NCBI RefSeq assembly: GCF_900104305.1
Contig: NZ_FNJC01000002.1
Coordinates: 620,001 to 684,000 of the forward strand
Direction of reading: 5' to 3'
Length of the DNA: 64,000 bases
Origin: Filomicrobium insigne
GTDB lineage: Bacteria; Pseudomonadota; Alphaproteobacteria; Rhizobiales; Hyphomicrobiaceae
Each line of letters opens with the position of its first letter. Within the stretch, counting starts at the first letter, position 1. The notes below the pieces were generated by a model. The model saw only the letters and a program-made list of their open reading frames with translations. It had not been told where the DNA came from and did no database searches. A program made the translations under genes and the position numbers. This document shows positions 1-64,000 of the stretch, one piece after another.

Positions 1-2683
1 AAGCAAACGAGGAATACCCCGTGCCGAATTCATCGAGCGCGATCTCGACACCCGTTCCCCTCAGCACGTCGAGCATCTCGGTGGCCTGCTCAGGACTTTC
101 CATAACCAGGGGTTCGCTGACCTCGAGACGGAGGCAGTTCACCGGGACGATTCCCTGACCGATGATGTGACGCAGCTCTTGAATGAAATCCTGTTTGAAG
201 AGCTGCCGACAAGAAACGTTAACCGAAACGAACAGGGGCGACTCGTGTCGCGGCAATATCTTCTGCCAATTGGCAGCCGTATGTGCAGCCTTCGTCAGGA
301 CATGCGTGGAAAGCTTGATAATAAGATCGGAGTTCTCGGCCAGGGGTACAAAAGTCGCCGGCGACAATAGTCCTTCACGCGGGTGCTCCCAGCGAACGAT
401 GGCCTCAAACCCGGCAAGATCCTCAGTCGGAAGATAAACGATCGGTTGGAAGAATACCTTAAGCTGATCCTTCTCGACCGCCTTACGTAACTCGGCTTCC
501 ATCGCCGCCCGATCATCGCGGCTCGAACGCATCTCTGGGCGGAAAATCTCGATACGATCCGCACCGCTGCGCTTCGCTCGATACATCGCAATCTGAGCTT
601 CCTTCAGAAGCTCATCTGGGCCACGCTCTTCTCCATCGTAAACCGAGACACCTAGCGATCCCGTGAGAACGATTTCCTTCCCTGCGATCTTGATCGGCGA
701 ACGCAAAGACCGCCGGATCCTCTCAGCCAACCCAGCCAGATCCCGGGCGCTCTGCTCGTTCAAAATCAGAATAGCGAACTGATCACCACCAAGCCGCGCC
801 AGAGTATCCTGCGGCCCAAGATGCCGACTCAAACGCCGCGCCACTGTCAACAGCAGGCTATCGCCTACGACAAGACCAAGGGAGGCATTAACGCTTTTGA
901 ACTTGTCGAGATCGATACAGATGACCGTAGGCCGTACGGCAGCTTCACTAGCCGCACGCATACAGGCTGTCCCAAGACGGTCGAGAAAGAGTTCCCGGTT
1001 GGGAAGATTGGTAAGACCGCAGTGTACCGCATTGTGCAGAAGCCGCTCCTGGGCGCGCTTGCTTTCTGTGATATCGCGCATCAAACCAACGCAACGCACA
1101 TCACGCCGGTCCGACGTTTCAATGCTCGCCGCGTCCAACTCATACCAGCGATACGAGTTGTCGCTGTGGCGCAAACGGAAATCGATACGGATCTTACCGC
1201 CAGCGCGTTCCTGCACGGACCAGAGCATAAGACGGAATTTCTCACGATCTGCCGTATGTAGGTGCGGAATGAAGTCTTCGACCTTACAGGTCAACTCGCC
1301 GCCGTTGAGCCCCAACGCAGCTTCGATAATCGGGCTAACCTTGACCTCATCGCGACGCGCATTCCATTCCCACGTTGCTGCACCGGCCCCCTCGACCGCG
1401 AGCGCCTGTCGCTGCTGTTGACTGGGCGAGGCGCCATACACCGGCTCTAAAGAGCGGAACGCAAACTGCGTAACCGTGAAACCGATCATCAAAACGATCA
1501 GAACCAAACCTGCTGCGAGGCCAGCTTCAATAACATCGCCCGACATCCTGCCGGTAAGCGTTACCGCTGTGCCAAAAACCCATACGAGGAAGATGATCCA
1601 AGTCGGTATGATCGACAGGGCCCGATCCTGACCTCGGAAAGCGAGGAACAGTATGATCGCAGCCCCCACACCGCCGATCACACAGAACGACAGGCGTGCA
1701 AACGTTGAAGCCAGACGCGGATCGACAACGGCAACCGCAACAAGCGCGAGCTGAGCCAGCATCCACACGCCAAAGAGCATGCGCACAAGCCCGTGACTTA
1801 AGCCCAGCCTGAGAAATGTGTGGAGGAAGATGACAAGACTGGCCGCAATCGACGCTTCACCCGCCGCGCGATAAACCGCGTTATCCTCAGGCCGCAAGTT
1901 GAACAGCTTATGGAAAAAGCCGAAATCGACGCACAGATAGACGAGCACACACCAAGCGACGAGTGCCGCGGACGGAAAGATCGCTTTGTGGTTCGCGGCA
2001 AAGATCGCCGTCAGAAAGATCGCCAATAGACCGGTCAGACCGAGCAACGCTCCGTTAAAGAGCTGCCGTTCGCGTACCTCAAGCTCATATGCCAATGGCT
2101 TCCATAGAAAGATCCGCGAAAAGCGCTCGGACGAAAGCTCAGCGACAAACGTGATCGTTTGGCCAGGTTCTAGCGTGATGCGGAACACGTCGGCCCGGTC
2201 GCTGTTCACACGCTCAGGCACAAAGCCGATTGATGGCGTCACCGCCTCAATGCGCCGGGCATCAAGATCCGGCCAGACCGTTCCGGAACCGACCACCGTG
2301 TAGCGATCTGCCGTAAGCCATCGCTCCATATCGGTATTGGTCGGGTTAGTCAGCGCGAAGACAATCCAGCTTGGATTAACCCCTGGCGTAGCCGCTTTGA
2401 CGCTCATGCGCCCGACAACACCATCAAGCCCAGGTGCAGTTTCGACCTGCAGGCTGTCGCCGCGATTGTCGTAAAATTCGCCGTCGGTGGTTATCTCGAT
2501 GCGATCCTGATCGGAACCGACCGTAATCGCCTTAAGCGCCGAAGCCGGGGATGTCGCAATGAGATTGGCGCAGCAAACCACAAGAACAGCCACTGCCAAG
2601 CTCAGCAGCCGCGCCGTGCTACAGCGCACGCCCGCGAGCACGGCGCCCGGCCATCCGGCTCGATCAGGTTGCTGATGCCTCAT
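1..2683 (-). CDS. Membrane 7TM-PAS-GGDEF-EAL signalling protein (partial)
   Basis: The frame is open from an ATG at 2683 to the left edge, giving at least 894 residues with the C-terminus missing. An N-terminal signal-like hydrophobic stretch is followed by an extracytoplasmic sensor-like region, about seven hydrophobic segments (roughly residues 210-400, resembling 7TMR-DISM), a PAS domain (about 420-545), a GGDEF domain (about 548-708) and the start of an EAL domain (from about 735). The GGDEF signature reads GGDQF (near residue 632), so cyclase activity may be weakened. The EAL signature reads EAIVR, close to the consensus ExLxR. By family the protein would make or degrade cyclic di-GMP at the inner membrane. 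Its ATG overlaps the TGA of the upstream acetyltransferase gene (ATGA), so it is probably co-transcribed with it. Confidence 0.88.
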   Translation of the reverse strand, partial: MRHQQPDRAGWPGAVLAGVRCSTARLLSLAVAVLVVCCANLIATSPASALKAITVGSDQDRIEITTDGEFYDNRGDSLQVETAPGLDGVVGRMSVKAATPGVNPSWIVFALTNPTNTDMERWLTADRYTVVGSGTVWPDLDARRIEAVTPSIGFVPERVNSDRADVFRITLEPGQTITFVAELSSERFSRIFLWKPLAYELEVRERQLFNGALLGLTGLLAIFLTAIFAANHKAIFPSAALVAWCVLVYLCVDFGFFHKLFNLRPEDNAVYRAAGEASIAASLVIFLHTFLRLGLSHGLVRMLFGVWMLAQLALVAVAVVDPRLASTFARLSFCVIGGVGAAIILFLAFRGQDRALSIIPTWIIFLVWVFGTAVTLTGRMSGDVIEAGLAAGLVLIVLMIGFTVTQFAFRSLEPVYGASPSQQQRQALAVEGAGAATWEWNARRDEVKVSPIIEAALGLNGGELTCKVEDFIPHLHTADREKFRLMLWSVQERAGGKIRIDFRLRHSDNSYRWYELDAASIETSDRRDVRCVGLMRDITESKRAQERLLHNAVHCGLTNLPNRELFLDRLGTACMRAASEAAVRPTVICIDLDKFKSVNASLGLVVGDSLLLTVARRLSRHLGPQDTLARLGGDQFAILILNEQSARDLAGLAERIRRSLRSPIKIAGKEIVLTGSLGVSVYDGEERGPDELLKEAQIAMYRAKRSGADRIEIFRPEMRSSRDDRAAMEAELRKAVEKDQLKVFFQPIVYLPTEDLAGFEAIVRWEHPREGLLSPATFVPLAENSDLIIKLSTHVLTKAAHTAANWQKILPRHESPLFVSVNVSCRQLFKQDFIQELRHIIGQGIVPVNCLRLEVSEPLVMESPEQATEMLDVLRGTGVEIALDEFGTGYSSFA

Positions 2684-3282
2684 TCGTCGCCTGTCCCCCT
2701 GGCGATATCTTCAGCAAGAAGCGCAAACAGGACGTGATCCTGCCATACGCCATTGATCTTCAAATACCGCCGCGCGAGCCCCTCGCGCACGAATCCCACC
2801 CGTTGCAACACATTTATGGACCCAGTATTGGACGGCATCGAGGCAGCCTCAATCCTGTGTAACCGCAATTCGTCGAATGCGTAGTGGACAGCGGTACGTA
2901 CCGCATCTGTCATAAACCCACGCCCGACAAACGGAAGACCAAGCCAATATCCAAGAGACGCCGCCTGAGTCACACCGCGACGCACATTCGTCAGCGTCAA
3001 TCCACCGTACAGCTCACGCCCGTGCTCGTTGAAGACACCAAACGCGTACCCTGCATCATCGCGTGCTTCACGTTGATAGTGCCGAACCCGACGCCGAAAC
3101 GAGGTTCGTGTGAGATCATCATGCGGCCAAACTGGCTCCCACGGCCTGAGATGCTCACGGCTCCGCGCCCGTAACTGGGCCCAAAGCATATAATCTGACG
3201 TCAAATAAGGCCGCAGCAGGACACGCCCACCGCGCACCGCAATCTGTATATCGTTTCCCAGGCCCACCTTAAGGAAAGCCAC
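2680..3282 (-). CDS. RimJ/RimL-like GNAT N-acetyltransferase
   Basis: A 200-residue protein of the GNAT superfamily, which transfers acetyl from acetyl-CoA to an amine, often a protein N-terminus in the RimJ branch. Visible signs are the N-terminal LRPYLTSDY motif, the GYWLGLPFVGRGFMTDA segment that matches the acetyl-CoA loop and helix, and a late N-x-x-S-x-x-V-L-x-x-x-G-F pattern (NTGSINVLQRVGF). Length fits the RimJ family. It begins 9 bases after the M16 peptidase gene and shares ATGA with the next gene, so it sits inside the cox-thrC operon. The substrate cannot be told from sequence. Confidence 0.88.
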   Translation of the reverse strand: MAFLKVGLGNDIQIAVRGGRVLLRPYLTSDYMLWAQLRARSREHLRPWEPVWPHDDLTRTSFRRRVRHYQREARDDAGYAFGVFNEHGRELYGGLTLTNVRRGVTQAASLGYWLGLPFVGRGFMTDAVRTAVHYAFDELRLHRIEAASMPSNTGSINVLQRVGFVREGLARRYLKINGVWQDHVLFALLAEDIARGTGDE

Positions 3283-3291
3283 GGCCCGACC

Positions 3292-4566
3292 TCACTGCCG
3301 AATCGTGCCCAAACAATGGCTGGCACGTTGCGCGTGTCCACGCGATGAAGCCCCGGCACCAACCACAGCTGCCGCCGGCTGCTTGGCTATCATACGTTGC
3401 ATAAGCTCTTTAACTTGGGTGGGGCTGACCTCTTCAACCTTTGCAATCAGCTCCTCCTTTTCGATCAGACGCCCATGGGCCATCAGATGCCGCGCCATTT
3501 GCTCAGCACGCGCCGACGAACTTTCTAGCCCCATCATAAGCCCGGCTTTGAGTTGGGCCTTGGCCCGTCCCATCTCAGCGTCCGTGGGACCATCCTGTGC
3601 CAACCGTGACAGCTCTTCAGACACCACATCAACCAGCTCTTGCATTTGCTCTGGCCCGGTTGCCGCATGCACAGCCAACAGCCCAGTATCGCTTAATCCC
3701 CAGGCTGACGAATAAATAGCGTAACACAACCCGCGCTTTTCACGGACTTCTTGGAAAAGGCGGGATGACATCCCCCCGCCGAGGAGCCCAGAAAGCACCT
3801 GAACCGCAAAGAAATCCTCCGCGCGATAGGCCGGACCTTCAAAGCCGATCACAATGTGGCTTTGTTCAAAGGCCTTCTTTGAGGACCGGACCCCCCCGGC
3901 GTAAACTGCGCCACTGGTCGGATCACCGGACGGCGCAGACCCGTCGTCAAAAAGGGCCTCGGCTTGACGGCACAAACTGTCGTGATCAACAGCACCCGCC
4001 GCGCTCACCACCAACCGGTTCGCGGCATAGTGACGATCAAGGTAAGAGCGCAAATCCCTCGACGTAATTGCCTGCACGCTTTCAGGCGTTCCCAGGATTG
4101 TTCGCCCGATTGGCTGTTCAGGATAGGCTGCATCCTGGACGAGATCATAAACAAGATCGTCAGGGCTATCCTGGCTGGCAGCGATTTCTTGCAGAATAAC
4201 GTCGCGTTCGCGATCAAGCTCCATCGGATCAAAGAGCGAGTCTTGCAAAATATCAGCCAGGATCTCCAAAGCCGTGCCATCGTCACCTTTGAGCACGCGC
4301 GCATAATACGCCGTCGTTTCGATGCTGGTGGCGGCATTAATTTCACCACCGACCTCTTCGATCTCTTCAGCGATCCGCTGCGCAGTCCGCGACGTCGTTC
4401 CCTTGAACGCCATATGTTCGAGAAGGTGAGAAATACCGTGCAGCGTTTCCGGTTCATGCCGGGCGCCGGTGTTCACCCAAACGCCAAGTGATAGCGTCTC
4501 CAGGTGATCCATCTGATGTGTCACCACCCTCAGACCATTCGCGAGCTCAGTGATCCTGGTCGTCAT
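3292..4566 (-). CDS. M16 family zinc peptidase (mitochondrial processing peptidase-like)
   Basis: A 424-residue M16 metallopeptidase. The inverted zinc motif HLLEH lies at residues 47-51 and the third ligand Glu at about 127, exactly 76 residues after E51, as in active members of the family. The rest matches the two-domain clam-shell layout of the MPP-beta/PqqL group. The start ATG overlaps the thrC stop (ATGA), which fixes the start and implies translational coupling. A thrC-M16-GNAT order is common in Hyphomicrobiales. The substrate is unknown; peptide or presequence turnover is the family role. Confidence 0.93.
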   Translation of the reverse strand: MTTRITELANGLRVVTHQMDHLETLSLGVWVNTGARHEPETLHGISHLLEHMAFKGTTSRTAQRIAEEIEEVGGEINAATSIETTAYYARVLKGDDGTALEILADILQDSLFDPMELDRERDVILQEIAASQDSPDDLVYDLVQDAAYPEQPIGRTILGTPESVQAITSRDLRSYLDRHYAANRLVVSAAGAVDHDSLCRQAEALFDDGSAPSGDPTSGAVYAGGVRSSKKAFEQSHIVIGFEGPAYRAEDFFAVQVLSGLLGGGMSSRLFQEVREKRGLCYAIYSSAWGLSDTGLLAVHAATGPEQMQELVDVVSEELSRLAQDGPTDAEMGRAKAQLKAGLMMGLESSSARAEQMARHLMAHGRLIEKEELIAKVEEVSPTQVKELMQRMIAKQPAAAVVGAGASSRGHAQRASHCLGTIRQ

Positions 4567-5978
4567 ACTTGCCCCTGACGGATTGCACGAGCGTTCTGCT
4601 CGATGAAGGCTTCGACTTGACTGAGATCATTATCGAGAACTGGGTATCGCTCCTCATCACTGAGCAGCGTTGAAAGTCGGTCCGGGAGGCCTGGACGCAT
4701 TCCCGTAATTTGCTCCATCGCATCAGGGAACTTGGCGGGATGTGCCGTCGAGAGCACAACTTGAGGAACGCCCATATTGGACTCGGGAGCGCGATCCGCA
4801 GCCCAAACCGCACAGGCCGTGTGCGGGTCCAACAGATAACCGCTCTCCGCCTGAACACGACGAATGGTATCGGCGACCTCGTTCTCACCAGCACGCGCCG
4901 CAGCAAAGTCAGCCTTGAGCGTCTCGAACGCCCGTGAACCGACATCGAACCGCCGAGACTGCTTCAGGCTCTCCATTTGAGCCCTGACGACATCGGACTG
5001 TCGCCCGCAAGCCTCGAACAGGTAACGTTCAAAATTCGAGGAAATCTGGATATCCATTGACGGTGACGTTGTCGCCGTCACACCGCGCATTTCATAACTG
5101 CCCGTTTCCAAGGTACGCGGCAGAATATCGTTCTCGTTGGACGCGATCACGAGTCGATCGATTGCAAGCCCCATCCGCTTGGCGACGTACCCCGCAAAAA
5201 TGTCACCGAAGTTCCCGGTTGGCACCGCAAAGGAGACGGGACGTCGCCCCGCTCCAAGCGCAACAGCGGCAACAAAATAGTACGTCACCTGCGCCACGAT
5301 ACGCGCCCAGTTGATCGAATTCACACCTGACAGCTGCACCCGGTCACGAAACGCATGGTGATTGAACATCGCCTTCACCAACGCCTGTGCGTCATCGAAG
5401 GTCCCGCGCACCGCGATGGCATGGACATTCGCCTCCCGGGGCGTCGTCATCATGCGCCGCTGAACATCGGACACGCGCCCTTCCGGAAACAGGATGAACA
5501 CATCGACGTTTTTCGATCCCCGGAACGCTTCGATCGCAGCCCCGCCCGTATCCCCAGACGTCGCGCCTATAATCGTCGCACGGCTATCGCGCTTCTCCAG
5601 GACATGATCCATAAGCCGGGCTAGGAGCTGCATGGCAACATCCTTGAACGCCAGCGTCGGCCCATGAAAGAGTTCCAGCACGAAGCGATTGGTATCGATC
5701 TGAACGAGCGGGGTTACAGCGGCATGCCCGAACGCTCCGTAAGCATCGCGGGCCATCGCCGCCAGATCTGCGCGCGAGATCCCTTCGCCCACATAAGGGC
5801 TCAAGACCTCTACCGCCACATCGCTGAACGGCATGCCGGCGAAGGCCTCAATGGCCTCCTGCGAAAATTGCGGCCACTGCTCCGGGACATATAAACCGCC
5901 GTCGCGTGCCAATCCCGCCAGCAAAACATCTTCGAAGTCGAGCGACGGGGCTTGGCCCCGTGTTGAGACGTACTTCAA
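4563..5978 (-). CDS. thrC: Threonine synthase
   Basis: A 471-residue PLP enzyme that converts O-phosphohomoserine to threonine in the cytoplasm. The start MKYVSTRG is typical, and the PLP lysine is K112 in the motif HGPTLAFKD. A glycine-rich phosphate loop (GATSGDTGGAA) follows. Length is that of the longer proteobacterial ThrC type. A gap of 115 bases separates it from surf1, and its stop overlaps the M16 peptidase start. The link of thrC to the cytochrome oxidase cluster is known in alphaproteobacteria and looks positional rather than functional. Confidence 0.97.
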   Translation of the reverse strand: MKYVSTRGQAPSLDFEDVLLAGLARDGGLYVPEQWPQFSQEAIEAFAGMPFSDVAVEVLSPYVGEGISRADLAAMARDAYGAFGHAAVTPLVQIDTNRFVLELFHGPTLAFKDVAMQLLARLMDHVLEKRDSRATIIGATSGDTGGAAIEAFRGSKNVDVFILFPEGRVSDVQRRMMTTPREANVHAIAVRGTFDDAQALVKAMFNHHAFRDRVQLSGVNSINWARIVAQVTYYFVAAVALGAGRRPVSFAVPTGNFGDIFAGYVAKRMGLAIDRLVIASNENDILPRTLETGSYEMRGVTATTSPSMDIQISSNFERYLFEACGRQSDVVRAQMESLKQSRRFDVGSRAFETLKADFAAARAGENEVADTIRRVQAESGYLLDPHTACAVWAADRAPESNMGVPQVVLSTAHPAKFPDAMEQITGMRPGLPDRLSTLLSDEERYPVLDNDLSQVEAFIEQNARAIRQGQV

Positions 5979-6093
5979 GCCTTGAAACTTTCGTTTTTCG
6001 TTATGAGCAATTTCATGAGGCTAACCGCCCTCGCGCAGCACCCTAATGCGCTAGGCCGTGCACAACAAGACAGGCTTCTTGAGCCAATCCCGG

Positions 6094-6861
6094 TTACTCC
6101 GGGGTCCGCCGGCTCTCCAGCCTATGCCAGACAAAGGCGACATACACGCCGAGCAAGGTCAACGCCAAGCCGTACCATGTCAGGGCGTATTCAAAATGTC
6201 GGTTGAAAATCTTGACCTTACTGGTGCCTGGTTTGGGCCATTCCGCAGCCGGCACACCGCCAGCGACCGGCTCTGCTTCAATGAAAAAAGGCACAAGATC
6301 GGTCTTCGACGGATCGAACGCGGAGGCATGCATTCCGGCTAAATCACGCCAATACCACAGGTTGTCTGCCACATTGTTATCCGGTGTAAACGTTTCCTGT
6401 TTGGCACTCAGGCGAACGATCCCGATTATTGTGCGATCCTCAGCGCCCCCCCCAGCAGGCCGAGTATCCGGAGATTTAAACCGCTCCGGCACATATCCGA
6501 GGTTAACCCACACATAACGCTTCTCCCCCACCCGCATGGGCGCAAACACGTCGTACCCGGGGCCATAGCCCTGATGCGGCGCGTACAGATAGCGCTCCTT
6601 TTCGTGATGCAGGATGCCGGGAACCTCCACACGCGTGTACTCGACATCACCGTCACGCGATCGGGCAATAACCTCGTCCAGCGATACCGGAGCCGCCTCC
6701 GCACGACTGTGTAGCCGCGAGATAATCGCGTCCTTTTCCACCTTGCGGCCCATCTGCCAGGTCCCAAGTCCAATCAGGATAGCAAGGCCCAGCAAAGTGA
6801 GGAGGCTGGGCCAGAGCAGACCGAGCTTTTGGTGGGATTGTTGTGAATCCGATTGCGTCAT
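6094..6861 (-). CDS. SURF1 family cytochrome oxidase assembly protein
   Basis: A 255-residue SURF1/Shy1 homologue, an inner-membrane factor for heme a insertion into cytochrome c oxidase subunit I. It has the hallmark two-helix layout: an N-terminal membrane segment ending in the conserved GLGTWQMGR motif (about residues 31-39), a large periplasmic domain with the YAPHQGYGPGYDV and VWVNLGYVP stretches, and a C-terminal membrane segment (about 226-246). The start ATG overlaps the DUF983 stop (ATGA). Position downstream of ctaE agrees with the role. Confidence 0.95.
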   Translation of the reverse strand: MTQSDSQQSHQKLGLLWPSLLTLLGLAILIGLGTWQMGRKVEKDAIISRLHSRAEAAPVSLDEVIARSRDGDVEYTRVEVPGILHHEKERYLYAPHQGYGPGYDVFAPMRVGEKRYVWVNLGYVPERFKSPDTRPAGGGAEDRTIIGIVRLSAKQETFTPDNNVADNLWYWRDLAGMHASAFDPSKTDLVPFFIEAEPVAGGVPAAEWPKPGTSKVKIFNRHFEYALTWYGLALTLLGVYVAFVWHRLESRRTPE

Positions 6862-7226
6862 TCGTCAGAGAGCCGGCCTTCCTCGGCGCTGTATTTGTAT
6901 TGCAATGCGATCAAGCCCCCTTTGAGAAGCCGCAAAAGCCCAAGCGCAACAACTGGGAGAATCAAAATCACGGCCGGTAGGGCGACCCACTCCGGCACGT
7001 CATATTTCAAGGTCGCGATCAGAGCCCCGCCAAGTCCGAGAAAACCAAGAATGAAAATGCCGAAGACGGCCGGACCATCACCAGTGTCAATGAAGCGGTA
7101 GTCCAAGCCGCAATGCTCACATGCGTCGGGCACATTGATGAGCGAACGAAACAATCGACCCGTGCCACAACGCGGGCACCGCCCGCTCAATCCCGCTCTA
7201 ATCGCCGATACCTTTGGCTCACTCAT
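6858..7226 (-). CDS. DUF983 small membrane protein with zinc ribbon
   Basis: A 122-residue DUF983 protein. The N-terminus holds a zinc-ribbon pattern (CPRC at about residues 17-20 and CEHC at about 36-39), followed by two hydrophobic segments (about 53-72 and 80-100). Members sit between cox subunit III and surf1 in many alphaproteobacterial cox clusters and are assumed to help oxidase biogenesis, though no activity is established. The gene overlaps surf1 by 4 bases. Function is inferred from position only. Confidence 0.9.
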   Translation of the reverse strand: MSEPKVSAIRAGLSGRCPRCGTGRLFRSLINVPDACEHCGLDYRFIDTGDGPAVFGIFILGFLGLGGALIATLKYDVPEWVALPAVILILPVVALGLLRLLKGGLIALQYKYSAEEGRLSDE

Positions 7227-7366
7227 GTCCTGCTCTCAACGGTCTCGACCTGCCGCAGCACCCATTGTTGTTGCGCAATCTTGCTTCAAAAAAGTTCAGG
7301 GCAGCCAGAGCCGCCCCGAACCAGATCCATCGAATTCGCGGTCTACGACTTGTCGCCGTACCGAAA

Positions 7367-8275
7367 TTAATGCCCGCCTGGGTTAGGGCCTGCGCCCCAG
7401 ACGTAGATCGATACGAACAAGAACAGCCAGACCACGTCAACAAAGTGCCAGTACCAAGCGGCCGCCTCGAAGCCAAAATGCTTCTTCGGCGTGAAATCGC
7501 CGCCGATCGCACGCAGCAAGCAGACGAAAAGGAACACCGTACCGATGATGACGTGTGCGCCGTGGAAGCCCGTGGCCATGAAGAAGGTCGCACCGTAGAT
7601 GTGACCCGAATAATTGAAGGCTGCGTGGCCATATTCGTACGCTTGGCAGAATGTGAACAGGACGCCAAGAAGAACCGTCAGCGTCAGCCCCCAGATCAGG
7701 TGTTTGCGATTGTTCTCGAGCATCGCATGGTGCGCCCACGTCACCGTTACACCCGACAGAAGCAGGATCAGGGTGTTGACGAACGGCAGCCCCCACGGAT
7801 CAAACGTCGAATGGAACGCATCGTTGGGCTGCGGAGGCCAAGTACCACCGATAAACTCATTGCGCTGAACCAGGCCGATTTGTTCCGTGACGTTGGTCGG
7901 CTGGAAAATTCCCGAAGGGAACAGCGCAACGTCGAAGTACGCCCAGAACCAAGCGACAAAGAACATCACTTCAGAAGCGATGAATAGGATCATGCCATAG
8001 CGAAGGTGGAGCTGAACCACCGGCGTATGATCACCGTGATGGCTCTCCTTGATGACATCGCGCCACCACATGAAAGCAGTCGCCATAACCAGCATCGCAC
8101 CGATGCCGAACACCCAAGGCCCCTGGACGCCGAAAAGTCCGGCTCCGCCAGCCTGCGAGCGCATCCAGACGATAGCGCCCACAGCGAGGATGAGAGCCGA
8201 GAAAGAAGCAGCTATGGGCCACGGACTAGGCTCTAGCAGGTGGTAGTCGTGGTTCTTAGCGTGTGAATCAGCCAT
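7367..8275 (-). CDS. ctaE: Cytochrome c oxidase subunit III
   Basis: A 302-residue, multi-helix inner-membrane protein of the aa3-type oxidase. The N-terminal [12 protein letters not shown] motif, the central [14 protein letters not shown] helix, the [10 protein letters not shown] motif with the conserved H, and the C-terminal [14 protein letters not shown] stretch are all subunit III signatures. Seven membrane segments can be counted. It follows ctaG at 132 bases and precedes DUF983 and surf1, the standard alphaproteobacterial order. Confidence 0.97.
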
Positions 8276-8407
8276 TAAGAGCTCTCCCGTTATCCCCTTT
8301 TTTGCCTAGGGCAGTTCTTCAAGGGCTTGCGCCCAGCCTTCCTTGCGTATTCACCCTCTCTGGTCGTCTTTTGATCGGAGAAACCAAAGCAGGGAGTAAT
8401 CTAGTTT

Positions 8408-9067
8408 TCAGCCACCTTGCGCCGGCGTTTCCTTTGGCGCCTGCGCACTTTGACTGGGATTCTTTACAGGGTAGAAAGTGTAGGACAGTGTGATCTCCGA
8501 CAGGCGTCCCGCATCTGCGTCATTGACGATTTCAGGATCGACAAAAAAACTCACGGGCATGTCCACCGACTGACCAGGCTCGAGCCTCTGCTCGGTAAAG
8601 CAAAAGCACTCAAGCTTATTAAAAAACTGTCCTGCAGACTCCGGCGTCACGTTGAACACAGCCGTCCCGGTGACCGGATGATCCGAGGTGTTGGTCGCGC
8701 GATAGCTCGCGAGCTTGGTCTCACCAAGATGAACCTCCATCGTGTGTTCAACCGGCTGAAATGCCCAGGGCAGATCCCGCGAAACGTTAGCGTCAAATCG
8801 CATCGTGATCGTTTGCGCCAACACCTTCTCCGCAGGCGCGCTGGCGACCTGGGTCGTGCCACCGAACCCGGTGACTTGACAGAACATGCGATACAACGGC
8901 ACCGCCGCGTAAGCCATCCCAAGCATGCCGACCGCCATACCCAGGCAAATGATGCCCACCCGGCGATGACGGGCACCCATGCTGACTGACGGTGACTGAT
9001 CAGCTGGTCCTTGCGAACTGTCTTTCGTCACGTCTTCCAAAACCCTCTCTATATCCTCAACCGGCAC
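8408..9067 (-). CDS. ctaG: Cytochrome c oxidase copper chaperone CtaG/Cox11
   Basis: A 219-residue protein with one N-terminal membrane anchor (about residues 36-57) and a periplasmic immunoglobulin-like domain. It delivers copper to CuB of subunit I. The copper-binding cysteines are visible as C154 and C156 in the ECFCF motif, and C63 lies just after the anchor (YRMFCQVTGFGGTTQ). The start used is GTG at 9067, two bases after the stop of the small CoxF-like gene; an internal ATG at codon 30 would still leave the anchor, so the exact start is uncertain. Confidence 0.94.
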   Translation of the reverse strand: MPVEDIERVLEDVTKDSSQGPADQSPSVSMGARHRRVGIICLGMAVGMLGMAYAAVPLYRMFCQVTGFGGTTQVASAPAEKVLAQTITMRFDANVSRDLPWAFQPVEHTMEVHLGETKLASYRATNTSDHPVTGTAVFNVTPESAGQFFNKLECFCFTEQRLEPGQSVDMPVSFFVDPEIVNDADAGRLSEITLSYTFYPVKNPSQSAQAPKETPAQGG

Positions 9068-9069
9068 TA

Positions 9070-9225
9070 TTACATGGGCCGATTGAAAACATTACCGCCA
9101 AGCCTCACGATCGTCGCAGCGTAAAAAAGGACGATCAACAGCCCCAGCGCGAGAGCGATCGCGATCGACCGCATCCGTTGCCGCTTCTTGTAGTCCTTGT
9201 CGTTATGGTCGTCGTTGTCCGACAT
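9070..9225 (-). CDS. CoxF-like small membrane protein of the oxidase cluster
   Basis: A 51-residue ORF that begins MSDNDDHND, carries a charged segment (KDYKKRQRMR) and one hydrophobic helix (about residues 20-40), and ends NRPM. Its ATG overlaps the last base of the ctaB stop (TGATG) and its TAA lies two bases before ctaG, so spacing strongly supports translation. A short single-helix protein between ctaB and ctaG is known as CoxF in alphaproteobacteria; its job in assembly is not settled. The gene is short enough to be missed by length cut-offs. Confidence 0.85.
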   Translation of the reverse strand: MSDNDDHNDKDYKKRQRMRSIAIALALGLLIVLFYAATIVRLGGNVFNRPM

Positions 9226-10187
9226 CAAAACAAGCCTAACCCGGTGACCTGCGCGCCTGTCACAGTTGCGATCACATGCTCAGTCAGAAGTACTGCGAAC
9301 AGTGCGAAGAGATAGAAGATCGAGAAGCCAAAAAGCTGCTTCGCCGCATGATCGGCTTCGCGTCCCTCGGTCACCCGCGCAACCTTAAAGGCAAACCACA
9401 GGAAAACTATCCCAAGCACAACTGACGTCGCGCCATAGGCCGCACCACCAAGACCGATGAACGACGGTGCAACGGCCAAAGGCACAAGCAAAAGCGAGTA
9501 GATTACGATCTGACGCCGTGTCTCCTTCGGACCAGCAACCACCGGTAGCATCGGCACACCAACACGCTCATAGTCCCTGCAGCGATAAAGTGCGAGAGCC
9601 CAGAAATGAGGTGGGGTCCACATGAAGATGATTAGGAATAGCAGAACACTTTCAATCGAGATTCCTCCCGTGACTGCAGCCCAACCAATCATCGGAGGAA
9701 ATGCCCCGGCGGCACCGCCAATCACGATGTTCTGCGGCGTCCGGCGTTTAAGCCACATCGTATAGACGAAAATGTAAAAGCCGATTGTTAGGGCGAGAAG
9801 CCCTCCGGCGGTCCAATTGACCAGAACGCCAAGCGTCATGATCGACGCAACAGACAAAACGATACCGAAGCCAAGCGCTTCGCCTGCGCTTACGAGGCCA
9901 CGAGGGATCGGCCGAGCTGCCGTGCGTGCCATATGCCGATCGATATCGGCGTCGTACCACATGTTGAGTGCACCGGACGCCCCAGCACCCACCGCGATAG
10001 CAAGGATCGCGATAATCGCCAGCACTGGATGCAGGTGCCCGGGCGCAGCAACCATTCCGGTCAGCCCGGTGAAAACAACAAGCGACATGACGCGCGGCTT
10101 CATCAAAGCCACGAAGTCTCCGACGCTTGGCGTCCCCGTAACCGCCACCGTCTCAACATCTGCCTGCAATCTCGACGTCACCGACAT
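9225..10187 (-). CDS. ctaB: Protoheme IX farnesyltransferase (heme O synthase)
   Basis: A 320-residue UbiA-family polytopic membrane enzyme that adds a farnesyl group to heme b, giving heme O for the oxidase. The prenyl-diphosphate binding motif is visible as [19 protein letters not shown], followed by about eight further hydrophobic helices. The ATG at 10187 (MSVTSRLQ) is preferred over an upstream in-frame TTG at 10211. The 240 bases between it and ctaD hold no gene that I can support. Confidence 0.95.
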
Positions 10188-10426
10188 CTCGCAACCACTG
10201 ATAAAGACCAAGTCTCTACGGAACCAACGTACCGCATCCCAGCCCCGACGCGTCCAGCAAGAAGCTCTGCCGATTACGCGCCTGGGTACCGCTCGACGGA
10301 ACTATTCCTGATCCGCTAGCAACAGCGGACGATGCCGGTTGGCCCGCCCGCCACTTTAATACCCGCTTGTTCAGATCAAACAGGCGGCCCGGCCACAGAT
10401 CGCGGCCGGACCGATCCCTGTCCCGA

Positions 10427-12046
10427 TCAATGATGATCGGTTGCTTTGATCCGCGGCAGCGTTTCGAAGCAGTGGTACGGCGGTGGCGAAGACAGTGTCC
10501 ACTCCAACGTCGTTGCGCCAGCACCCCAAGGGTTGTTGCCGACCCGCTCTTTGCGAGACAGGGCTACAAACAGACCGATGAAGAAGCAGATCGCGCCCAC
10601 CGTTGTGATGTAAGAACCGATCGATGAGACCATGTTCCAAGTCGCAAAGGCGTCCGGATAGTCGACATAACGGCGCGGCATACCGGCAGCTCCGAGGAAG
10701 TGCTGCGGGAAGAACAGGATGTTCGCGCCAATAAACGTCAGCCAGAAGTGCAGCTTACCCCAGAACTCGGAGTACATTTTGCCGAACATCTTCGGGAACC
10801 AGTAGTACCAGCCGGCGAAGATCGAGAACACCGCACCCAGCGACAGCACATAGTGGAAGTGAGCAACCACATAGTAGGTGTCGTGAAGTGCACGGTCCAC
10901 ACCGGCGTTAGCCAGCATCACGCCCGTAACGCCACCAACGGTGAACAGGAAGATGAAGCCCAGCGCCCACAGCATCGGCAGACGGAACTGGATAGATCCA
11001 CCCCACATCGTAGCGATCCACGAGAACACCTTCACGCCAGTGGGAACAGCGATGACCATCGTCGCAAACACAAAGTAAGCCTGAGATTCGACGCTCATGC
11101 CTGACGTGTACATGTGGTGCGCCCACACGACGAAGCCGACAAGGCCGATGGCAACCATAGCGTAGGCCATGCCGAGATAGCCGAACACTGGCTTCTTGGA
11201 GAAGGTCGCAACGATGTGGCTGATCATACCGAAGCCCGGCAGGATCATGATGTACACTTCAGGGTGTCCAAAGAACCAGAACAAGTGCTGATAAAGAACC
11301 GGATCACCGCCGCCAGCTGCATCGAAGAAGGTGGTGCCAAAGTTACGATCGGTCAGCAGCATCGTGATCGCGCCAGCGAGAACCGGCAGCGACAGCAGCA
11401 GCAAGAACGCCGTAACAAGAACCGACCATGCGAACAGAGGCATCTTGTGCATCGTCATGCCCGGCGCGCGCATGTTGAAGATCGTGGTGATGAAGTTGAT
11501 GGCGCCCAGGATCGATGAAATACCGGCAAGGTGCAGCGACAGAATCACGAAATCGACGGATGGCCCCGGATGTCCGCTCGTAGATAGCGGCGCATAAACC
11601 GTCCAGCCCGTTCCTGCGCCGTCCATGCCCGGAGGGCCTTCGACGAACATCGAAGTTAACAGCAGAATGAAGGCGACAGGCAGAAGCCAAAACGAAATGT
11701 TGTTCATGCGCGGGAACGCCATGTCAGGCGCACCGATCATCAACGGCACGAACCAGTTGCCGAAGCCACCGATCATCGCCGGCATGACGACAAAGAACAC
11801 CATGATCATGCCGTGGCCGGTCACGAACACGTTGAACATGTGCGGGTTGCTGAAGATCTGCATCCCCGGCTCTTGCAGCTCCAACCGCATTACGACTGAA
11901 AGCGCAACACCAATGATCGACGCCATCATCGCGAAGATCAGATAAAGCGTGCCGATATCTTTGTGGTTGGTCGAAAACAGCCACCGCTTGACGAAGCTCG
12001 TCGGCGCGCCCTGCTCATTATAACCTGCGTGAGCTTGATTGCTCAT
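10427..12046 (-). CDS. ctaD: Cytochrome c oxidase subunit I
   Basis: A 539-residue, 12-helix heme-copper oxidase catalytic subunit. Visible signatures are [11 protein letters not shown] near the N-terminus, the CuB/Tyr region [17 protein letters not shown], and the heme-ligand region [14 protein letters not shown]. The ATG at 12046 has an AAGGGG ribosome-binding site 8 bases upstream, so I reject the longer in-frame ORF starting at 12145, which would overlap ctaC. It forms the enzyme core with ctaC and ctaE. Confidence 0.98.
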
Positions 12047-12141
12047 TGCGTTCGCCCCTTCAGATCTTGAGATCTTGCCTAGTTCCAACTGAGTTTCTGG
12101 CTCGTGAACCGCCGCAGCGCACGCCGGTTCACTCGTCGAGA

Positions 12142-13041
12142 TCACTGCTGAACGGCAGCTACGTTTTGCTTAGCCTGTTCGATCGCAACTGCACGAATGA
12201 TCTCACGGGCTTTTTTCTTGTCCTTCGCTTCCATAGCGCCGGCCCAAGCATTGAAGGTATCCTCACTGACGACACGCACCGCAATCGGCATGAAGGCGTG
12301 ATCCTTGCCGCACAGCTCAGAGCATTGCCCGTAAAAGATGCCTTCCTTGGTGGCCTTGAACCAAGTTGCCGTAACACGGCCAGGAACCGCATCGGTCTTC
12401 GTACCAAACGAAGGAATCGTCCAAGCGTGAATCACGTCCTGCGACGTCACCAGCACGTGCACCACCTTGTTAACCGGCACGATAACTTCATTGTCGACTG
12501 CCAGCAGGCGCGGCGAAGGAATACCTTCGTCGATCAACTCCTGCCGCTCGTCGTCCGTCAGCATCAACGAATCGAACGAAAAACCGCCCCGGTCGGGATA
12601 TTCATGCGACCAGTACCACTGATAGCCCGTCGCCTTAATCGTCAGGTCGGGCTTCGGGTACGAGTACTGCAAATTGAGCAGCTTGAATGACGGAACCGCG
12701 ATAGCAACCAGGATGATGATCGGCACCACCGTCCAAGCCACCTCCAGCATCGCATGGTGCGTCGTCCGCGATGGCGTCGGATTCGCCTTCTCGCTGAACT
12801 TGAAGATTACGTAGACCATAAGCGCCAGAACGAAGATCGTAATAGCGACGATGATGACGTTCACGAGGTCATAAAAGCTATGAATGTCATCGGCGACAGG
12901 CGAAGCAGCAAGCTGCATGCCTATCTGCATATCCGCAGGCTGTCCCAGTTTTGCCGCCATGGCAGGAACTGCCAAGCATACAGCCGTGACGATACCGGCG
13001 AGAACCGTCGACGACATAACGCCGAGCCATCGTTTCACCAT
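12142..13041 (-). CDS. ctaC: Cytochrome c oxidase subunit II
   Basis: A 299-residue periplasm-facing subunit with a signal peptide (cleavage likely after AMAA, about residue 30), two membrane helices (about 60-82 and 100-123) and a cupredoxin domain. The CuA ligands are all present: H205, C240, E242, C244, H248 and M251. It accepts electrons from cytochrome c. It is the first gene of the minus-strand oxidase cluster and faces a 449-base intergenic region that must carry the promoter. GGGAG lies 7 bases before the ATG. Confidence 0.98.
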
Positions 13042-13490
13042 TCTCCGCTCCCAAGTTACGCTCGGCCGTCGCCGAGTCTGCCCCTTTGATTGATAATCAC
13101 GCCGGCCCCGGTCCGGCTCCGAGCATCCACTGGAGTGGCATCCTCACGGTCGTCGATCGGAGAGCAACTCCAGACCGCCGTAGGCGCCATTATACAGCGC
13201 CAGTAAGTCATAGACTGAACGAAGTCGTCTAAGGTGCTCGGCAAGCGTTCCCAACCCTATCCAGAACACAAGCCGCATGCGGAGCTCAAGTCAAGTTCCA
13301 TGCGGCATATATTCGCGATGGTCTTTGAACAATATTTGCACCCCTGTCCACCAAAACCGCCCAACAGCTCGGACAGTCCCAATTTAGCCTTTTTCGTTCC
13401 CGAGACGACACGACAAAGACTTCTCGCCAGACTAGATCATCAGCCACGCTGAAATCAGAAACGGCGGGGCTCAGCAATGGAGACGATCGC
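13042..13490. promoter_or_regulatory. Divergent intergenic region, ctaC / ialB-like
   Basis: 449 bases with no credible gene between divergently transcribed ctaC and the IalB-family gene. It should hold the promoters of both, including that of the cytochrome oxidase cluster. I see no clear -35/-10 pair or operator. The part near 13300-13400 is richer in A+T. Confidence 0.5.
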
Positions 13491-14051
13491 GTGCGGACCT
13501 GTGAAATTCCTCTGTCAGTTTTCCGCAGCAGCCGATTCGTTATTGCGGCGGTCATAGCCGTCCTAGTGACAGCCCTCGCTTTCGCACCCGCACAAGCGCA
13601 GGACGCGTCTCCCGACGGAAAAGTCAGATCTCAACACGGCGACTGGCAAATTGTTTGCAAGCCCCCGCCGCCGGGTGCCAGCCACGAAGTCTGCGCCGTT
13701 GTGCAGAGCGTCACGGCAGAAGACCGCAACAACGTCGGGCTGACCGTCTATTTTCAGCGCTTCTCGAATGGGACCCAGGTCCTGCGCGTATTCGCACCGC
13801 TCGGCGTCCTCCTGCCTCCCGGCCTGGGCTTGAAGATAGACGGCGCCGATGTGGGCAACGCACCATTTTTGCGCTGCCACACATTCGCTTGCTATGCGCA
13901 GGTGACCGTCGAAGAAAAGCTGGTCCAACAGCTCAAGAATGGAAAAACGGCAATCTTCGTAATCTTCCAAACCGAAGAGGCAGGCATCGGTATTCCGATT
14001 TCGCTGTCCGGCTTTTCCGATGCGCTGGCCGAACTGGCAAAGAGCAACTAA
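13491..14051 (+). CDS. Invasion-associated locus B (IalB) family periplasmic protein
   Basis: A 186-residue secreted protein: signal peptide with hydrophobic core (about residues 17-33) and AQAQ cleavage region, then an IalB domain with the typical HGDWQIVC start, four cysteines (C56, C67 and the later CHTFAC pair) and the IPISLSGF motif near the end. In Bartonella IalB is linked to erythrocyte invasion; in free-living relatives the family is widespread and its role unknown. The GTG start is supported by GGAG about 10 bases upstream; the nearby ATG at 13477 is out of frame. Confidence 0.85.
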   Translation: MRTCEIPLSVFRSSRFVIAAVIAVLVTALAFAPAQAQDASPDGKVRSQHGDWQIVCKPPPPGASHEVCAVVQSVTAEDRNNVGLTVYFQRFSNGTQVLRVFAPLGVLLPPGLGLKIDGADVGNAPFLRCHTFACYAQVTVEEKLVQQLKNGKTAIFVIFQTEEAGIGIPISLSGFSDALAELAKSN

Positions 14052-14082
14052 TGCCCTTCTCGAACCCAACTGCCAATCTCAG

Positions 14083-14760
14083 CTAGTTTTTCGGAGCTGG
14101 TCGCGAAACCGCCAACGCGCTCCGGCGCACGAGCTGGCCCCAAGTGTCGTCATACTTGTGCACCAGCGACATCGCTCCGCGCCCATCGACAAGGCCACGC
14201 TCTTCATTGTGCCAGTGGAAAATCCCACCGTTCAAATTGTAAACGCGATCCGCACCCGCCGCGAAAAGCTCCCTCTGGACGCGCTGTGCCAACGCTGAAC
14301 TGCGCATCCCCACCGAACAGTAAAAGACCACCATCTTGCCGCGCACCGAGGACGAATAGCGCTGCAGGAAGGCGTCGGTGGGGATATTCGGATCAACCCG
14401 GATAGAGTTGGGAGGATGGCCGACGGCAAACTCATCCGCTTCACGCACATCTAACAACAGCACACCGGACTTACCCGACAGCCGTTGCGCCAAACCTTCC
14501 GACGACAAGTGAAGGACATCAGGAAACCTGCGGCGAACCATCGTCTCGGTCGCAAGCATCCGTTCGGGCTGCAGAGCGACCGCCTTAGGCGCCGTAACAT
14601 CCGCCGTACGGCCAAATCCGACCCCAGTAGCAGACGCAGATGCAGATGCAGATGCAGATGCAGATGCAGTGAAAACGATCAAACCGATCGTCACAGATAC
14701 CAGCGACACTCTGTCCACAACGCGCCAAAGCATAGACCAGATCCGTCGTTCACTGACCAA
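14083..14760 (-). CDS. Exported rhodanese-like protein with Ser-Ala repeat
   Basis: A 225-residue protein with an N-terminal hydrophobic export segment (about residues 14-32), then a run of alternating Ser-Ala residues (about 33-45), then one rhodanese domain. The active-site loop CSVGMRS contains the catalytic Cys, and DVREADEFAVGH and NLNGGIFHWHN are standard rhodanese signatures. It may transfer sulfur or act on thiols outside the cytoplasm; the substrate is unknown. The Ser-Ala run is encoded by a perfect hexamer repeat, listed separately. It converges on the IalB-family gene with a 31-base gap. Confidence 0.87.
   Translation of the reverse strand: MVSERRIWSMLWRVVDRVSLVSVTIGLIVFTASASASASASASATGVGFGRTADVTAPKAVALQPERMLATETMVRRRFPDVLHLSSEGLAQRLSGKSGVLLLDVREADEFAVGHPPNSIRVDPNIPTDAFLQRYSSSVRGKMVVFYCSVGMRSSALAQRVQRELFAAGADRVYNLNGGIFHWHNEERGLVDGRGAMSLVHKYDDTWGQLVRRSALAVSRPAPKN
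14631..14666 (+). repeat. Hexanucleotide tandem repeat (CAGATG)5 with one variant unit
   Basis: Five perfect CAGATG units (14637-14666) preceded by one CAGACG unit. On the minus strand it encodes the Ser-Ala run next to the export signal of the rhodanese-like protein. Because the unit is 6 bases, slippage would add or remove two residues without breaking the frame. Confidence 0.95.
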
Positions 14761-14982
14761 CGCAGCAGCTCCTCAAAAAGCAACCTGAACTCAAACGACT
14801 TGCATGTCTCACAAGTGACGAACGAACACTATAGATGCGGGTTCCAACGACATCCCCACGTGACGGCAATTCACTCGAGAAGCCCAATACGGTCACGTGA
14901 AGATCCGCCCTTTCGCCACTTTATTCAAGGAGCATGAAAACCCGAAGCCGTAGGGCAAAACCAACACCAAGGGAGGCGTTAG

Positions 14983-16161
14983 TTGAAGGCAACTCAACAT
15001 CCATCTTCAGGGATCGATGAAACTGAGGAGACGCGCCGTTATCGCCGTCTGGAAGCCTTCAACCCTGCATTCCGCCGCGATATTGAACGTTTGATGCAAG
15101 TCTCTCCTGAACTGGAGGATCTTGCCGATAGCTTTCCCGGATTGTTGTTTGCGTTGGCGACAGGCTACGGCAAACCCGCGAAGCAACGCGCAAGTATACA
15201 GGCGATCCGTCGCGGCTTACCCCTTCAACGCGCAGCGATGACCTTATCGCTGCCATGGTGGCTGCGCCGCCTTCCTCCCGCCGCCTATACTCACAAAATC
15301 AGCATGCTACCGAGAAACGTAGAGTTCTCCAGGCATGTCGTTGATTTGATTCCGACACAAACATCGGACATGGGCCCCTGGCTATGGGCCATTGAGCATG
15401 GCTATCGCGGATGCCACTGGCACTTCGCTCTTTGGGCCGCGCGCTGGCTATCTAGATCCAATCGCGTCCTGGCAAGCCCGGGCGGAGAAAATAATTTCCG
15501 CTTTCTAACGGCCTGGGCATGGCACGCCGAGCGAGAGGGAACGCCAGGCCACCAGCTTGTACGCAAACCCTGGTCATCAGAAATGGGCCTGCGTAAAGCA
15601 CTGGACGAAGTGGGCATATGGCGCCGCCGTGTGGCCCTGGCCGTCGCGCTAAACTCACAAAAAGAAACCGACTGGCTCACCGAAGGCAGCGCCAACGGCT
15701 ACGAATTTGTCGCATTACAGACACCGGAGGATTTCATTCGGGAAAGCGATAAGATGGAGAACTGCTTGGATCAGTTCAGCGATCATATGGAAGGCGGCCT
15801 CTCGCGCATCTTCTCCATCAGAAAGAAGGGGCGCACCGTCGCAAATCTGGAAGTCGCCCCTCACGACAGCGAACCCACAATAGCCGGCATCCGTCAGTTG
15901 CGTGGACGCCGCAATCACAAGGCACGACCGGAGGTATGGCGCGCAGCATATACTTGGCTCAGCGAGCAACCCTTGCGACCGCCACACGCTGCGGCTCGGC
16001 GCAGCGACCGGGCGAGGACACAGCAAGCCGCATTGGAATTGTGGCTACCCTACCTGGAATTTCTCGATACGGCGGGGCTCGCCGAGGAGTTCGCGGCCTC
16101 AGCAATTGGCTTGAAGCCCATTGCGAGCAAGCGCCTTCCAAAAAGGAAAGTAAGTCTCTAA
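14983..16161 (+). CDS. PcfJ-like domain protein, function unknown
   Basis: A 392-residue soluble protein. The C-terminal half has the layout of PcfJ-like proteins: MENCLDQFSDHMEGGLSRIF, then a strand pair (SIRKKGRTVANLEV) and a downstream IRQLRGRRNH motif. The N-terminal half is rich in Trp and Arg and has no family I recognise. PcfJ homologues occur on plasmids and mobile elements, but their biochemical role is unknown. The TTG start is backed by a strong GGGAGG site six bases upstream, and no ATG lies nearby in frame. It is flanked by a 220-base upstream gap and a convergent phasin gene. Confidence 0.6.
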   Translation: MKATQHPSSGIDETEETRRYRRLEAFNPAFRRDIERLMQVSPELEDLADSFPGLLFALATGYGKPAKQRASIQAIRRGLPLQRAAMTLSLPWWLRRLPPAAYTHKISMLPRNVEFSRHVVDLIPTQTSDMGPWLWAIEHGYRGCHWHFALWAARWLSRSNRVLASPGGENNFRFLTAWAWHAEREGTPGHQLVRKPWSSEMGLRKALDEVGIWRRRVALAVALNSQKETDWLTEGSANGYEFVALQTPEDFIRESDKMENCLDQFSDHMEGGLSRIFSIRKKGRTVANLEVAPHDSEPTIAGIRQLRGRRNHKARPEVWRAAYTWLSEQPLRPPHAAARRSDRARTQQAALELWLPYLEFLDTAGLAEEFAASAIGLKPIASKRLPKRKVSL

Positions 16162-16237
16162 ACCAGCACTCGAACACCCCGTGGCGCACCTCGCAAAGTA
16201 ACATGCGCAAGGCCACCGCCGTCAAAGAAAGGAATGG

Positions 16238-16696
16238 TCAGGCCACACGCCGTTGTTCTCCTGTTGATTTGACGTGCACTCGTGTCGAGCGGCGCGACTT
16301 CTTTCCAACCGGCAAAGAAATGAGATCACGCTCGGGTTCGTCAGAAACCTTCTCAACCACAGGCGTTGCATGGGTTGGCGCGTTTGCCGTTACGTCAAGC
16401 ACCTGCGCGATGCGCCGTGTGCTCTCCGCCCCTTGCGAAAAAGCGGCTTCCCAGAATTGAGCCTGCACATTGAGAATATCCATCGGCGTCCGGCATCGTG
16501 CCAACTTACTGGGCATCCCAAGACAGGCCTGCATCCTTCTGCTCGTCAGTCCCCACAGCTCTAGCTGACACTGACCAAGCCCCTTAAATTTCCGTTGTGT
16601 TTCATCGGATTGGGCAACCGGGCTTGCAAAATACGCTTCGCACATCGCTTGCCACGAACCGAAGCCTAAATCACTGATATTATGTAATGATTTCAT
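16238..16696 (-). CDS. Phasin family protein
   Basis: A 152-residue mostly helical protein of the phasin_2 type: an amphipathic central region (about residues 35-105) with the typical spacing of ELWGLTSRRMQACLGMPSKL and MDILNVQAQFWEAAF, then a disordered basic tail. Phasins coat polyhydroxyalkanoate granules. No PHA synthesis gene is in this window. It converges on the PcfJ-like gene. Upstream DNA (16697-16992, 296 bases) is strongly A+T rich, holds no gene, and probably carries promoters for this gene and the barrel gene. Confidence 0.75.
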   Translation of the reverse strand: MKSLHNISDLGFGSWQAMCEAYFASPVAQSDETQRKFKGLGQCQLELWGLTSRRMQACLGMPSKLARCRTPMDILNVQAQFWEAAFSQGAESTRRIAQVLDVTANAPTHATPVVEKVSDEPERDLISLPVGKKSRRSTRVHVKSTGEQRRVA

Positions 16697-16992
16697 AACT
16701 CGACTCCCTGACCGCGACCAGCTTGCCTCCTACCAGCCGCTTGAAGTGGAAGTATAACTCACGATCGAAAATTCAACCGCCGGAAGTCAATTTGTCCACA
16801 GCTCGCCAGAACAATTAAGATGCTGCAGCGCAAAATAAATTTCCCAACCTTCTCGAAACTCTCAACAGATGCTCGCCATCACAAATTTCAATCAAAAATA
16901 ATTATCGAACAAAACTCACAACCAAAAATTGAATATAGAGCCATTAACCACTTTATATTTGACAGTACTCGTCCTATCGCGAAGCTTTAGCC

Positions 16993-17970
16993 ATGTTTCC
17001 CATCGCCGCTCCATGTTTCCCGCGGCGGAAAAACCCTTTGTATTTGTGTATTTTCATGTTGAGTTTCGTCTTTCTCAAGCAGGTCGAAAATATAATTTCA
17101 GCACGAGCTCAAGCGTGCTTATACCCCAAAGCATTGGTAGCGCTCGCTCTAATTATCAGCGCTCAACCCGTAGCAGCGAATGACGGAAACACGCCAACGA
17201 GGCACTATGAAACCTGGGTCGGCGCGGACACCGCCAAGAATGTTTGGCTTCTATATTCGGGAACGACTGCATCTCCATTCGGGCACATCTATGAAGACGG
17301 CCTTCGCCTAAGGTTTGTTGGCGGCTATGGCCAGTATACTTACGGCGGCAAACGTCCTGAGCTTAATCCTGCCTACACGGGTTTCGGAGCTGAACCGTGG
17401 CTCATTACGCCATATAAAACCTTCAAGGCACGGGTGCAGTTTGCGGAGGCTCTGATTGGCTATCAGTTACGTACTGGCGAACTTACGACCAAAGCTTTCG
17501 TCGGCATTTCGGCCATCGATCACGATATCCGTCCCGGAGACTATGCGATCCTTCCCGACGCAAACGGGAAACCGCAAAAATACTCCTTTAACTTTGCAAG
17601 TGGGCTTGATGTCGGCGTCAAAATCGCCCTTGAACTATGGTTGAATCTCGGTGCCGACGCCTATGCCTCTCTCGACCTTGCTTGGTCGGACGCCCACCTG
17701 ACGCGATCCGCACGTGCGCGGATCGGACATTACTTATTTGATGGCCTGTCCGCAGGCCTGGAAGCCAACTTCAACTTGGACAGAAATGGCGAAGTCCGCC
17801 TCAAGGACGAAGAATTCGTCACGGACGCACCTATCGATTACGCCCGCTTCGGTATGTTCGCGAGATACAATTGGGACGGAGGAGAAATTTCCGCTTCAGC
17901 CGGTCTACTCGGGGACTTCACGCAAAATCAGTCTGCATATGGTACAGTGAACTGGGTAACTCAGTTCTAA
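16993..17970 (+). CDS. BcsS-like outer-membrane beta-barrel protein
   Basis: A 325-residue protein with an export signal (ALVALALIISAQPVAA, about residues 50-65) followed by alternating hydrophobic/polar strands, many aromatic residues and a C-terminal Phe, typical of an outer-membrane barrel. It resembles the BcsS family found beside cellulose synthesis genes in alphaproteobacteria. No cellulose synthase gene lies in this window, so involvement in exopolysaccharide is inferred. The signal lies unusually deep; an internal ATG at 17056 gives a shorter leader and may be the true start. Confidence 0.6.
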   Translation: MFPIAAPCFPRRKNPLYLCIFMLSFVFLKQVENIISARAQACLYPKALVALALIISAQPVAANDGNTPTRHYETWVGADTAKNVWLLYSGTTASPFGHIYEDGLRLRFVGGYGQYTYGGKRPELNPAYTGFGAEPWLITPYKTFKARVQFAEALIGYQLRTGELTTKAFVGISAIDHDIRPGDYAILPDANGKPQKYSFNFASGLDVGVKIALELWLNLGADAYASLDLAWSDAHLTRSARARIGHYLFDGLSAGLEANFNLDRNGEVRLKDEEFVTDAPIDYARFGMFARYNWDGGEISASAGLLGDFTQNQSAYGTVNWVTQF

Positions 17971-18007
17971 CAAACCATCAGCCGCAGAGAGCGCATCGAG
18001 AGCAATC

Positions 18008-18322
18008 ATGATCGGACTACCATCTGCGAACATTTCGCGAGCAGCAATGGCGGCCGCTTCATTGCTTGTCTTGCTCACGGCCCCTGTCCACGCGAAGACG
18101 TGCGCGGATCAAACGGTTTGGGCGCGCGGAGAACCCTCCGTCCTACAATGGCTCGCCAAAGCGAAAACAAAAGCCAATTGGCGCGCAAAGGTCAGAGCTT
18201 TGCCGGATCTTGGCGATCCATTTGCCAATTGGGAACGGGCAGAGAACGCCACCGAACACTGCGTCTCGGGTCCATCCGGAACGGTCTGCGACTTCGAAGG
18301 CACCCCATGTCGTAAAGACTGA
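18008..18322 (+). CDS. Small secreted Cys-containing protein, unknown
   Basis: A 104-residue ORF with a clear signal peptide (hydrophobic core about residues 12-26, cleavage near VHA-K) and a short mature domain with five cysteines (C32, C85, C93, C100 and one in the signal-proximal part should be recounted) and several tryptophans. I do not recognise a family. It lies 37 bases after the barrel gene on the same strand and has GAGAG ahead of the ATG, so it may be co-transcribed. The 290 bases after it, up to the TetR gene, hold no gene that I can support. Confidence 0.6.
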   Translation: MIGLPSANISRAAMAAASLLVLLTAPVHAKTCADQTVWARGEPSVLQWLAKAKTKANWRAKVRALPDLGDPFANWERAENATEHCVSGPSGTVCDFEGTPCRKD

Positions 18323-18614
18323 GAAGCCCGTTAGCCATTTGTAAAATATGAGAATATCTGGACAATAAAACCCAGATGAGATTTTTGCGCGTCGGGATCG
18401 ATTTGCAATCGAACGACTTGACGACGCCACAATTCATCAACAAATAGAACGCCCATTCTGTTTGCGAACAGTGAATTGACACTCTGTTACCTGCGAAACA
18501 CCGGTTGCTCCGATAAAGCGGTTACTTTGACGATTTGCGTAGCACCCAACCACAGCACTTGAACAAGTGCCGCAGACAACTCGATCCAACCTCGACCTTT
18601 CGGTTCGGCCACCC

Positions 18615-19265
18615 ATGCCCAAGTTAAGGCCAGAAACTCTGACGGCACGTCGCGAGCACATTCTTGACGCTGCGGAACGCTGCTTTGCGCGTTCCGGCTT
18701 CCATCAATGTACGATGGCTGAGATTTGCGCTGAAGCGGGAATTAGTGCTGGCGCTCTCTACAGTCACTTTCCTTCGAAAGAAGCCCTAATCGCTGGTAGT
18801 GCGGAACGTGACCGGTCCAATCTCACACGCCAATTCGCCGAGGTCGCGGATACCCCGGATCTGCCGACAGCTCTCACAAAGATTGCCGAGTACTACACGG
18901 TCGACGAACCCCAATATAAGCGCATTTTGACTGCCGAAATCGGACTGGAAGCCACACGCAACAATGGCATTCGTGAGATTTTTAACTCCGTCGACGGTTT
19001 TGTAGTGAGCAGCCTTCGGGAAGTTATCGAGCGTTCCCAACAGGAAGGTCGCATCAAACCAGATCTCGATGCGCGAACTTTGGCTGAACTCCTCAGCGTC
19101 ATTGGCGAAGGCTTGATGTGGCGGCGTGCTGTTATTCCAGACTTCGACGCCAAGCCGTTGCTGCCTGCGATCACCAGCATCGTCGAAACGCTCTTTAACC
19201 CAACCTCACAACAACCAGGTGCCGCGACGCCGGCCAGACCTGCCGAGATCGAGGAAGACGCATGA
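18615..19265 (+). CDS. TetR/AcrR family repressor of the adjacent RND pump
   Basis: A TetR-family DNA-binding protein of about 216 residues from the ATG at 18615 (an in-frame TTG at 18567 would add 16). The helix-turn-helix reads FHQCTMAEICAEAGISAGAL followed by YSHFPSKEAL, which is classical for the family. The C-terminal ligand domain is of the TetR_C type. Its stop overlaps the start of the membrane-fusion gene (ATGA), so the regulator is the first gene of the efflux operon and probably represses its own transcription as well as the pump. Confidence 0.9.
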   Translation: MPKLRPETLTARREHILDAAERCFARSGFHQCTMAEICAEAGISAGALYSHFPSKEALIAGSAERDRSNLTRQFAEVADTPDLPTALTKIAEYYTVDEPQYKRILTAEIGLEATRNNGIREIFNSVDGFVVSSLREVIERSQQEGRIKPDLDARTLAELLSVIGEGLMWRRAVIPDFDAKPLLPAITSIVETLFNPTSQQPGAATPARPAEIEEDA

Positions 19266-20557
19266 AAAAGTGGCTTCTACTGATCGCGGTCGTGGCCGTG
19301 CTTTCCGCCGGCGGCTACGCCTACGTCTACGGCGATCTGCAAAAGCAGTTGGCTGAGAAGTTCGCGCTATCCAAAACCGATAACAAATCCGCAGATAAAT
19401 CGAGCAAAGAAACAACCGAAGAGCAATCCTCTTCCTCCAAGGCCGTAGCGCCTGAGGATTCGGCAATTGCAGTTTCAGTGGCGGTAGTCCAACCCGCACT
19501 GTTTGTCGAAACCGTTATGGTCACGGGCTCTCTTGTTGCCCGCGAGCAAATCTTCGTGGCGGCGGAAATCGAAGGCCAGCGGATTGTGGAGCTTTCGGCC
19601 GAAGAGGGTGACTACGTAAAGAAAGACGATCTGCTCGCGACACTCGAAAGCGAGGCGCTCTCGGCCCAACGCGCCCAAATCACGGCAACCATTGCACGTG
19701 CCGATGCTGCCATCGACCGAGCCAAGAGCCTGATCGTGGAATCTGAAGCGCGCCTCGATGAAGCGGAAGCCGAGTTAAAACGCGCAACGCCATTGCGCTC
19801 CTCCGGATATCTTTCCGAGAGCACATATGACCAGCGCCGGGCGACAGCACGTACCGCGCGAGCCCAGCTGACGGCAGCCAAGCATGGCCTGCTCCTCGCC
19901 GAAGCCGAGAAGAACCAAGCTGGAGCTCAGGGCCGGGAACTGGATTGGAAACTATCGAAGACGGAAATTCGAGCCCCGACCAGCGGCCTGATCTCTCGCC
20001 GCACCGCGCGCATCGGCGGCCTCGTTTCGAGCACAAAGGACCCGTTGTTCCTGCTTGTCTCGGATGCCGAGATTGAACTCGACGCCGAAGTGCCCGAAAC
20101 CAAACTCACGCGCTTGAAAATCGGACAGAAAGCTCAGATCAGCGCATCCGGCGGACCAATGGTTGAAGGGACCGTCCGCCTTATCTCACCAGAGGTCGAC
20201 ATCGCCTCAAGGCTCGGTCACGTCCGTATCTTTCTTGGCGCAAACCCAAACTTGCGTGTTGGAGCTTTTGCGCGCGGAACCATTGAAACGTCACGCACAA
20301 ACGGATTGGCGGTCCCACAGTCAGCGGTACTGTACGAGACAAGCGATACCGCACAGCGCCCTATGGTCCAGCGCATTGTGGAGGGCAAGGTGGAAACCGT
20401 CGAGGTAGAGATCGGCTCTATTGCCGCCGGGTTTATGGAGATCACATCCGGTCTTACGGAAGGTGACGTCGTCGTCGCCAAATCCGGAACATTTCTGCGC
20501 AATGGCGACCACGTCAGACCAATCAAGCCCTCACCCAAAATCAGTGAGGCAAACTAA
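19262..20557 (+). CDS. RND efflux periplasmic adaptor (membrane fusion) protein
   Basis: A 431-residue HlyD/AcrA-type adaptor. It has an N-terminal membrane anchor (about residues 5-22), a charged linker, a biotinyl-lipoyl-like half (EGDYVKKDDLLATLE), a coiled-coil hairpin rich in Ala, Arg and Glu (about 135-225), and a beta-barrel region ending in a typical GLTEGDVVVAKSG stretch. It bridges the inner-membrane pump and an outer-membrane channel. No TolC-like gene is in the window. The TetR gene overlaps at its start and the pump gene at its stop (TAATG). Confidence 0.93.
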   Translation: MKKWLLLIAVVAVLSAGGYAYVYGDLQKQLAEKFALSKTDNKSADKSSKETTEEQSSSSKAVAPEDSAIAVSVAVVQPALFVETVMVTGSLVAREQIFVAAEIEGQRIVELSAEEGDYVKKDDLLATLESEALSAQRAQITATIARADAAIDRAKSLIVESEARLDEAEAELKRATPLRSSGYLSESTYDQRRATARTARAQLTAAKHGLLLAEAEKNQAGAQGRELDWKLSKTEIRAPTSGLISRRTARIGGLVSSTKDPLFLLVSDAEIELDAEVPETKLTRLKIGQKAQISASGGPMVEGTVRLISPEVDIASRLGHVRIFLGANPNLRVGAFARGTIETSRTNGLAVPQSAVLYETSDTAQRPMVQRIVEGKVETVEVEIGSIAAGFMEITSGLTEGDVVVAKSGTFLRNGDHVRPIKPSPKISEAN

Positions 20558-23500
20558 TGAACACCAACGTCTCAGCGTGGTCGATACGACGACCAGTCCC
20601 CGCCCTGGTCCTTTTCATGGTACTGGTTGTGATTGGTACGCTGAGCTTTGGCACGCTGCCCATTACACGCTTCCCAAACATCGACATTCCGATTGTTCAG
20701 GTCTTGATTACTCAAGCCGGCTCCGCGCCTTCTGAACTCGAAACGCAGGTCACAAAAAAAGTCGAAGATGCCATTGCCGGTGTTAACGGCGTCAAACACC
20801 AAACGTCGACGATCACCGAAGGCTCATCCACCTCGATGATCGAGTTTCGGTTGGAAATTGATCCCGACCGCGCATTGAACGACGTCAAAGACGCAATTGC
20901 GCGCATCCGCGCAGACCTGCCACGAACCATCGACGAGCCGATCGTTCAGCGTATCGAAATCGAAGGTCTTCCTATCGTGACCTACTCGGCGCGCGCGCCG
21001 GCGATGACCCCAGAAGAGCTGTCGTGGTTCGTTGATGATACCGTTTCGCGTGCTCTCCGAAGCGTTGCCAACGTCTCAGCTGTTGATCGCATCGGCGGCG
21101 TCACCCGTGAGATCCATGTTGAGTTAGATCCTGATCGGCTTCTCTCACTCGGCATCACTGCAGGTGACGTGAACCAACAGATCCGCGCAACCAACATCAA
21201 CCTCGCCGGGGGCCGGGGTGAAATTGCCGGACGCGAACAAGCAATCCGTACCTTGGCTGGCCAGAAGTCCGTGGCAGATCTGGCCGCAACCAGCATTGCG
21301 CTACCGGGCAACCGCTACGTCCGGCTCGATGAACTTGGCAAGGTCGTTGATACTGTCGAAGAGCCACGCACATTCGCCGACCTCGATGGCGAACCCGTCG
21401 TCGCTTTTGCAGTCTCGCGCGCAAAAGGAGCCAGCGACACCAACGTAGCTGACGCAGTCGCAGAACGTATTAAACAGCTCCAAACCGAATACCCGAACGT
21501 CATCTTTACACGCATCGATAACACCGTCGATTACACCTACGGGGTGTTTGAATCGACCATGAAGACCTTGATGGAAGGTGCCGTCCTCGCCATTCTCGTC
21601 GTCTTTGTTTTTCTCCGAGACTGGCGCGCAACCATCATCGCGGCAATTGCCCTGCCCCTCTCGATTATTCCGACATTTTGGGCGATGGAGACCATGGGCT
21701 TCTCGCTCAATCTCGTGTCGCTTCTCGCAATAACTATCGTTACTGGCATCCTGGTCGATGACGCCATCGTCGAAATCGAAAATATTGTCCGCCACATGCG
21801 CATGGGCAAATCCGCCTATCGCGCAGCCCTTGAAGCGGCCGACGAGATAGGTCTGGCTGTGATCGCGATTACGGTCACGATTATCGCAGTCTTCATGCCC
21901 GTCAGCTTCATGGGTGGAATCGCCGGACAGTACTTCAGGCAATTCGGCATGACCGTGGCGTTTGCCGTCGCGTTCTCGTTGCTCGTCGCGCGATTGATAA
22001 CACCGCTCCTCGCCGCCTACTTCATGCGGTCCAACAAAGAAGCCGTCGAAAAAGAAAGCTGGCTCCTCCGGATCTATACGCGTCTCGTCGGATGGTCCGT
22101 CCATCACCGCATCAAAACCGTTCTTCTCGGCATTGCGATCTTTTTCTGCTCGATCGGCTCATTCTATTTGCTCCCGTCCGGCTTCCTTCCGGTAGAAGAC
22201 GTCAGCCGGTCCCTCCTGGCCATTGAACTGCCACCGGGCTCACGCATTGAGGACACGCGCGAAGTCACGGAACGCATTGCCAACCACCTGCGCCGCCGTC
22301 CTGATGTCGAAAGCGTGTTCGTCAACGGCGGCAACCTGATGGGTTCTGGCGCCGAGGTGCGTAAGGCGACTCTCATCATCACGTTGAAGCCCAAGGACAA
22401 ACGCGAGAAACCGCAAGCCGAAATTCAGGAAGAGATCGGCCGTGAACTGGCCGACATCCCGGACGTGCGCTACTGGTTCCTCCAGGACAACGGCCAACGC
22501 CAGTTCCAGCTCGTCGTATCCGGCCGAGACGGCGAAGCTGTTGATCGCGTGGGAGCTGCACTGACGAGCCAAGCCAATCGCCTCCCGCAACTCCTCAACG
22601 TTGTCTCGACAGCGGAACTCGATCGACCGGAACTACGCGTCTTTCCAAAGAGCGATGTTGCAGCCGACCTCGGCGTAACAACCCAAGCCATTTCTGAAGC
22701 GGTCCGCATCGCAACGATCGGCGACATCGGCGCCAACCTCGCAAAGTTTGACGTCGGCGACCGGCAAATCCCCATTCGCGTCAAGCTTCCCGACAGCGCG
22801 CGCGCCAATCGGCACATGCTCGAGAGTATCAAGGTTCCGACAGCGTCCGGCGGATCAGTGCCGTTATCCACCGTCGCGCGCTTTGAACTGAGCCAAGGCG
22901 CGACATCGATCGATCGCTACGACCGAACCCGCCGCGTCCTCATCGGAGGCGATCTGGTCGGTCGCACTCCTTTGGGCGATGCAGTGAACGCAGTTATGAA
23001 ACTGCCGACCGCACAAAACCTACCCGAAGGCGTTGTGATCAAGCAATTCGGCGATGCCGAGGTTATGGCGGAAGTGTTCGAAAGCTTTGGCCAAGCCATG
23101 GCCGCTGGCTTGATGATGGTCTACGCTGTCTTAGTCCTGCTTTTTGCAAGCTTTTTGCAGCCCGTTACCATTCTGTTCTCCCTGCCGCTCTCGATCGGTG
23201 GCGCCATCGTCGCCCTAGCAATAACAGCAAACTCCATCAGCTTGCCTGTCGTCATCGGCGTGCTCATGCTTATGGGTATCGTGACCAAGAATGCCATCAT
23301 GCTCGTGGATTTCGCTGTAGAAGAAATTGCGAGCGGCGTCCCGCGCAATGAAGCCATCGTCGACGCTGGCCGCAAACGCGCGCGACCCATCATCATGACG
23401 ACAATTGCAATGATCGGCGGCATGCTGCCATCGGCCTTGGCCCTCGACTCTGGCGGTGAGTTCCGCGCGCCTATGGCCATCGCTGTAATCGGCGGCCTAG

Positions 23501-23682
23501 TTTCTTCGACGGTGCTCTCACTTGTATTTGTACCCGCCGTCTTTGTTCTCATGGACGATGTGGGCCGCGTGTTAGGCCGTGTCTTCGGGCGTTTCGTTGG
23601 CGCCGTCGACGAACCGGATGAGCCCACCGCGCATTCCGCAAAACCGCTTCCGTCAGGCTCTCCAGCAGCTTCGGCCGAATAG
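20557..23682 (+). CDS. RND family efflux transporter, inner-membrane pump
   Basis: A 1041-residue HAE-type RND permease with 12 membrane segments and two large periplasmic loops. The proton-relay aspartates are visible in VTGILVDDAIVEIENI (TM4), the first signature after TM1 reads TRFPNIDIPIVQV, and the TM10 region reads MGIVTKNAIMLVDFA. Length matches AcrB-class pumps. Together with the preceding adaptor it should expel hydrophobic compounds; the substrate cannot be predicted. Translation is coupled to the adaptor through a one-base overlap. Confidence 0.95.
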   Translation: MNTNVSAWSIRRPVPALVLFMVLVVIGTLSFGTLPITRFPNIDIPIVQVLITQAGSAPSELETQVTKKVEDAIAGVNGVKHQTSTITEGSSTSMIEFRLEIDPDRALNDVKDAIARIRADLPRTIDEPIVQRIEIEGLPIVTYSARAPAMTPEELSWFVDDTVSRALRSVANVSAVDRIGGVTREIHVELDPDRLLSLGITAGDVNQQIRATNINLAGGRGEIAGREQAIRTLAGQKSVADLAATSIALPGNRYVRLDELGKVVDTVEEPRTFADLDGEPVVAFAVSRAKGASDTNVADAVAERIKQLQTEYPNVIFTRIDNTVDYTYGVFESTMKTLMEGAVLAILVVFVFLRDWRATIIAAIALPLSIIPTFWAMETMGFSLNLVSLLAITIVTGILVDDAIVEIENIVRHMRMGKSAYRAALEAADEIGLAVIAITVTIIAVFMPVSFMGGIAGQYFRQFGMTVAFAVAFSLLVARLITPLLAAYFMRSNKEAVEKESWLLRIYTRLVGWSVHHRIKTVLLGIAIFFCSIGSFYLLPSGFLPVEDVSRSLLAIELPPGSRIEDTREVTERIANHLRRRPDVESVFVNGGNLMGSGAEVRKATLIITLKPKDKREKPQAEIQEEIGRELADIPDVRYWFLQDNGQRQFQLVVSGRDGEAVDRVGAALTSQANRLPQLLNVVSTAELDRPELRVFPKSDVAADLGVTTQAISEAVRIATIGDIGANLAKFDVGDRQIPIRVKLPDSARANRHMLESIKVPTASGGSVPLSTVARFELSQGATSIDRYDRTRRVLIGGDLVGRTPLGDAVNAVMKLPTAQNLPEGVVIKQFGDAEVMAEVFESFGQAMAAGLMMVYAVLVLLFASFLQPVTILFSLPLSIGGAIVALAITANSISLPVVIGVLMLMGIVTKNAIMLVDFAVEEIASGVPRNEAIVDAGRKRARPIIMTTIAMIGGMLPSALALDSGGEFRAPMAIAVIGGLVSSTVLSLVFVPAVFVLMDDVGRVLGRVFGRFVGAVDEPDEPTAHSAKPLPSGSPAASAE

Positions 23683-23806
23683 GTCACGGTGGATTGTTAA
23701 TCGGGAAACAAATTTATTGCCCCACACCACGAACTTAGCGCTATCAGCTAGCGTTCACCGTTCATCGCAAAATGAATTTCTTGCAGCCCGGAAGGGAACT
23801 AAATCC

Positions 23807-24802
23807 ATGTTTGACGCGAAAAGCCTCCTCGATGCACTGGTGGGCGGCGCAAAGCCCGCACACACATCAGGCGCACCAGATACAACAGCACACGGCGACC
23901 CACTTGGCGACCTCCTGCGCAATATCATTCCCGACAAGAACTCAGAAAATGCAGGCGCCGCAGCGCCCCCATCGTCGTCAGGAGACGACATTGGCGACAT
24001 CCTCAACAACCTAAAGGAAAAAATTGGCGCTGAAGGCGGCCTCGGTGACATTCTCGGCCAAGTCTTTGGCCAAGCCACTTCCGGCGTCCGTGAAGGCGCC
24101 GGCAAGATCGACGAAGCCACGGGAGCCAGCGACAGCGTCGGCGATGCCGTCCGTCAACTTTCCGGCAAATCACCAGAAGAACTGATCGCCACCGTCCGCG
24201 AAATGATCGCCAACAACCAGCTCGGCGCTGGTGCGGCATTGGGCGGCCTCGGCGCCCTGATCCTCGGCACTCAGACGGGCCGTTCAGTCGCCGTGGGCGC
24301 TGCCAAGATAGGTGCGCTGGCGCTCATCGGCGGCCTTGCCTACAAAGCTTATCAAAACTACCAGCAAGGTCGGCCTTTGATCACCGGAAAGGACGAGGTC
24401 GTAGCCGAACCTCCTCCAGGCTCAGGGTTTGAACCATCAGCCGTCAGCAATAGCGAAGCGTTGACGCTTATCCGCACTATGGTGGCCGCCGCAGCAGCGG
24501 ATGGTCGGGTCGACTCGATCGAGCAAAATGCAATTCTCAGCAGTCTTCCCCAACATGGCCTGAACGGAGAGGCCGAAGAATTCCTCGCCGCCCAACTCAA
24601 TCACCCCGCATCGATCGACGAAATAGCCGGAGCGATCCGATCTAAGGAAGAAGCAGTCCGGGTCTACACAGCCGCGCGCATTACCATCGAACCCGATTCC
24701 GATGCTGAAAAAGACTTTCTGGCCAGCCTCGCCTCACGGCTCAACATTGAGCCAGAGCTGGCTGCACATCTCAATGCCTCAGCACGCCAAGTTGGCGCCT
24801 AG
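23807..24802 (+). CDS. DUF533 (YebE-like) membrane-associated protein
   Basis: A 331-residue protein starting MFDAKSLLDALVGG at the ATG preceded by GAAGGGA; a longer in-frame ORF overlaps the pump gene and is rejected. The N-terminal third is low-complexity (Gly, Ala, Asp), followed by a glycine-rich hydrophobic stretch (about residues 142-178) and a C-terminal TerB-like helical domain (about 215-325) with the SNSEALTLIRTMVAAAAADGRVD signature split across its first helix. DUF533 function is unknown. It ends before a strong hairpin terminator. Confidence 0.82.
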   Translation: MFDAKSLLDALVGGAKPAHTSGAPDTTAHGDPLGDLLRNIIPDKNSENAGAAAPPSSSGDDIGDILNNLKEKIGAEGGLGDILGQVFGQATSGVREGAGKIDEATGASDSVGDAVRQLSGKSPEELIATVREMIANNQLGAGAALGGLGALILGTQTGRSVAVGAAKIGALALIGGLAYKAYQNYQQGRPLITGKDEVVAEPPPGSGFEPSAVSNSEALTLIRTMVAAAAADGRVDSIEQNAILSSLPQHGLNGEAEEFLAAQLNHPASIDEIAGAIRSKEEAVRVYTAARITIEPDSDAEKDFLASLASRLNIEPELAAHLNASARQVGA

Positions 24803-24825
24803 CTATATTCTTTAGATACGAGAAA

Positions 24826-24852
24826 AAAGGGGAGGCCAAACGCCTCCCCTTT
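24826..24852. terminator. Bidirectional rho-independent terminator
   Basis: An 11-bp perfect stem (AAAGGGGAGGC / GCCTCCCCTTT) with a 5-base loop between two convergent genes. T-rich and A-rich flanks on the two sides fit termination in both directions. Confidence 0.9.
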
Positions 24853-24914
24853 CGATTTCTGTCTTTTACCGCAGCCGGTCTCAAACCATCCGAGGCAATA
24901 GGCAGCGTTGGCTG

Positions 24915-26018
24915 TCAGTTGTTGTTCATGCCCGTCGTAACTGACGACTGCTGATCCTGATCCTTCTTGAAGAAGACATCGACACGCATGCCTGTCAGCA
25001 GCGGCGGTGATCCATCCAGATCAGCAACCACTTCCAATACATCGACATCGTTGGGACGACGCGGACCACGTGACGCGATACGCGGGCTACCCAGCGCCGA
25101 CGCGATTTCAGTCACTGCGCCAGTGAATTCACGATCAGGATAGGCGTCGGCCTTAATGACGACCTTCTGACCAACGCGGATCTTGGAAACATCACGCTCT
25201 TCGACTTCTGCGCGCACACGCAATCCCGAAACGTTACCAAAAAGGACGAGAGGTGATTGCGGGCCCGGTGTTGCGATCTCGCCTTCGCGCGCGATCACGT
25301 TCAAGACCGTACCGTCAAACGGCGCCCGTACACGCGTCTTTTCATAGGCATTTTCAGCCATGGAAAGCTCAGCCCGCGCAATCGTCAAAGACGTCTCCAG
25401 CCGTGTCGGCAGAGGCATGTCTGAACGCTCCGCAACCTTGGCGAAATTCTTGCGTTCATCGCGCACTAACGTCTGAGCCTCATCGACAGCTTTGCGCACA
25501 TCGGCAAGGTCGGCCTCAGACGCATCGCCCGCCCGTACACGCTCAGCGGTGTCGTCGAATTTCCGCCAATCGTCAAAGAGCGAACGTTCGGCATCTGCCA
25601 ACGCATCCTCCGCGCGGCGGCGATCAAGCGCAGGCCCTGTGGCCTCTTCCTCGCTGCGCTCGCGCTTGCGCACCTCAACTTCTGAACGTGCTGCTACGAC
25701 CCGCTGCCATGCGTCATCCGCATCAAGCTTGACCAGAATATCGCCCTTGCGAACTTGCGCGTTCGTCGCGACGGGAATCTCAACGACCAATCCGCCGGTC
25801 TCAGCCGAAACCTTGACCTCACCCGATTTGGGCTCGATCCGCCCAGTCGCCGAAGCGGCCCACCGCGCGCGAATAACCGAGTTTGAATCCACTTCCGCCG
25901 CGGTCTGGGCATGCGCTGCACCCGCGGTCCAACTCTGCTTGAGAACCGTCGATGCTATCGAAGCCGCCAGAACGCTCGCAATAGCGAACGTTGCCAAGGT
26001 CGAGTTAATTTTAGGCAT
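24915..26018 (-). CDS. DevB-like ABC exporter membrane fusion protein
   Basis: A 367-residue HlyD-type adaptor. It has an N-terminal membrane/signal segment, the conserved WAASATGRIEPKSGEV start of the DevB group, a coiled-coil hairpin of alternating Arg/Glu/Ala (about residues 108-225) and a C-terminal barrel with the VRAPFDGTVL and VRKGDILVKLD lipoyl halves. Its first 8 bases overlap the ATPase gene, so the order is permease, ATPase, adaptor. In cyanobacteria DevBCA exports glycolipids; here the substrate is unknown. Confidence 0.88.
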   Translation of the reverse strand: MPKINSTLATFAIASVLAASIASTVLKQSWTAGAAHAQTAAEVDSNSVIRARWAASATGRIEPKSGEVKVSAETGGLVVEIPVATNAQVRKGDILVKLDADDAWQRVVAARSEVEVRKRERSEEEATGPALDRRRAEDALADAERSLFDDWRKFDDTAERVRAGDASEADLADVRKAVDEAQTLVRDERKNFAKVAERSDMPLPTRLETSLTIARAELSMAENAYEKTRVRAPFDGTVLNVIAREGEIATPGPQSPLVLFGNVSGLRVRAEVEERDVSKIRVGQKVVIKADAYPDREFTGAVTEIASALGSPRIASRGPRRPNDVDVLEVVADLDGSPPLLTGMRVDVFFKKDQDQQSSVTTGMNNN

Positions 26019-26766
26019 GAGCTTTGCGCCTCTTTGTCAAATCCGTAATTTCTGGAGCATCTAGCCCCTGCGGCCGGCGCTCTTCGCCGACGATAAGACC
26101 GTCTTCAATCTTGACCACGCGATCGGCGTAGCCGAGCGTTCGCGGATCGTGTGTCACGGCAAGAACGCTACGGTTCTGCTCGTGAGCGATCCGCGCCAAG
26201 AGCTCCATGACGGCATGACCGTTCTCACTATCGAGCGCAGCGGTCGGCTCATCGGCGAGAACGATAGACGGTGAGCTGACAATGGCGCGGGCAACCGCCA
26301 CGCGCTGTTGCTCACCACCCGACAAATTGCCGGGGTAATTCATCAATCGGGCACCGAGCCCAACCTCGCGCAGAACATCTTCGCTGCGCGCCGCCGCTTT
26401 GTAACCTTTTTGCCCCCGGACATCGAGCGCGATGCGCACGTTCTCGAGAGCAGATAGCGTCGGAAACAAATTGTAGGATTGGAAAATGAAGCCAATGTGA
26501 GCGCGTCGCAACTCCGCCAGTTGCTCGGCACTGAGCCCCTCCGTGTTCGTCCCTGCGACGGTCAACGACCCTTCCGTAGGAGTCATGATACAGCCCAGGA
26601 TCGAAAGGAGCGTAGTCTTGCCACTGCCTGAAGGCCCCATGAGCAACGTGAGTTCGCCGGGCACGAGCGACAGGTCAACGCCCTTCACAGCGACGACCTT
26701 GCCCGCACCGCGTCCAAGCTCTTTCACGATGCCCTTAGCTTCCAGAACTGGCTTACTCGTGGTCAT
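26011..26766 (-). CDS. ABC transporter ATPase of the LolD/MacB/DevA type
   Basis: A 251-residue ATP-binding subunit. Walker A is GPSGSGKT (residues 44-51), the Q-loop is in FIFQSYNLFP, the signature is LSGGE (148-152), Walker B is IVLADE (168-173) and the switch His is in VTHDPRT. It powers the adjacent FtsX-type permease. Start and stop overlap the neighbouring genes on both sides. Confidence 0.95.
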   Translation of the reverse strand: MTTSKPVLEAKGIVKELGRGAGKVVAVKGVDLSLVPGELTLLMGPSGSGKTTLLSILGCIMTPTEGSLTVAGTNTEGLSAEQLAELRRAHIGFIFQSYNLFPTLSALENVRIALDVRGQKGYKAAARSEDVLREVGLGARLMNYPGNLSGGEQQRVAVARAIVSSPSIVLADEPTAALDSENGHAVMELLARIAHEQNRSVLAVTHDPRTLGYADRVVKIEDGLIVGEERRPQGLDAPEITDLTKRRKAHA

Positions 26767-27893
26767 CGGCTAAACACCGTCGCTGGGTCGATCTTCGTTA
26801 CCTTGACGATGGCCGATATCGCCGAGATGGCGCACATGAACACGGTCACGGTAAAGAGTGCGGCCGCCAATTGCGGCGTCATTAGAATTGGCAGCGGCGT
26901 TGACTGGCTCGCAAAAACAATCACGCCCGCCAATATCATGCCTAGCATATAACCAAGAATAGCGCTGAGGCCTGCTTGGGCTAGGATTACTTTGTGAATA
27001 TATCCGGATGAAGATCCTAATGCACGCAGAGTTGCAAACTCGTTGATGTGATCCTTCGTACTGGAATAAAGGGTTTGCGCCACGATTACAGTGCCCACCA
27101 GAATACCGAGCAAAGCGCCACCAATAAGCGCAACGCCAGCACCCGTACGGAACAACCATTGTTTCAGGCTACGGTCGTGAAATTCTTCTTTTGTCAGAAC
27201 TTCCGCCGACTCAAGCCGGTTCAGCAATTGTTTTCTAACCGCCTCGACATCGGCATTTGGTGCGAGTTTTACAAGATGAAAGGTCGCAATATCGCTCGGC
27301 AAATTGAGAAGCTGCCGCGCACGCGATAGAGGCATGTAAACATAAGGTGACTGCGTGAATGAGCGAATGCCGTCTGTCAACGCATTGATCTTAACGCGCC
27401 CAAAGTCGATTTGCGCAGAATCGCCAATCCCATGAACACCGAAGTCAGAAAGATAGGTGCGATCAACTGCAATCGCGTCCGGTGCTTTGATGTCTTCCCA
27501 CGTCCCCTTCACCAAATTCCAGGGCTTTAACGCACCGTCTTCGGCGTCGGATCCGACAACGACAACACGCGTAGAGCCGCCCTCAGGTTTACGCCACTCG
27601 GCAAACTTCACCACGATAGGCGTCACCGAAACAACGCCAGGTGTCGCGAGTGCCTGATGCCGTTCGCGCGTGCTTAGCAGCGCACCGCCATCCTCGAAAC
27701 TTTTCGCCCCAAACGCCGTAATCCAGAGCGTCGCATCTGCTTGGTCGATGTTCGCTGTGATCATGCGGCTCGCGCCGAGATAAAGGCCAAGCTGAACCGC
27801 GACCAGCACAATCGAAAAGAGAATGCCGACCAACGTAACCGTAAGTCGTACGCGATCATGAAATAGGTTTCGAAATGCGAGTGTCAGAACCAT
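26763..27893 (-). CDS. DevC-like FtsX-family ABC permease
   Basis: A 376-residue permease with one N-terminal membrane segment (about residues 18-42), a large extracytoplasmic domain, and three C-terminal membrane segments (about 253-280, 305-330, 340-365). This is the MacB/FtsX layout and closest in feel to DevC. First gene of a three-gene operon; its ATG is followed 4 bases into overlap by the ATPase gene at the other end. Confidence 0.9.
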   Translation of the reverse strand: MVLTLAFRNLFHDRVRLTVTLVGILFSIVLVAVQLGLYLGASRMITANIDQADATLWITAFGAKSFEDGGALLSTRERHQALATPGVVSVTPIVVKFAEWRKPEGGSTRVVVVGSDAEDGALKPWNLVKGTWEDIKAPDAIAVDRTYLSDFGVHGIGDSAQIDFGRVKINALTDGIRSFTQSPYVYMPLSRARQLLNLPSDIATFHLVKLAPNADVEAVRKQLLNRLESAEVLTKEEFHDRSLKQWLFRTGAGVALIGGALLGILVGTVIVAQTLYSSTKDHINEFATLRALGSSSGYIHKVILAQAGLSAILGYMLGMILAGVIVFASQSTPLPILMTPQLAAALFTVTVFMCAISAISAIVKVTKIDPATVFSR

Positions 27894-28259
27894 TTAGCCA
27901 ACCCGGCGTTGCGCCATTGATTTTTATCGCCATCAGTTCAACAAGAACTTCGCAGGCGCATAGAGTGCCGCTAGCAAGGTCCGAATTCTGTCGCCTAGAA
28001 GGCGTTCCTATCGGGCCATTAGCGCGGGAACGAAAAATCATGCCATATCGTTAGGTTTTACAATACAATTTTATAGTTAACATATGGCAAGATATAAGTT
28101 TTTTGAAGGCTACGACCGATTTTCCGGCTATCTCGAAGCCGAGCCCCGATCCATCAGAGTGTAAAATATTAGCCTACAGTTGAGAAACCAAGCTTTCGCC
28201 GCTTATTTTGTTTACATCAGCCCCTAAAACCCTCTCGTCAACTATTGAAAAGCCCAGCC
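27894..28259. promoter_or_regulatory. Divergent intergenic region, ABC exporter / DUF2147 gene
   Basis: 366 bases without a credible gene. The middle (28040-28110) is strongly A+T rich and probably holds promoters in both directions. I see no repeated operator. Confidence 0.5.
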
Positions 28260-28793
28260 ATGTCAAGTCTTTCACTGACCTCAACCCGGAAACTGCGCGT
28301 CATCGCCGCAGGCGCCGCCGCGGCTTGCGCGCTCGTCATTCATACGGCTATAGGCTCAGCGATCGCCCAGGAACCACCTCAGGAACTTGGCATTTGGTAT
28401 GACGACACCGGTCGTGGTGCTGTCAAAATCTCTCAATGCGGCACCTACCTGTGTGGCCACATCCACTGGCTCAAATCGCCTCTCAACAGCAAAGGCGAAC
28501 CGCTTCACGACGCCAACAACCCAAACCCAAATGCGCGCATGCGTCCCGTGTGTGGCATGCAGGTTTTCGGCCAACTTACGCCCCAGGGCGACGGCACATG
28601 GGACGGCGGCTGGATCTACGATCCCAAGGTCGGCAAGTCCTATGACGTCGAAATCAAGAGCGCAGGCGCCGATGTCTTGGAGGTCCGCGGCTACGCTGGA
28701 ATTAAGATGTTTGGCAAAACTCTCGTTTGGCGCAAAGCCCCCGACGATCTACCCAATTGTGATTTAGCCGAAGCGAACGGGAGTAAGCGCTAA
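28260..28793 (+). CDS. DUF2147 exported protein
   Basis: A 177-residue secreted protein. The ATG at 28260 is preferred to an in-frame TTG at 28245. A basic N-terminus and hydrophobic core (about residues 15-35) end at AIAQ, then the DUF2147 domain begins with LGIWYDDTGRGAVKI and continues with CGTYLCGHIHWLK, GMQVFG, WIYDPKVGKSYD and GYAGIKMFGKTLVW. All DUF2147 landmarks are present; two cysteines (CGTYLC) may bond. The family is periplasmic and of unknown role. A hairpin terminator follows. Confidence 0.88.
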   Translation: MSSLSLTSTRKLRVIAAGAAAACALVIHTAIGSAIAQEPPQELGIWYDDTGRGAVKISQCGTYLCGHIHWLKSPLNSKGEPLHDANNPNPNARMRPVCGMQVFGQLTPQGDGTWDGGWIYDPKVGKSYDVEIKSAGADVLEVRGYAGIKMFGKTLVWRKAPDDLPNCDLAEANGSKR

Positions 28794-28833
28794 GGCAGCA
28801 ACCAAGAGCCTCCAGAAAGGTTCCTGGAAATAA

Positions 28834-28867
28834 AAAAGCACAGCACAATTCCAAGCGCTGTGCTTTT
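28834..28867. terminator. Bidirectional rho-independent terminator
   Basis: An 11-bp stem (AAAAGCACAGC / GCTGTGCTTTT) with a 12-base loop, an A-run on one side and TTTTATTTTT on the other, between convergent DUF2147 and hydrolase genes. Confidence 0.9.
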
Positions 28868-28900
28868 ATTTTTCTCTCAATAGCGCGCAGCTCTCGTGAA

Positions 28901-29815
28901 CTATTCTGCAGCGCCGGCTTGCACCGCATCAGCAACGCCAACGCTTCCGACACGTGCCCGCTGCTGGTCACGCCGCGCGAGCATGCGCTGAACGAAATCA
29001 ACGGCACGCTCCATCACGATATCTCTCTGCCGATCGAGCGTAACCATATGGTAGCTGTCATCAAGCACGATCGTCTCGACGTATCCACCTAGATCTTTCT
29101 GCAAAACCAGTGTGTTAGAGAGGTTGCTCTGATCGTCGTGACGCGGATGGACGATGATCGCCGGAGCCGTGCACGCACCTAGGTTGCGCTTCACAGCCTT
29201 CACCAGTCGATGGAACTCCAACACCATCACGCCCGAACGCGCATAAGCCTGCTCGACGCCAGGACCCGAGCCCTTGAACGCCTCGATCATGAAATTGCGA
29301 ACGCGCTCATCCTTGATACCGTGCGGCTCGCGCTGCTTGAAACGGAACATCCGCGCAAACCAACGCTGCGTAACCAAGCGATAGAAATTGAAATACCAGG
29401 GAATAGCCCAGCCGTTCGGCCACAACGTCGGCGCAAACACGAGCAGGCCTTCCACTTCGTTAGACCGCTGCTGAGCAAGCCGCATCGCGACAATAGAGCC
29501 AGCCGAAAGCCCGCCAATAAGAACCGTATCGCACTTGGCCTTGAGCTCGTCGAAGGCCTTTTCGGCTTCCGCATACCAGTCCTGCCACCGCGAAAGGCTA
29601 AGCACGTCAGTACCATTCGCCATACCGGGAAGCATAGGGCAACTCACCGTGTAGCCGTTGCGCGCAATGCCCTGAGCTAAGAATTTAAGCTCCATGGGCG
29701 TCCCGCCGAGGCTATGGAACAACAGCACCCCGACTTTGCCGCCCCCGTAATGTATGCTGCTCAGATACCCTGTATTCTTCTTTTTGTTCATGCTTCTGTA
29801 CGCTTCCGCTGACAT
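28901..29815 (-). CDS. Alpha/beta hydrolase, carboxylesterase/monoacylglycerol lipase-like
   Basis: A 304-residue alpha/beta-hydrolase. The oxyanion stretch is HSLGGTPMEL, the nucleophile elbow is GGLSAGS with catalytic Ser, the acid is probably Asp in HPRHDDQSN and the catalytic His is in DDSYHMVTLDRQ, as in Est30-type carboxylesterases. No signal peptide, so the product is probably cytoplasmic. ATG at 29815 is used; a second ATG at 29791 would remove 8 residues. It probably cleaves short acyl esters; the natural substrate is unknown. Confidence 0.9.
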   Translation of the reverse strand: MSAEAYRSMNKKKNTGYLSSIHYGGGKVGVLLFHSLGGTPMELKFLAQGIARNGYTVSCPMLPGMANGTDVLSLSRWQDWYAEAEKAFDELKAKCDTVLIGGLSAGSIVAMRLAQQRSNEVEGLLVFAPTLWPNGWAIPWYFNFYRLVTQRWFARMFRFKQREPHGIKDERVRNFMIEAFKGSGPGVEQAYARSGVMVLEFHRLVKAVKRNLGACTAPAIIVHPRHDDQSNLSNTLVLQKDLGGYVETIVLDDSYHMVTLDRQRDIVMERAVDFVQRMLARRDQQRARVGSVGVADAVQAGAAE

Positions 29816-30842
29816 CCGAGCCGAGCTTTGTGTAGGCGATCTTTATCACTGCGAGCGTCGACCTTTAGCCGACACATGCTCCCGCGCGTGTAACCTACGG
29901 AACTGCCATAATGTATTGGCGTCCCCCGCTTGGCTCGGTGACTCTACCGAGAAGGTTTATTCCGCCGCTCTGGTCATCCCGCTCATCCCGACAACCTCAC
30001 CGCGACGAATACCCTCCTGCTAATTCGCAGGCTAAAACTCCCTCTGCTATCATTTGAGCTTTCCGGCGGCCTTATAAGACAAAGAATGTCATGGCACCGT
30101 TAATTGGCTTGTATGTCACCTACTGAACGAAACGTATCGCCTTGACGATAGGGCAACGTGACGCAATTGCGAATATCCAAAAATTGAAACGCGTAAAATG
30201 AATCTTTTCGTAATGTCATATCTATAAGGATACATTATCGATAACTTACGCAACGCATTTACGCCCTCTGTGTGCGGATTGACACATCTGTTGTCACGCT
30301 TCCGCCGTCCACGACCGCGGCACTTTCCGCAATATAATTGTGACTCCCGTATGACCGAATGCCCGCGACAATTCGGGTAAGCCGCTCGTTACGTCTTATC
30401 TCCACAATTGTGGCAATGCTGTAGATTCGTAGACGGACATCTGACATAGCTCGTCCATTGTGGCATATGCACAACACGAGACTAAGGTATGCGACATTTC
30501 CGTAGGCCGCGCAAAGACCTGAGCAAAGAGCCTCAGACGCGCCTAGAAATATGATGTTAAGGTTAATGTATCACCGTTGTGATCAGGGCCTTTCCACCTC
30601 CCTGGGTAGCGATGCCTCTCTCCGATCACAAATTTCTCATTATCGAAATTGCAAAACGCCCCCGGCACATTTCCATAACTTCACCGCGCTCTGCTCAAAA
30701 GTTCGCCATCTGAAAAATATGAAATCGTTGTCACTATTAACCACAAGCGCGCACGTTATAGTTACCGGAAATTGCGCAGCGCACTTCACACTGACTTGGT
30801 CGCGTGCGGATTTGGCAAAATTATCGAGCGGAGGTTGAATCG
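29816..30842. other. 1.0-kb non-coding stretch with small palindromes
   Basis: No ORF here has family resemblance, a ribosome-binding site and codon use like the neighbours. The part from about 30030 is A+T rich and contains a perfect 12-base palindrome and a repeated TTGTGGCA element (listed below). It may hold the promoter and leader of the downstream 602-residue membrane protein, or an untranslated RNA. Confidence 0.45.
30402..30465. repeat. Palindrome CCACAATTGTGG and repeated TTGTGGCA half-site
   Basis: CCACAATTGTGG at 30402-30413 is a perfect palindrome. TTGTGGCA occurs at 30408 and again about 50 bases later (30458), each followed closely by ATGC. It looks like paired binding sites for a dimeric regulator, but nothing else supports that. 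Confidence 0.4.
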
Positions 30843-32651
30843 TTGCTGCGCGCCTATCGTTTGCCGGTTTCCATACTTTTGAGCCTGACGCTTTCACTTG
30901 CGCCGGCTCTGGAGCCACTTCACGCCCAAACGTCAATCCCGCTGCCTGATATCGAAGCTTGCAAAGCTCAAGATGAGGAGGCCTTCCGATCCGCGATCAA
31001 GGCCGTCACGACAAGCGCCTTACGAACCAACCTTGGCACCGTCGACTACGACGCCCTTGTCGCCGAGCAATGGCGCAAGAACAACGTCAGTCAACTGATT
31101 GATGATCGCGTCGACATCGCTGTTGCTGAGGTCCGCGACGAGTCAAGCTGGGGCACACTGCTTAAGTCTCTCGCTTATAAAGAGCAGGCCCAGAAACTGG
31201 CAACTGAAGTCGCCGAACGCGTTTATCGCTCGGACGCAATGAAAACGGCTATCGCCGATCTCGCGACAGCCGTCGGCCTGGAAGTTGGTGGCCGCATCGA
31301 GCAAGCAACCCGCGACGCCTCCCAACCGGCATTGCAATGCCTGCAGAGCTATCTTGGGCCTCGCTACGGCGCAACGGTCAGCGCAATCGTTCGCGATGAT
31401 GCGCAAAGAGATTTCGCTGGAGCGTCGGACGCTGGGGGAGCCGATATATCGGCGGGTTCCATTTTACGCGAATCCAGCGCGGGCATCACTGGCGCAGCTA
31501 TTCTCCTTGTACGTCGACAACTCGCAAATCTCGCGCGGAGCGTTGGGCAGCGCATGGTCGGCAGTGTTCTGTCCCGCCTTGTCTCGGTTGTGGCGGGCGG
31601 CGTCGGCCTTGTCCTGATCGCGAAGGACTTATGGGATCTGCGTTACGGTGTCCTGCCGATCATCGCATCGGAAATGAAGTCGGATGCCAGCAAAGATCAG
31701 GTTCGCGCAGAATTGGCCAAGAGCCTAAGTGAGCAAATGCGCAGTCATGTCGACGAAATTGGCGCTGCGGCTGCTGACCGCGTCGTCGAGGTCTGGCGCG
31801 ATTTCCGCAGCGCGCACTTGAAAGCACTCGAACTCGCCGAAACCAATCAAGAATTTAGAACCTTCCTCGATAACGTCCGACAATCCGACCTTGGGCGTCT
31901 GGATGAAGTTGTCGGTCTCGTTCTGGCAAGTGAAGGCGAAACCGGGGTTCTCACGCGGCTGGAGAACGGCACTCTGAACGAAGCAATCACCAGTCTGCCA
32001 GAACCCGCGATGGAGATTGCGCGCGCTACACGCTCTCTTGAAACTGCTCTCAAGTGGTCGGCAGTGGCTGGAAACAACATCAGTGCCGTTGTCGAGTACG
32101 GTATCTATCAGCAAGCCAGTCCGGACTCGTTTTCCACCTACACGCTGCAACGCGTTCTCGCTCTGAAAGATCGTATCGCCATCGCCCGGCTCGCCGGTGT
32201 CAACCGCGACGCTCGCGAAATCTTATTAGAACTAGGCGACTCCTCTTTGCTTGGATTGTCACGGAGCCTCACCAGCGATGAACTGGCGACACTAAGCAGC
32301 TACCTTACCGGCCTGAAACGTGAACCCCGCGAACGCGTTTTGCGCGCCGTTGCGGCCTCACCGGCGAAAATGCAGGTTCTGGCGTCGGAAGGTGTGCGCA
32401 ATGCTGTCGTCGCAAGCTCCGATCAGAACGCAGCTGTAGAGATGATGCTGCGAAATGATACCTCCGTAGATCCCACCAAGGTTGCCTCCGATTTCAAACT
32501 CGTTTGGGATGGCCGCGTCAGCCCGTCCCTCCTCGTCAATAAACATCCCCTCTCATTGGGGGCATTGGCGGTCGCGTTGGTCATTCTTCTGTTGCTCCTC
32601 CGTCGCCTCTTCAGCGTGAGGCGACCATCGAAGATTGGCACCGACGCGTAG
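30843..32651 (+). CDS. Conserved-looking 602-residue exported membrane protein, unknown
   Basis: Start set at the TTG at 30843 because GGAGG lies 8 bases upstream and translation then opens with a good signal peptide (core about residues 6-22, ending LHAQ). The mature part is mainly helical and acidic/basic mixed, with one central hydrophobic segment (about residues 235-262, VVAGGVGLVLIAKDLWD) and a C-terminal membrane anchor (about 572-590) followed by a short basic tail. No domain I recognise. The layout suggests a large periplasmic helical protein anchored at both middle and end. A GTG at 30804 gives a longer, less likely form. Confidence 0.7.
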   Translation: MLRAYRLPVSILLSLTLSLAPALEPLHAQTSIPLPDIEACKAQDEEAFRSAIKAVTTSALRTNLGTVDYDALVAEQWRKNNVSQLIDDRVDIAVAEVRDESSWGTLLKSLAYKEQAQKLATEVAERVYRSDAMKTAIADLATAVGLEVGGRIEQATRDASQPALQCLQSYLGPRYGATVSAIVRDDAQRDFAGASDAGGADISAGSILRESSAGITGAAILLVRRQLANLARSVGQRMVGSVLSRLVSVVAGGVGLVLIAKDLWDLRYGVLPIIASEMKSDASKDQVRAELAKSLSEQMRSHVDEIGAAAADRVVEVWRDFRSAHLKALELAETNQEFRTFLDNVRQSDLGRLDEVVGLVLASEGETGVLTRLENGTLNEAITSLPEPAMEIARATRSLETALKWSAVAGNNISAVVEYGIYQQASPDSFSTYTLQRVLALKDRIAIARLAGVNRDAREILLELGDSSLLGLSRSLTSDELATLSSYLTGLKREPRERVLRAVAASPAKMQVLASEGVRNAVVASSDQNAAVEMMLRNDTSVDPTKVASDFKLVWDGRVSPSLLVNKHPLSLGALAVALVILLLLLRRLFSVRRPSKIGTDA

Positions 32652-32822
32652 CAAACAGAGGCAAGGCCTGACCTCAATTTTCAAAGATTGTGAGACCGTC
32701 AACAGAGGCGGATAGGCCACAGCGCATTGGTACGGTTTCATGCTAGAGCAGTCAGCCGAAGCGGATTTGCCCCGGCACATCCGCAAGAGGGACCGTAAAG
32801 ACTTGGGACGGGAGACTAAAAA

Positions 32823-32999
32823 ATGGGGCTTAAGGCACCGGGGATCATCACTTTTCTAATAGCGATTATTTTGACCGTCACTGTACTGATCATGAAGTTC
32901 TTTGACGCCAAGATTCCTTTTCTGGAGAATCGCGAGTTCTGGGTACTTTTGTTCTCCCACTTCCTCTTAATACTTGGGTGTTTGACACGTGGGCTGTAG
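32823..32999 (+). CDS. 58-residue two-helix membrane protein, unknown
   Basis: A short ORF with GGAG eight bases before its ATG. The product has two hydrophobic segments (about residues 8-24 and 39-54) joined by a short charged loop (KFFDAKIPFLENREF). I know of similar short two-helix proteins in Hyphomicrobiales without an assigned role. It lies 171 bases after the 602-residue membrane protein on the same strand. Confidence 0.65.
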   Translation: MGLKAPGIITFLIAIILTVTVLIMKFFDAKIPFLENREFWVLLFSHFLLILGCLTRGL

Positions 33000-33134
33000 C
33001 CACTAGCGTTGAATTTCTCAGCGACCCACAACCGACGGCTGTCCAACCCAGAATTTAGCTTTCTCATGTGCCCAACTGTCGCGCGGCACAATTTGGACTC
33101 GCCTCAACCTGCCCATCTGGGTGACGTTTCTCGT

Positions 33135-33353
33135 ATGAACCGGGAACCGTACACGTTGACAAATTTCGCTAATCGCATCCGAATGTCATCGCCTGGGATT
33201 GTAGCCGCCGTCGTTTTGACGGTGGCAGCCGCAGGTTTCCTCCTTGCAGCACTGATCGGTCGCGGTGGTGTTAACCCCGTAGCCGGTATGGTGCCCGTCG
33301 CGGATCAGCAGCAGACCGCTGGTCCAGTCGGCAACGACAGAACATCGCGTTGA
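33135..33353 (+). CDS. Possible 72-residue single-helix protein
   Basis: ATG at 33135 opens 72 codons with one strong hydrophobic segment (about residues 20-42) and a polar Gln/Pro tail. No ribosome-binding site is convincing and no family is recognised. Kept only because the single helix and codon pattern look biological. Confidence 0.35.
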   Translation: MNREPYTLTNFANRIRMSSPGIVAAVVLTVAAAGFLLAALIGRGGVNPVAGMVPVADQQQTAGPVGNDRTSR

Positions 33354-33396
33354 ATATAAATATACTCAGCGCGACGGCTTGAGCGGATATTTCCGC

Positions 33397-35241
33397 TCAG
33401 CCAGCCAACCGTTTTGCGCGGCATAGTCCGCGCACTGAATTACCCAGATAAACCGTATCGGCGTTTTCAAGATCTGGAAGGGCAAGCGGCGCTTCTACAG
33501 CCCGTCCGCTCGCGAGAAGTTCGGCGCGGAAGGTTCCTGGGAGGAGACCGGCCGACAATGGCGGCGTCAAAAGCTTTCCGTCACGCTCGATGAAGATGTT
33601 GGTGCGGCTCCCTTCGCAGAGCGCTCCATTCTCGTTGAAATACACCACCTCATCAGCGCCGCAGGCCGCGTTGTAGTCCGCCCACTCAGCATCATACAGT
33701 TCACGCCTTGTCGTCTTGTGATATAGGAACGCATTGGCGCTCGAAAGCCGCGTGGAAGAGATGACATAGCCCATCTCATAATCTGGACTTGCCACCGGCT
33801 GGTTTGAAACGGTGACCTTAACAATCCCGTCTTCCGAGAGCGTCAGCCTTACACGCAGGCGTTCATTCTCTCTCCCACTCAAAGCATTCGAAATTGCTGC
33901 ACGAACGGCTGCCGCATCATACACAAAACCGAAATAGGCGGCAGAACCCGCCAGCCGTGAAAAATGCCGGTCTTCGAGAACGATCCCTTCGCCTGGCTCA
34001 TAGAGCATCGTCTCAATCAGTTCGAAGGTCTTCGGCGGGTCCGTTAGAAACTTCATTTTCAGAAGGCATTCGTCATATTCGTGCCCACCCTGGGAGTCGA
34101 ATACAACCCCCGAACCGATACCCATTTCCCCGCGCCCATCACGCATCACAATCGGCGTCCGTATTGCAACGTTAAGCTGAGTGACACCGCCTGGCGCCAG
34201 ATATCCGAGCGCTCCGCAATAAACACCACGCGCCTCAGTCTCAAGCTCTGCGATCAACTCCATCGCACGGATCTTTGGCGCACCCGTGATCGATCCCGGC
34301 GGATAGATCGCACGCAAGAGCTGCTCCAAGCCAACGCCTTCCTTGAGCTGCGCCCGAATGCCCGACGTCATCTGATGGAGTGTCTTGAAGGTTTCAACGG
34401 TAAAAAGATCCGTCACCTCCACACTACCGATCTCAGATATGCGCCCGATATCATTACGCATAAGATCGACGATCATAAGGTTTTCGGCGCGTTGCTTAGA
34501 GTCAGTCGCGAGTTCTTTGCGCTTATACGCGTCGCCCTCAATCGTACCGGCGCGCGCCGCTGTTCCTTTCATAGGCCGCGTTTCGATAACGCGATCATGT
34601 TGCGCGATAAACAATTCCGGAGAAGCAGACAGCACCGTTACTTTGCCGGTGTCCACGATACCGGCAAACGCGACCCGCTGCTTCGCCCGCAGATCGCGAT
34701 AGAAGGTCAGAGGTGAACCATTGAGCTGAAAGCGAGATTTGAATGTTAGGTTGAGCTGATAGATATCACCAGCTCGGATCATCGCTTGAACCTTGGCGAA
34801 ACGAGCCTCGTATTCCTCTCGGCTCCAAGCCAAAGTCACCGAGCTAAATTCATGGCTTTCACTCCGCGTCGTCGTATCGAGCCATGCACCCACTTCAGCA
34901 CCAGACATGCGCCGGGGCGGATGGTATAGCCCGAACCACAGAAGCGGAACGTTGCGCTCCTTCGGCATGAGATGAGCGAGCTTGGGCTCCATGACGTAAC
35001 CAAGCTCGTAGGAGAAAAAGCCCGCGGCATGATAGCCCTGGGTGATCCCGGCTTCAATCCGCGCCAACGCCGCTGCGACCTCTTCCGGCGTTTCTGCACT
35101 GACGATTTCAATCGGGTCCGTAAACAGCAGCGACGGCTCTGCCGAACCGGAACTATTGTCCAGCAGCACAAACGCTTCCGACAGCGTCACGGCGTCGCTC
35201 GACGCCGGCGGACGCGGCAATTGGCGGTTCTGAGTGGTCAT
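33397..35241 (-). CDS. pabBC: Fused aminodeoxychorismate synthase I / aminodeoxychorismate lyase
   Basis: A 614-residue fusion for 4-aminobenzoate synthesis in the folate pathway. The N-terminal chorismate-binding domain (residues about 1-400) has the PMKGT motif with the catalytic K225, the MRNDIGR and YPPGSITGAPK motifs and a closing GIGSGVVFDSQGGHEYDE segment. The C-terminal PLP lyase domain (about 405-614) has K509 as probable Schiff-base lysine and the NENGALCEGSRTNIF motif. The two steps PabB and PabC are thus in one chain. Its ATG overlaps the stop of the GT39 gene. The stop lies in a 7-bp hairpin (33381-33398) without a T-run. Confidence 0.93.
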   Translation of the reverse strand: MTTQNRQLPRPPASSDAVTLSEAFVLLDNSSGSAEPSLLFTDPIEIVSAETPEEVAAALARIEAGITQGYHAAGFFSYELGYVMEPKLAHLMPKERNVPLLWFGLYHPPRRMSGAEVGAWLDTTTRSESHEFSSVTLAWSREEYEARFAKVQAMIRAGDIYQLNLTFKSRFQLNGSPLTFYRDLRAKQRVAFAGIVDTGKVTVLSASPELFIAQHDRVIETRPMKGTAARAGTIEGDAYKRKELATDSKQRAENLMIVDLMRNDIGRISEIGSVEVTDLFTVETFKTLHQMTSGIRAQLKEGVGLEQLLRAIYPPGSITGAPKIRAMELIAELETEARGVYCGALGYLAPGGVTQLNVAIRTPIVMRDGRGEMGIGSGVVFDSQGGHEYDECLLKMKFLTDPPKTFELIETMLYEPGEGIVLEDRHFSRLAGSAAYFGFVYDAAAVRAAISNALSGRENERLRVRLTLSEDGIVKVTVSNQPVASPDYEMGYVISSTRLSSANAFLYHKTTRRELYDAEWADYNAACGADEVVYFNENGALCEGSRTNIFIERDGKLLTPPLSAGLLPGTFRAELLASGRAVEAPLALPDLENADTVYLGNSVRGLCRAKRLAG

Positions 35242-36728
35242 TCGTGAATATAACCCGTGAGTGCGAAGAACGACACGCGTCGGCTAGCTGCCGGCCCTGC
35301 GGGAATATCCTGCTGGCCGAGTGGCACCGAGGTTTCGAAAGATCGGATCACGGAACTCCTTTCGCCAACTGTACTCACCAACAGCACTGGGCCGTCACTG
35401 CCGGTGAAGGGCTGCATCAATTCAAAGTGGTCTCGGGGCCGCCCGCCTCCGCGCCATGCACGGATCGGTGTCGGATCATTACGCATATAGTAAAGCAGTT
35501 CCGCCGTTACGGGCCTGTCGTCGGTTATCACCGTGCTAAACGGCTGTCCACGCTCTCGCGCCTCCTGAAGTTTAGCTTGCGTCGCTTTGGCGATCTCTTC
35601 CCAGCCCAAAGTCCGCGCAAAAGGATCGGCTCCAATCGGCGGCGTAAGACGTCCCGCAGCGGCAACACCCACGACAAGCACCACCACCATAGCGATATGC
35701 ACGCCGAACGAAGTCTTAAGCCAAATCCACGCGGCATCCCGCATCATCGTCGCCACCACCAGAACGCACGCTGCGACATACGCGACCGCCGCCCAATTCG
35801 CATGCGCGCGCGACAAGAACGCCTGAAGCGTGATGATTGCAATCAATGGCAGAGAAAACGCCAACAGCAGCCGATCAGCATCCGGTAGCCGCTGCCGACA
35901 CGCGCGCCAGGTAATGATAAGGAGCCCAGCAAACAAAATCGGACCGAAAACGCCGAACTGCGCGCCAAAGAACTCTGCCGCCTTATCGGGATGGAAGAGT
36001 GCCCCACCCCACTTGGCGTTGTCGGCCGTATGCGAAAACGTCGCGAACTTATGGTCAAGATTCCAAACGAGGTTCGGCACGATCATAAGTACGCCGAGCC
36101 CCAGCCCCACGTAGAGCCGCGCATCCCGCAGCAAATCCCGCCGGGCGGGCGTCATAACAAGATAAACCGCCAGACAAACGATGAACCAAGCCATCGCATA
36201 CTTGGCGTTGAGACCCAATCCGAAGGCAAGACCGAAGAGAAGTGCCGGCCACCAGCCTGGTCCCTGCACCATCCGTACAAACGCACCAAGCGCCAGGGCC
36301 CAAAACAGCAGCAGCGGAACATCGGTCGAGATGATACCGGCCGAAACCGACACACCGGGGAGCGTGGCATAGGCCAAACCGGCCACAACGCCGACCTTAT
36401 AATCATAAAGCTGCTGACCAATCCAAAACACTGCAACGGCTGTAGCCGTGTGCAGGAAGGGTGAAGGCAGCCGAATACAGAATTCGGAAAGACCACAACT
36501 ATCGGTGGATAACCGGATCAGCCAAGCGATCAATGGCGGCTTGGAATAATAGCCAAACGCGGGCTCGAGACTCCAATACCAATACTGTGCTTCATCGAAA
36601 AACAGGTCCGTCCCATTGACAGCAAGCGCCAGGATGCGCACGACGAGCAGTGCGAGCAGTGCCGCGGCAAAGGCGCCGAGCCACGCCCGCTCCTGCAGGT
36701 TCTGAGACGTCCCGGCAATTTGGCTCAT
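35238..36728 (-). CDS. ArnT-like GT39/GT83 membrane glycosyltransferase
   Basis: A 496-residue polytopic enzyme from the ATG at 36728, which has AGGGA upstream; the longer reading to 36950 would cross the divergent gene and is rejected. The first periplasmic loop carries the catalytic acid pair in DLFFDEAQYWYWS, and the YYSKPPLIAWLIRL stretch is typical of GT39 PMT-like transferases. About 11 hydrophobic helices precede a C-terminal periplasmic domain. It transfers a sugar from a polyprenyl-phosphate carrier to an envelope acceptor, probably lipid A or core. The two divergent genes could supply the carrier-linked sugar. Confidence 0.88.
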   Translation of the reverse strand: MSQIAGTSQNLQERAWLGAFAAALLALLVVRILALAVNGTDLFFDEAQYWYWSLEPAFGYYSKPPLIAWLIRLSTDSCGLSEFCIRLPSPFLHTATAVAVFWIGQQLYDYKVGVVAGLAYATLPGVSVSAGIISTDVPLLLFWALALGAFVRMVQGPGWWPALLFGLAFGLGLNAKYAMAWFIVCLAVYLVMTPARRDLLRDARLYVGLGLGVLMIVPNLVWNLDHKFATFSHTADNAKWGGALFHPDKAAEFFGAQFGVFGPILFAGLLIITWRACRQRLPDADRLLLAFSLPLIAIITLQAFLSRAHANWAAVAYVAACVLVVATMMRDAAWIWLKTSFGVHIAMVVVLVVGVAAAGRLTPPIGADPFARTLGWEEIAKATQAKLQEARERGQPFSTVITDDRPVTAELLYYMRNDPTPIRAWRGGGRPRDHFELMQPFTGSDGPVLLVSTVGERSSVIRSFETSVPLGQQDIPAGPAASRRVSFFALTGYIHE

Positions 36729-36903
36729 GCGTATTAGTCCCTGCATTCTATGGCCCAACGGGGGTTGTGTCGTCAGCCGGCGGCAGCAAGCCTCAATCGC
36801 GGGCGATTTGCAAGGTTGAGGCGGACTTAAGCCCGCTGATATTGTAGCGTCCGCCGAGAATCCTCCGCCGCCAGGCCCTAAGGCCGGCCGACAAGGAGCC
36901 CGA

Positions 36904-37713
36904 ATGCGTATTTCCGTCGTTATCCCGGCGTTGAACGAGGCCGGTAACATCGGCCGGTTGGTCGCTGAAACTTACGAACATGTGCCGGCCGAAATGCTGG
37001 CTGAAGTCATCGTGATCGACGACGGCAGCGACGATGCCACCCCTGACGAACTAAGAGATATGATCGCAGCCGGTTCCTACCCAGGCCTGCGTTTGCTACG
37101 TCACGAAGGCCGTTGCGGCCAATCAACCGCTTTACGCAGCGGAATCCTTGCCGCCACCAGCCCAGTCATTGCGACAATGGACGGTGATGGCCAGAATGAC
37201 CCGCGTGATATTCCTCGCATGGTGGGCCGCCTCGCCGCGCCGGGTACAGAAGGACCCGCCCTGGTCAACGGCTGGCGTACCAATCGGCAGGCCGAAGGCT
37301 CAAAGCGGTGGGCGTCGGTCGCAGCAAATCGGATCCGTGATTGGGTTTTACGCGACGAATGCCCCGATACCGGTTGCGGCATTAAAGTCTACTGGCGCGA
37401 GGCATTCTTACGGCTTCCATTCTTCACGAGCATGCACCGCTACTTACCGGCGTTGTTCCAGACCTACGGCCACAAGGTTGTCTATGAGCCCGTCAACGAC
37501 AGACCCCGCCAAGTCGGCATCTCGAAATATTCGAACATCGGCCGCGCCATAATCGGCCTGTACGATCTGTTCGGCGTAAGTTGGCTACGCCGCCGCACGC
37601 GCGTACCAAACATTATTGAAGCCCTGCCATCAGACCGCCGCAATGCGGGCGTCGCTCAGTTAGGGCACGAGACAGCCGCTCCAAGCGTTGGAACGGCGGC
37701 ACGCACTCAATAA
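36904..37713 (+). CDS. GT2 polyprenyl-phosphate sugar synthase (DPM1/ArnC/RgtE-like)
   Basis: A 269-residue family-2 glycosyltransferase with the N-terminal nucleotide-binding strand SVVIPALNEAGNI, the acid VIDDGSDDAT and the metal-binding motif DGDGQNDP. The DTGCGIKVYWREAF segment fits the DPM1 type. It has no C-terminal membrane pair, so it is a soluble or peripheral synthase that loads a sugar onto a polyprenyl phosphate on the cytoplasmic face. It is followed at 62 bases by the LAB_N gene and divergent from the GT39 gene. Confidence 0.9.
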   Translation: MRISVVIPALNEAGNIGRLVAETYEHVPAEMLAEVIVIDDGSDDATPDELRDMIAAGSYPGLRLLRHEGRCGQSTALRSGILAATSPVIATMDGDGQNDPRDIPRMVGRLAAPGTEGPALVNGWRTNRQAEGSKRWASVAANRIRDWVLRDECPDTGCGIKVYWREAFLRLPFFTSMHRYLPALFQTYGHKVVYEPVNDRPRQVGISKYSNIGRAIIGLYDLFGVSWLRRRTRVPNIIEALPSDRRNAGVAQLGHETAAPSVGTAARTQ

Positions 37714-37775
37714 TCCGGCTTGGGGCACATCCGAACCAAGTCTGCGATTCTTGAGAATTTGAGGGCATCCAGCCA

Positions 37776-38156
37776 ATGGAATTTTTAGCCACTGCCGCAA
37801 TTAAGCTGGCTGATTGGTGGTCCGCCACCCCAACGGCCGAAATTATCTGGCTTGTAATTGGGTTCTCCGCTCAGCTCATGTTTTCCATGCGCTTCATCGT
37901 GCAGTGGATTGCGAGTGAGCGCGCACGCCGCTCCATCGTACCCGAGACCTTCTGGTATTTTTCATTCGTAGGCGGCGCAATGCTGTTCGCATACGCCATT
38001 TACCGCGTCGACCCGGTCTTCATCCTTGGCCAGGGCACAGGACTTCTGATCTACGCACGCAACATATACTTCATCTCAGCTCACAAGAAGGAAACCGCGG
38101 CCGCTGAAGCGGGGCCGTCACGCGCGTCCGATCCCACCAATATCCCCGCCGAATAA
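37776..38156 (+). CDS. Small membrane protein with lipid A biosynthesis N-terminal (LAB_N) domain
   Basis: A 126-residue protein with three hydrophobic segments (about residues 22-42, 60-78 and 84-103) and the LAB_N motif FSAQLMFSMRFIVQWI followed by ERARRSIVPETFWYFS. This domain often sits beside a GT2 and a GT39 gene and is thought to help present or flip the lipid-linked sugar, as proposed for RgtF. A hydrophilic tail ends the protein. No gene is seen in the 294 bases between it and the tRNA. Confidence 0.87.
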   Translation: MEFLATAAIKLADWWSATPTAEIIWLVIGFSAQLMFSMRFIVQWIASERARRSIVPETFWYFSFVGGAMLFAYAIYRVDPVFILGQGTGLLIYARNIYFISAHKKETAAAEAGPSRASDPTNIPAE

Positions 38157-38450
38157 CGGCGAACCGATAAAGGATTGCTCTGCGCACGGCACATTGGGCC
38201 GATACAAAAAGCGATGCGAAATCCGTTTCGTTGGGTTCAAGCAACAAAGCCGCACATAAGGGGCTTCACAATCTGCCAGAATGTGCTACATGACCACTCC
38301 CGGTGCCGCTACGACGTGTTCGGCACCTGCCTTGCAGTTCATAGCGTAATGACCCACATGAAGGCTTAAGCAAGGCTCCTTCGCATCAGTCCCGGCACTT
38401 CATTTGTGAAGCTCGCCTTGGCGCGCAAAGGTCGGGATATTGATTGGTGA

Positions 38451-38527
<77 letters not shown>

Positions 38528-38559
38528 ACAATTTCAGCATGATTTCAGCAAGTTAAGAG

Positions 38560-38585
38560 AGCCCGGCACGAGCCGGGCTTTCTTG
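38560..38585 (+). terminator. Rho-independent terminator of the tRNA-fMet gene
   Basis: Perfect 8-bp stem AGCCCGGC / GCCGGGCT around an ACGA loop, followed by TTCTT, 33 bases after the tRNA 3' end. Confidence 0.9.
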
Positions 38586-39064
38586 CGTTTGAGCTTCGTG
38601 CGCCACCTGTGCGCCACGGTATGGGCAATCACCTATCCTGCGCATTCATCGAGTCGAGGGCGCAACTGGCTTGTACATGGACGCGAGCTGCTCCGGCGGA
38701 TCCGCTCATCACGTCGATGCCTTTGATTAGCAGGGAAGCCAGTGTCTCAGGAGCGACTGGTCTCGCCCAATTCCCGCGCGAGTTTCGGTCGGAGTAGTCA
38801 ATAGGCTTAAGCCTACGCAGTCTGGAGAGCGCCAGCGGCTTGGACTTAGTGCAGCTATGTCGGCAAAGCCGAGTTCGCGGACGTTGGCGGCTCCGGGATC
38901 GCGCAACAAAACTGATGCCTCCCGAACGCCGCAGTGTCGCAGATCGCGGACGCTGTTTCGACACGCTTATGCAGATCATGGATCGCCGCGCCAAGGCAAT
39001 GGATGCCGCCCCGGCGAACAGCAATAATAAGAAGCTGACGTCGAAGCCGGCGTAGCTGCAGCTC
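38586..39064. other. Island edge without a recognisable gene
   Basis: 479 bases. It starts with a doubled GTGCGCCAC element (about 38598-38617) and otherwise holds only short overlapping ORFs in conflicting frames with no family resemblance. One plus-strand frame ending near 39055 contains a plausible helical stretch (FDTLMQIMDRRAKAMDAA) and may be the end of a decayed gene. Confidence 0.45.
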
Positions 39065-39961
39065 TCACATGAGTAAGTCCCTGTGGGACTTCGTTGCCGG
39101 GATCGCACTCAGGAACTCGTCCTGGTTCACGACCGCGAGAGGTGCCAGTGTCGGATCGTCGATGGTTTTGGCGGCTTCCAGGCGAAGGCGCTTGTTGAAG
39201 TAATAGAGCAGCGCCCGACGGACCGGCACCGTTACGCGGCCGTCGGGCATACCGTATTCATGGGCGATGGTTCGCCTGTCTCTTTCATTCAATGCCGGGT
39301 TCGGTTCCAGCACGACGTCGAGGAAGGAGAACCAGAGGTCGTCTTGTGCTGGTTCTGCGCCCGGCTCGTGCAATTCGCCGACGGCAAGGCAGCGTGAAAG
39401 CACGAAATCCTTGAAGATCTTGTCGATGTGGCAGAAGGCCCGGACGTGCCATCGCAGTCCGTCATGACCAAAGGCGTGCGGCGTAATTCGCCGCCACATC
39501 GTTTCCTCCCTTTGCGGGTTCATCGACCGGTGTTCGACCTCGATCGAACGATGCGCACGGATTGCCGCCAACAGCCCCTTGAGGATGGCGGGGTCGACCT
39601 TGCGCCGTGGGATCGGCATTGCCTCGGCAGCGGGTGCCGCGCCTATCCATGTCTCGTCTACGCCGATCACGCGGTCGGCAATCGCTTCAAGCTGTGCAAG
39701 GTACCGGTCGGCATTGGGCTTGATAAAGCGCGGCTTGAACCGCGGGGTTGCCACGAAGCGTTTGCGGCTGCCGTCGTAGTCGATGTTTCCGGGCGCCCGA
39801 TCCCGGTACGTGGCGAGGTCTCCTGAGGCCTGCGGGGTCGAAACCCCGAACCGGCTGGTGATGTCCCCCCGCTTTAGCTCACCGTCCCAGAATAGCCGAA
39901 ACTCAATATATTCAAGGCGTTGCTCGACTCCCCATCTGATTTTTTCTTCCGTGGTTCCCAA
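39065..39961 (-). CDS. WYL-domain transcriptional regulator (BrxR/CapW-like)
   Basis: A 298-residue protein with an N-terminal winged-helix region (about residues 14-60, RFGVSTPQASGDLATY), a WYL domain (about 120-205, with IEVEHRSMN, ITPHAFGHDGLRWHVRAFC and FVLSRC) and a C-terminal domain. This is the architecture of BrxR and CapW, homodimeric repressors beside BREX and CBASS operons. TTG at 39961 is the start, with GAGG six bases upstream and no in-frame ATG nearby. It is divergent from the MBL gene, so it most likely represses the MBL/E2-E1-JAB/patatin operon, and perhaps BREX too. Confidence 0.88.
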   Translation of the reverse strand: MGTTEEKIRWGVEQRLEYIEFRLFWDGELKRGDITSRFGVSTPQASGDLATYRDRAPGNIDYDGSRKRFVATPRFKPRFIKPNADRYLAQLEAIADRVIGVDETWIGAAPAAEAMPIPRRKVDPAILKGLLAAIRAHRSIEVEHRSMNPQREETMWRRITPHAFGHDGLRWHVRAFCHIDKIFKDFVLSRCLAVGELHEPGAEPAQDDLWFSFLDVVLEPNPALNERDRRTIAHEYGMPDGRVTVPVRRALLYYFNKRLRLEAAKTIDDPTLAPLAVVNQDEFLSAIPATKSHRDLLM

Positions 39962-39987
39962 GTCGCGCCTCGCATGTGTTGGGTTAT

Positions 39988-40016
39988 TTGACAGGTTAAG
40001 TTACTTGATCCATAAG
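39988..40016 (+). promoter_or_regulatory. Candidate promoter of the MBL/E2-E1-JAB/patatin operon
   Basis: TTGACA at 39988-39993 and CATAAG at 40011-40016 are separated by 17 bases. The spacer contains a near-perfect short palindrome (AAGTTACTT), a plausible half-hidden operator for the divergent WYL protein. The -10 box is weak, so this is a proposal. Confidence 0.45.
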
Positions 40017-40108
40017 GAGGGTATACACATCAGAATCGGTGGTCAACGTCCTCGTTCGGGGCGCGGTTGCATCGCTGGTGCATAACTCGAATTTCGGGGC
40101 CTAGAGCC

Positions 40109-41242
40109 ATGACCGCCACTTTGACTTTCCATCCGCTTGGAAACGCGGATTGCACACGCATCGACTTCGCCGACGGCCGGAAGATGCTTCTCGACTATGC
40201 CGATATGCGGAACGACAGCGATCCGTTCGATGTCCGCTGCGATCTGCCTGAGGAGCTGCGCAAGGACCTCAGGGCGGCGCGCCGTGACAATTACGATGTC
40301 GTCGCCTTCACCCATCTCGACGACGACCATTGCTGCGGATCGGACGAGTTCTTCTGGTTGGAACATGCGCTGAAGTATCAGGGTGAGGGGCGCATCCGCA
40401 TTAAGGAGCTGTGGGTCCCCGCCGCCGCGATCCTTGAGGATGGTTGTCAAGACAGCGCACGCGTCATCCGCCAAGAAGCGCGGCACCGTCTCAGGAAGGG
40501 CGAGGGCATCCGCGTCTTCTCCCGCCCGGCCAAGCTCAAGAAGTGGATTGAGGACAACGGCATGTTCTGGGAGTCACGCGCCCATCTGGTGGTCGATGCC
40601 GGCCAGCATGTGCCGGGCTTCACCAAGTTCGGGTCGGAGCGCGCCGAGTTCTTCGTGCACAGCCCCTTTGCATGGCGCCTCAACGAGAACGAGGTCATCG
40701 ACCGCAACGAGGACAGCATCGTCCTTCAGGCAACCTTCCTTGAGGGCGGCCGCGAGACCTACGCCCTGTTCATGTCCGACATCAATTACGACAGCATTGC
40801 GCAGATCGTCGACACGACCCGGCGCCACGGCCGTGACGACCGTCTGCTCTGGGACGTGTTCAAGATCCCGCATCACTGCTCCTACCTCTCGCTCAACAAC
40901 ATCAAGGGCGAGGACATCACCGAGCCGGTGCCGCAGGTGAAATGGCTGTGCGAGAACCGTGGCCGCGAGCGGCACACCATGATCTCAACCAGCTGGTCGA
41001 TCCCGCAAAAGGGCACGGACGAGGATGATGATGTTCAGCCGCCGCACCGGCAGGCCGCCAACTACTACGAGCGTGTTGCCCGCGCCAAGGACGGACGGTT
41101 TCGCGTGACCATGGACGAGCCCACCAAGGGCAAGCCCAAGCCGTGCCAGATTGAAATCACCGATCGCGGCGCACGCTTTCTCACCATCTCGGCGACAGTC
41201 GGTTCGGCGAGCATTACGTCCACGCCTGCGCGGGCAGGGTGA
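40109..41242 (+). CDS. Metallo-beta-lactamase-fold hydrolase of a ubiquitin-like operon
   Basis: A 377-residue MBL-superfamily protein from the ATG at 40109; the longer TTG reading at 40067 lacks support. The first metal motif is THLDDDH (residues 68-74), a second ligand is D224 in FMSDINYD, and a ComEC-like IPHH (253-256) provides the last His ligand. It has no signal peptide or membrane segment, so it acts in the cytoplasm, perhaps on a nucleic acid, nucleotide or protein. The C-terminus ends PARAG with a free terminal glycine. First gene of the operon; its TGA overlaps the next gene's GTG/ATG start region. Confidence 0.82.
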   Translation: MTATLTFHPLGNADCTRIDFADGRKMLLDYADMRNDSDPFDVRCDLPEELRKDLRAARRDNYDVVAFTHLDDDHCCGSDEFFWLEHALKYQGEGRIRIKELWVPAAAILEDGCQDSARVIRQEARHRLRKGEGIRVFSRPAKLKKWIEDNGMFWESRAHLVVDAGQHVPGFTKFGSERAEFFVHSPFAWRLNENEVIDRNEDSIVLQATFLEGGRETYALFMSDINYDSIAQIVDTTRRHGRDDRLLWDVFKIPHHCSYLSLNNIKGEDITEPVPQVKWLCENRGRERHTMISTSWSIPQKGTDEDDDVQPPHRQAANYYERVARAKDGRFRVTMDEPTKGKPKPCQIEITDRGARFLTISATVGSASITSTPARAG

Positions 41243-41244
41243 TC

Positions 41245-43524
41245 ATGGACGTGCATTCGTGGTGGACGTCCTTTGGCGATACGACGGGCGACCTCACCGG
41301 GTTCCCGTCGTATGCACGCGCACTTGCCGACTTGCTGGCGGATGGGCTGCCCGGTGCCTCACTGATCGAAGCCAGGGCCACAGCTGATGAATCGCTCTTT
41401 GGCTTGCGCATCGACGTGGAAGTGGAGCGGCCGCAACTTCTTGAGCATGACATTCGCGGCATCGAACCCATCGCCGTCATCTTCTCGAAGGACGGAGATC
41501 AGCCGTGCATCGCCGCGCTGCGCCCCGACTTTCCCGACACGCCGCATCAGAACGAGAAGCCGGAAGGCTTGCCGTGCATGTTATGCGTCGACGACCGGCC
41601 ATGGGCCGAGGCAAAGCTGACGTGGACGCCGGCCGATCTCGTCCGCCGCATTCAGACCTGGCTCGCCAAGGCTGCACGCGGAGAACTGCACGATACCGGG
41701 CGGCCTCTTGAACCGATCTTCTTTCGGGCGCCGCGTACGATCGTGCTGTCGCGTTCTGCATTATCGATCGCGACCCTGCCGCCGGAACTTGTAGGCTTTG
41801 TACATGAGGACCAGAGGGTAATTCTGGCGCGGCCCATAGCAGAGCTTGCCGGCATCCCCGATATGGGCCGGTTGATGGTCCTGGTCTACCGCGTGGAGCC
41901 GCAGCCCATGATGCGCATGCGCCATGCGCCGCGCACGCTATCGAGCCTCGCCGCCGAGATGCAGCAGTGCGGGACAGACCTGATTGCCGACCTTCAGGCC
42001 CGTACGATCGAATGGGCTGGATTGGAGAAGGACGATCTGCGCCGACTCTCGTCCTCGCTCGCAATCGTGGTTCTGTTTCCGATCAGCCGCGATGGCGGTG
42101 AGCCGTTTGATGACGTTCGTGCCTTCGTCACGCAGCAGACGGCTGGAGAGATCGGCGTTGCGCTTGGCCAATTGCTGCCGAACACAAGCGGTAAGGGGGC
42201 CAAGACCGGTTATCTTCGTGCCCTTCCTCCGGCGCAGCCACACATTGAAGGGCTTGGCCTTGAGCCCACGGATGTCCAGATCGCCTTTGACCGCGAGCTT
42301 GCTGCATCGGCCGCAGGGTGCGCACCCGACCGGCGGCGGGCGGTTCTCGTAGGGGCGGGGGCGCTCGGCTCGCAACTCGCGCTCGATCTAGCACGTGAAG
42401 GGGCGTTCGAGTGGTCGGTAGTCGATAGCGACCGGTTGATGCCGCACAACCTTGCGCGTCACGGCCTGTCAGCAGGCTACGTGGGAATGCCCAAGGCCGT
42501 CGCGCTTGCGCGGCAGATCGAGGAGCTTTTGGGCGAGCCCACGAATGCCATCGTCACTGATATCACCGCCCCGTATGAGGATGTGCGGCCCAGGCTCGAA
42601 GAAGCACTCTTGTCTGCCGATATCATCATCGACGCATCGGCTTCGGTTGCTGCGGCTCGGCACATCTCGGATCTTCCGAGCACGGCGCGTCGGGTTTCCG
42701 CATTCTTCAATCCGGCAGGCACGGCCCTCGTGCTCCTGACCGAATCCGCCGATCGCAGCGTCTCATTGAGGGATCTAGAGGCGCAGTATCACCGTCTGGT
42801 CCAGACTGAACCCGACCTCGAAGAACATCTGCGCGTCGAGCAAAGCGGCCTGCGTTATAGCGGGTCATGCCGTGCGTTGAGCAATCGCATCCCCGCCACG
42901 CGTGCCGCGATGTTGAGCGCCATCGCCGCTATCGGTATTCGGGAATCGACGGCCCAGGACAATGGCTCAATCCGTATCTGGCGCTTATCTTCCGACGGAG
43001 AGATCCGCCTTTCACGCCATGAACCGCGGCCGGTGCGGCAAAAGCAGGTCGGTTCGTGGATGCTATCCTACGATGACGGTCTGCTGGATCAGTTGACTGC
43101 GATGCGGCAAGCCGGCCTTCCCAACGAAACCGGCGGCGTGTTGCTCGGCATCGCCGATATGAGCCGGAAATCCATCCATGTCGTGAACGCTCTGCCGCCA
43201 CCCGCCGACAGCGTGGGCAGCGCAACCGGCTTCGAACGCGGCGTCGCAGGGCTCACCGATACGGTCAATGCGGCCATTACCGCGTCGTTGCACCAGCTGC
43301 GCTATGTTGGCGAGTGGCATTCGCACCCGCCGCGCTCGACTGCAATGCCGAGTTCAACCGATCTGCGCCAGCTCGCCTGGCTTCGCCACGAGCTCGAAGC
43401 AGAAGGTTTGCCCGCGCTCATGGCGATCGCAGCCGATGACGGGAGGTTCTCCTTTGTGGTGGCGGTGGCAGCAAACGACATTGCCGAGGTCCCGCAGCTA
43501 AAGGTATCGGGTGAGGGGGCGTGA
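41245..43524 (+). CDS. E2-like / E1-like (ThiF) / JAB protease triple-domain fusion
   Basis: A 759-residue protein with three parts. An N-terminal E2-like domain (about 1-160) has candidate thioester cysteines C111 and C114 after the GLP turn, followed by WTPADLVRRIQTWLAKAARG as in bacterial E2 domains. An E1/ThiF adenylation domain (about 365-590) has GAGALG (370-375), DSDRLMPHNLARH and a possible catalytic C542. A C-terminal JAB/JAMM deubiquitinase-like domain (about 605-755) has E628, HSH (692-694), S703 and D706, all metal-site residues present. It joins the jobs of Cap2 and Cap3 in one chain. A GTG at 41239 is an alternative start. Confidence 0.88.
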   Translation: MDVHSWWTSFGDTTGDLTGFPSYARALADLLADGLPGASLIEARATADESLFGLRIDVEVERPQLLEHDIRGIEPIAVIFSKDGDQPCIAALRPDFPDTPHQNEKPEGLPCMLCVDDRPWAEAKLTWTPADLVRRIQTWLAKAARGELHDTGRPLEPIFFRAPRTIVLSRSALSIATLPPELVGFVHEDQRVILARPIAELAGIPDMGRLMVLVYRVEPQPMMRMRHAPRTLSSLAAEMQQCGTDLIADLQARTIEWAGLEKDDLRRLSSSLAIVVLFPISRDGGEPFDDVRAFVTQQTAGEIGVALGQLLPNTSGKGAKTGYLRALPPAQPHIEGLGLEPTDVQIAFDRELAASAAGCAPDRRRAVLVGAGALGSQLALDLAREGAFEWSVVDSDRLMPHNLARHGLSAGYVGMPKAVALARQIEELLGEPTNAIVTDITAPYEDVRPRLEEALLSADIIIDASASVAAARHISDLPSTARRVSAFFNPAGTALVLLTESADRSVSLRDLEAQYHRLVQTEPDLEEHLRVEQSGLRYSGSCRALSNRIPATRAAMLSAIAAIGIRESTAQDNGSIRIWRLSSDGEIRLSRHEPRPVRQKQVGSWMLSYDDGLLDQLTAMRQAGLPNETGGVLLGIADMSRKSIHVVNALPPPADSVGSATGFERGVAGLTDTVNAAITASLHQLRYVGEWHSHPPRSTAMPSSTDLRQLAWLRHELEAEGLPALMAIAADDGRFSFVVAVAANDIAEVPQLKVSGEGA

Positions 43525-44669
43525 TGCAGCGAAGGGACATGCAAAGCCTCTTTGAAGCGGGGCATGCCACAGGTGATTTCCTCACCGCGAGCAAGGTCGA
43601 GGATAGCATCGGGCTTTGCCTCTCCGGCGGTGGCTACCGCGCCATGCTCTATCACCTCGGAGCGCTCACCTACCTCAACGAGATGGGCCTGCTGTCCCAG
43701 CTTGCCGAAATCGCCAGTGTCTCCGGCGGCTCAATCGCGGCCGGCGTGTTGGCCCATGGCTGGCCCCGGCTGGAGTTTCGCGGCGACGGCGTCGCAAGCA
43801 ATTTTGAGGAGGAGGTCGCGACGCCGCTTGCACGCTTCGCGCAGGTGAATGTCGATATTCGTGCTGCGCTGCTAGGATTCCTTCCGGGGCGCACGGCTGC
43901 TGACGGTGTGGCAGAGGTCTACGACCGACACCTGTTTCATGGGGTGACGTTACAGGATCTGCCAGATCGCCCGCGCTTCACTTTCATGGCCACCAACTTG
44001 CAGACCGGCAGCGCGTGGCGCTTTGCCAAAGACTATGCTGCGGACTTCCGTATCGGCCGCATTGTTCGACCCACCTTTGCTCTCGCCAAAGTGGTTGCTG
44101 CTTCGTCCGCTTTCCCGCCGTTCTTGTCGCCGGCCCGGTTTTCATTTGCCGGACATGTGGTCGAGCCGATGGATGGCGCGGACCTGCATCGGCCGCCCTT
44201 CACCGAAGGCGTTGTTCTGACCGATGGCGGCGTCTACGACAATTTAGGTCTCGAACGCATCTGGAAGCGCTGCCGCAAAATCCTGGTGAGCAATGGAGGT
44301 AAGACGGTGCCCGAGATCGGCAGGCCTACCGGCAGATGGATCGGGCAAGCGTACCGTACGCTGAACATAGTCCTGCAGCAGGCGGAACACTCCCGCCGCC
44401 GCATTCTCTTCGGTATGGGCAATCTGGAACAGCGCGACGTCGTCTATTGGAGCATCGACACTCCGAACTCATACTACGGCTTGGTTCGCGCCAACGACCT
44501 CGGTGATGAGGGCAATCGCTGCGCCGCCGCGATCGCAACGAGGCTTGCCCGTTTACCGAACGAGCACATAGCGCTGCTTCAGCGCGCGGGCTATGAGAAC
44601 TGCCGCGCAGCCCTTCAAGCCAGGGGCGACGGATCAGATCGGCGCCTGCGCTTAGGTAAAATTGCTTAG
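43524..44669 (+). CDS. Patatin-like phospholipase, probable effector
   Basis: A 381-residue patatin-domain hydrolase. The oxyanion motif GGGYR is at residues 35-39, the nucleophile is S70 in SVSGGSIAAG, and the catalytic Asp is in TDGGVYDNLG, so the Ser-Asp dyad is intact. The family cleaves acyl chains from membrane phospholipids; the CBASS effector CapV is a patatin. No signal peptide. Its ATG overlaps the stop of the E2-E1-JAB gene (TGATG) behind a GAGGGGG site, so it is part of the same operon. A GTG at 43521 would add one residue. Confidence 0.9.
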   Translation: MQRRDMQSLFEAGHATGDFLTASKVEDSIGLCLSGGGYRAMLYHLGALTYLNEMGLLSQLAEIASVSGGSIAAGVLAHGWPRLEFRGDGVASNFEEEVATPLARFAQVNVDIRAALLGFLPGRTAADGVAEVYDRHLFHGVTLQDLPDRPRFTFMATNLQTGSAWRFAKDYAADFRIGRIVRPTFALAKVVAASSAFPPFLSPARFSFAGHVVEPMDGADLHRPPFTEGVVLTDGGVYDNLGLERIWKRCRKILVSNGGKTVPEIGRPTGRWIGQAYRTLNIVLQQAEHSRRRILFGMGNLEQRDVVYWSIDTPNSYYGLVRANDLGDEGNRCAAAIATRLARLPNEHIALLQRAGYENCRAALQARGDGSDRRLRLGKIA

Positions 44670-44887
44670 GGGGTTGACGATTCGTCTCTTATGAAAATGG
44701 TTGACATCATTCATTACCAACCCCTGTGGGGGATACCCGGCTACGGTTGGAGCACGATTGTGCGGGCCAAGCGGAGCTTCCGTATTCGTTCACTCCGGGA
44801 CGACAGAGGAAGCGGCGACGTCTCCGAACCAGGTCGATTTGTCCGCACGGATGTTTGCCTTCGTGCTCGCGATCCTGAAGGGAACCG

Positions 44888-47800
44888 GTGGTGGTGAATA
44901 AGAAGCCAAAACCCACCGGCGCCCAGCAGCGTAAGAATCGCCGAACGGCAGCAAGTGGAGGCGCGCCGGCGCGATCGCGCCGTAGCTCCGGGAATCCAGG
45001 CTACGCCGGCTATGAGTATCAGATCGAGGTCACCATCTGGGTCGCCCTTGATCTGATGCTGGTGAAGAATGCGACGGCGGAAGTCGAGATCGAGCCGAAG
45101 TCGGATGAAGACCTCCAAGCTGCGATTACGGATCCGGCGTCGGGCTCGCTTGGTCTCTCCGCAGCGGGTGAGCGGCTCGACTTGGTCGTTCAGGCAAAGA
45201 CCCGATCAGGGTCGCCATGGACGACGGCCGCGATCGCGGACGTGCTGCTTGGAAAGGACGCTGCGGACGATGATGCACGAAGGAGGCGAAGCCGACCGCT
45301 AGCGATGCTGCAGGAGGATTTGGAGCGGCGGTACATCTTCATCACCAATGAGTCCTCGGCGGAAAGTCTACGGCCTCACGAAGGTAGTCATCTGTTCGAT
45401 TTCCCTGAGGTCGAAGAGCTGCCGCCTCACGCCCGCGACGACTATGACGCGGAGGCTCAGGCCTCCCTCGCTCCGCGAATTGTCCTTCTGACGGGGATCA
45501 CGCGAGAAGTATTGGCCGGGCGGATCGGAGGCCTGCTGTCGCTCCACGGCCATGTGCCCAGCTCAAAGCACGAAGCGTGCATCGCGGACCTGCGCGATGC
45601 CGTTCGAAAGCGAATTGCGGGCGCGAAAGGCGGGCGGTGGACGCGTTCGGATTTGCTTGTCGTGTTGGTTCGGCACGGAGGTTCCGTGGCGCCAACCCGC
45701 GACATGGATCACTATGTCCGGCCGCGCTCATTCGAGACGATCAAGGAGCGGCTCTACACATCGAATGCTGTCGTCATCACGGGTCCGTCCGGCACGGGCA
45801 AGACGCTGACGGCCGATATTCTTGAACTGGAGCTGCGCCGCGGTTCTCCTCCGTTCGACGTCATCGGCGAGGAGCATGGCCCGGGATTTGTTCGGCAGCA
45901 CCTGACGCGGTCGGATCCTATTCTTTTCCACTTGCGTGATCCGTGGGGTGGCAATCGGATCACGCCGAGCGCGGACCGTTGGAGCAGCGAACTTCCAAAG
46001 CTTCTCGATAATGCGGGACCAGGCCGCAAGTTCTTGATCACCTCGCGGTCCGATGTCATGCAGAGTGCTGGTCATGAGTTGCTGAAGGGATTGAAGTCCT
46101 ACACTGTCTCGATCGAGGTCGAGGACTACGGTTCGGGAAAGCTGGCAGAAATCTATGATGCGATCGCCGGCGATCTGAGGGGGCATGCGCGCGCACTCGC
46201 CGTCGCGTATCGCACTCGCGCACTTGAAGCCTTGTCGCGTCCCTATGAGGTGAAGCGGTTTCTCGTCGCACTCAGTCGCGAAAATTCTGATCAGCCGCGC
46301 AAGGTCGACGACGTCATCGCAGATTCACAGATCGAAGCTATCTCGAGCGTTATCGCTAGCCAGATCGCGTCGTTTGACCTGGATGGCGTGGAAAGCGCTG
46401 CGATCATCTGGGCCATGCTCAGCGCGCGTGGCGCCGTCGCCCGCGACGTGTTCGCCAAGCTGACCCGGCGGATGAGGATGGCCGACTCGACGATGCATCC
46501 GAACGTCGAGGGCCTGATCGACTTCCTCGTGGCGGGCCAGAACCTTCGGCAGGACGGCGCCGCGTTGGCCTTCTACCATCCGCGGGTCGAAGATGGACTG
46601 CGGATGACATTTCTGCGCCGTAGGCCCGCTGCCGAGCACACGCTCGCGGCCGTTGTCAACGCGCTCGTCGCGTGGGACGCGGAAGGCGCAGACTGGGGAA
46701 CAGAAACGGGTCTCGGCGTGTTGCGAGCAGCGAGCCGCGTGGAAGGATTGGAACTGGCGATCTCCGACAACACGCAACGACGGCTTAATTCCTATCTCGA
46801 AGCGGTGGCGCTATCCGCTGACCGGGGATCGGATTTCGAGGCGGCGCTGCGGGATCTGGCGCGGTTTGCGTCACCGGATCATGCGCCAAGCCGGTTGGCC
46901 AAAATCCTTGTCGAGGGCGGACCGGAAACTGAGAAGACGATTTTCCAGGATCGCTGGAGTGCGCCACGGCTTGATGATGAAGAGTCCGAGGTGCTGCGGC
47001 GTGATGAGCGCACGAAGGGTCTCATCGAGCGCTTCATTCGAGAGGTCCTTCCCTTCTCGCATCGCGAGTATCATTCGGAGGTGGTGCCGCTACTCCACGG
47101 GTTGGCCGAGGGCCTTCAGGAGGCCTTTTGGGATGCGCTCGATGTGGTTGCAGGTCCGGGCGGCCCAAATGAGAACATCGACGCGATCGTTCAGGGCGCG
47201 TTGCTATCACCTGCTCCGGACTTCGACCGGGCGATCGCGCGCTTCGCGAAGTCCAATGCCGACGCCGACGCATGGCTGGAGAACTATCGAAACGAAGCCT
47301 ATGAGGCGGAAGAGCACGCTGTTGACGCGGATGCTGCCGATCACATCTTGGAGGAACCTGGCGAGCAATACTTCAACGCACGCCAGGGCATGAAAGTAGT
47401 GGTGCGACTGAGGCAACGGCGCAATGGCGTTGATTGGATCGCGGGGAACCCCCACCGAAACCTCCTCATATATGCCTTAGCAGAACTCGTCGCCGAGAGT
47501 CCCCGAAAGCCAACGTTGGCCGAGCTGAGATTTCTGCTCGCCAATGCTGAAGGCTGGACGCGCGGTCAAGCCTGGCGCGCTGCCCAGCGGCACTGGCACG
47601 CTGACCTGAGCGACTTGCTCCGTGCCGAGTTGGTGCGCGACGATATGCAGGAGGCGAGCTTCCGTCAGCTTCTCATTGAGATCGCCGCGACGGGCAGCGC
47701 GCGCCACGATCCGCTCCCCGCATTGATCGCTGTCCTCTCGGACACCACCATTCAACGCCGTATCGAGCTCCTTTACGATATAATGGCCGCGCGGTTAGAC

Positions 47801-49177
47801 GAGGATCCGACAGGCGTATCTGGCGTGGCGCTCCGACGCCATCGCGCTGAGGGACTGGTTGGCCATTTCGATGACGCTGAGCGTGGACTAGCGCGCGCCC
47901 TGGTGCGGGTGCTAGCGCGCGAGGAGATCAGCGCGGTCGCGGCTACGCTATCCATCGAAGATCGCGCAAGGCTCGCGACTATTTTGCCGGCCGTCCCGGC
48001 CGATCCCGCAGGCCCTCTTACGTGTTTGGCGGCGGCCGCTGGTCTGGATGTCGACGCGACCGTGCAGCGGTTGTTGTCGATGGACGATGAGGGCGACGGC
48101 AGTGCTGCAGTGCAGGCAATGCTGATTGCGAGCGGTCCTGGGTTGCGGGACGAGTTGATGAAAGCGCTCAAGCACAAGCGCTACAAAGTGCGGCGGAAGG
48201 CGCTTCTCCGGCTTATTCCAATTGCGACCGCGGAGGACCGGGCGGTACTTGTCGGTACTTCACGCGACCACAGTGCCGACATGCGGCTTGCGTTTGCGAA
48301 CCTCATGGAAGAACACCAGTGGCCGGAAGCGATCGATGCCTTAATCGGTTTGCTGAGCGACATGAGAAACTTCGCAAGTCAGCTCGCTCCCGCACCCTCG
48401 TGGTCGCGATATGGGGTGGCTCGCGCCGCAGCCCGAGCATTGGGCGCTTATGAAAGGCTGCCCGATCAAGCGATCGACGCTCTGCTCGAGACGGCGTCTA
48501 AGGAATCAGCCGATCCGTTTGTGGCCGGTGCGGCGCTGAGGGCGCTCGCACGACAGGACGACGATCGAATCGGGCCAACCCTCCTAGCGGCCCTTGAGAG
48601 CCGTGGATTGAATGACGCGCCCTCCTATCGTCCGAAGGCGCAGGCCGCGGCGTGGGCGCTCTTTGATCGAGTGACGGACGAGAGGCTTAGCACCCTCGGC
48701 ACTACCGCCTTGCGTATCGCGGAGCAGGATGATCCTGCAGTGGCCGGTCCGCTCCTCATCGCGTTCGGCGTCTTGGAAGGCGTTGAACGGGACGCTCTGC
48801 TTGAGCGGCTGCGGGACATGGATAACGAGCATAGGCACGCCCTCGTTCGCACTTCGGCTATAGCCGTGGACAGGGCGGATGGCCTCTCGTTGGACGAACG
48901 GGAGCGCAACCTGCAGAGATTGGCGCGCGGAGAAGCCCTGGACGGGCTGAATGCAGACGGGCGCGCAACTCTTGAGGCGTGGAGCCTTGGCCTGAATGTG
49001 GAGAATGGGTTCGAGCACTATAGCGCATGGATTGCCGATGCCGTGTTCAAGTTGCCTCTGTCGGGTGAACTGGGGCAGATTAGGGCATACAATCTTCCCG
49101 CCCGCATCGGCCTCATGACGATGCGTTCAATGTCTCCCTATGGGGAAGAAAACCGTGGGGAGGACGACGGCACGTGA
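44888..49177 (+). CDS. Endonuclease-like / STAND NTPase with HEAT-like repeats (Avs-like)
   Basis: A 1429-residue protein. After a basic tail, an N-terminal PD-(D/E)xK-like region (about 38-225) begins GYAGYEYQIEVTIW and has the D98-x3-Q-x-K104 core in LDLVVQAKT. A STAND-type NTPase follows (about 275-560) with Walker A GPSGTGKT (299-306) and a DPWGGNRI/FLITSRS region. The C-terminal half (about 700-1370) is helical and repeat-like, with HEAT-type units such as KHKRYKVRRKALLRL. This is the plan of antiviral STAND proteins: nuclease, switch, sensor. Three successive GTG codons at 44888-44896 are possible starts; GAAGGGA upstream best fits the second or third. The 218 bases before it hold no gene that I can support. 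Confidence 0.78.
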   Translation: MVVNKKPKPTGAQQRKNRRTAASGGAPARSRRSSGNPGYAGYEYQIEVTIWVALDLMLVKNATAEVEIEPKSDEDLQAAITDPASGSLGLSAAGERLDLVVQAKTRSGSPWTTAAIADVLLGKDAADDDARRRRSRPLAMLQEDLERRYIFITNESSAESLRPHEGSHLFDFPEVEELPPHARDDYDAEAQASLAPRIVLLTGITREVLAGRIGGLLSLHGHVPSSKHEACIADLRDAVRKRIAGAKGGRWTRSDLLVVLVRHGGSVAPTRDMDHYVRPRSFETIKERLYTSNAVVITGPSGTGKTLTADILELELRRGSPPFDVIGEEHGPGFVRQHLTRSDPILFHLRDPWGGNRITPSADRWSSELPKLLDNAGPGRKFLITSRSDVMQSAGHELLKGLKSYTVSIEVEDYGSGKLAEIYDAIAGDLRGHARALAVAYRTRALEALSRPYEVKRFLVALSRENSDQPRKVDDVIADSQIEAISSVIASQIASFDLDGVESAAIIWAMLSARGAVARDVFAKLTRRMRMADSTMHPNVEGLIDFLVAGQNLRQDGAALAFYHPRVEDGLRMTFLRRRPAAEHTLAAVVNALVAWDAEGADWGTETGLGVLRAASRVEGLELAISDNTQRRLNSYLEAVALSADRGSDFEAALRDLARFASPDHAPSRLAKILVEGGPETEKTIFQDRWSAPRLDDEESEVLRRDERTKGLIERFIREVLPFSHREYHSEVVPLLHGLAEGLQEAFWDALDVVAGPGGPNENIDAIVQGALLSPAPDFDRAIARFAKSNADADAWLENYRNEAYEAEEHAVDADAADHILEEPGEQYFNARQGMKVVVRLRQRRNGVDWIAGNPHRNLLIYALAELVAESPRKPTLAELRFLLANAEGWTRGQAWRAAQRHWHADLSDLLRAELVRDDMQEASFRQLLIEIAATGSARHDPLPALIAVLSDTTIQRRIELLYDIMAARLDEDPTGVSGVALRRHRAEGLVGHFDDAERGLARALVRVLAREEISAVAATLSIEDRARLATILPAVPADPAGPLTCLAAAAGLDVDATVQRLLSMDDEGDGSAAVQAMLIASGPGLRDELMKALKHKRYKVRRKALLRLIPIATAEDRAVLVGTSRDHSADMRLAFANLMEEHQWPEAIDALIGLLSDMRNFASQLAPAPSWSRYGVARAAARALGAYERLPDQAIDALLETASKESADPFVAGAALRALARQDDDRIGPTLLAALESRGLNDAPSYRPKAQAAAWALFDRVTDERLSTLGTTALRIAEQDDPAVAGPLLIAFGVLEGVERDALLERLRDMDNEHRHALVRTSAIAVDRADGLSLDERERNLQRLARGEALDGLNADGRATLEAWSLGLNVENGFEHYSAWIADAVFKLPLSGELGQIRAYNLPARIGLMTMRSMSPYGEENRGEDDGT

Positions 49178-49330
49178 TCGCCTAGTCACTTCGGCGCAAT
49201 GGCACCTGCTCTGTTTCTCAGTCAAGGAGACAGACCATGAGAGATCATGAAGGGCCTGTTGCCAAAAAGCTCTTACGTCGTCCGCCGCGGAACATGGATA
49301 TGCTCGTCGGCGCCAAGCTGTCATTGTGAC

Positions 49331-49433
49331 CGAGCCGCCTTTGGTCGATCAGCACGAAGCAGATCGAGGACAGAATAGGGATCTTGCCCTCTTCAACCGG
49401 GCGATCGACAGCAAGCTGCGGGGCTGCGATGTG
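49331..49433 (+). pseudogene. Frameshifted remnant of a tyrosine recombinase
   Basis: Two adjacent frames together give a recognisable stretch of the small integrase family: LWSISTKQIEDR in one frame (to about 49375) and, after a shift, RDLALFNRAIDSKLRGCD in the next (49377-49430). The second part is the most conserved segment of these integrases. Flanking DNA (49178-49330 and 49434-49725) shows no further integrase or other gene, so only a fragment survives. Confidence 0.65.
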
Positions 49434-49725
49434 TTGGGGGTTCGCGGCCACGAGCGGCTACCCCGTAAGTGGCGAGTCAGCGGCCTTTGCCGCCGATTTC
49501 TAGCGAGCAGAGGTCCGCAATTGAATATCCCGTGGATGTATTAAGTCGACGCAAGGCCGAGTTCCAAAACATCAATCGGGCTGGCCGGGGAGTTGGGTGG
49601 ACCATCGTCCGCTTTCCGTTTGCAAGCAGAGGTGCCGCTGGCCTATGGCCGTAAAGGCTGGCGTCGAAGGCACCTCAACTGAGCTGTGGACGATAGATCG
49701 CACCATGTTGCGTCCGGTCCAGCGT

Positions 49726-49740
49726 TGGCCAAAATGGCCA
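49726..49740. promoter_or_regulatory. Candidate operator TGGCCA-AAA-TGGCCA
   Basis: Two self-complementary TGGCCA hexamers spaced by AAA form an inverted repeat 27 bases before the Phd/YefM start. This position is typical of autoregulation by such antitoxins; binding is not shown. Confidence 0.45.
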
Positions 49741-49767
49741 CTTTGCAGATGTTCGGGATGGTGCTCG

Positions 49768-49968
49768 ATGAAGTCTCTATCCGCAAAAGAGGCCAAATAC
49801 GGGTTCGGACGGCTCATCGATCTGGCGCGCGCGGCGCCGGTCGCTATCCTGAAGCACGGTCGGCCCGTCGTCGTCGTCATGGCCATAGAGGAGTTCGAAC
49901 GCCTGAAGGCCGCTAACTGCCCAACAGATCAACAGGAGGTTCCCACACAATCGATCGAGAAGACGTAG
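49768..49968 (+). CDS. Phd/YefM family antitoxin, no toxin partner seen
   Basis: A 66-residue protein. Residues 1-48 match the Phd/YefM fold: SLSAKEAKYGFGRLIDLA (DNA-binding and dimer region), then PVAILKHGRPVVVVMAIEEFERL. A short acidic/polar tail follows. A type II toxin normally starts right after; here brxE begins 45 bases later, so the toxin is absent. The longer reading from 49597 is rejected because its extra part is not antitoxin-like. It may be a decayed module or an independent regulator of the BREX operon downstream. Confidence 0.8.
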   Translation: MKSLSAKEAKYGFGRLIDLARAAPVAILKHGRPVVVVMAIEEFERLKAANCPTDQQEVPTQSIEKT

Positions 49969-50013
49969 CACGCCGCCCCATCCCCGACGCCACCCCCAAA
50001 AGCCCCGACCATT

Positions 50014-50595
50014 ATGACTGTTCCCGATCAAGAGACCGAGCTGGACTACGATTGGCTGCTCAAGCTCCGCGTGGCCGTGGCCCGGTGCGGCGAGATGGAC
50101 CTCGCTGGGTGGTGGAACACCAGCAAGCAACTGGGACCGTCGGGTAGCTCCGTCCTCAAACGGGGTTTCCCTCGGACGCATCATTTTGCACAGGCGCGCA
50201 GCGTGATGGCTGTCGCCTCTCACCGCTGCGAGCAGCTCCTCTCGCATAACGACGCCGTTACCCTCTGGCGGCTCCCCGAGGCCCTGGAGGATCACTTCGA
50301 GTCCCTCTGGGAAACCTGGCTGGAACGCCACGCCATTTGGGGTTCGTACTTCGAGGCCATCGCCGCGATCCGCACCGGCGACGTCATAGCCGCCGCAACC
50401 GACCTCGGGCTCGTCACGAGCGACGATATCAATGCGCTCCGGGCGCTCAAGGCAGCGCCCAACGGCCGTGGACTGAACGTCGGCGACTCCTTCACGGGGC
50501 AGCGCCGACAAATCGCTCTTCTCGCTTTGGGATTCTCAGTCGGTCGCGCCAACGACCCGGTCGTCCCCTTTGTGCAAGCGAGCGCCGCCGCATGA
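50014..50595 (+). CDS. brxE: BrxE family BREX protein
   Basis: A 193-residue helical protein whose LDYDWLLKLRVAVARCGEMD start and RGFPRTHHFAQARSVMAVASHRC segment match BrxE, the marker of type 6 BREX. Its biochemical role is unknown. First gene of the BREX operon; the next gene's ATG overlaps its stop. No strong ribosome-binding site is visible ahead of the ATG, which may matter for its expression level. Confidence 0.75.
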   Translation: MTVPDQETELDYDWLLKLRVAVARCGEMDLAGWWNTSKQLGPSGSSVLKRGFPRTHHFAQARSVMAVASHRCEQLLSHNDAVTLWRLPEALEDHFESLWETWLERHAIWGSYFEAIAAIRTGDVIAAATDLGLVTSDDINALRALKAAPNGRGLNVGDSFTGQRRQIALLALGFSVGRANDPVVPFVQASAAA

Positions 50596-51377
50596 AAAAA
50601 GCGTCCAGATCCCGCGTCGTCTCTTCTTTCACCATAGTCAAAGGCGCGATGATCGCGGAGACGTATGCGGTGTTCCGCGAGTGGGACCTGCGTCGCTCAA
50701 AGCGGGAGAACCTCGATCACCTCCGCGACACCAATTTCATCGGGGCGCGCAGCGCGACCTGGCTCCGCGACGTCATCAAAGTCCTGAACCGGCGGTTCGA
50801 ACCTGGCGGCCGCGACAAGTCCCTCATGCTCCTGGCGAAGCAGGAGTGCTCCATGGAGGAGTGGAAACCCCTTCTCCTCTGGCACATGACGCGCGACGAG
50901 TTTCTGCTCCACGACTTCATCCAGCACTGGCTCTTTAAGGCCTACGCGAGAGGGCAGTTTCGCGTGCGCCCCGACGAGCTTCATCCCTACCTCAAGACGA
51001 TCAAGCGCCGAGGCGGCAAGATCGAGCATGAGTGGACAGAGGCAACCCTTCACCGAGTGGCGGCCGGGCTGCTGAAGATCGCCGCCGACTTCGATCTCCT
51101 CAAAGGCTCGGCCATTAAGGAGTTCACGGCCCACCATCTCCCGGAGCGCAGCTTCATGTATCTGCTCCACGCCATTCGCGAGCGGGAACCCAGCCCGGGA
51201 CGCCTTATCACCGCACCCGATTGGCGTCTGTTCCTGATGAGCCCAGAAGATGTGGAGCGCGAACTCTTGCGCCTCCACCAGTACCGCAAGCTTCACTACG
51301 AGGTGGCCGGTAGCCTGATGCAGCTGTCCCTGCCCTGCAAGTCCGCCCAGGGATACGCGGAGAGGATGGCAGCATGA
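50592..51377 (+). CDS. brxA: BrxA family BREX protein (DUF1819)
   Basis: A 261-residue DUF1819 protein, a small helical DNA-binding BREX component. The start MKKASRSRVVSSFTIVKGAMIAETY and the MTRDEFLLHDFIQHWLF segment are as expected for BrxA. ATG at 50592 overlaps the brxE stop; a longer frame from 50337 is only a shadow of brxE. Its stop overlaps brxB. Confidence 0.88.
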   Translation: MKKASRSRVVSSFTIVKGAMIAETYAVFREWDLRRSKRENLDHLRDTNFIGARSATWLRDVIKVLNRRFEPGGRDKSLMLLAKQECSMEEWKPLLLWHMTRDEFLLHDFIQHWLFKAYARGQFRVRPDELHPYLKTIKRRGGKIEHEWTEATLHRVAAGLLKIAADFDLLKGSAIKEFTAHHLPERSFMYLLHAIREREPSPGRLITAPDWRLFLMSPEDVERELLRLHQYRKLHYEVAGSLMQLSLPCKSAQGYAERMAA

Positions 51378-51949
51378 GTGAGTTGCAGTACCGTATCACC
51401 CGGCACCTGGAGCCGGCCCTCAGCCTCGCCGATCCGCGGCCGCGGCTCAGCGCCTATCACGACATGCCCTACGCCATCTTCCGTTACGGTGCCGAGGACG
51501 AGTTCGAACTGCGATCGGCGGTCCGTCGATTGAAGACGCGATTGGAGAACACGGGGAAACGCGTCACCGAAATCTCTCTCGCGGAATGTTTGCAGACAGC
51601 TATCGAGTCCGAGCGGCCGCTCGAGTCCTGGTATGGGGCCGAACGCGAAACTGAGCCCGAGACGATTGCTCAGACCCTGTCCAATCTCTTCGACGACCGT
51701 CAGCCGTTGGTGGACATGGTCGGCGCGCGCATGCCTGCCGAGGCCGATCCCCTGCAGGACATCGTCTTCATCGTCAGAACCGGCGCGCTCTTTCCGGTCT
51801 ATCGAACCTTCTCGCTCTTGGAACAGCTGAAGGGACGGGTCGTCGCGCCGACCATCCTCTTTTACCCTGGCGATCTCGACGGAGCCGCCGGGCTCCGCTT
51901 CATGGGCGTCTTCGACGCCGAGCACAATTATCGTCCCAAGATCTTTTGA
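51374..51949 (+). CDS. brxB: BrxB family BREX protein (DUF1788)
   Basis: A 191-residue DUF1788 protein. The PLQDIVFIVRTGALFPVYRT and APTILFYPGDLDGAAGLRFM segments and the terminal NYRPKIF are typical of BrxB, which is needed for BREX modification and defence in characterised systems. The ATG overlaps the brxA stop (ATGA). Confidence 0.9.
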   Translation: MSELQYRITRHLEPALSLADPRPRLSAYHDMPYAIFRYGAEDEFELRSAVRRLKTRLENTGKRVTEISLAECLQTAIESERPLESWYGAERETEPETIAQTLSNLFDDRQPLVDMVGARMPAEADPLQDIVFIVRTGALFPVYRTFSLLEQLKGRVVAPTILFYPGDLDGAAGLRFMGVFDAEHNYRPKIF

Positions 51950-51960
51950 GGGGCATGGCT

Positions 51961-54900
51961 ATGTCGACGATCGCGACCCTCTTCTCCGGGGATGTTTCGA
52001 GGCGGATCGAGGAGGTCATCAAGGTCGACCAAACCTCGGCCGAGGTCATTGCGTCCGAGTTGGACGAGTACGTGGCGACGGACTCGATCCGGCGGCATTT
52101 CGTGGACGTGCTCGAGCTCTATCTCGAAACTCCGCGCAAGCCTCACGAAGGCATCGCCGTCTGGGTCTCGGGCTTTTTCGGCTCCGGCAAGTCCAGCTAT
52201 GCGAAGATTCTGGGGCTCGCGATCGAGAATCGCGACGTCCTGGGTATAGGCGCAGCCAAGCGCTTCGCAAGCCGCACCGGCGACGCCAAGCTGACGGTTC
52301 TTCTCGACGGCATAAACCAGAACATCCCGACCCATACCGTCATCTTTGACGTGTCGACGGATCGTGGCATCCGGTCCGGCAACCAAATGCTTACCGAGAT
52401 CATGTACCGCCTCTTCCTCGAAAGCCTTGGTTACGCCAAGGACATCGAATTGGCGGAGCTGGAGATCGACCTCGAGACGAGGGGGCAGCTGTCGGAGTTC
52501 GAGACAGCTTTCAAAACGCTTCACGGCAAGGACTGGAATACCGAGAAGGGAATGCTCTCGTTCGCCATCGGCGAGGCAAGCGCGACCATGAGCGTCCTCC
52601 ATCCGAAGGTCTATCCCCAACCCGATTCCTGGGCCAAAGGTCGCGCCAAGGTCGACGTGTCTCCCGGCAAACTCGCCGATCGAGCCACAGAGCTCATGGA
52701 GCGCAGGCGTCCTGGTCACGCGCTCATGTTCGTCGTCGACGAGGTCGGCCAATTCGTCGCGCGTGATGTGCAGAAGATGCTCGATCTGCAAGCCATCGTG
52801 CAACAGCTCGGAGTCAGAGGGCGCGGCAAGCACTGGATAGTGGTCACCTCGCAAGAAAAACTAAGCGAGATTGTCAGTGGGCTTGACGACAAGAAGATCG
52901 AGCTGGCGCGTTTGATGGATCGCTTTCCCACGCAGGTCCATCTCGAACCCTCAGATATTTCGGAAGTGACCAGTCGGCGCGTTCTAAAGAAGAACGGCGC
53001 GGCCGAGAAGGCTCTGGGGCAGCTCTTCGATCAACACCGCGCTCGACTGGAAGCCTCGACCAAACTCACGGCGGATATCTCGTTCCCACCACTCTCGCGA
53101 CAGACGTTCATCGACCTCTATCCGCTGCTGCCCTATCAGATCGTGTTGATCATAGACATCGTCTCCGGGCTCAGGACCCAGGGCGGCGCGAGCAAGCACG
53201 TTGGCGGCGCCAACCGAACCATTATCAAACTCGCACAGCAGATTCTCATCAATCCCGCCACCAATCTCGCCGGCTCGAGCACCGGTGCCCTGGCGCGACT
53301 GGATCACGTTTACGACCTTATCGAAAGCAACATCGCCTCAACGGTCAGGGCCAAGATCGCCTCGATCCCGCAGCGTGTCTCCCACCCGCTGGCACAAGCC
53401 GTGGCAAAGGTCGTATGCCTGCTCCAGTTTGTCCCAACAGTTCACCGCACCGCGGAGAACATCGCCGGCGCACTGTTCGAAAAGGTCGATGGCGAGTCGA
53501 AGCTGCCCCCGGTCAAGGAGGCCCTATCCGAGCTGGAGAAGGCGCTGATGATCCGTCAGGGCGACGGCGGCTACCGGATTCCGACACCGGCCGAGGACGA
53601 CTGGGACCAGCTCCGCTCCAGCATCGACCCGAAGGCTGCCGATCGGAAGCGGCTTTTCACGGAAGTTTTGACGACGCTGTGGACGCCTCAGCCCAACTTC
53701 AATTTGGGCGACACCAAGCTGTTCAGGGCAGGTCTGGTCGTCAACGGCACCGAGGAGATCACCGGCGACATCTCATTCCATCTTCATCTGGCCGAGACCG
53801 CGTCCGATGCCGCGCGAGATGCGCCGACACTGCGCCGACGGAGCCAACAGGATCAGAAAAGCGTGTTCTGGCTCGTCACGCTCCACGACGAGATCCAGCG
53901 CGAGCTGCGTGAAGCATTTCGCTCCGGTCAAATGGTCGACCGAAAGGGGCGCGGTGTCACAACGCCGGATGAAGCCCGCCTCATAGCTGAGGAGAAGATC
54001 CGCCAACGTAAACACATGGACGAGCTACGCCGTCGGCTTCGGCAGGCGTGCTTATCCGGCCCGATCTACTCGAAGGGCAATGATCGCAGCCCCGACAGCT
54101 CGGCGGCCGACGTCGGCAAGACTGCATCGACAATCTTGGGGCAGGTCCTGCCCGTCGTTTACGACCGGTTCAATGAGGCCTCGGCCAAAACCGCCGACCT
54201 CAAGCGGGGTACCGACGCGCTACTCTCCGCCGATAACCTGTCTGGCCTTCCCCCAGTGTTTAGCCAGTTGAACCTGCTTCGCGACGAGCGCGGCAAAACC
54301 GTGTTCCGGACAGACGGCGCCCCCCTCTCGGAAGTGCTCACATTGATCGAAGCGAAAGCCAATTATGGCGATCAGGCAACCGGCCGGTACCTCGAAGACG
54401 AGTTCTCCAAAGCCCCATTTGGATGGGACTTCGAGGCGGTTCGCCTATTCGCATTGTGCCTGCTGCGTGCGGGGCTCATTGATGCCGTCAGCAAAGGCCA
54501 TACGATCGAAACCGCCACGAGCATTCAGGCGCGGGACTGCTTCTCCAGCAATAACATCTTCCGGGCGACGAGCTTCCGCCCCAAGAAAGGAATCGACTTC
54601 GCGGTCATTGCCGAGGCAGCCCAACAGTTTAAGGATACGTTCGGACATGACATCCGCGAGCTATCCGCAACGCCCCTCGTTGCGCAGTTGCGCAAGGAGC
54701 TCGATAAGCAGGAAGAGAACTTCGATAGCGTCTTGGGAATTCTTCGCTCCGCGCGCCTGCCGGGCATCGAGCAGATCGACAATGCCGCGCAGCAGATGCG
54801 CTCGATTCAACGCGGAAGCGAAGAGAATGCCATCACGACCTTCACCGCCACTCACAAGCTTCTAAAGGATGCAATCCAGCGCGTCGCGGAGCTCTCGCGC

Positions 54901-55491
54901 TGCCTGACCGAGCCGGCGCTTCGCAACATAGAGCGCGCGCGGGCCGCCCTCTCGCGACTGCCGGTTCTCATCGCCGAGCCCGACTTCGACCCTGACCTCG
55001 CAGAGCGTGGTCGTGGCCTAGCCGACATCCTCTCCAAGGAAACGTTCTTCCGCGAGCTGTCAACCATCGACCAGACCGCAAAGGCCATCGAGGACGACTT
55101 CGATCGCCGACTGAAGGCCGCCGTCGCCGAACGTGTCACCGCCTATCTTGATGCGCATGATGCTCTCGTCGCGACCCCGGGCTGGGAGAAGCTCACGGAA
55201 GAACAGCAGAGCGAGATCGCGCATCCGATCCGCCAGGGCACGAGCCAAGGCGTCGAAGGCGTTTCGTTGCAGCAGGTGCGATCCGAAACGGAGCTGTGCC
55301 ACTCCCGGCTCGCCGCAGCTGTTCAGCGCGTCTATGAGCTGCTTGAAGGCGCCCGGCTGGCGACGGTGTCGCTCGGCCAGTATTTTGCGGGCGGCATCGA
55401 GACCGAGGAGCAGCTTGAGCAGGCCTTAACGGGGCTTCGCGAGGAGTTCTCCCGCCTCATCGGCGAAGGCAAGAAGGTCATCGTACGGTGA
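51961..55491 (+). CDS. brxC: BrxC BREX P-loop ATPase
   Basis: A 1176-residue cytoplasmic AAA+-like ATPase. Start at the ATG 51961, which has GAGGGG seven bases upstream; the in-frame TTG (51946) and ATG (51955) are poorly spaced. Walker A is GFFGSGKSS (residues 71-79), the extended Walker region includes LMFVVDEVGQFVARD, and a long helical C-terminal half follows, with coiled-coil-like stretches after about residue 960. Length and order match BrxC of type 1 BREX. It is required for BREX modification and phage exclusion in known systems. Confidence 0.93.
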   Translation: MSTIATLFSGDVSRRIEEVIKVDQTSAEVIASELDEYVATDSIRRHFVDVLELYLETPRKPHEGIAVWVSGFFGSGKSSYAKILGLAIENRDVLGIGAAKRFASRTGDAKLTVLLDGINQNIPTHTVIFDVSTDRGIRSGNQMLTEIMYRLFLESLGYAKDIELAELEIDLETRGQLSEFETAFKTLHGKDWNTEKGMLSFAIGEASATMSVLHPKVYPQPDSWAKGRAKVDVSPGKLADRATELMERRRPGHALMFVVDEVGQFVARDVQKMLDLQAIVQQLGVRGRGKHWIVVTSQEKLSEIVSGLDDKKIELARLMDRFPTQVHLEPSDISEVTSRRVLKKNGAAEKALGQLFDQHRARLEASTKLTADISFPPLSRQTFIDLYPLLPYQIVLIIDIVSGLRTQGGASKHVGGANRTIIKLAQQILINPATNLAGSSTGALARLDHVYDLIESNIASTVRAKIASIPQRVSHPLAQAVAKVVCLLQFVPTVHRTAENIAGALFEKVDGESKLPPVKEALSELEKALMIRQGDGGYRIPTPAEDDWDQLRSSIDPKAADRKRLFTEVLTTLWTPQPNFNLGDTKLFRAGLVVNGTEEITGDISFHLHLAETASDAARDAPTLRRRSQQDQKSVFWLVTLHDEIQRELREAFRSGQMVDRKGRGVTTPDEARLIAEEKIRQRKHMDELRRRLRQACLSGPIYSKGNDRSPDSSAADVGKTASTILGQVLPVVYDRFNEASAKTADLKRGTDALLSADNLSGLPPVFSQLNLLRDERGKTVFRTDGAPLSEVLTLIEAKANYGDQATGRYLEDEFSKAPFGWDFEAVRLFALCLLRAGLIDAVSKGHTIETATSIQARDCFSSNNIFRATSFRPKKGIDFAVIAEAAQQFKDTFGHDIRELSATPLVAQLRKELDKQEENFDSVLGILRSARLPGIEQIDNAAQQMRSIQRGSEENAITTFTATHKLLKDAIQRVAELSRCLTEPALRNIERARAALSRLPVLIAEPDFDPDLAERGRGLADILSKETFFRELSTIDQTAKAIEDDFDRRLKAAVAERVTAYLDAHDALVATPGWEKLTEEQQSEIAHPIRQGTSQGVEGVSLQQVRSETELCHSRLAAAVQRVYELLEGARLATVSLGQYFAGGIETEEQLEQALTGLREEFSRLIGEGKKVIVR

Positions 55492-55501
55492 GAAAGTCCT
55501 G

Positions 55502-58500
55502 ATGGAGAAGGAAACGCGCAACGCGATCCAGTCGGCGACGCAAAAGGCCCGCCGCGTGCTCGAGGATGATTTCCGGGAGCAGCTCGAGGGCGTCTACGAC
55601 ATCCACGTCGACGGATCGATCGCACCCCAGGCCGGCCCGCACCTGTCAGCCAAGGAGCAACGGCTACGCGACCGCATTGTCGCGGCCATCGAACACAAGC
55701 GCGCCGGTGGCATGAAGGCCGACCAAGCCATGCTCGACTATCTGCGCGATGCCGCCTTCACGACGCTGAACCGCATCGTCGCGCTGAAGATGCTCGAGGC
55801 CCGCGAGATCGTGCAGGAGTGCATCTCGCGCGGAGACGCATCTTCGGGCTTCAACGAGTTCAGCGGCCTCGCGCCGGGCATCAGATTTCCGGACGGCAGC
55901 GGTTATCGGCTCTATCTCGAATGCATCTTCGACGAGCTGTCGACCGAGGTGAAGGTTCTCTTCGACCGGCGTGATCCCTCCGCCGTGCTCTGGCCGAAGC
56001 GGGGCACATTCGAGCAGATATTGGAGATCCTCAACGCGCCGGAGCTTGCCGGCGTGTGGGGCGAGGATGAGACCATTGGCTGGGTCTACCAGTTCTTCAA
56101 CGGGCATGACGAGCGCCGCAAGATGCGCGAGGAGAGCCAGGCGCCGCGCAATAGCCGGGAGCTCGCCGTCCGCAACCAGTTCTTCACTCCGCGCTATGTC
56201 GTGCAATTTCTCTCCGACAACACGCTCGGGCGCATTTGGTACGAGATGCGTGGCGGCGATACCCGCCTCAAAGACGTATGCGACTACATGATGCGTCGGC
56301 CGGAGGAGACCTGGGAGGCGCGCGCCAAGAAAGACCCGCGTGACATGCGCGTGCTCGACCCGGCCTGCGGCTCCGGTCACTTCCTGCTCTACTGCTTCGA
56401 TCTGCTGCTCGTCATGTACGAGGAGGGATGGGCGGACGAATCCTCACCGGCGAGCGAGGTGACTGGCAAGACACTTCGTGAGGACTATCCCGAGATCGCC
56501 GGGCTCAGGGCGGCCCTGCCGGGGTTGATCCTTCGCCACAATCTGCATGGCGTCGACATCGATCCGCGATGTGCTCAAATCGGTCAGCTGGCGCTGTGGA
56601 TGCGGACGCAGCGGGCGTTCAAGGAGTTCGGCATCGGCCGAGCCGAACGGCCGATCATCAAACGCGCCAACATCGTAATTGCCGAGCCGATGCCGGGCGA
56701 GAAGGATCTGCTTAAGGAGTTCCTGGCCGAGCTGAAGGAGGACAAGCTCGAAGGGCTCATCCGCCGCGTGCTTGACGTGCCGGCCGACAAGCGGGTGCGC
56801 GCGACCAAGGCGATGGCAGACAGCCTCGCCGAGCTGGTCGAGACGGTATGGGATGGCATGAAGCTCGCCGGCGATATGGGCACGCTTCTCAAGATCGAGC
56901 GCGATCTGGCTCGCGCGATCGAGAAAGGTCGCGCCGAGTGGGAGGACACGCTGCCGCTGTTCCGCGTCGCGGACTATGGCCTTGGCGGCATCACCAACGA
57001 GAAGCTCGTTCGCGTCGTGCCGGGCGAGCAGGAGGACTTCTGGACGAAGGCCGAGAAGCTCGTGTTCCAGGCTTTGGCGGACTACGCGGCTGCAGCGAGC
57101 GGCACAGGCAATGCGCGGCGGAGGCTGTTTGCAGAGGATGCTGCGCAGGGGTTTGCGCTCGCTGATCTTATGTCGCAGCGCTTCGATGTTCTCCTAATGA
57201 ACCCGCCATTTGGATTGGCGACTGATGCCGGCCAAGACTATTTATCGAAACGATATGAGGGTGCACACACCGATATCTATGCGGCCTTTTGTCGACGCGG
57301 CATTGAACTTGTTCCCACGGGCCGAATCGGTGCGATCACATCGAGGTCATTTCTGGTCAATCCTCGTCACGAAGATTTTCGGACTATTGATATTATTCCA
57401 ACGTTGGAAGTCCTGGCGGACCTTGGCCTCGGTGTGATGGATGGAGCCGCAGTTGAAGCTGCTGCTTATGTCCTGCAAACAGTGCTTCCGATACGAGATC
57501 GCTTCATTGCCTGCAGGCTAGCTCCAAGCCAGCTGGAGAATTCCGGAGCAGGCGACAAATGGACGTACGTCGACAGGGATGCGACGCGAGCATTACCTGG
57601 AGCGATGATACTTTATTCACTTCCAGCGTCTGTAAACGCCATCCTGAGAGAATGCGTGCCGCTTGAGCCATCCAAAGGAACCGCTCGCGAGGGAATGAAG
57701 TCATTCGACGATTTCCGCTTTTTGCGACTGTGGTGGGAAGTGGCTCCCAACACGATCGGTTGGGGGAAGGCATGGACACCCTACGCAAAGGGCGGTGGCT
57801 ATGGCGTTTACTATCAGCCCTCCATGCTAACAATCAACTGGAGGTCAGACGGCTCTGAACTGCGCGCGTTGAATCTCCAGATCAACGGCTCAACTGCCCA
57901 AGTGCGTCAGGCATCCACTTACTGGGGGCGTTCGGGAGCTACGTATTCTAGAAGGTCGACGGGATTTACAGCTAAGGCACTGCCTAACGGACACATTTTC
58001 GCCACTATGGGCCCCGCGGTACTCTATACGGAAGAGGCAGAGAAGCGTCACCTTTACTATCTTCTGGGGTGGCTCAATTCCAGATTTGTCCGCTTCTTGA
58101 TCGAGCTGCAAGCAAATAAGCAAAACTATTTGACAGGAATTTTGAAGCGGCTGCCATGGCGGGAGCCAGACAACGAGGTGCACCAATCTGTCCTGTCTGC
58201 AGTACGCGGGGCCTGCAATGCGCTCGAACGGCATTATAGCTACCGGGACACAGATCCGCGCTTTAGAGGGCTTCCGGCTAGTTCATCGATAAAAGAACTG
58301 CATGAAGCGTTGTGCAACATACACAAACTAGCCGTCAATAACACGTTGCGTGCTCTTGAGAAATGCGATCGCGCCATCGACTCTGTCTATGGCGTCGAGC
58401 CGAGCACAATAAAGGAGATAGTCGACAATGTTGGCGCGTCATCATTCGGAGATGTAGCGCCTCGTCTTGACGCGCCTACCGTGCACTGGACGACGATGTC

Positions 58501-59494
58501 TAGCATTTCGGTTGCACTTGGTGTGGCGTTTGGAAGGTGTCGGGAGATTCTAGAAAAATCAGGAGTAGCAGGAGAGTGCTTCGAGGCGCCCGATTTCAAA
58601 AAGTGGTCTGTGGCAGATGGCGCGCGTCCAGAACCTGACATTTTGGTCGATGACCCAGGTGGGAATGCCGATGTGGTTGAGGCAATCGAGAAAATGCTAG
58701 ACACTGCCCTGACGGGTGGCTGGAAAGCCGATGTGCTAGAGATAAGACGGGCAATTCAAGACAGTGGACCGAAGGGATTCTTCACATTCCACTGCAACGC
58801 ATACTCCGAAGGCGGGCGCAAAGCGCCAATCTATTGGCAACTCGCTACGCCTTCGGCCAGTTACTCGGTCTGGCTCTACATCCATGCGTTCACCAAGGAC
58901 ACGCTGTTCCGCGTCCAAAACGACTACGTGGCGCCCAAGCTCGCGCATGAGGAGCGCCAGCTCGAGACGCTACGCGCCGAGGCCGGGCCCGATCCCGTCA
59001 CCGCGCAGCGCAAGGCCATTGAGGCCCAGGAAGCCTTCGTGGAGGAGCTGCGGGCCTTCCTCGACGAGGTGAAGCGCGTCGCGCCGCTCTGGAATCCAAA
59101 CCTCGACGACGGCGTGATCATCAACTTCGCGCCGCTCTGGCGCCTCGTGCCGCAACACAAGCCCTGGCAGAAGGAGCTGAAATCGACGTGGGACGCACTC
59201 TGCGCCGGCAAGTACGACTGGGCGCACCTTGCCATGCTTCTCTGGCCCGAGCGCGCCGTCCCTAAGTGTGCAGAGGACCGCAGCCTCGCCATCGCCCACA
59301 ACCTCGAGGACGTGTTCTGGTATCAGGACGAGAACGCAAAGTGGAAGCCACGCGAAGAGCCGACGCGGCCGATTGATGCGCTCGTGAACGAGCGCACGTC
59401 GTCCGCTGTGAAGGCGGCACTCAAGAGCCTGATGGAGGCGCCGGAGCCGACGAGCAGCGCCCGACGCACGCGGCGGGGGAGACGACGAACATGA
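55502..59494 (+). CDS. pglX: PglX adenine-specific DNA methyltransferase
   Basis: A 1330-residue N6-adenine methyltransferase that marks host DNA at a short non-palindromic site. The SAM-binding motif is DPACGSGHF (from residue 286) and the catalytic motif is NPPF (567-570). The N-terminal helical domain and the C-terminal coiled-coil are typical of PglX. The region from about 57170 to 58880 is visibly poorer in G+C than the flanks (27 of 60 in the line at 57361 against 43 of 60 at 58981, hand counts) and includes the presumed target-recognition part, suggesting exchange. ATG has a weak GAGAAAG site; its stop overlaps pglZ. Confidence 0.94.
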   Translation: MEKETRNAIQSATQKARRVLEDDFREQLEGVYDIHVDGSIAPQAGPHLSAKEQRLRDRIVAAIEHKRAGGMKADQAMLDYLRDAAFTTLNRIVALKMLEAREIVQECISRGDASSGFNEFSGLAPGIRFPDGSGYRLYLECIFDELSTEVKVLFDRRDPSAVLWPKRGTFEQILEILNAPELAGVWGEDETIGWVYQFFNGHDERRKMREESQAPRNSRELAVRNQFFTPRYVVQFLSDNTLGRIWYEMRGGDTRLKDVCDYMMRRPEETWEARAKKDPRDMRVLDPACGSGHFLLYCFDLLLVMYEEGWADESSPASEVTGKTLREDYPEIAGLRAALPGLILRHNLHGVDIDPRCAQIGQLALWMRTQRAFKEFGIGRAERPIIKRANIVIAEPMPGEKDLLKEFLAELKEDKLEGLIRRVLDVPADKRVRATKAMADSLAELVETVWDGMKLAGDMGTLLKIERDLARAIEKGRAEWEDTLPLFRVADYGLGGITNEKLVRVVPGEQEDFWTKAEKLVFQALADYAAAASGTGNARRRLFAEDAAQGFALADLMSQRFDVLLMNPPFGLATDAGQDYLSKRYEGAHTDIYAAFCRRGIELVPTGRIGAITSRSFLVNPRHEDFRTIDIIPTLEVLADLGLGVMDGAAVEAAAYVLQTVLPIRDRFIACRLAPSQLENSGAGDKWTYVDRDATRALPGAMILYSLPASVNAILRECVPLEPSKGTAREGMKSFDDFRFLRLWWEVAPNTIGWGKAWTPYAKGGGYGVYYQPSMLTINWRSDGSELRALNLQINGSTAQVRQASTYWGRSGATYSRRSTGFTAKALPNGHIFATMGPAVLYTEEAEKRHLYYLLGWLNSRFVRFLIELQANKQNYLTGILKRLPWREPDNEVHQSVLSAVRGACNALERHYSYRDTDPRFRGLPASSSIKELHEALCNIHKLAVNNTLRALEKCDRAIDSVYGVEPSTIKEIVDNVGASSFGDVAPRLDAPTVHWTTMSSISVALGVAFGRCREILEKSGVAGECFEAPDFKKWSVADGARPEPDILVDDPGGNADVVEAIEKMLDTALTGGWKADVLEIRRAIQDSGPKGFFTFHCNAYSEGGRKAPIYWQLATPSASYSVWLYIHAFTKDTLFRVQNDYVAPKLAHEERQLETLRAEAGPDPVTAQRKAIEAQEAFVEELRAFLDEVKRVAPLWNPNLDDGVIINFAPLWRLVPQHKPWQKELKSTWDALCAGKYDWAHLAMLLWPERAVPKCAEDRSLAIAHNLEDVFWYQDENAKWKPREEPTRPIDALVNERTSSAVKAALKSLMEAPEPTSSARRTRRGRRRT

Positions 59495-62076
59495 CGACAG
59501 CCGAGACCGCCGATCCTCATCCGCTTCACGTCTATATCGCCCGCCTGATCGCCGATCGGCTGAAAGAGCGTCATGTGGTCGTCATCTACGACAAGAACGA
59601 AGAGCTGCGGCCGTTCTTCGCCGAGCTGACAACAGAGCCCGCCACGGATGCGCTCGTGGCCGTGCGCGTCGGTTATCGTACGCCGCACCTGTGCGTATAC
59701 GACGGCTCGTTCCTCAAAGTGCGCTTCCTCGTGGAGCCCGTCACTGGCGGTGAGGTGCCCGAGGACACGTTGATCTACGTTCCCGGCCGAGAGCGCGACG
59801 AGCAAGGTTCTCTGCTCATGGAACTCGAAAAAGGTGGCGACCTGTACCGGGTTCCAGCCCTGAAGCAGCTTGCCCGCAACGTCCTGCGCAAGCGATTCAC
59901 CGACGTCGCCATCGACGAGATGCTGAAGTCCGATGCCCTGCGCTACTCGGATTTCGCGCGCATGAGCCAAGACGATGGAGCTGCTGAGGGGCCGTCGCTG
60001 CTCAAGGGCATTTTCGGCGTGACCGATAGCCTGTCGATCCTGACCGAATGGCTGGCCAACAGCGTCCACGATGCCGAGATCGTCGCGAAAGGCGCCGAAG
60101 CGGAGCTGCGCGGTCTAGCGGACGCGCGTTTGGGCACGAGCCTCCCGCAGGATGCCGATATGGCACGCCTGCGAGCGAACGTCGCCCGGCATGTGTTGGC
60201 AAACGAATTCCGCTCCGACCTTTCGCCCAAAGCCAAACTGACAGCAGCGGCCCAGCAGGCCCTAAGCGGGATTGCCGCCCCGTCTATGGCAGAGCAATCC
60301 CGCTCCATCACCGAAATTTGCCGTCGGTTGCGTGAACGGTACGCTACGGCCTACGTGTCGCTCGCCGATCAGGTCGAGCAGGATCTCAACCTCAAGGCGG
60401 ATCAGGATCTCGGCAGCTTGCTCGGCTGTGTCGACACCCTCCGTTTTGAGGAACAGTCCGTCGCCTTGGCGTGCTTCAATCTAATTGCTGCAGGCAATTT
60501 TAAGGAAGCGAAGGGCCTCGTTGATGCGCGGTCCGAGAGCTTCTGGATAGATCGTGACGTGACTCGGCTGACGGTCTGGCAGGCCTGCCGCTTGATGCTG
60601 GATCTCGGCATCGCCGCCGAGCAGGCGGATGGGCGGATGAAGAAAGCCAACGGTAACGCCGCAGCATGGGTCGAGCGGTACGTAGATTCACAGGATGGTT
60701 GGCACCAACTTGATCGTGTCCAGAGGCGGCTCGAGGCGATCCTTCCCGAACTTGAGGATGAGATTCCGGAAAGGGCCATCGGCCGCGTGCGCGCGATCTA
60801 TGATGATGCTGTGCGCCGCATGTCGGAGGGGTTCCTCAGTGCGTTTGAAAAGGGCGGCTGTACCATCCCGAGCGTCTTGCATCAGACCCGCGTCTGGTCT
60901 GAGCTGGTGCAGCCACTCCCGAAACCGGTCGTACTCATGGTCGTGGACGCCTTGCGTTACGAGATGGGCGCAGAGCTTGCGGGGCGTATTGCGAATCTCG
61001 GCGAGATCCAGTTGAGACCGGCGATTGCTGCGCTCCCGTCTATCACTCCTATAGGAATGGGCGCGCTCCTGCCCGGCGCCTCGTCGGACTTCGCAATAGG
61101 GACTCAGAACGGCAGATTTGGTGCAGTTGTCGGTGGTGCGTTCTGTCCAGACCTCTCTGCACGCTTGAAGTATCTGAAGGCTCAAGTTCCGGAATTTCTT
61201 GACCTCACGCTCGACGACACGCTTTCAGGTAACACCAAGTCATTGAAGAAGCGCTTAGGCACGGCCAAGGTCATCCTGATCCGATCAACCGAGATCGATG
61301 CAGCGGGCGAGAACACGGGTACCGTCTCTGCGCGCCGCATCATGGAGCGGGTCATCGAGGACATTGCAAGATGCCTCCAGCGCATTGCCGCGGCGGGCAT
61401 CGAGAATGTCGTCATTACCGCAGATCACGGCCACCTCTTCTTCGCGTCGGATCGCGTTGCTTCCATGCGTATCGACGCGCCGGGCGGCGATACCGCTGAC
61501 CTTCACCGCCGGTGCTGGACCGGAAGAGGTGGTGCGACGCCACCTGGCAGTGTCCGTATCCCAGGCTCTAGGTTGGGTTATAATACGGACCTTGACGTGG
61601 TGCTCCCGGCAAGCATCTCAGTGTTCAAATCCGGGGGCGATCTTGCCTACCATCACGGCGGCGCTTCTCTCCAGGAGATGGTGATCCCGGTCATCAAGGC
61701 GCTCCTCAAGACCAAGCCAGAAGGCCGATCGGAGAAGAATGCAGTTACCGTCGGCCACGATTTCGACGCGGTCACTAATCGTATCTTCTCAGTAAGGATC
61801 GAGCTTGGCGGCGCCGCCAAAAACCTCTTCGAACAGCCTCGTCGCGTTCGGCCCATTGTTGTTTCAGGAGAGCGGCAGGTTGCGGCAGCTGGCGTGGCCG
61901 TGGGAGCTCCATTAGAGGATGGCTGTCTTTTACTAGAGCCTGGGGTTCCAGCGACTGCAGGGTTCATTTTGACCGACGACACCGTTGAGGCCGTTCGGAT
62001 CCAAGTGCTGGACGCCGATACCGACGCGTTACTCTTCCTTTCACCCCAGGATCTGCCAGTCCGGCTCGGAGTCTAG
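59491..62076 (+). CDS. pglZ: PglZ BREX alkaline-phosphatase-superfamily protein
   Basis: An 861-residue protein with a PglZ domain of the alkaline phosphatase superfamily. Metal-site motifs are visible in MVVDALRYEMG (about residues 481-491) and VVITADHGHLFF (about 640-651). The N-terminal 450 residues are helical. PglZ interacts with PglX in characterised systems. It overlaps pglX by 4 bases (ATGA) and is three bases from brxL. Confidence 0.93.
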   Translation: MTTAETADPHPLHVYIARLIADRLKERHVVVIYDKNEELRPFFAELTTEPATDALVAVRVGYRTPHLCVYDGSFLKVRFLVEPVTGGEVPEDTLIYVPGRERDEQGSLLMELEKGGDLYRVPALKQLARNVLRKRFTDVAIDEMLKSDALRYSDFARMSQDDGAAEGPSLLKGIFGVTDSLSILTEWLANSVHDAEIVAKGAEAELRGLADARLGTSLPQDADMARLRANVARHVLANEFRSDLSPKAKLTAAAQQALSGIAAPSMAEQSRSITEICRRLRERYATAYVSLADQVEQDLNLKADQDLGSLLGCVDTLRFEEQSVALACFNLIAAGNFKEAKGLVDARSESFWIDRDVTRLTVWQACRLMLDLGIAAEQADGRMKKANGNAAAWVERYVDSQDGWHQLDRVQRRLEAILPELEDEIPERAIGRVRAIYDDAVRRMSEGFLSAFEKGGCTIPSVLHQTRVWSELVQPLPKPVVLMVVDALRYEMGAELAGRIANLGEIQLRPAIAALPSITPIGMGALLPGASSDFAIGTQNGRFGAVVGGAFCPDLSARLKYLKAQVPEFLDLTLDDTLSGNTKSLKKRLGTAKVILIRSTEIDAAGENTGTVSARRIMERVIEDIARCLQRIAAAGIENVVITADHGHLFFASDRVASMRIDAPGGDTADLHRRCWTGRGGATPPGSVRIPGSRLGYNTDLDVVLPASISVFKSGGDLAYHHGGASLQEMVIPVIKALLKTKPEGRSEKNAVTVGHDFDAVTNRIFSVRIELGGAAKNLFEQPRRVRPIVVSGERQVAAAGVAVGAPLEDGCLLLEPGVPATAGFILTDDTVEAVRIQVLDADTDALLFLSPQDLPVRLGV

Positions 62077-62079
62077 ACG

Positions 62080-64000
62080 ATGTCGACGCCAGTACGGGAC
62101 GCCCTCGACGACAAAGTGAACCGCGTCTTCGCCGGCAAGGTGGTGCGTAAGGACCTCGTTCGACGGGTGAAGGTCGGCGCAAATGTGCCAGTGTTCGTGC
62201 TCGAATATCTGCTCGGAAAATATTGTGCCTCGTCGGATGAGATGGCCATTCAGATGGGTCTCCAGGTCGTCAACGCGACGTTGAGCGAGAATTACATCCG
62301 ACCGGATGAGTCTATGAAGGCGCAAAGCAAGGTCAAGGAAAAGGGCCGATGGACGTTCATCGACAAGGTCAAGGTCCGCCTTGTCGATTCCGACTACTGG
62401 GCCGAAGTGAACAACTTCGGCAGCCGCAACGTGCATATCCCAAACCAGTACGTCAGGGACTACGAGCGGCTCCTGACCGGCGGGATCTGGGCGCAAATCG
62501 ACATGCGCTTCGAGTACGATGAGGAAGGCAAGGGCAAGAATCCCTTCTGGATTGACAAATTGGTGCCTATCCAGGTCGCCACCTTCAATCTCGAAGAGTA
62601 TCAACGCCTTCGTGCGGAATTCACCGTCGACGAGTGGATGGATCTGATCCTCCGGAGCATGGGCTACGAGCCCTCCGAGATGTCCCGCCGTCTCAAACTG
62701 TTGTTCCTAACGCGCCTAATACCGCTGTGCGAGCGCAACTATAACCTCGTGGAGCTTGGGCCGCGAGGCACTGGTAAGAGTTATGTCGTTCAGGAGGTCT
62801 CCCCCTATGCAGCCCTCATGACGGGACCGACGACCGTCGCCAACCTATTCGGGCATATGGGAGGACGCTCCAAAGGCCTCGTGCAGATTTGGGATGTCGT
62901 CGGCTTCGACGAAGTCGCCGATCTCGAGAAGATGCCGAAAGAGGTCGTCACCACCATGAAGACCTACTGCGAGTCGGGATCCTATCAGCGTGGTCAGGAG
63001 GCAGCGTCCGGCGAAGCGAGCGTCGCCATGTTCGGCAACACGAACCAGCCGATCGACGCGATGGTTCAGTCCGGCCACCTCTTTGAGCCGATGCCTGAAG
63101 TCATTCGCGATGACATGGCCTTTATCGATCGCCTCCATTTCTATCTTCCGGGCTGGGAAATCCCGAAGATGAGAAACGAGCTTTTCACGGATCACTACGG
63201 CTTCGTCGTCGACTATCTGGCAGAAGCACTGCGCGAGCTGCGCCGGCACAATTTCACAGAGGTCCCCGACCGCTACTTTACCATGGGATCGCATCTCGTG
63301 TCCCGGGATCGAAAGGCCGTCAAGCGTACGGTCTCCGGGCTCATGAAGATCCTCTATCCCGACGGCAAAGCCACTCGCGACGAGGTAGCCGAGATCCTCG
63401 AATTTGCATTGGAAGGCCGGCGCCGAGTGAAAGAGCAGCTGAAAAAGATGGGCTCTTTCGAGTACTACCACACCTCGTTCAGCTATACGGATTCCGAGAC
63501 AGGAGAGGAGCGCTTCGTCGGCGTCCCGGAACAAGGCGGCCGCAACATGATCTCGTCCGATCCGCTGCCCCCGGGCAGCGTCTACGCGGCAAGCGTCGCG
63601 GCCGACGGTACCGTCGGGCTTTTCAGGGTCGAGGTCTCGATCAGCACAGGCGCCGCCAAGTTGAGAACGGCCGGCGGGATCAGCGGCGCCACAAAGGAAT
63701 CCATTAATCGGGCCTTCAGCTACATGCTCGCTCGCAAGGCCGAGCTTACGATCGGTCGGGAGCTCGACAGCTCCGATCTCCACGTCGAGGTGATCGACCT
63801 GCTCAACAACCGCGTCGAGGGAGAAATCGGCCTCGCGTTCTTCGTTGCCGCATTCTCCGCTCTGAAGAAAGCTGCTCCCGCCGCCGCACTGCTGATCCTC
63901 GGCGACCTCAGCGTGCAGGGCAACATCAAGGGCGTAAGGTCGTTGGTCGAACCGCTGCAAATCGCCATGGATAACGGCGCCAAGCGCGCGCTCATTCCGC
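62080..64000 (+). CDS. brxL: BrxL Lon-like AAA+ BREX protein (partial)
   Basis: The frame is open from the ATG at 62080 to the right edge (640 residues seen, C-terminus cut). An AAA+ domain has Walker A GPRGTGKS (about residues 227-234) and a Walker B-like region VVGFDEVADL (about 273-282). A Lon-protease-like C-terminal domain begins near residue 480, but the catalytic Ser loop (PSAG in Lon) reads EGEIG (about 578-582) and the expected Lys position reads in GVRSLVEP, so peptidase activity looks lost. Known BrxL is a DNA-binding AAA+ ring that blocks phage replication. It starts three bases after pglZ. Confidence 0.93.
   Translation, partial: MSTPVRDALDDKVNRVFAGKVVRKDLVRRVKVGANVPVFVLEYLLGKYCASSDEMAIQMGLQVVNATLSENYIRPDESMKAQSKVKEKGRWTFIDKVKVRLVDSDYWAEVNNFGSRNVHIPNQYVRDYERLLTGGIWAQIDMRFEYDEEGKGKNPFWIDKLVPIQVATFNLEEYQRLRAEFTVDEWMDLILRSMGYEPSEMSRRLKLLFLTRLIPLCERNYNLVELGPRGTGKSYVVQEVSPYAALMTGPTTVANLFGHMGGRSKGLVQIWDVVGFDEVADLEKMPKEVVTTMKTYCESGSYQRGQEAASGEASVAMFGNTNQPIDAMVQSGHLFEPMPEVIRDDMAFIDRLHFYLPGWEIPKMRNELFTDHYGFVVDYLAEALRELRRHNFTEVPDRYFTMGSHLVSRDRKAVKRTVSGLMKILYPDGKATRDEVAEILEFALEGRRRVKEQLKKMGSFEYYHTSFSYTDSETGEERFVGVPEQGGRNMISSDPLPPGSVYAASVAADGTVGLFRVEVSISTGAAKLRTAGGISGATKESINRAFSYMLARKAELTIGRELDSSDLHVEVIDLLNNRVEGEIGLAFFVAAFSALKKAAPAAALLILGDLSVQGNIKGVRSLVEPLQIAMDNGAKRALIP

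Follow-up and report, generated by a model that had tools for sequence, protein, structure and literature searches.

The closest described systems are the Avs proteins. Avs1-4 have nuclease effectors, and their triggers are terminase, portal or Ksap1 (PMC12931631). Avs5 carries a SIR2 effector and an nSTAND3 NTPase (PMC12931631). The nuclease of Avs3 is of the Cap4 type and is activated by dimerisation (PMC12198126, PMC11291478), which is driven by the STAND ATPase of the same protein (PMC12198126). We studied a gene of Filomicrobium insigne whose product has the Avs-type layout, with effector, STAND NTPase and long repeat sensor in one chain. All positions refer to the window, that is, the whole 64,000-nucleotide stretch of DNA that was analysed.

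Results

The 1429-residue nuclease-STAND-HEAT frame of the original prediction is a real gene. Its features are:

44888-49177, plus strand: single gene for the nuclease-nSTAND3-HEAT protein (1429 aa, GTG start; homologs of like length, dN/dS)
44999-45367, plus strand: probable Cap4/DUF4297-like PD-(D/E)xK nuclease domain, residues ~38-160 (invariant motifs, LmuA and Cap4_nuclease profiles, shuffle-tested profile comparison)
45092-45112, plus strand: candidate catalytic acids E69 (45092-45094) and D75 (45110-45112), invariant in the alignments
45191-45199, plus strand: Q102-A103-K104, forming the QxK part of the PD-(D/E)xK motif
45713-46153, plus strand: nSTAND3 NTPase domain, residues 276-422 (PF20720, E=4.2e-13)
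45782-45805, plus strand: Walker A motif GPSGTGKT, residues 299-306, with K305 (G299, S301, G302, G304 and K305 invariant)
45938-45949, plus strand: Walker B-like motif DPWG, D351-G354 (D351, P352 and G354 invariant)
46577-46579, plus strand: H564, a histidine C-terminal to the NTPase, invariant in 11 members
48128-48667, plus strand: most conserved HEAT-repeat block of the predicted C-terminal solenoid, residues ~1081-1260 (HEAT_2, alphaRep profiles, helical model)

The frame is intact over all 1429 codons, and those of the relatives are likewise open, at 1304-1435 aa in the homolog comparison. The nearest relative (L003) is 53-54% identical over the full length, and the remaining relatives, with lengths of 1304-1404 aa, are 23-29% identical to the 1429-aa protein. 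Compared with L003, the gene has been under purifying selection (dN 0.43, with synonymous sites near saturation), the NTPase evolving slowest and residues 901-1429 fastest. From the N-terminus, a Cap4-like nuclease domain (~38-160) is followed by nSTAND3 (276-422), a helical region and an all-helical C-terminus with HEAT_2, so that the Avs-like order of nuclease, STAND NTPase and repeat sensor was found as had been claimed.

Pfam nSTAND3 (PF20720) scored 49.7 bits against a cut-off of 27.2 and was covered from position 1 to 148 of 155; the same profile matched 10 of the 11 family members. Across the family, T385, R387, Walker A, DPxG and H564 show little or no variation. The last of these may be the counterpart of the winged-helix histidine of STAND/NLR proteins.

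For the N-terminal domain, similarity to known nucleases is remote. Y44, Q45, E69, D75, L99, Q102, K104 and W111 are invariant among 14 aligned family members. The predicted QAK core is thus present as Q102-A103-K104, with both Q102 and K104 fixed, but D98, which had been proposed for mutation, reads D, D, R, L, E, R, K, R, R, R, R across 11 aligned members, and the invariant acids are E69 and D75 instead. The motif set GY.YQ, E, D and QxK occurs in the same order in the relatives of LmuA and in the family of the 1429-aa protein. PDLC03848, the PADLOC model of the Cap4-type nuclease LmuA, matched residues 38-156 of the window protein weakly (E=0.01) and the family member L008 with E=1.8e-6; in 5 of 5 members tried, it weakly matched the first ~120 residues of the domain. 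With Cap4_nuclease (PF14130), the best match among members was that of L008 (E=0.052; 14.2 bits, below the 26.2-bit cut-off), and an LmuA relative itself also matched this model below threshold. The window protein's N-terminal domain taken alone had no Pfam match, PF14130 included. A PF14130 search of 115 genomes returned 0 matches, as did its controls, and was uninformative; a PDB sequence search gave no match over the nuclease domain.

A cropped profile of the family's N-terminal domain was then compared with 12 LmuA/ABC-3C relatives, with 200 column shuffles as background. The score of 26.9 exceeded all 200 shuffles, narrowly (best 25.2, mean 11.7, sd 2.7). In a global alignment, GYEYQ fell on the GY.YQ of the LmuA relatives, with the later motifs in order; the uncropped profile aligned with LmuA over another region, outside the nuclease motifs. 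Because of the invariant motifs, the weak LmuA and Cap4_nuclease matches and a profile comparison that outscored its shuffles, we consider that the domain is probably a PD-(D/E)xK nuclease of the Cap4/DUF4297 type. The PD-(D/E)xK-like character originally proposed therefore stands as regards motifs and remote profile similarity. AlphaFold, run on a shallow three-sequence alignment, gave a model of this half too poor to judge the fold (mean pLDDT 39.5).

The C-terminal half is predicted to be all-helical, with a HEAT signal that peaks at ~1080-1260. HEAT_2 (PF13646) matched residues 1177-1246 of the window protein with E=6.7e-5, at 23.5 bits just below the cut-off of 27.7, and the best family member with E=4.4e-10; the family profile also matched alphaRep, a set of designed HEAT proteins. 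AlphaFold was partly reliable in this half, with a best local pLDDT of 70-86, again from a shallow three-sequence alignment. A Foldseek search with the C-terminal model retrieved generic HEAT/ARM solenoids whose TM-scores were low; we discarded it as evidence. Mean pairwise identity in the family is 39% in the nuclease and 36% in the NTPase, and falls to 19% in residues 901-1080 and 20% at the C-terminal end. Judged from the sequences, this gradient fits a conserved effector and switch joined to a diversifying sensor.

The family is rare, scattered and often plasmid-borne; where hosts are named, they belong to the Alpha-, Beta- and Gammaproteobacteria. Genome samples were drawn evenly, the Filomicrobium genome itself being counted each time: at the level of the order, 3 of 398 genomes had a relative, while the figure was 1 of 385 for the class and 2 of 399 for the phylum. 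Plasmid records contained a relative in 14 of 72,556 cases. A pattern scan, limited by how common the Walker A pattern is, found 3 genome contigs with a relative. The phage records searched held 0 relatives, and in a scan of viral contigs no relative was confirmed. In five loci (L013, L014, L017, L070 and L072) the gene copy is truncated or frame-broken, some of these adjoining insertion sequences; such decay is presumably common among costly defence genes.

Varied defence genes surround the relatives. One adjoins Lamassu (L016), one Qat with a CapH/CapP-like regulator (L015), one Argonaute together with PD-T7-1 and AbiEii (L020), one Argonaute and a CBASS phospholipase (L008), and one a type IIG RM enzyme (L022); Gabija stands beside the family gene in two loci. 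No recurrent partner gene was seen among the neighbourhoods inspected. The 439-aa ORFs next to the family gene in L015 and L022 were considered as a candidate partner and rejected, being mutually unrelated. Because no neighbour recurs and the defence systems alongside vary, the family is probably an autonomous single-gene system.

In Filomicrobium, the gene was expected to lie between two defence systems, and this is the case, with 6A-MBL and a patatin upstream and BREX downstream:

38451-38536, plus strand: tRNA-Met, its 3' half serving as the island's left attachment repeat
40067-44669, plus strand: 6A-MBL operon, comprising an MBL protein (40067-41242), an E2-E1-JAB protein (41239-43524) and a patatin (43521-44669) (NF058524, NF058523, PF01734)
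50014-63999, plus strand: BREX operon BrxE?-BrxA-BrxB-BrxC-PglX-PglZ-BrxL, extending past the window

Both NCBIfam 6A-MBL models, NF058524 and NF058523, scored over their cut-offs, and Patatin (PF01734) matched with E=3e-18. The frames of this operon overlap, and its end lies 218 bp upstream of the STAND gene; the next gene downstream of the STAND gene is more than 400 bp away. The attachment repeat, which corresponds to the 3' half of tRNA-Met, is exact over 49 nt, and its two copies are ~34 kb apart. The second copy (G000:C9:692791-692847; L060:9791-9847) adjoins a tyrosine integrase on the minus strand (L060:8322-9674). The defence cluster is an integrative island of ~34 kb that begins at tRNA-Met (38451-38527).

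Other genes of the island were noted in passing. The patatin, third gene of the 6A-MBL operon, is likely a phospholipase effector, and a WYL-domain protein at the island's left end (39065-39961, minus strand) is likely a defence regulator. A Phd/YefM antitoxin gene (49597-49968) lies between the STAND gene and BREX, and no toxin partner was identified for it. The BREX subtype marks are mixed: a weak BrxE match stands in front, PglX is over the BREX-1 cut-off, PglZ is nearest to BREX-6 yet under its cut-off, and BrxL comes last.

Discussion

We think it likely that the 1429-aa protein acts against phages on its own, in an Avs-like (bacterial NLR-like) manner, by means of a sensor-triggered nuclease. 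At rest, the nSTAND3 NTPase would block the activity of the N-terminal nuclease. Sensing would fall to the C-terminal HEAT solenoid, through binding of a conserved component of the invader, most likely a phage protein; upon binding, and with ATP, the NTPase domains would oligomerise and bring the Cap4-like nuclease domains together. The resulting DNA cleavage would halt infection and probably kill the cell. We infer oligomerisation, DNase activation, a protein trigger and abortive infection from Avs1-Avs4 and from the Cap4/DUF4297 nucleases, the mechanism being drawn by analogy because no Avs family model matches the protein. More tentatively, the protein may represent a distinct and undescribed Avs-like type that responds to a phage trigger other than the terminase and portal of Avs1-Avs4. 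A new trigger is plausible.

A nuclease followed by a P-loop NTPase is also an order that would suit an enzyme acting on nucleic acid. The HEAT solenoid might sense modified or replicating phage DNA, and the protein would then be closer in its action to the NTP-dependent restriction enzymes of type IV than to a protein-sensing Avs. Some enzymes, among them AlkD-like proteins, use such solenoids to bind DNA, and the family profile weakly resembles the P-loop of McrB, among other P-loop proteins. However, the curated model identifies the NTPase as nSTAND3 and not as a McrB-type AAA+ domain, and the C-terminal half resembles the protein-sensing Avs sensors in length and divergence; we therefore regard a nucleic-acid sensor as unlikely. 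Doubt may also be directed at the effector. Here QxK replaces (D/E)xK in a fold predicted from sequence, and inactive REase domains paired with NTPases serve as sensors in defence systems (PMC12839542), so that the N-terminal domain might have lost its nuclease activity and become a ligand-binding or dimerisation module, defence depending on some other activity. Yet the family shows no variation at E69, D75, Q102 or K104, and the Cap4-type relatives of LmuA commonly have QxK too (QLK or QAK in most), which makes such a loss very unlikely.

The position of the gene raises a further possibility, namely that the protein is an accessory of the adjoining 6A-MBL or BREX system and depends on it. The gene lies on the same strand as both operons, directly between them and within one island. 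Still, the gaps on either side separate it from its neighbours, and the neighbours of its relatives vary, with no 6A-MBL or BREX operon in the annotations and matches seen there. We hold this reading to be very unlikely, and favour a self-contained Avs-like protein.

How close this protein stands to the Avs proteins can be judged from models and alignments. None of the Avs models of PADLOC and NCBIfam matched the window protein at E<=1, and those of Avs2, Avs4 and Avs5 matched nothing anywhere in the Filomicrobium genome, so that Avs4 and Avs5 membership, for which curated models exist, was rejected. Avs2 membership was rejected as well, only the generic NTPase aligning, and weakly. NF041812, considered as a possible Avs3 model, is actually class_D_Cupria. 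High full-length similarity to a characterised Avs type was looked for, and the Avs models showed none; the view that the C-terminal half cannot be assigned to a known Avs type likewise held up, by the NCBIfam and PADLOC Avs models and by the failure of the Avs2 C-terminal half to align. Because no Avs model matches and Avs2 aligns in the NTPase only, the protein is, as far as sequence comparison goes, Avs-like rather than an Avs member, and belongs to a rare and apparently unnamed family. We found no published description of the nuclease-nSTAND3-HEAT architecture among open-licence papers.

Each known system shares part of this architecture. Avs2 has the nuclease-STAND-repeat order and a weak match confined to the NTPase (hhalign probability 36%), but its type of N-terminal domain is dissimilar (probability 0.2%) and the C-terminal halves do not align. 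Among PADLOC models, the candidate PDC-S73 matched best (E=7e-5 for the window protein, reaching 2e-15 within the family), although the window protein aligns with it over the NTPase only, residues 273-392 on profile positions 172-291 of 752. The Cap4-type nuclease of LmuA/ABC-3C (PDLC03848) is what the N-terminal domain resembles most in remote comparison, the two having GY.YQ ... IE..DD ... Q.K ... W in common, whereas LmuA is a separate protein of ~400 aa, its C-terminal domain being CTD7, and has no STAND domain. Avs5 resembles the window protein in its nSTAND3 NTPase and long helical-repeat C-terminus, but has a SIR2 effector where the window protein is nuclease-like, and its model NF041814 has no match in the protein or the genome. 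Avs3 shares the overall domain order and is reported to have a Cap4-type nuclease; no Avs model matches, and since Avs3 was compared by its published description only, a distant relationship to it is possible. The bacterial NLR-like sensors would thus gain a rare, widely scattered family, and if the protein is protective, its trigger would test Avs-type recognition beyond the packaging machinery. All together, the comparison suggests a combination of a Cap4-like effector, as in Avs3, with the NTPase subclass of Avs5 and a HEAT sensor.

Follow-up and report, generated by a model that had tools for sequence, protein, structure and literature searches.

The window, the whole 64,000-nucleotide stretch of Filomicrobium insigne DNA that was analysed, carries seven BREX genes head to tail on the + strand (50014-64113), all with open reading frames, in the order brxE-A-B-C-pglX-pglZ-brxL. 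Adjacent genes share 4 bases or are separated by 3-10; the start codons of the seven genes were picked mechanically. The first gene, brxE (50014..50595), encodes 193 amino acids and belongs to the NF033447 family. It is followed by brxA (50592..51377), whose ATG lies in a 4-base overlap with the brxE stop and whose product matched PF08849 with 68 bits (cut-off 23) and the PADLOC BrxA model with 343 bits, and by brxB (51374..51949; PF08747, 63 bits, cut-off 26.8). The P-loop ATPase gene brxC (51946..55491) matched NF033441 with 816 bits (cut-off 400) and the PADLOC model PDLC02476 with 1933 bits. The adenine methyltransferase gene pglX (brxX, 55502..59494) is a single gene of 1330 codons with an Eco57I match (PF07669), and its product passed the BREX-1 model NF033452 (580 bits, cut-off 500). 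The product of pglZ (59491..62076) matched PF08665 with 62 bits (cut-off 25). The last gene, brxL (62080..64113; L003:81-2114), ends 113 bases beyond the 64-kb window and encodes 677 amino acids with BrxL_N, BrxL_ATPase and a C-terminal Lon-type domain, Lon_C. Its product passed TIGR02653 with 944 bits (cut-off 628), a score for the 640 residues that the window contains, and the BrxL_ATPase family PF13337 with 420 bits (cut-off 25). Profiles and gene order confirmed the initial annotation of a brxE-A-B-C-pglX-pglZ series followed directly by brxL, indicating a complete BREX operon of seven genes for phage defence.

The initial annotation had also pointed to the DNA right of 64000 as the place where brxD or brxHI might follow. 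Neither gene lies behind brxL, which is followed there by a UvrD/GajB-like helicase gene on the opposite strand. Against the whole genome, the BrxD model reached 22 bits at best (cut-off 350) and thus gave no hit over the cut-off, and the matches of a type 6 helicase (from L066) were 22-32% identical and lay either on a different contig or at a distance of over 380 kb. On the 5' side, the type II antitoxin (Phd) and nSTAND3 genes upstream of the operon were considered as parts of the system and rejected; no Phd or nSTAND3 match was detected 5' of brxE in 18 loci at E 1e-3, two of which (L017 and L011) have almost no DNA there.

The assignment of the first gene to BrxE held for the broad NCBIfam family NF033447 (145 bits, cut-off 40) but not for the BREX-6 equivalog NF033448, where the window BrxE, with 33 bits, stayed below the cut-off of 80. 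The BrxE of all 15 lineage members matched NF033447 at E 0.001, and the same 15 also matched NF033448, with a best E of 1.3e-13. The family motif GE...WW was conserved throughout: G26, E27, W33, W34 and P185 are invariant in 26/26 BrxE, including two of type 6. A Pfam search with the window BrxE gave no match, and the single matching PADLOC BrxE model scored 23 bits over residues 11-78. The AlphaFold model of BrxE had a pLDDT of 85 and a pTM of 0.86. With this model, Foldseek returned nothing from the PDB and viral models at E 0.001; no solved structure of a BrxE relative and no convincing fold match were found. That BrxE has no listed family should not be read as a sign of a new fold. In the structural re-alignment, E. 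coli BrxX (8zek) came out on top, with Z 4.0 over 170 residues at an rmsd of 4.8. Comparison of the BrxE profile with PglX, BrxA, BrxB, BrxC, PglZ and BrxL gave no support for a relationship, the best being BrxA with P 0.038 as one of six comparisons, and kinship with BrxX is therefore not claimed.

To what extent brxE and brxL occur together was surveyed through the relatives of BrxC. A scan for short exact peptide patterns found 15 of them, which is a lower bound because of the nature of such a scan. Genes for BrxE were present in 14/14 relatives with DNA 5' of brxC (L017 has none), and brxL in 9/9 of those reaching beyond pglZ, three of whose contigs end within brxL; L012, L019, L020, L021, L024 and L025 end before passing pglZ. 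Plasmid records with brxE numbered 11, eight with brxL, one of these loci being broken up, and three with brxD and a helicase. Loci with brxE are rare. BrxE scored over the cut-off in 3/385 genomes of the window's class, including the window's own, all three with brxL, and in the phylum sample of 398 genomes it did so in the window's own genome alone; the BREX-6 BrxE model exceeded its cut-off in none of these 398. Two further genomes had BrxE scores below the cut-off (G064, 20.6 bits; G473, 21.5 bits). Among 48 genomes of another class, BrxC was over the cut-off in four, and three of these four loci (L114-L116) gave no BrxE match.

Some class assignments in this survey depend on contig ends. 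Locus L056, formerly labelled type 1 without brxE, was relabelled after the BrxC tree, since its contig stops at brxC. L055 was kept as type 1 without brxE, its contig ending inside brxB and its genome having no BrxE match, and L114 and L116 carry the same label though their contigs stop before brxL. The gene survey leaves out L065, L079-L083 and L117-L118, of which L079 and L081 are the type 2 outgroup.

The pairing of brxE with brxL was found in three lineages: that of the window, that of Thioflavicoccus, Hymenobacter and two other genomes of the window's class, and a haloarchaeal one. Three types of module occupy the 3' position of brxE loci. BrxL with a Lon-type tail occurs in the window locus and the haloarchaea, BrxL of Thioflavicoccus and Hymenobacter has a C-terminal phospholipase-D-type domain instead of Lon, and BrxD with a helicase occurs in type 6. 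The sequences indicate that brxE with brxL is a recurring arrangement in bacteria and archaea and not a one-off hybrid. It unites an opening gene hitherto assigned to one BREX type with the closing gene of a different type. The suggestion in the initial annotation that a further subtype exists gained support from these three lineages, the window's being a single clade (SH-aLRT 100 in the BrxC, PglZ and BrxL trees and 70 in the PglX tree).

Bacterial brxE loci, those of type 6 among them, fell into a single clade with an SH-aLRT support of 99 in the BrxC tree (together with L056) and 98 in the PglZ tree. Neither tree resolved the order of the window lineage, the second BrxE+BrxL lineage and type 6 within it, and in the PglX tree the two bacterial BrxE+BrxL lineages were joined with a support of 100. 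The BrxC tree gave no supported grouping of haloarchaeal with bacterial brxE loci, and the PglZ tree placed the haloarchaeal ones beside canonical type 1 (support 80). A single clade of all brxE loci was not rejected (p-AU 0.27) and had a support of 9 in PglX. Within the window lineage, distances tracked those of BrxC for BrxE (r 0.84), BrxB (r 0.94), PglZ (r 0.98) and BrxL (r 0.75, p 0.002, n 8). The history of the window brxA differs from that of its neighbour genes, and exchange of the front cassette has therefore not occurred solely as a block. In the BrxL tree, the second bacterial brxE lineage grouped with canonical type 1 BrxL (support 99, at a place where long branches meet), which indicates that the 3' tail has been exchanged at least once, in one direction or the other.

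The explanation that fits these results best, with a probability of roughly 0.6 for the whole of it, is that the locus belongs to a recurring BrxE+BrxL lineage in which an old front cassette is combined with an exchangeable tail and BrxE works with BrxA. Comparison of the loci shows brxE-A-B-C-pglX-pglZ to be such an old cassette, mostly co-inherited, and the last module, BrxL-Lon, BrxL-PLD or BrxD with a helicase, would be the part that can be exchanged. By analogy with studied type 1 systems, PglX would mark one strand of a non-palindromic host site, and unmarked phage DNA would be bound by a BrxC-scaffold assembly with BrxA, BrxB and PglZ. PglZ would then nick the DNA, the ring motor BrxL would act on it, and phage replication would stop. 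BrxE may be a front-end subunit working with BrxA, a role proposed here only and based on the overlap of the two genes in the majority of loci in each lineage and on the retention of BrxE with any tail. The 4-base overlap of the brxA start codon with the brxE end was present in 19/26 brxE loci, including one of the two type 6 loci and four of the five archaeal ones. In the best reading of the sequences, brxE probably does not mark type 6.

The overlap is also compatible with BrxE being a regulator of the operon and not part of the machinery, at the place taken by the WYL protein (BrxR) in some type 1 loci. This would agree with brxE being the first gene in the loci examined, and in three canonical loci without brxE (L061, L068 and L075) that place is taken by a WYL gene. 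The Pfam matches of the 15 lineage BrxE, however, included no DNA-binding family, the best being an ABC-3C systems domain in two members (E 0.022). A structural match of BrxE to the ligand-binding domain of a regulator was very weak (Z 2.6) and proves nothing. A regulatory role is regarded as rather unlikely, and a working partnership with BrxA is preferred.

Less probable still is the suggestion of the initial annotation that the window holds a type 6 operon in which brxL has replaced brxD and brxHI. The trees built for assigning the locus to a type gave a divided answer. BrxC and PglZ placed the window lineage with type 6 and the second BrxE+BrxL lineage in the clade described above, the best PglZ profile for the window was that of BREX-6 (245 bits), and the PglZ tree put the window lineage and type 6 on one side of a branch with a support of only 41. 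In contrast, PglX rejected a clade of the window lineage and type 6 (lnL 59 lower, p-AU 0.0015), and the BrxE, PglX and PglZ of the window all missed the BREX-6 cut-offs. Because of this rejection, the presence of brxL in every relative that reaches it and the correlation of BrxL with BrxC distances, a replacement at the window locus itself is not supported. Close to the root of the bacterial brxE clade, BrxL may long ago have replaced BrxD/BrxHI or been replaced by them, since the BrxC and PglZ trees leave the three branches without order. The converse, a canonical type 1 operon that acquired brxE from elsewhere, is highly improbable: the six other genes are the type 1 set, PglX is over the BREX-1 cut-off (as is a type 6 PglX, 541 bits) and the haloarchaeal brxE loci lie near canonical type 1 in PglZ, but BrxC, PglZ, PglX and BrxA of the window lie apart from the groups formed by loci lacking brxE (BrxA with a support of 82 only), the 13 loci without brxE that have DNA 5' of the operon gave no BrxE match at E 1e-4, and none of the 14 BrxC relatives with DNA 5' of brxC lacks brxE.

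The reading of an old front with an exchangeable tail bears on classification, as the BREX types take their names from gene content. If loci with three last modules have brxE in common, it is unusable as a type 6 marker, and surveys relying on a match to the PADLOC BrxE model may miss BrxE of the kind found here. One front with three tails also constitutes a natural experiment on which defence step belongs to the tail, and the comparison asks whether BrxE serves recognition and methylation or the effector step. A wider proposal, held tentatively and with somewhat less than even confidence, is that BrxE is no type 6 gene but characterizes one ancient half of the canonical BREX family in bacteria and archaea, with a fixed recognition front and an exchangeable 3' effector; type 6 would be one tail variant, and BrxE would generally act with BrxA in recognizing the target.

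Compared with type 1 (brxA-brxB-brxC-pglX-pglZ-brxL), the window has the same six genes in identical order, its PglX passes the BREX-1 cut-off and its BrxL passes TIGR02653. Unlike type 1, which is set apart by having no brxE, the window locus opens with an additional brxE overlapping brxA. Its BrxC, PglZ, PglX and BrxA are on other branches, and its PglZ is below the 1A and 1B cut-offs (118 of 270 and 88 of 400 bits). With type 6 (brxE-A-B-C-pglX-pglZ-brxD-brxHI; references L066, L069 and L078), the window shares BrxE as the first gene, the order of the front and the common BrxC and PglZ clade, but it has BrxL where type 6 has BrxD and a helicase. In the BREX-6 models its PglX reached 375 of 900 bits and its PglZ 245 of 400, whereas the reference Azospirillum type 6 proteins scored 1865 and 1078 bits, respectively; the window PglZ passed no type-specific cut-off. 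A further likeness in gene content is to plasmid loci of Thioflavicoccus, Hymenobacter monticola and five haloarchaea, for which public gene tables list BrxL alongside a 'BrxE family protein'. The refuting observation named in the initial annotation, many described type 1 loci with brxE, is borne out in part by these tables, but the papers searched yielded no discussion of such a locus. Their gene set and order are alike apart from inserted genes, and over the matched stretches of L011, L062 and L063 the window proteins are 26-37% (BrxC), 24-28% (PglZ), 25-45% (PglX) and 43-44% (BrxL) identical.

On the plus strand from 50014, the window carries seven genes head to tail: brxE, brxA, brxB, brxC, pglX, pglZ and brxL. 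The initial annotation had placed brxL directly after pglZ. In L003, the adjoining stretch of the same contig, brxL ends at 64113 and is followed on the opposite strand by a convergent UvrD/GajB-like helicase gene (L003:2278-4863). This gene stands where brxD had been sought to the right of 64000, and no BrxD match over the cut-off was found in the whole F. insigne genome (best 22 bits, cut-off 350). Genome matches to a type 6 helicase were 22 to 32% identical and located elsewhere than the BREX locus. Canonical type 1 loci lack brxE and type 6 loci end in brxD and brxHI; the window locus is classed as neither.

A tyrosine recombinase gene with an Arm domain (L003:9323-10675) lies about 7 kb beyond brxL and points to an integrated island, although L003 yielded no tRNA. 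Immediately before the operon, at 44888-49177, is a gene that may be a separate defence gene; its 1429-aa product has an nSTAND3 NTPase domain and weakly matches HEAT repeats. A Phd/YefM-type antitoxin gene (49597-49968) precedes brxE by 45 bases; no toxin gene was seen beside it. It had no match in 18 related loci searched, two of them with almost no DNA there.

The BrxE assignment held in a profile search: the protein scored 145 bits against the broad BrxE family, for which the cut-off is 40. It fell below the BREX-6 equivalog cut-off (33 bits versus 80) and gave 23 bits on the matching PADLOC model. Both NCBIfam BrxE models were passed by type 6 BrxE proteins, with 187 bits on the BREX-6 model and 125 on the family model for Azospirillum, and 240 and 156 bits for Aulosira. 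All 15 window-lineage BrxE proteins (alignment A1) matched both models at E 0.001, more weakly for BREX-6 (best E 1.3e-13) than for the family (best E 1.7e-43). G26, E27, W33, W34 and P185 were invariant in the 26 BrxE proteins compared (15 from the window lineage, 9 from other BrxE+BrxL loci and 2 from type 6), and R19 was kept in 24. By these scores and conserved residues, the window protein is a BrxE outside the type 6 subfamily.

The combination of brxE with brxL recurs. Scanning 84,980 species genomes once with the window's BrxC turned up 15 relatives (46-70% identity), whose titles place eight in Alphaproteobacteria, six in Planctomycetota and one in Bdellovibrionales. brxE was present in all 14 relatives with DNA 5' of brxC, and brxL came next after pglZ in all nine that extend past pglZ, three of which end inside brxL. 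Among 385 sampled genomes of the window's class, BrxC exceeded the cut-off in nine genomes and BrxE in three, including the window's; brxE occurred in three of the seven BrxC loci with DNA 5' of brxB, and all three BrxE loci carried brxL. The BrxE family is rare, since among 398 genomes of the phylum the window's alone had BrxE over the cut-off. On plasmids, protein searches with single-sequence queries, whose counts are lower bounds, found brxE in at least 11 records, eight with brxL (Thioflavicoccus, two Hymenobacter and five haloarchaea) and three with brxD and a helicase. The Hymenobacter BRD67 locus is split into many pieces. At E 1e-4, BrxE had no match in any of the 13 loci that were labelled canonical type 1 and have DNA 5' of the operon. 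The Haloarcula plasmid NZ_CP119561.1 bears two BrxE+BrxL loci (L063, L118) with identical BrxE, BrxA, BrxB and BrxL accessions and differing BrxC, PglX and PglZ accessions. A Halobaculum plasmid locus (L071:8242-11916) has two pglX genes, one immediately before brxE.

In public gene tables, BrxE+BrxL loci already carry an entry for a BrxE family protein, so that the arrangement is visible in annotation. The literature searched yielded no discussion of BrxE in BrxL-bearing loci, and the passages drawn on from PMC12926258, PMC9716671 and PMC10164562 contain none. In the passages used from gkag035 (PMC12839542), BrxE is mentioned once, as exclusively type 6, in describing the founding study; types 5 and 6 are treated there as subtypes of type 1, and the 506 type 6 taxa counted could include BrxE+BrxL loci.

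Most trees were quick ones that lack bootstrap values; uneven letter make-up was seen in several. The initial annotation had left the type of BrxC and PglX to trees. In the BrxC tree (49 rows), bacterial brxE loci including type 6 formed one clade (support 99; 24 rows, taking in L056, a locus without DNA 5' of brxC). The window lineage (16 rows) and type 6 (3 rows) each had support 100, and the branching order between lineages was not settled. PglZ gave the same bacterial clade (98). Its tests were compatible with a single clade of all brxE loci (p 0.27), with the window lineage joined to the other bacterial BrxE+BrxL loci (p 0.375) and with the latter joined to type 6 (p 0.393), and its best tree put the window lineage with type 6 (support 41). 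PglX is more telling on these relations: the tree of its first 720 residues united the two bacterial BrxE+BrxL lineages (support 100; window lineage by itself only 70). Forcing the window lineage with type 6 was 59 lnL units worse and rejected (p 0.0015); one clade of bacterial brxE loci was compatible (p 0.605).

BrxL departed from this pattern: in its tree, the window lineage formed one clade (100), but the other bacterial brxE lineage grouped with the canonical type 1 loci L055, L061 and L074 (99, with a long-branch warning there). Tail domains agree with this grouping: the tail is Lon in the window and Haloarcula, and a phospholipase-D-type domain in Thioflavicoccus, Hymenobacter monticola, the genome G039 and the canonical locus L061. 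According to gkag035, 1030 of 2913 BrxL-bearing type 1 taxa have such HKD tails. What varies between loci that share a front is thus the last module.

Within the window lineage, distances tracked those of BrxC for BrxE (r 0.84, n 14), BrxB (0.94, n 14), PglZ (0.98, n 10), BrxL (0.75, n 8) and BrxA (0.77, n 13; 0.90, n 12 without the window). The window grouped with lineage members L012 and L016 in the brxE, brxB and brxC trees, while its BrxA (50592-51377) grouped with L018 (Phycisphaerales; support 84). Forcing BrxA with L012 and L016 alone cost 164 lnL units and was rejected (p 6e-69); a clade of the window's BrxA with all seven remaining alphaproteobacterial rows was compatible (p 0.16). 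The simplest reading of this discordance is that a single mid-operon gene, brxA, was probably exchanged.

Of 26 brxE loci, 19 have a brxA start codon that overlaps the end of brxE by 4 bases, and 25 have one within 10 bases; brxA of L021 is in two pieces. From this overlap and the occurrence of BrxE with three different tails, we infer that BrxE may be a partner of BrxA. A serious rival is that BrxE regulates the operon, taking the position of BrxR, the WYL regulator of some type 1 loci; fold comparison gave no answer on the role of BrxE.

Translations of the window genes, read by eye, contain Walker A motifs in BrxC (GFFGSGKSS) and BrxL (GPRGTGKSY), NPPF in PglX, and VDALR and ADHGH in PglZ, as would be expected if these proteins are functional. 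To the eye, a Ser-Lys dyad seems to be missing from the Lon-type tail of BrxL, in line with what gkag035 reports for BrxL. According to that paper, type 1 BrxX marks one strand of non-palindromic sites, for which BrxA, BrxB, BrxC and PglZ are generally required; PglZ has been implicated as a metal-dependent nuclease, and some systems need BrxL for phage inhibition while others do not. As the same parts are present, the window locus would, by analogy, most plausibly also run the type 1 cycle of BrxX marking, PglZ nuclease and BrxL.

pglX is one gene in the window, L015 and L022. In seven related loci, it consists of a methyltransferase gene and another gene that encodes the remainder, with a 4-base overlap in L013 (13482-17527), L014 (13552-17783), L016 (13548-18181) and L010 (7663-11462); the others are L017, L026 and L011, the last with two genes between the halves. 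The split pair is reminiscent of the separate M and S subunits in type I restriction enzymes.
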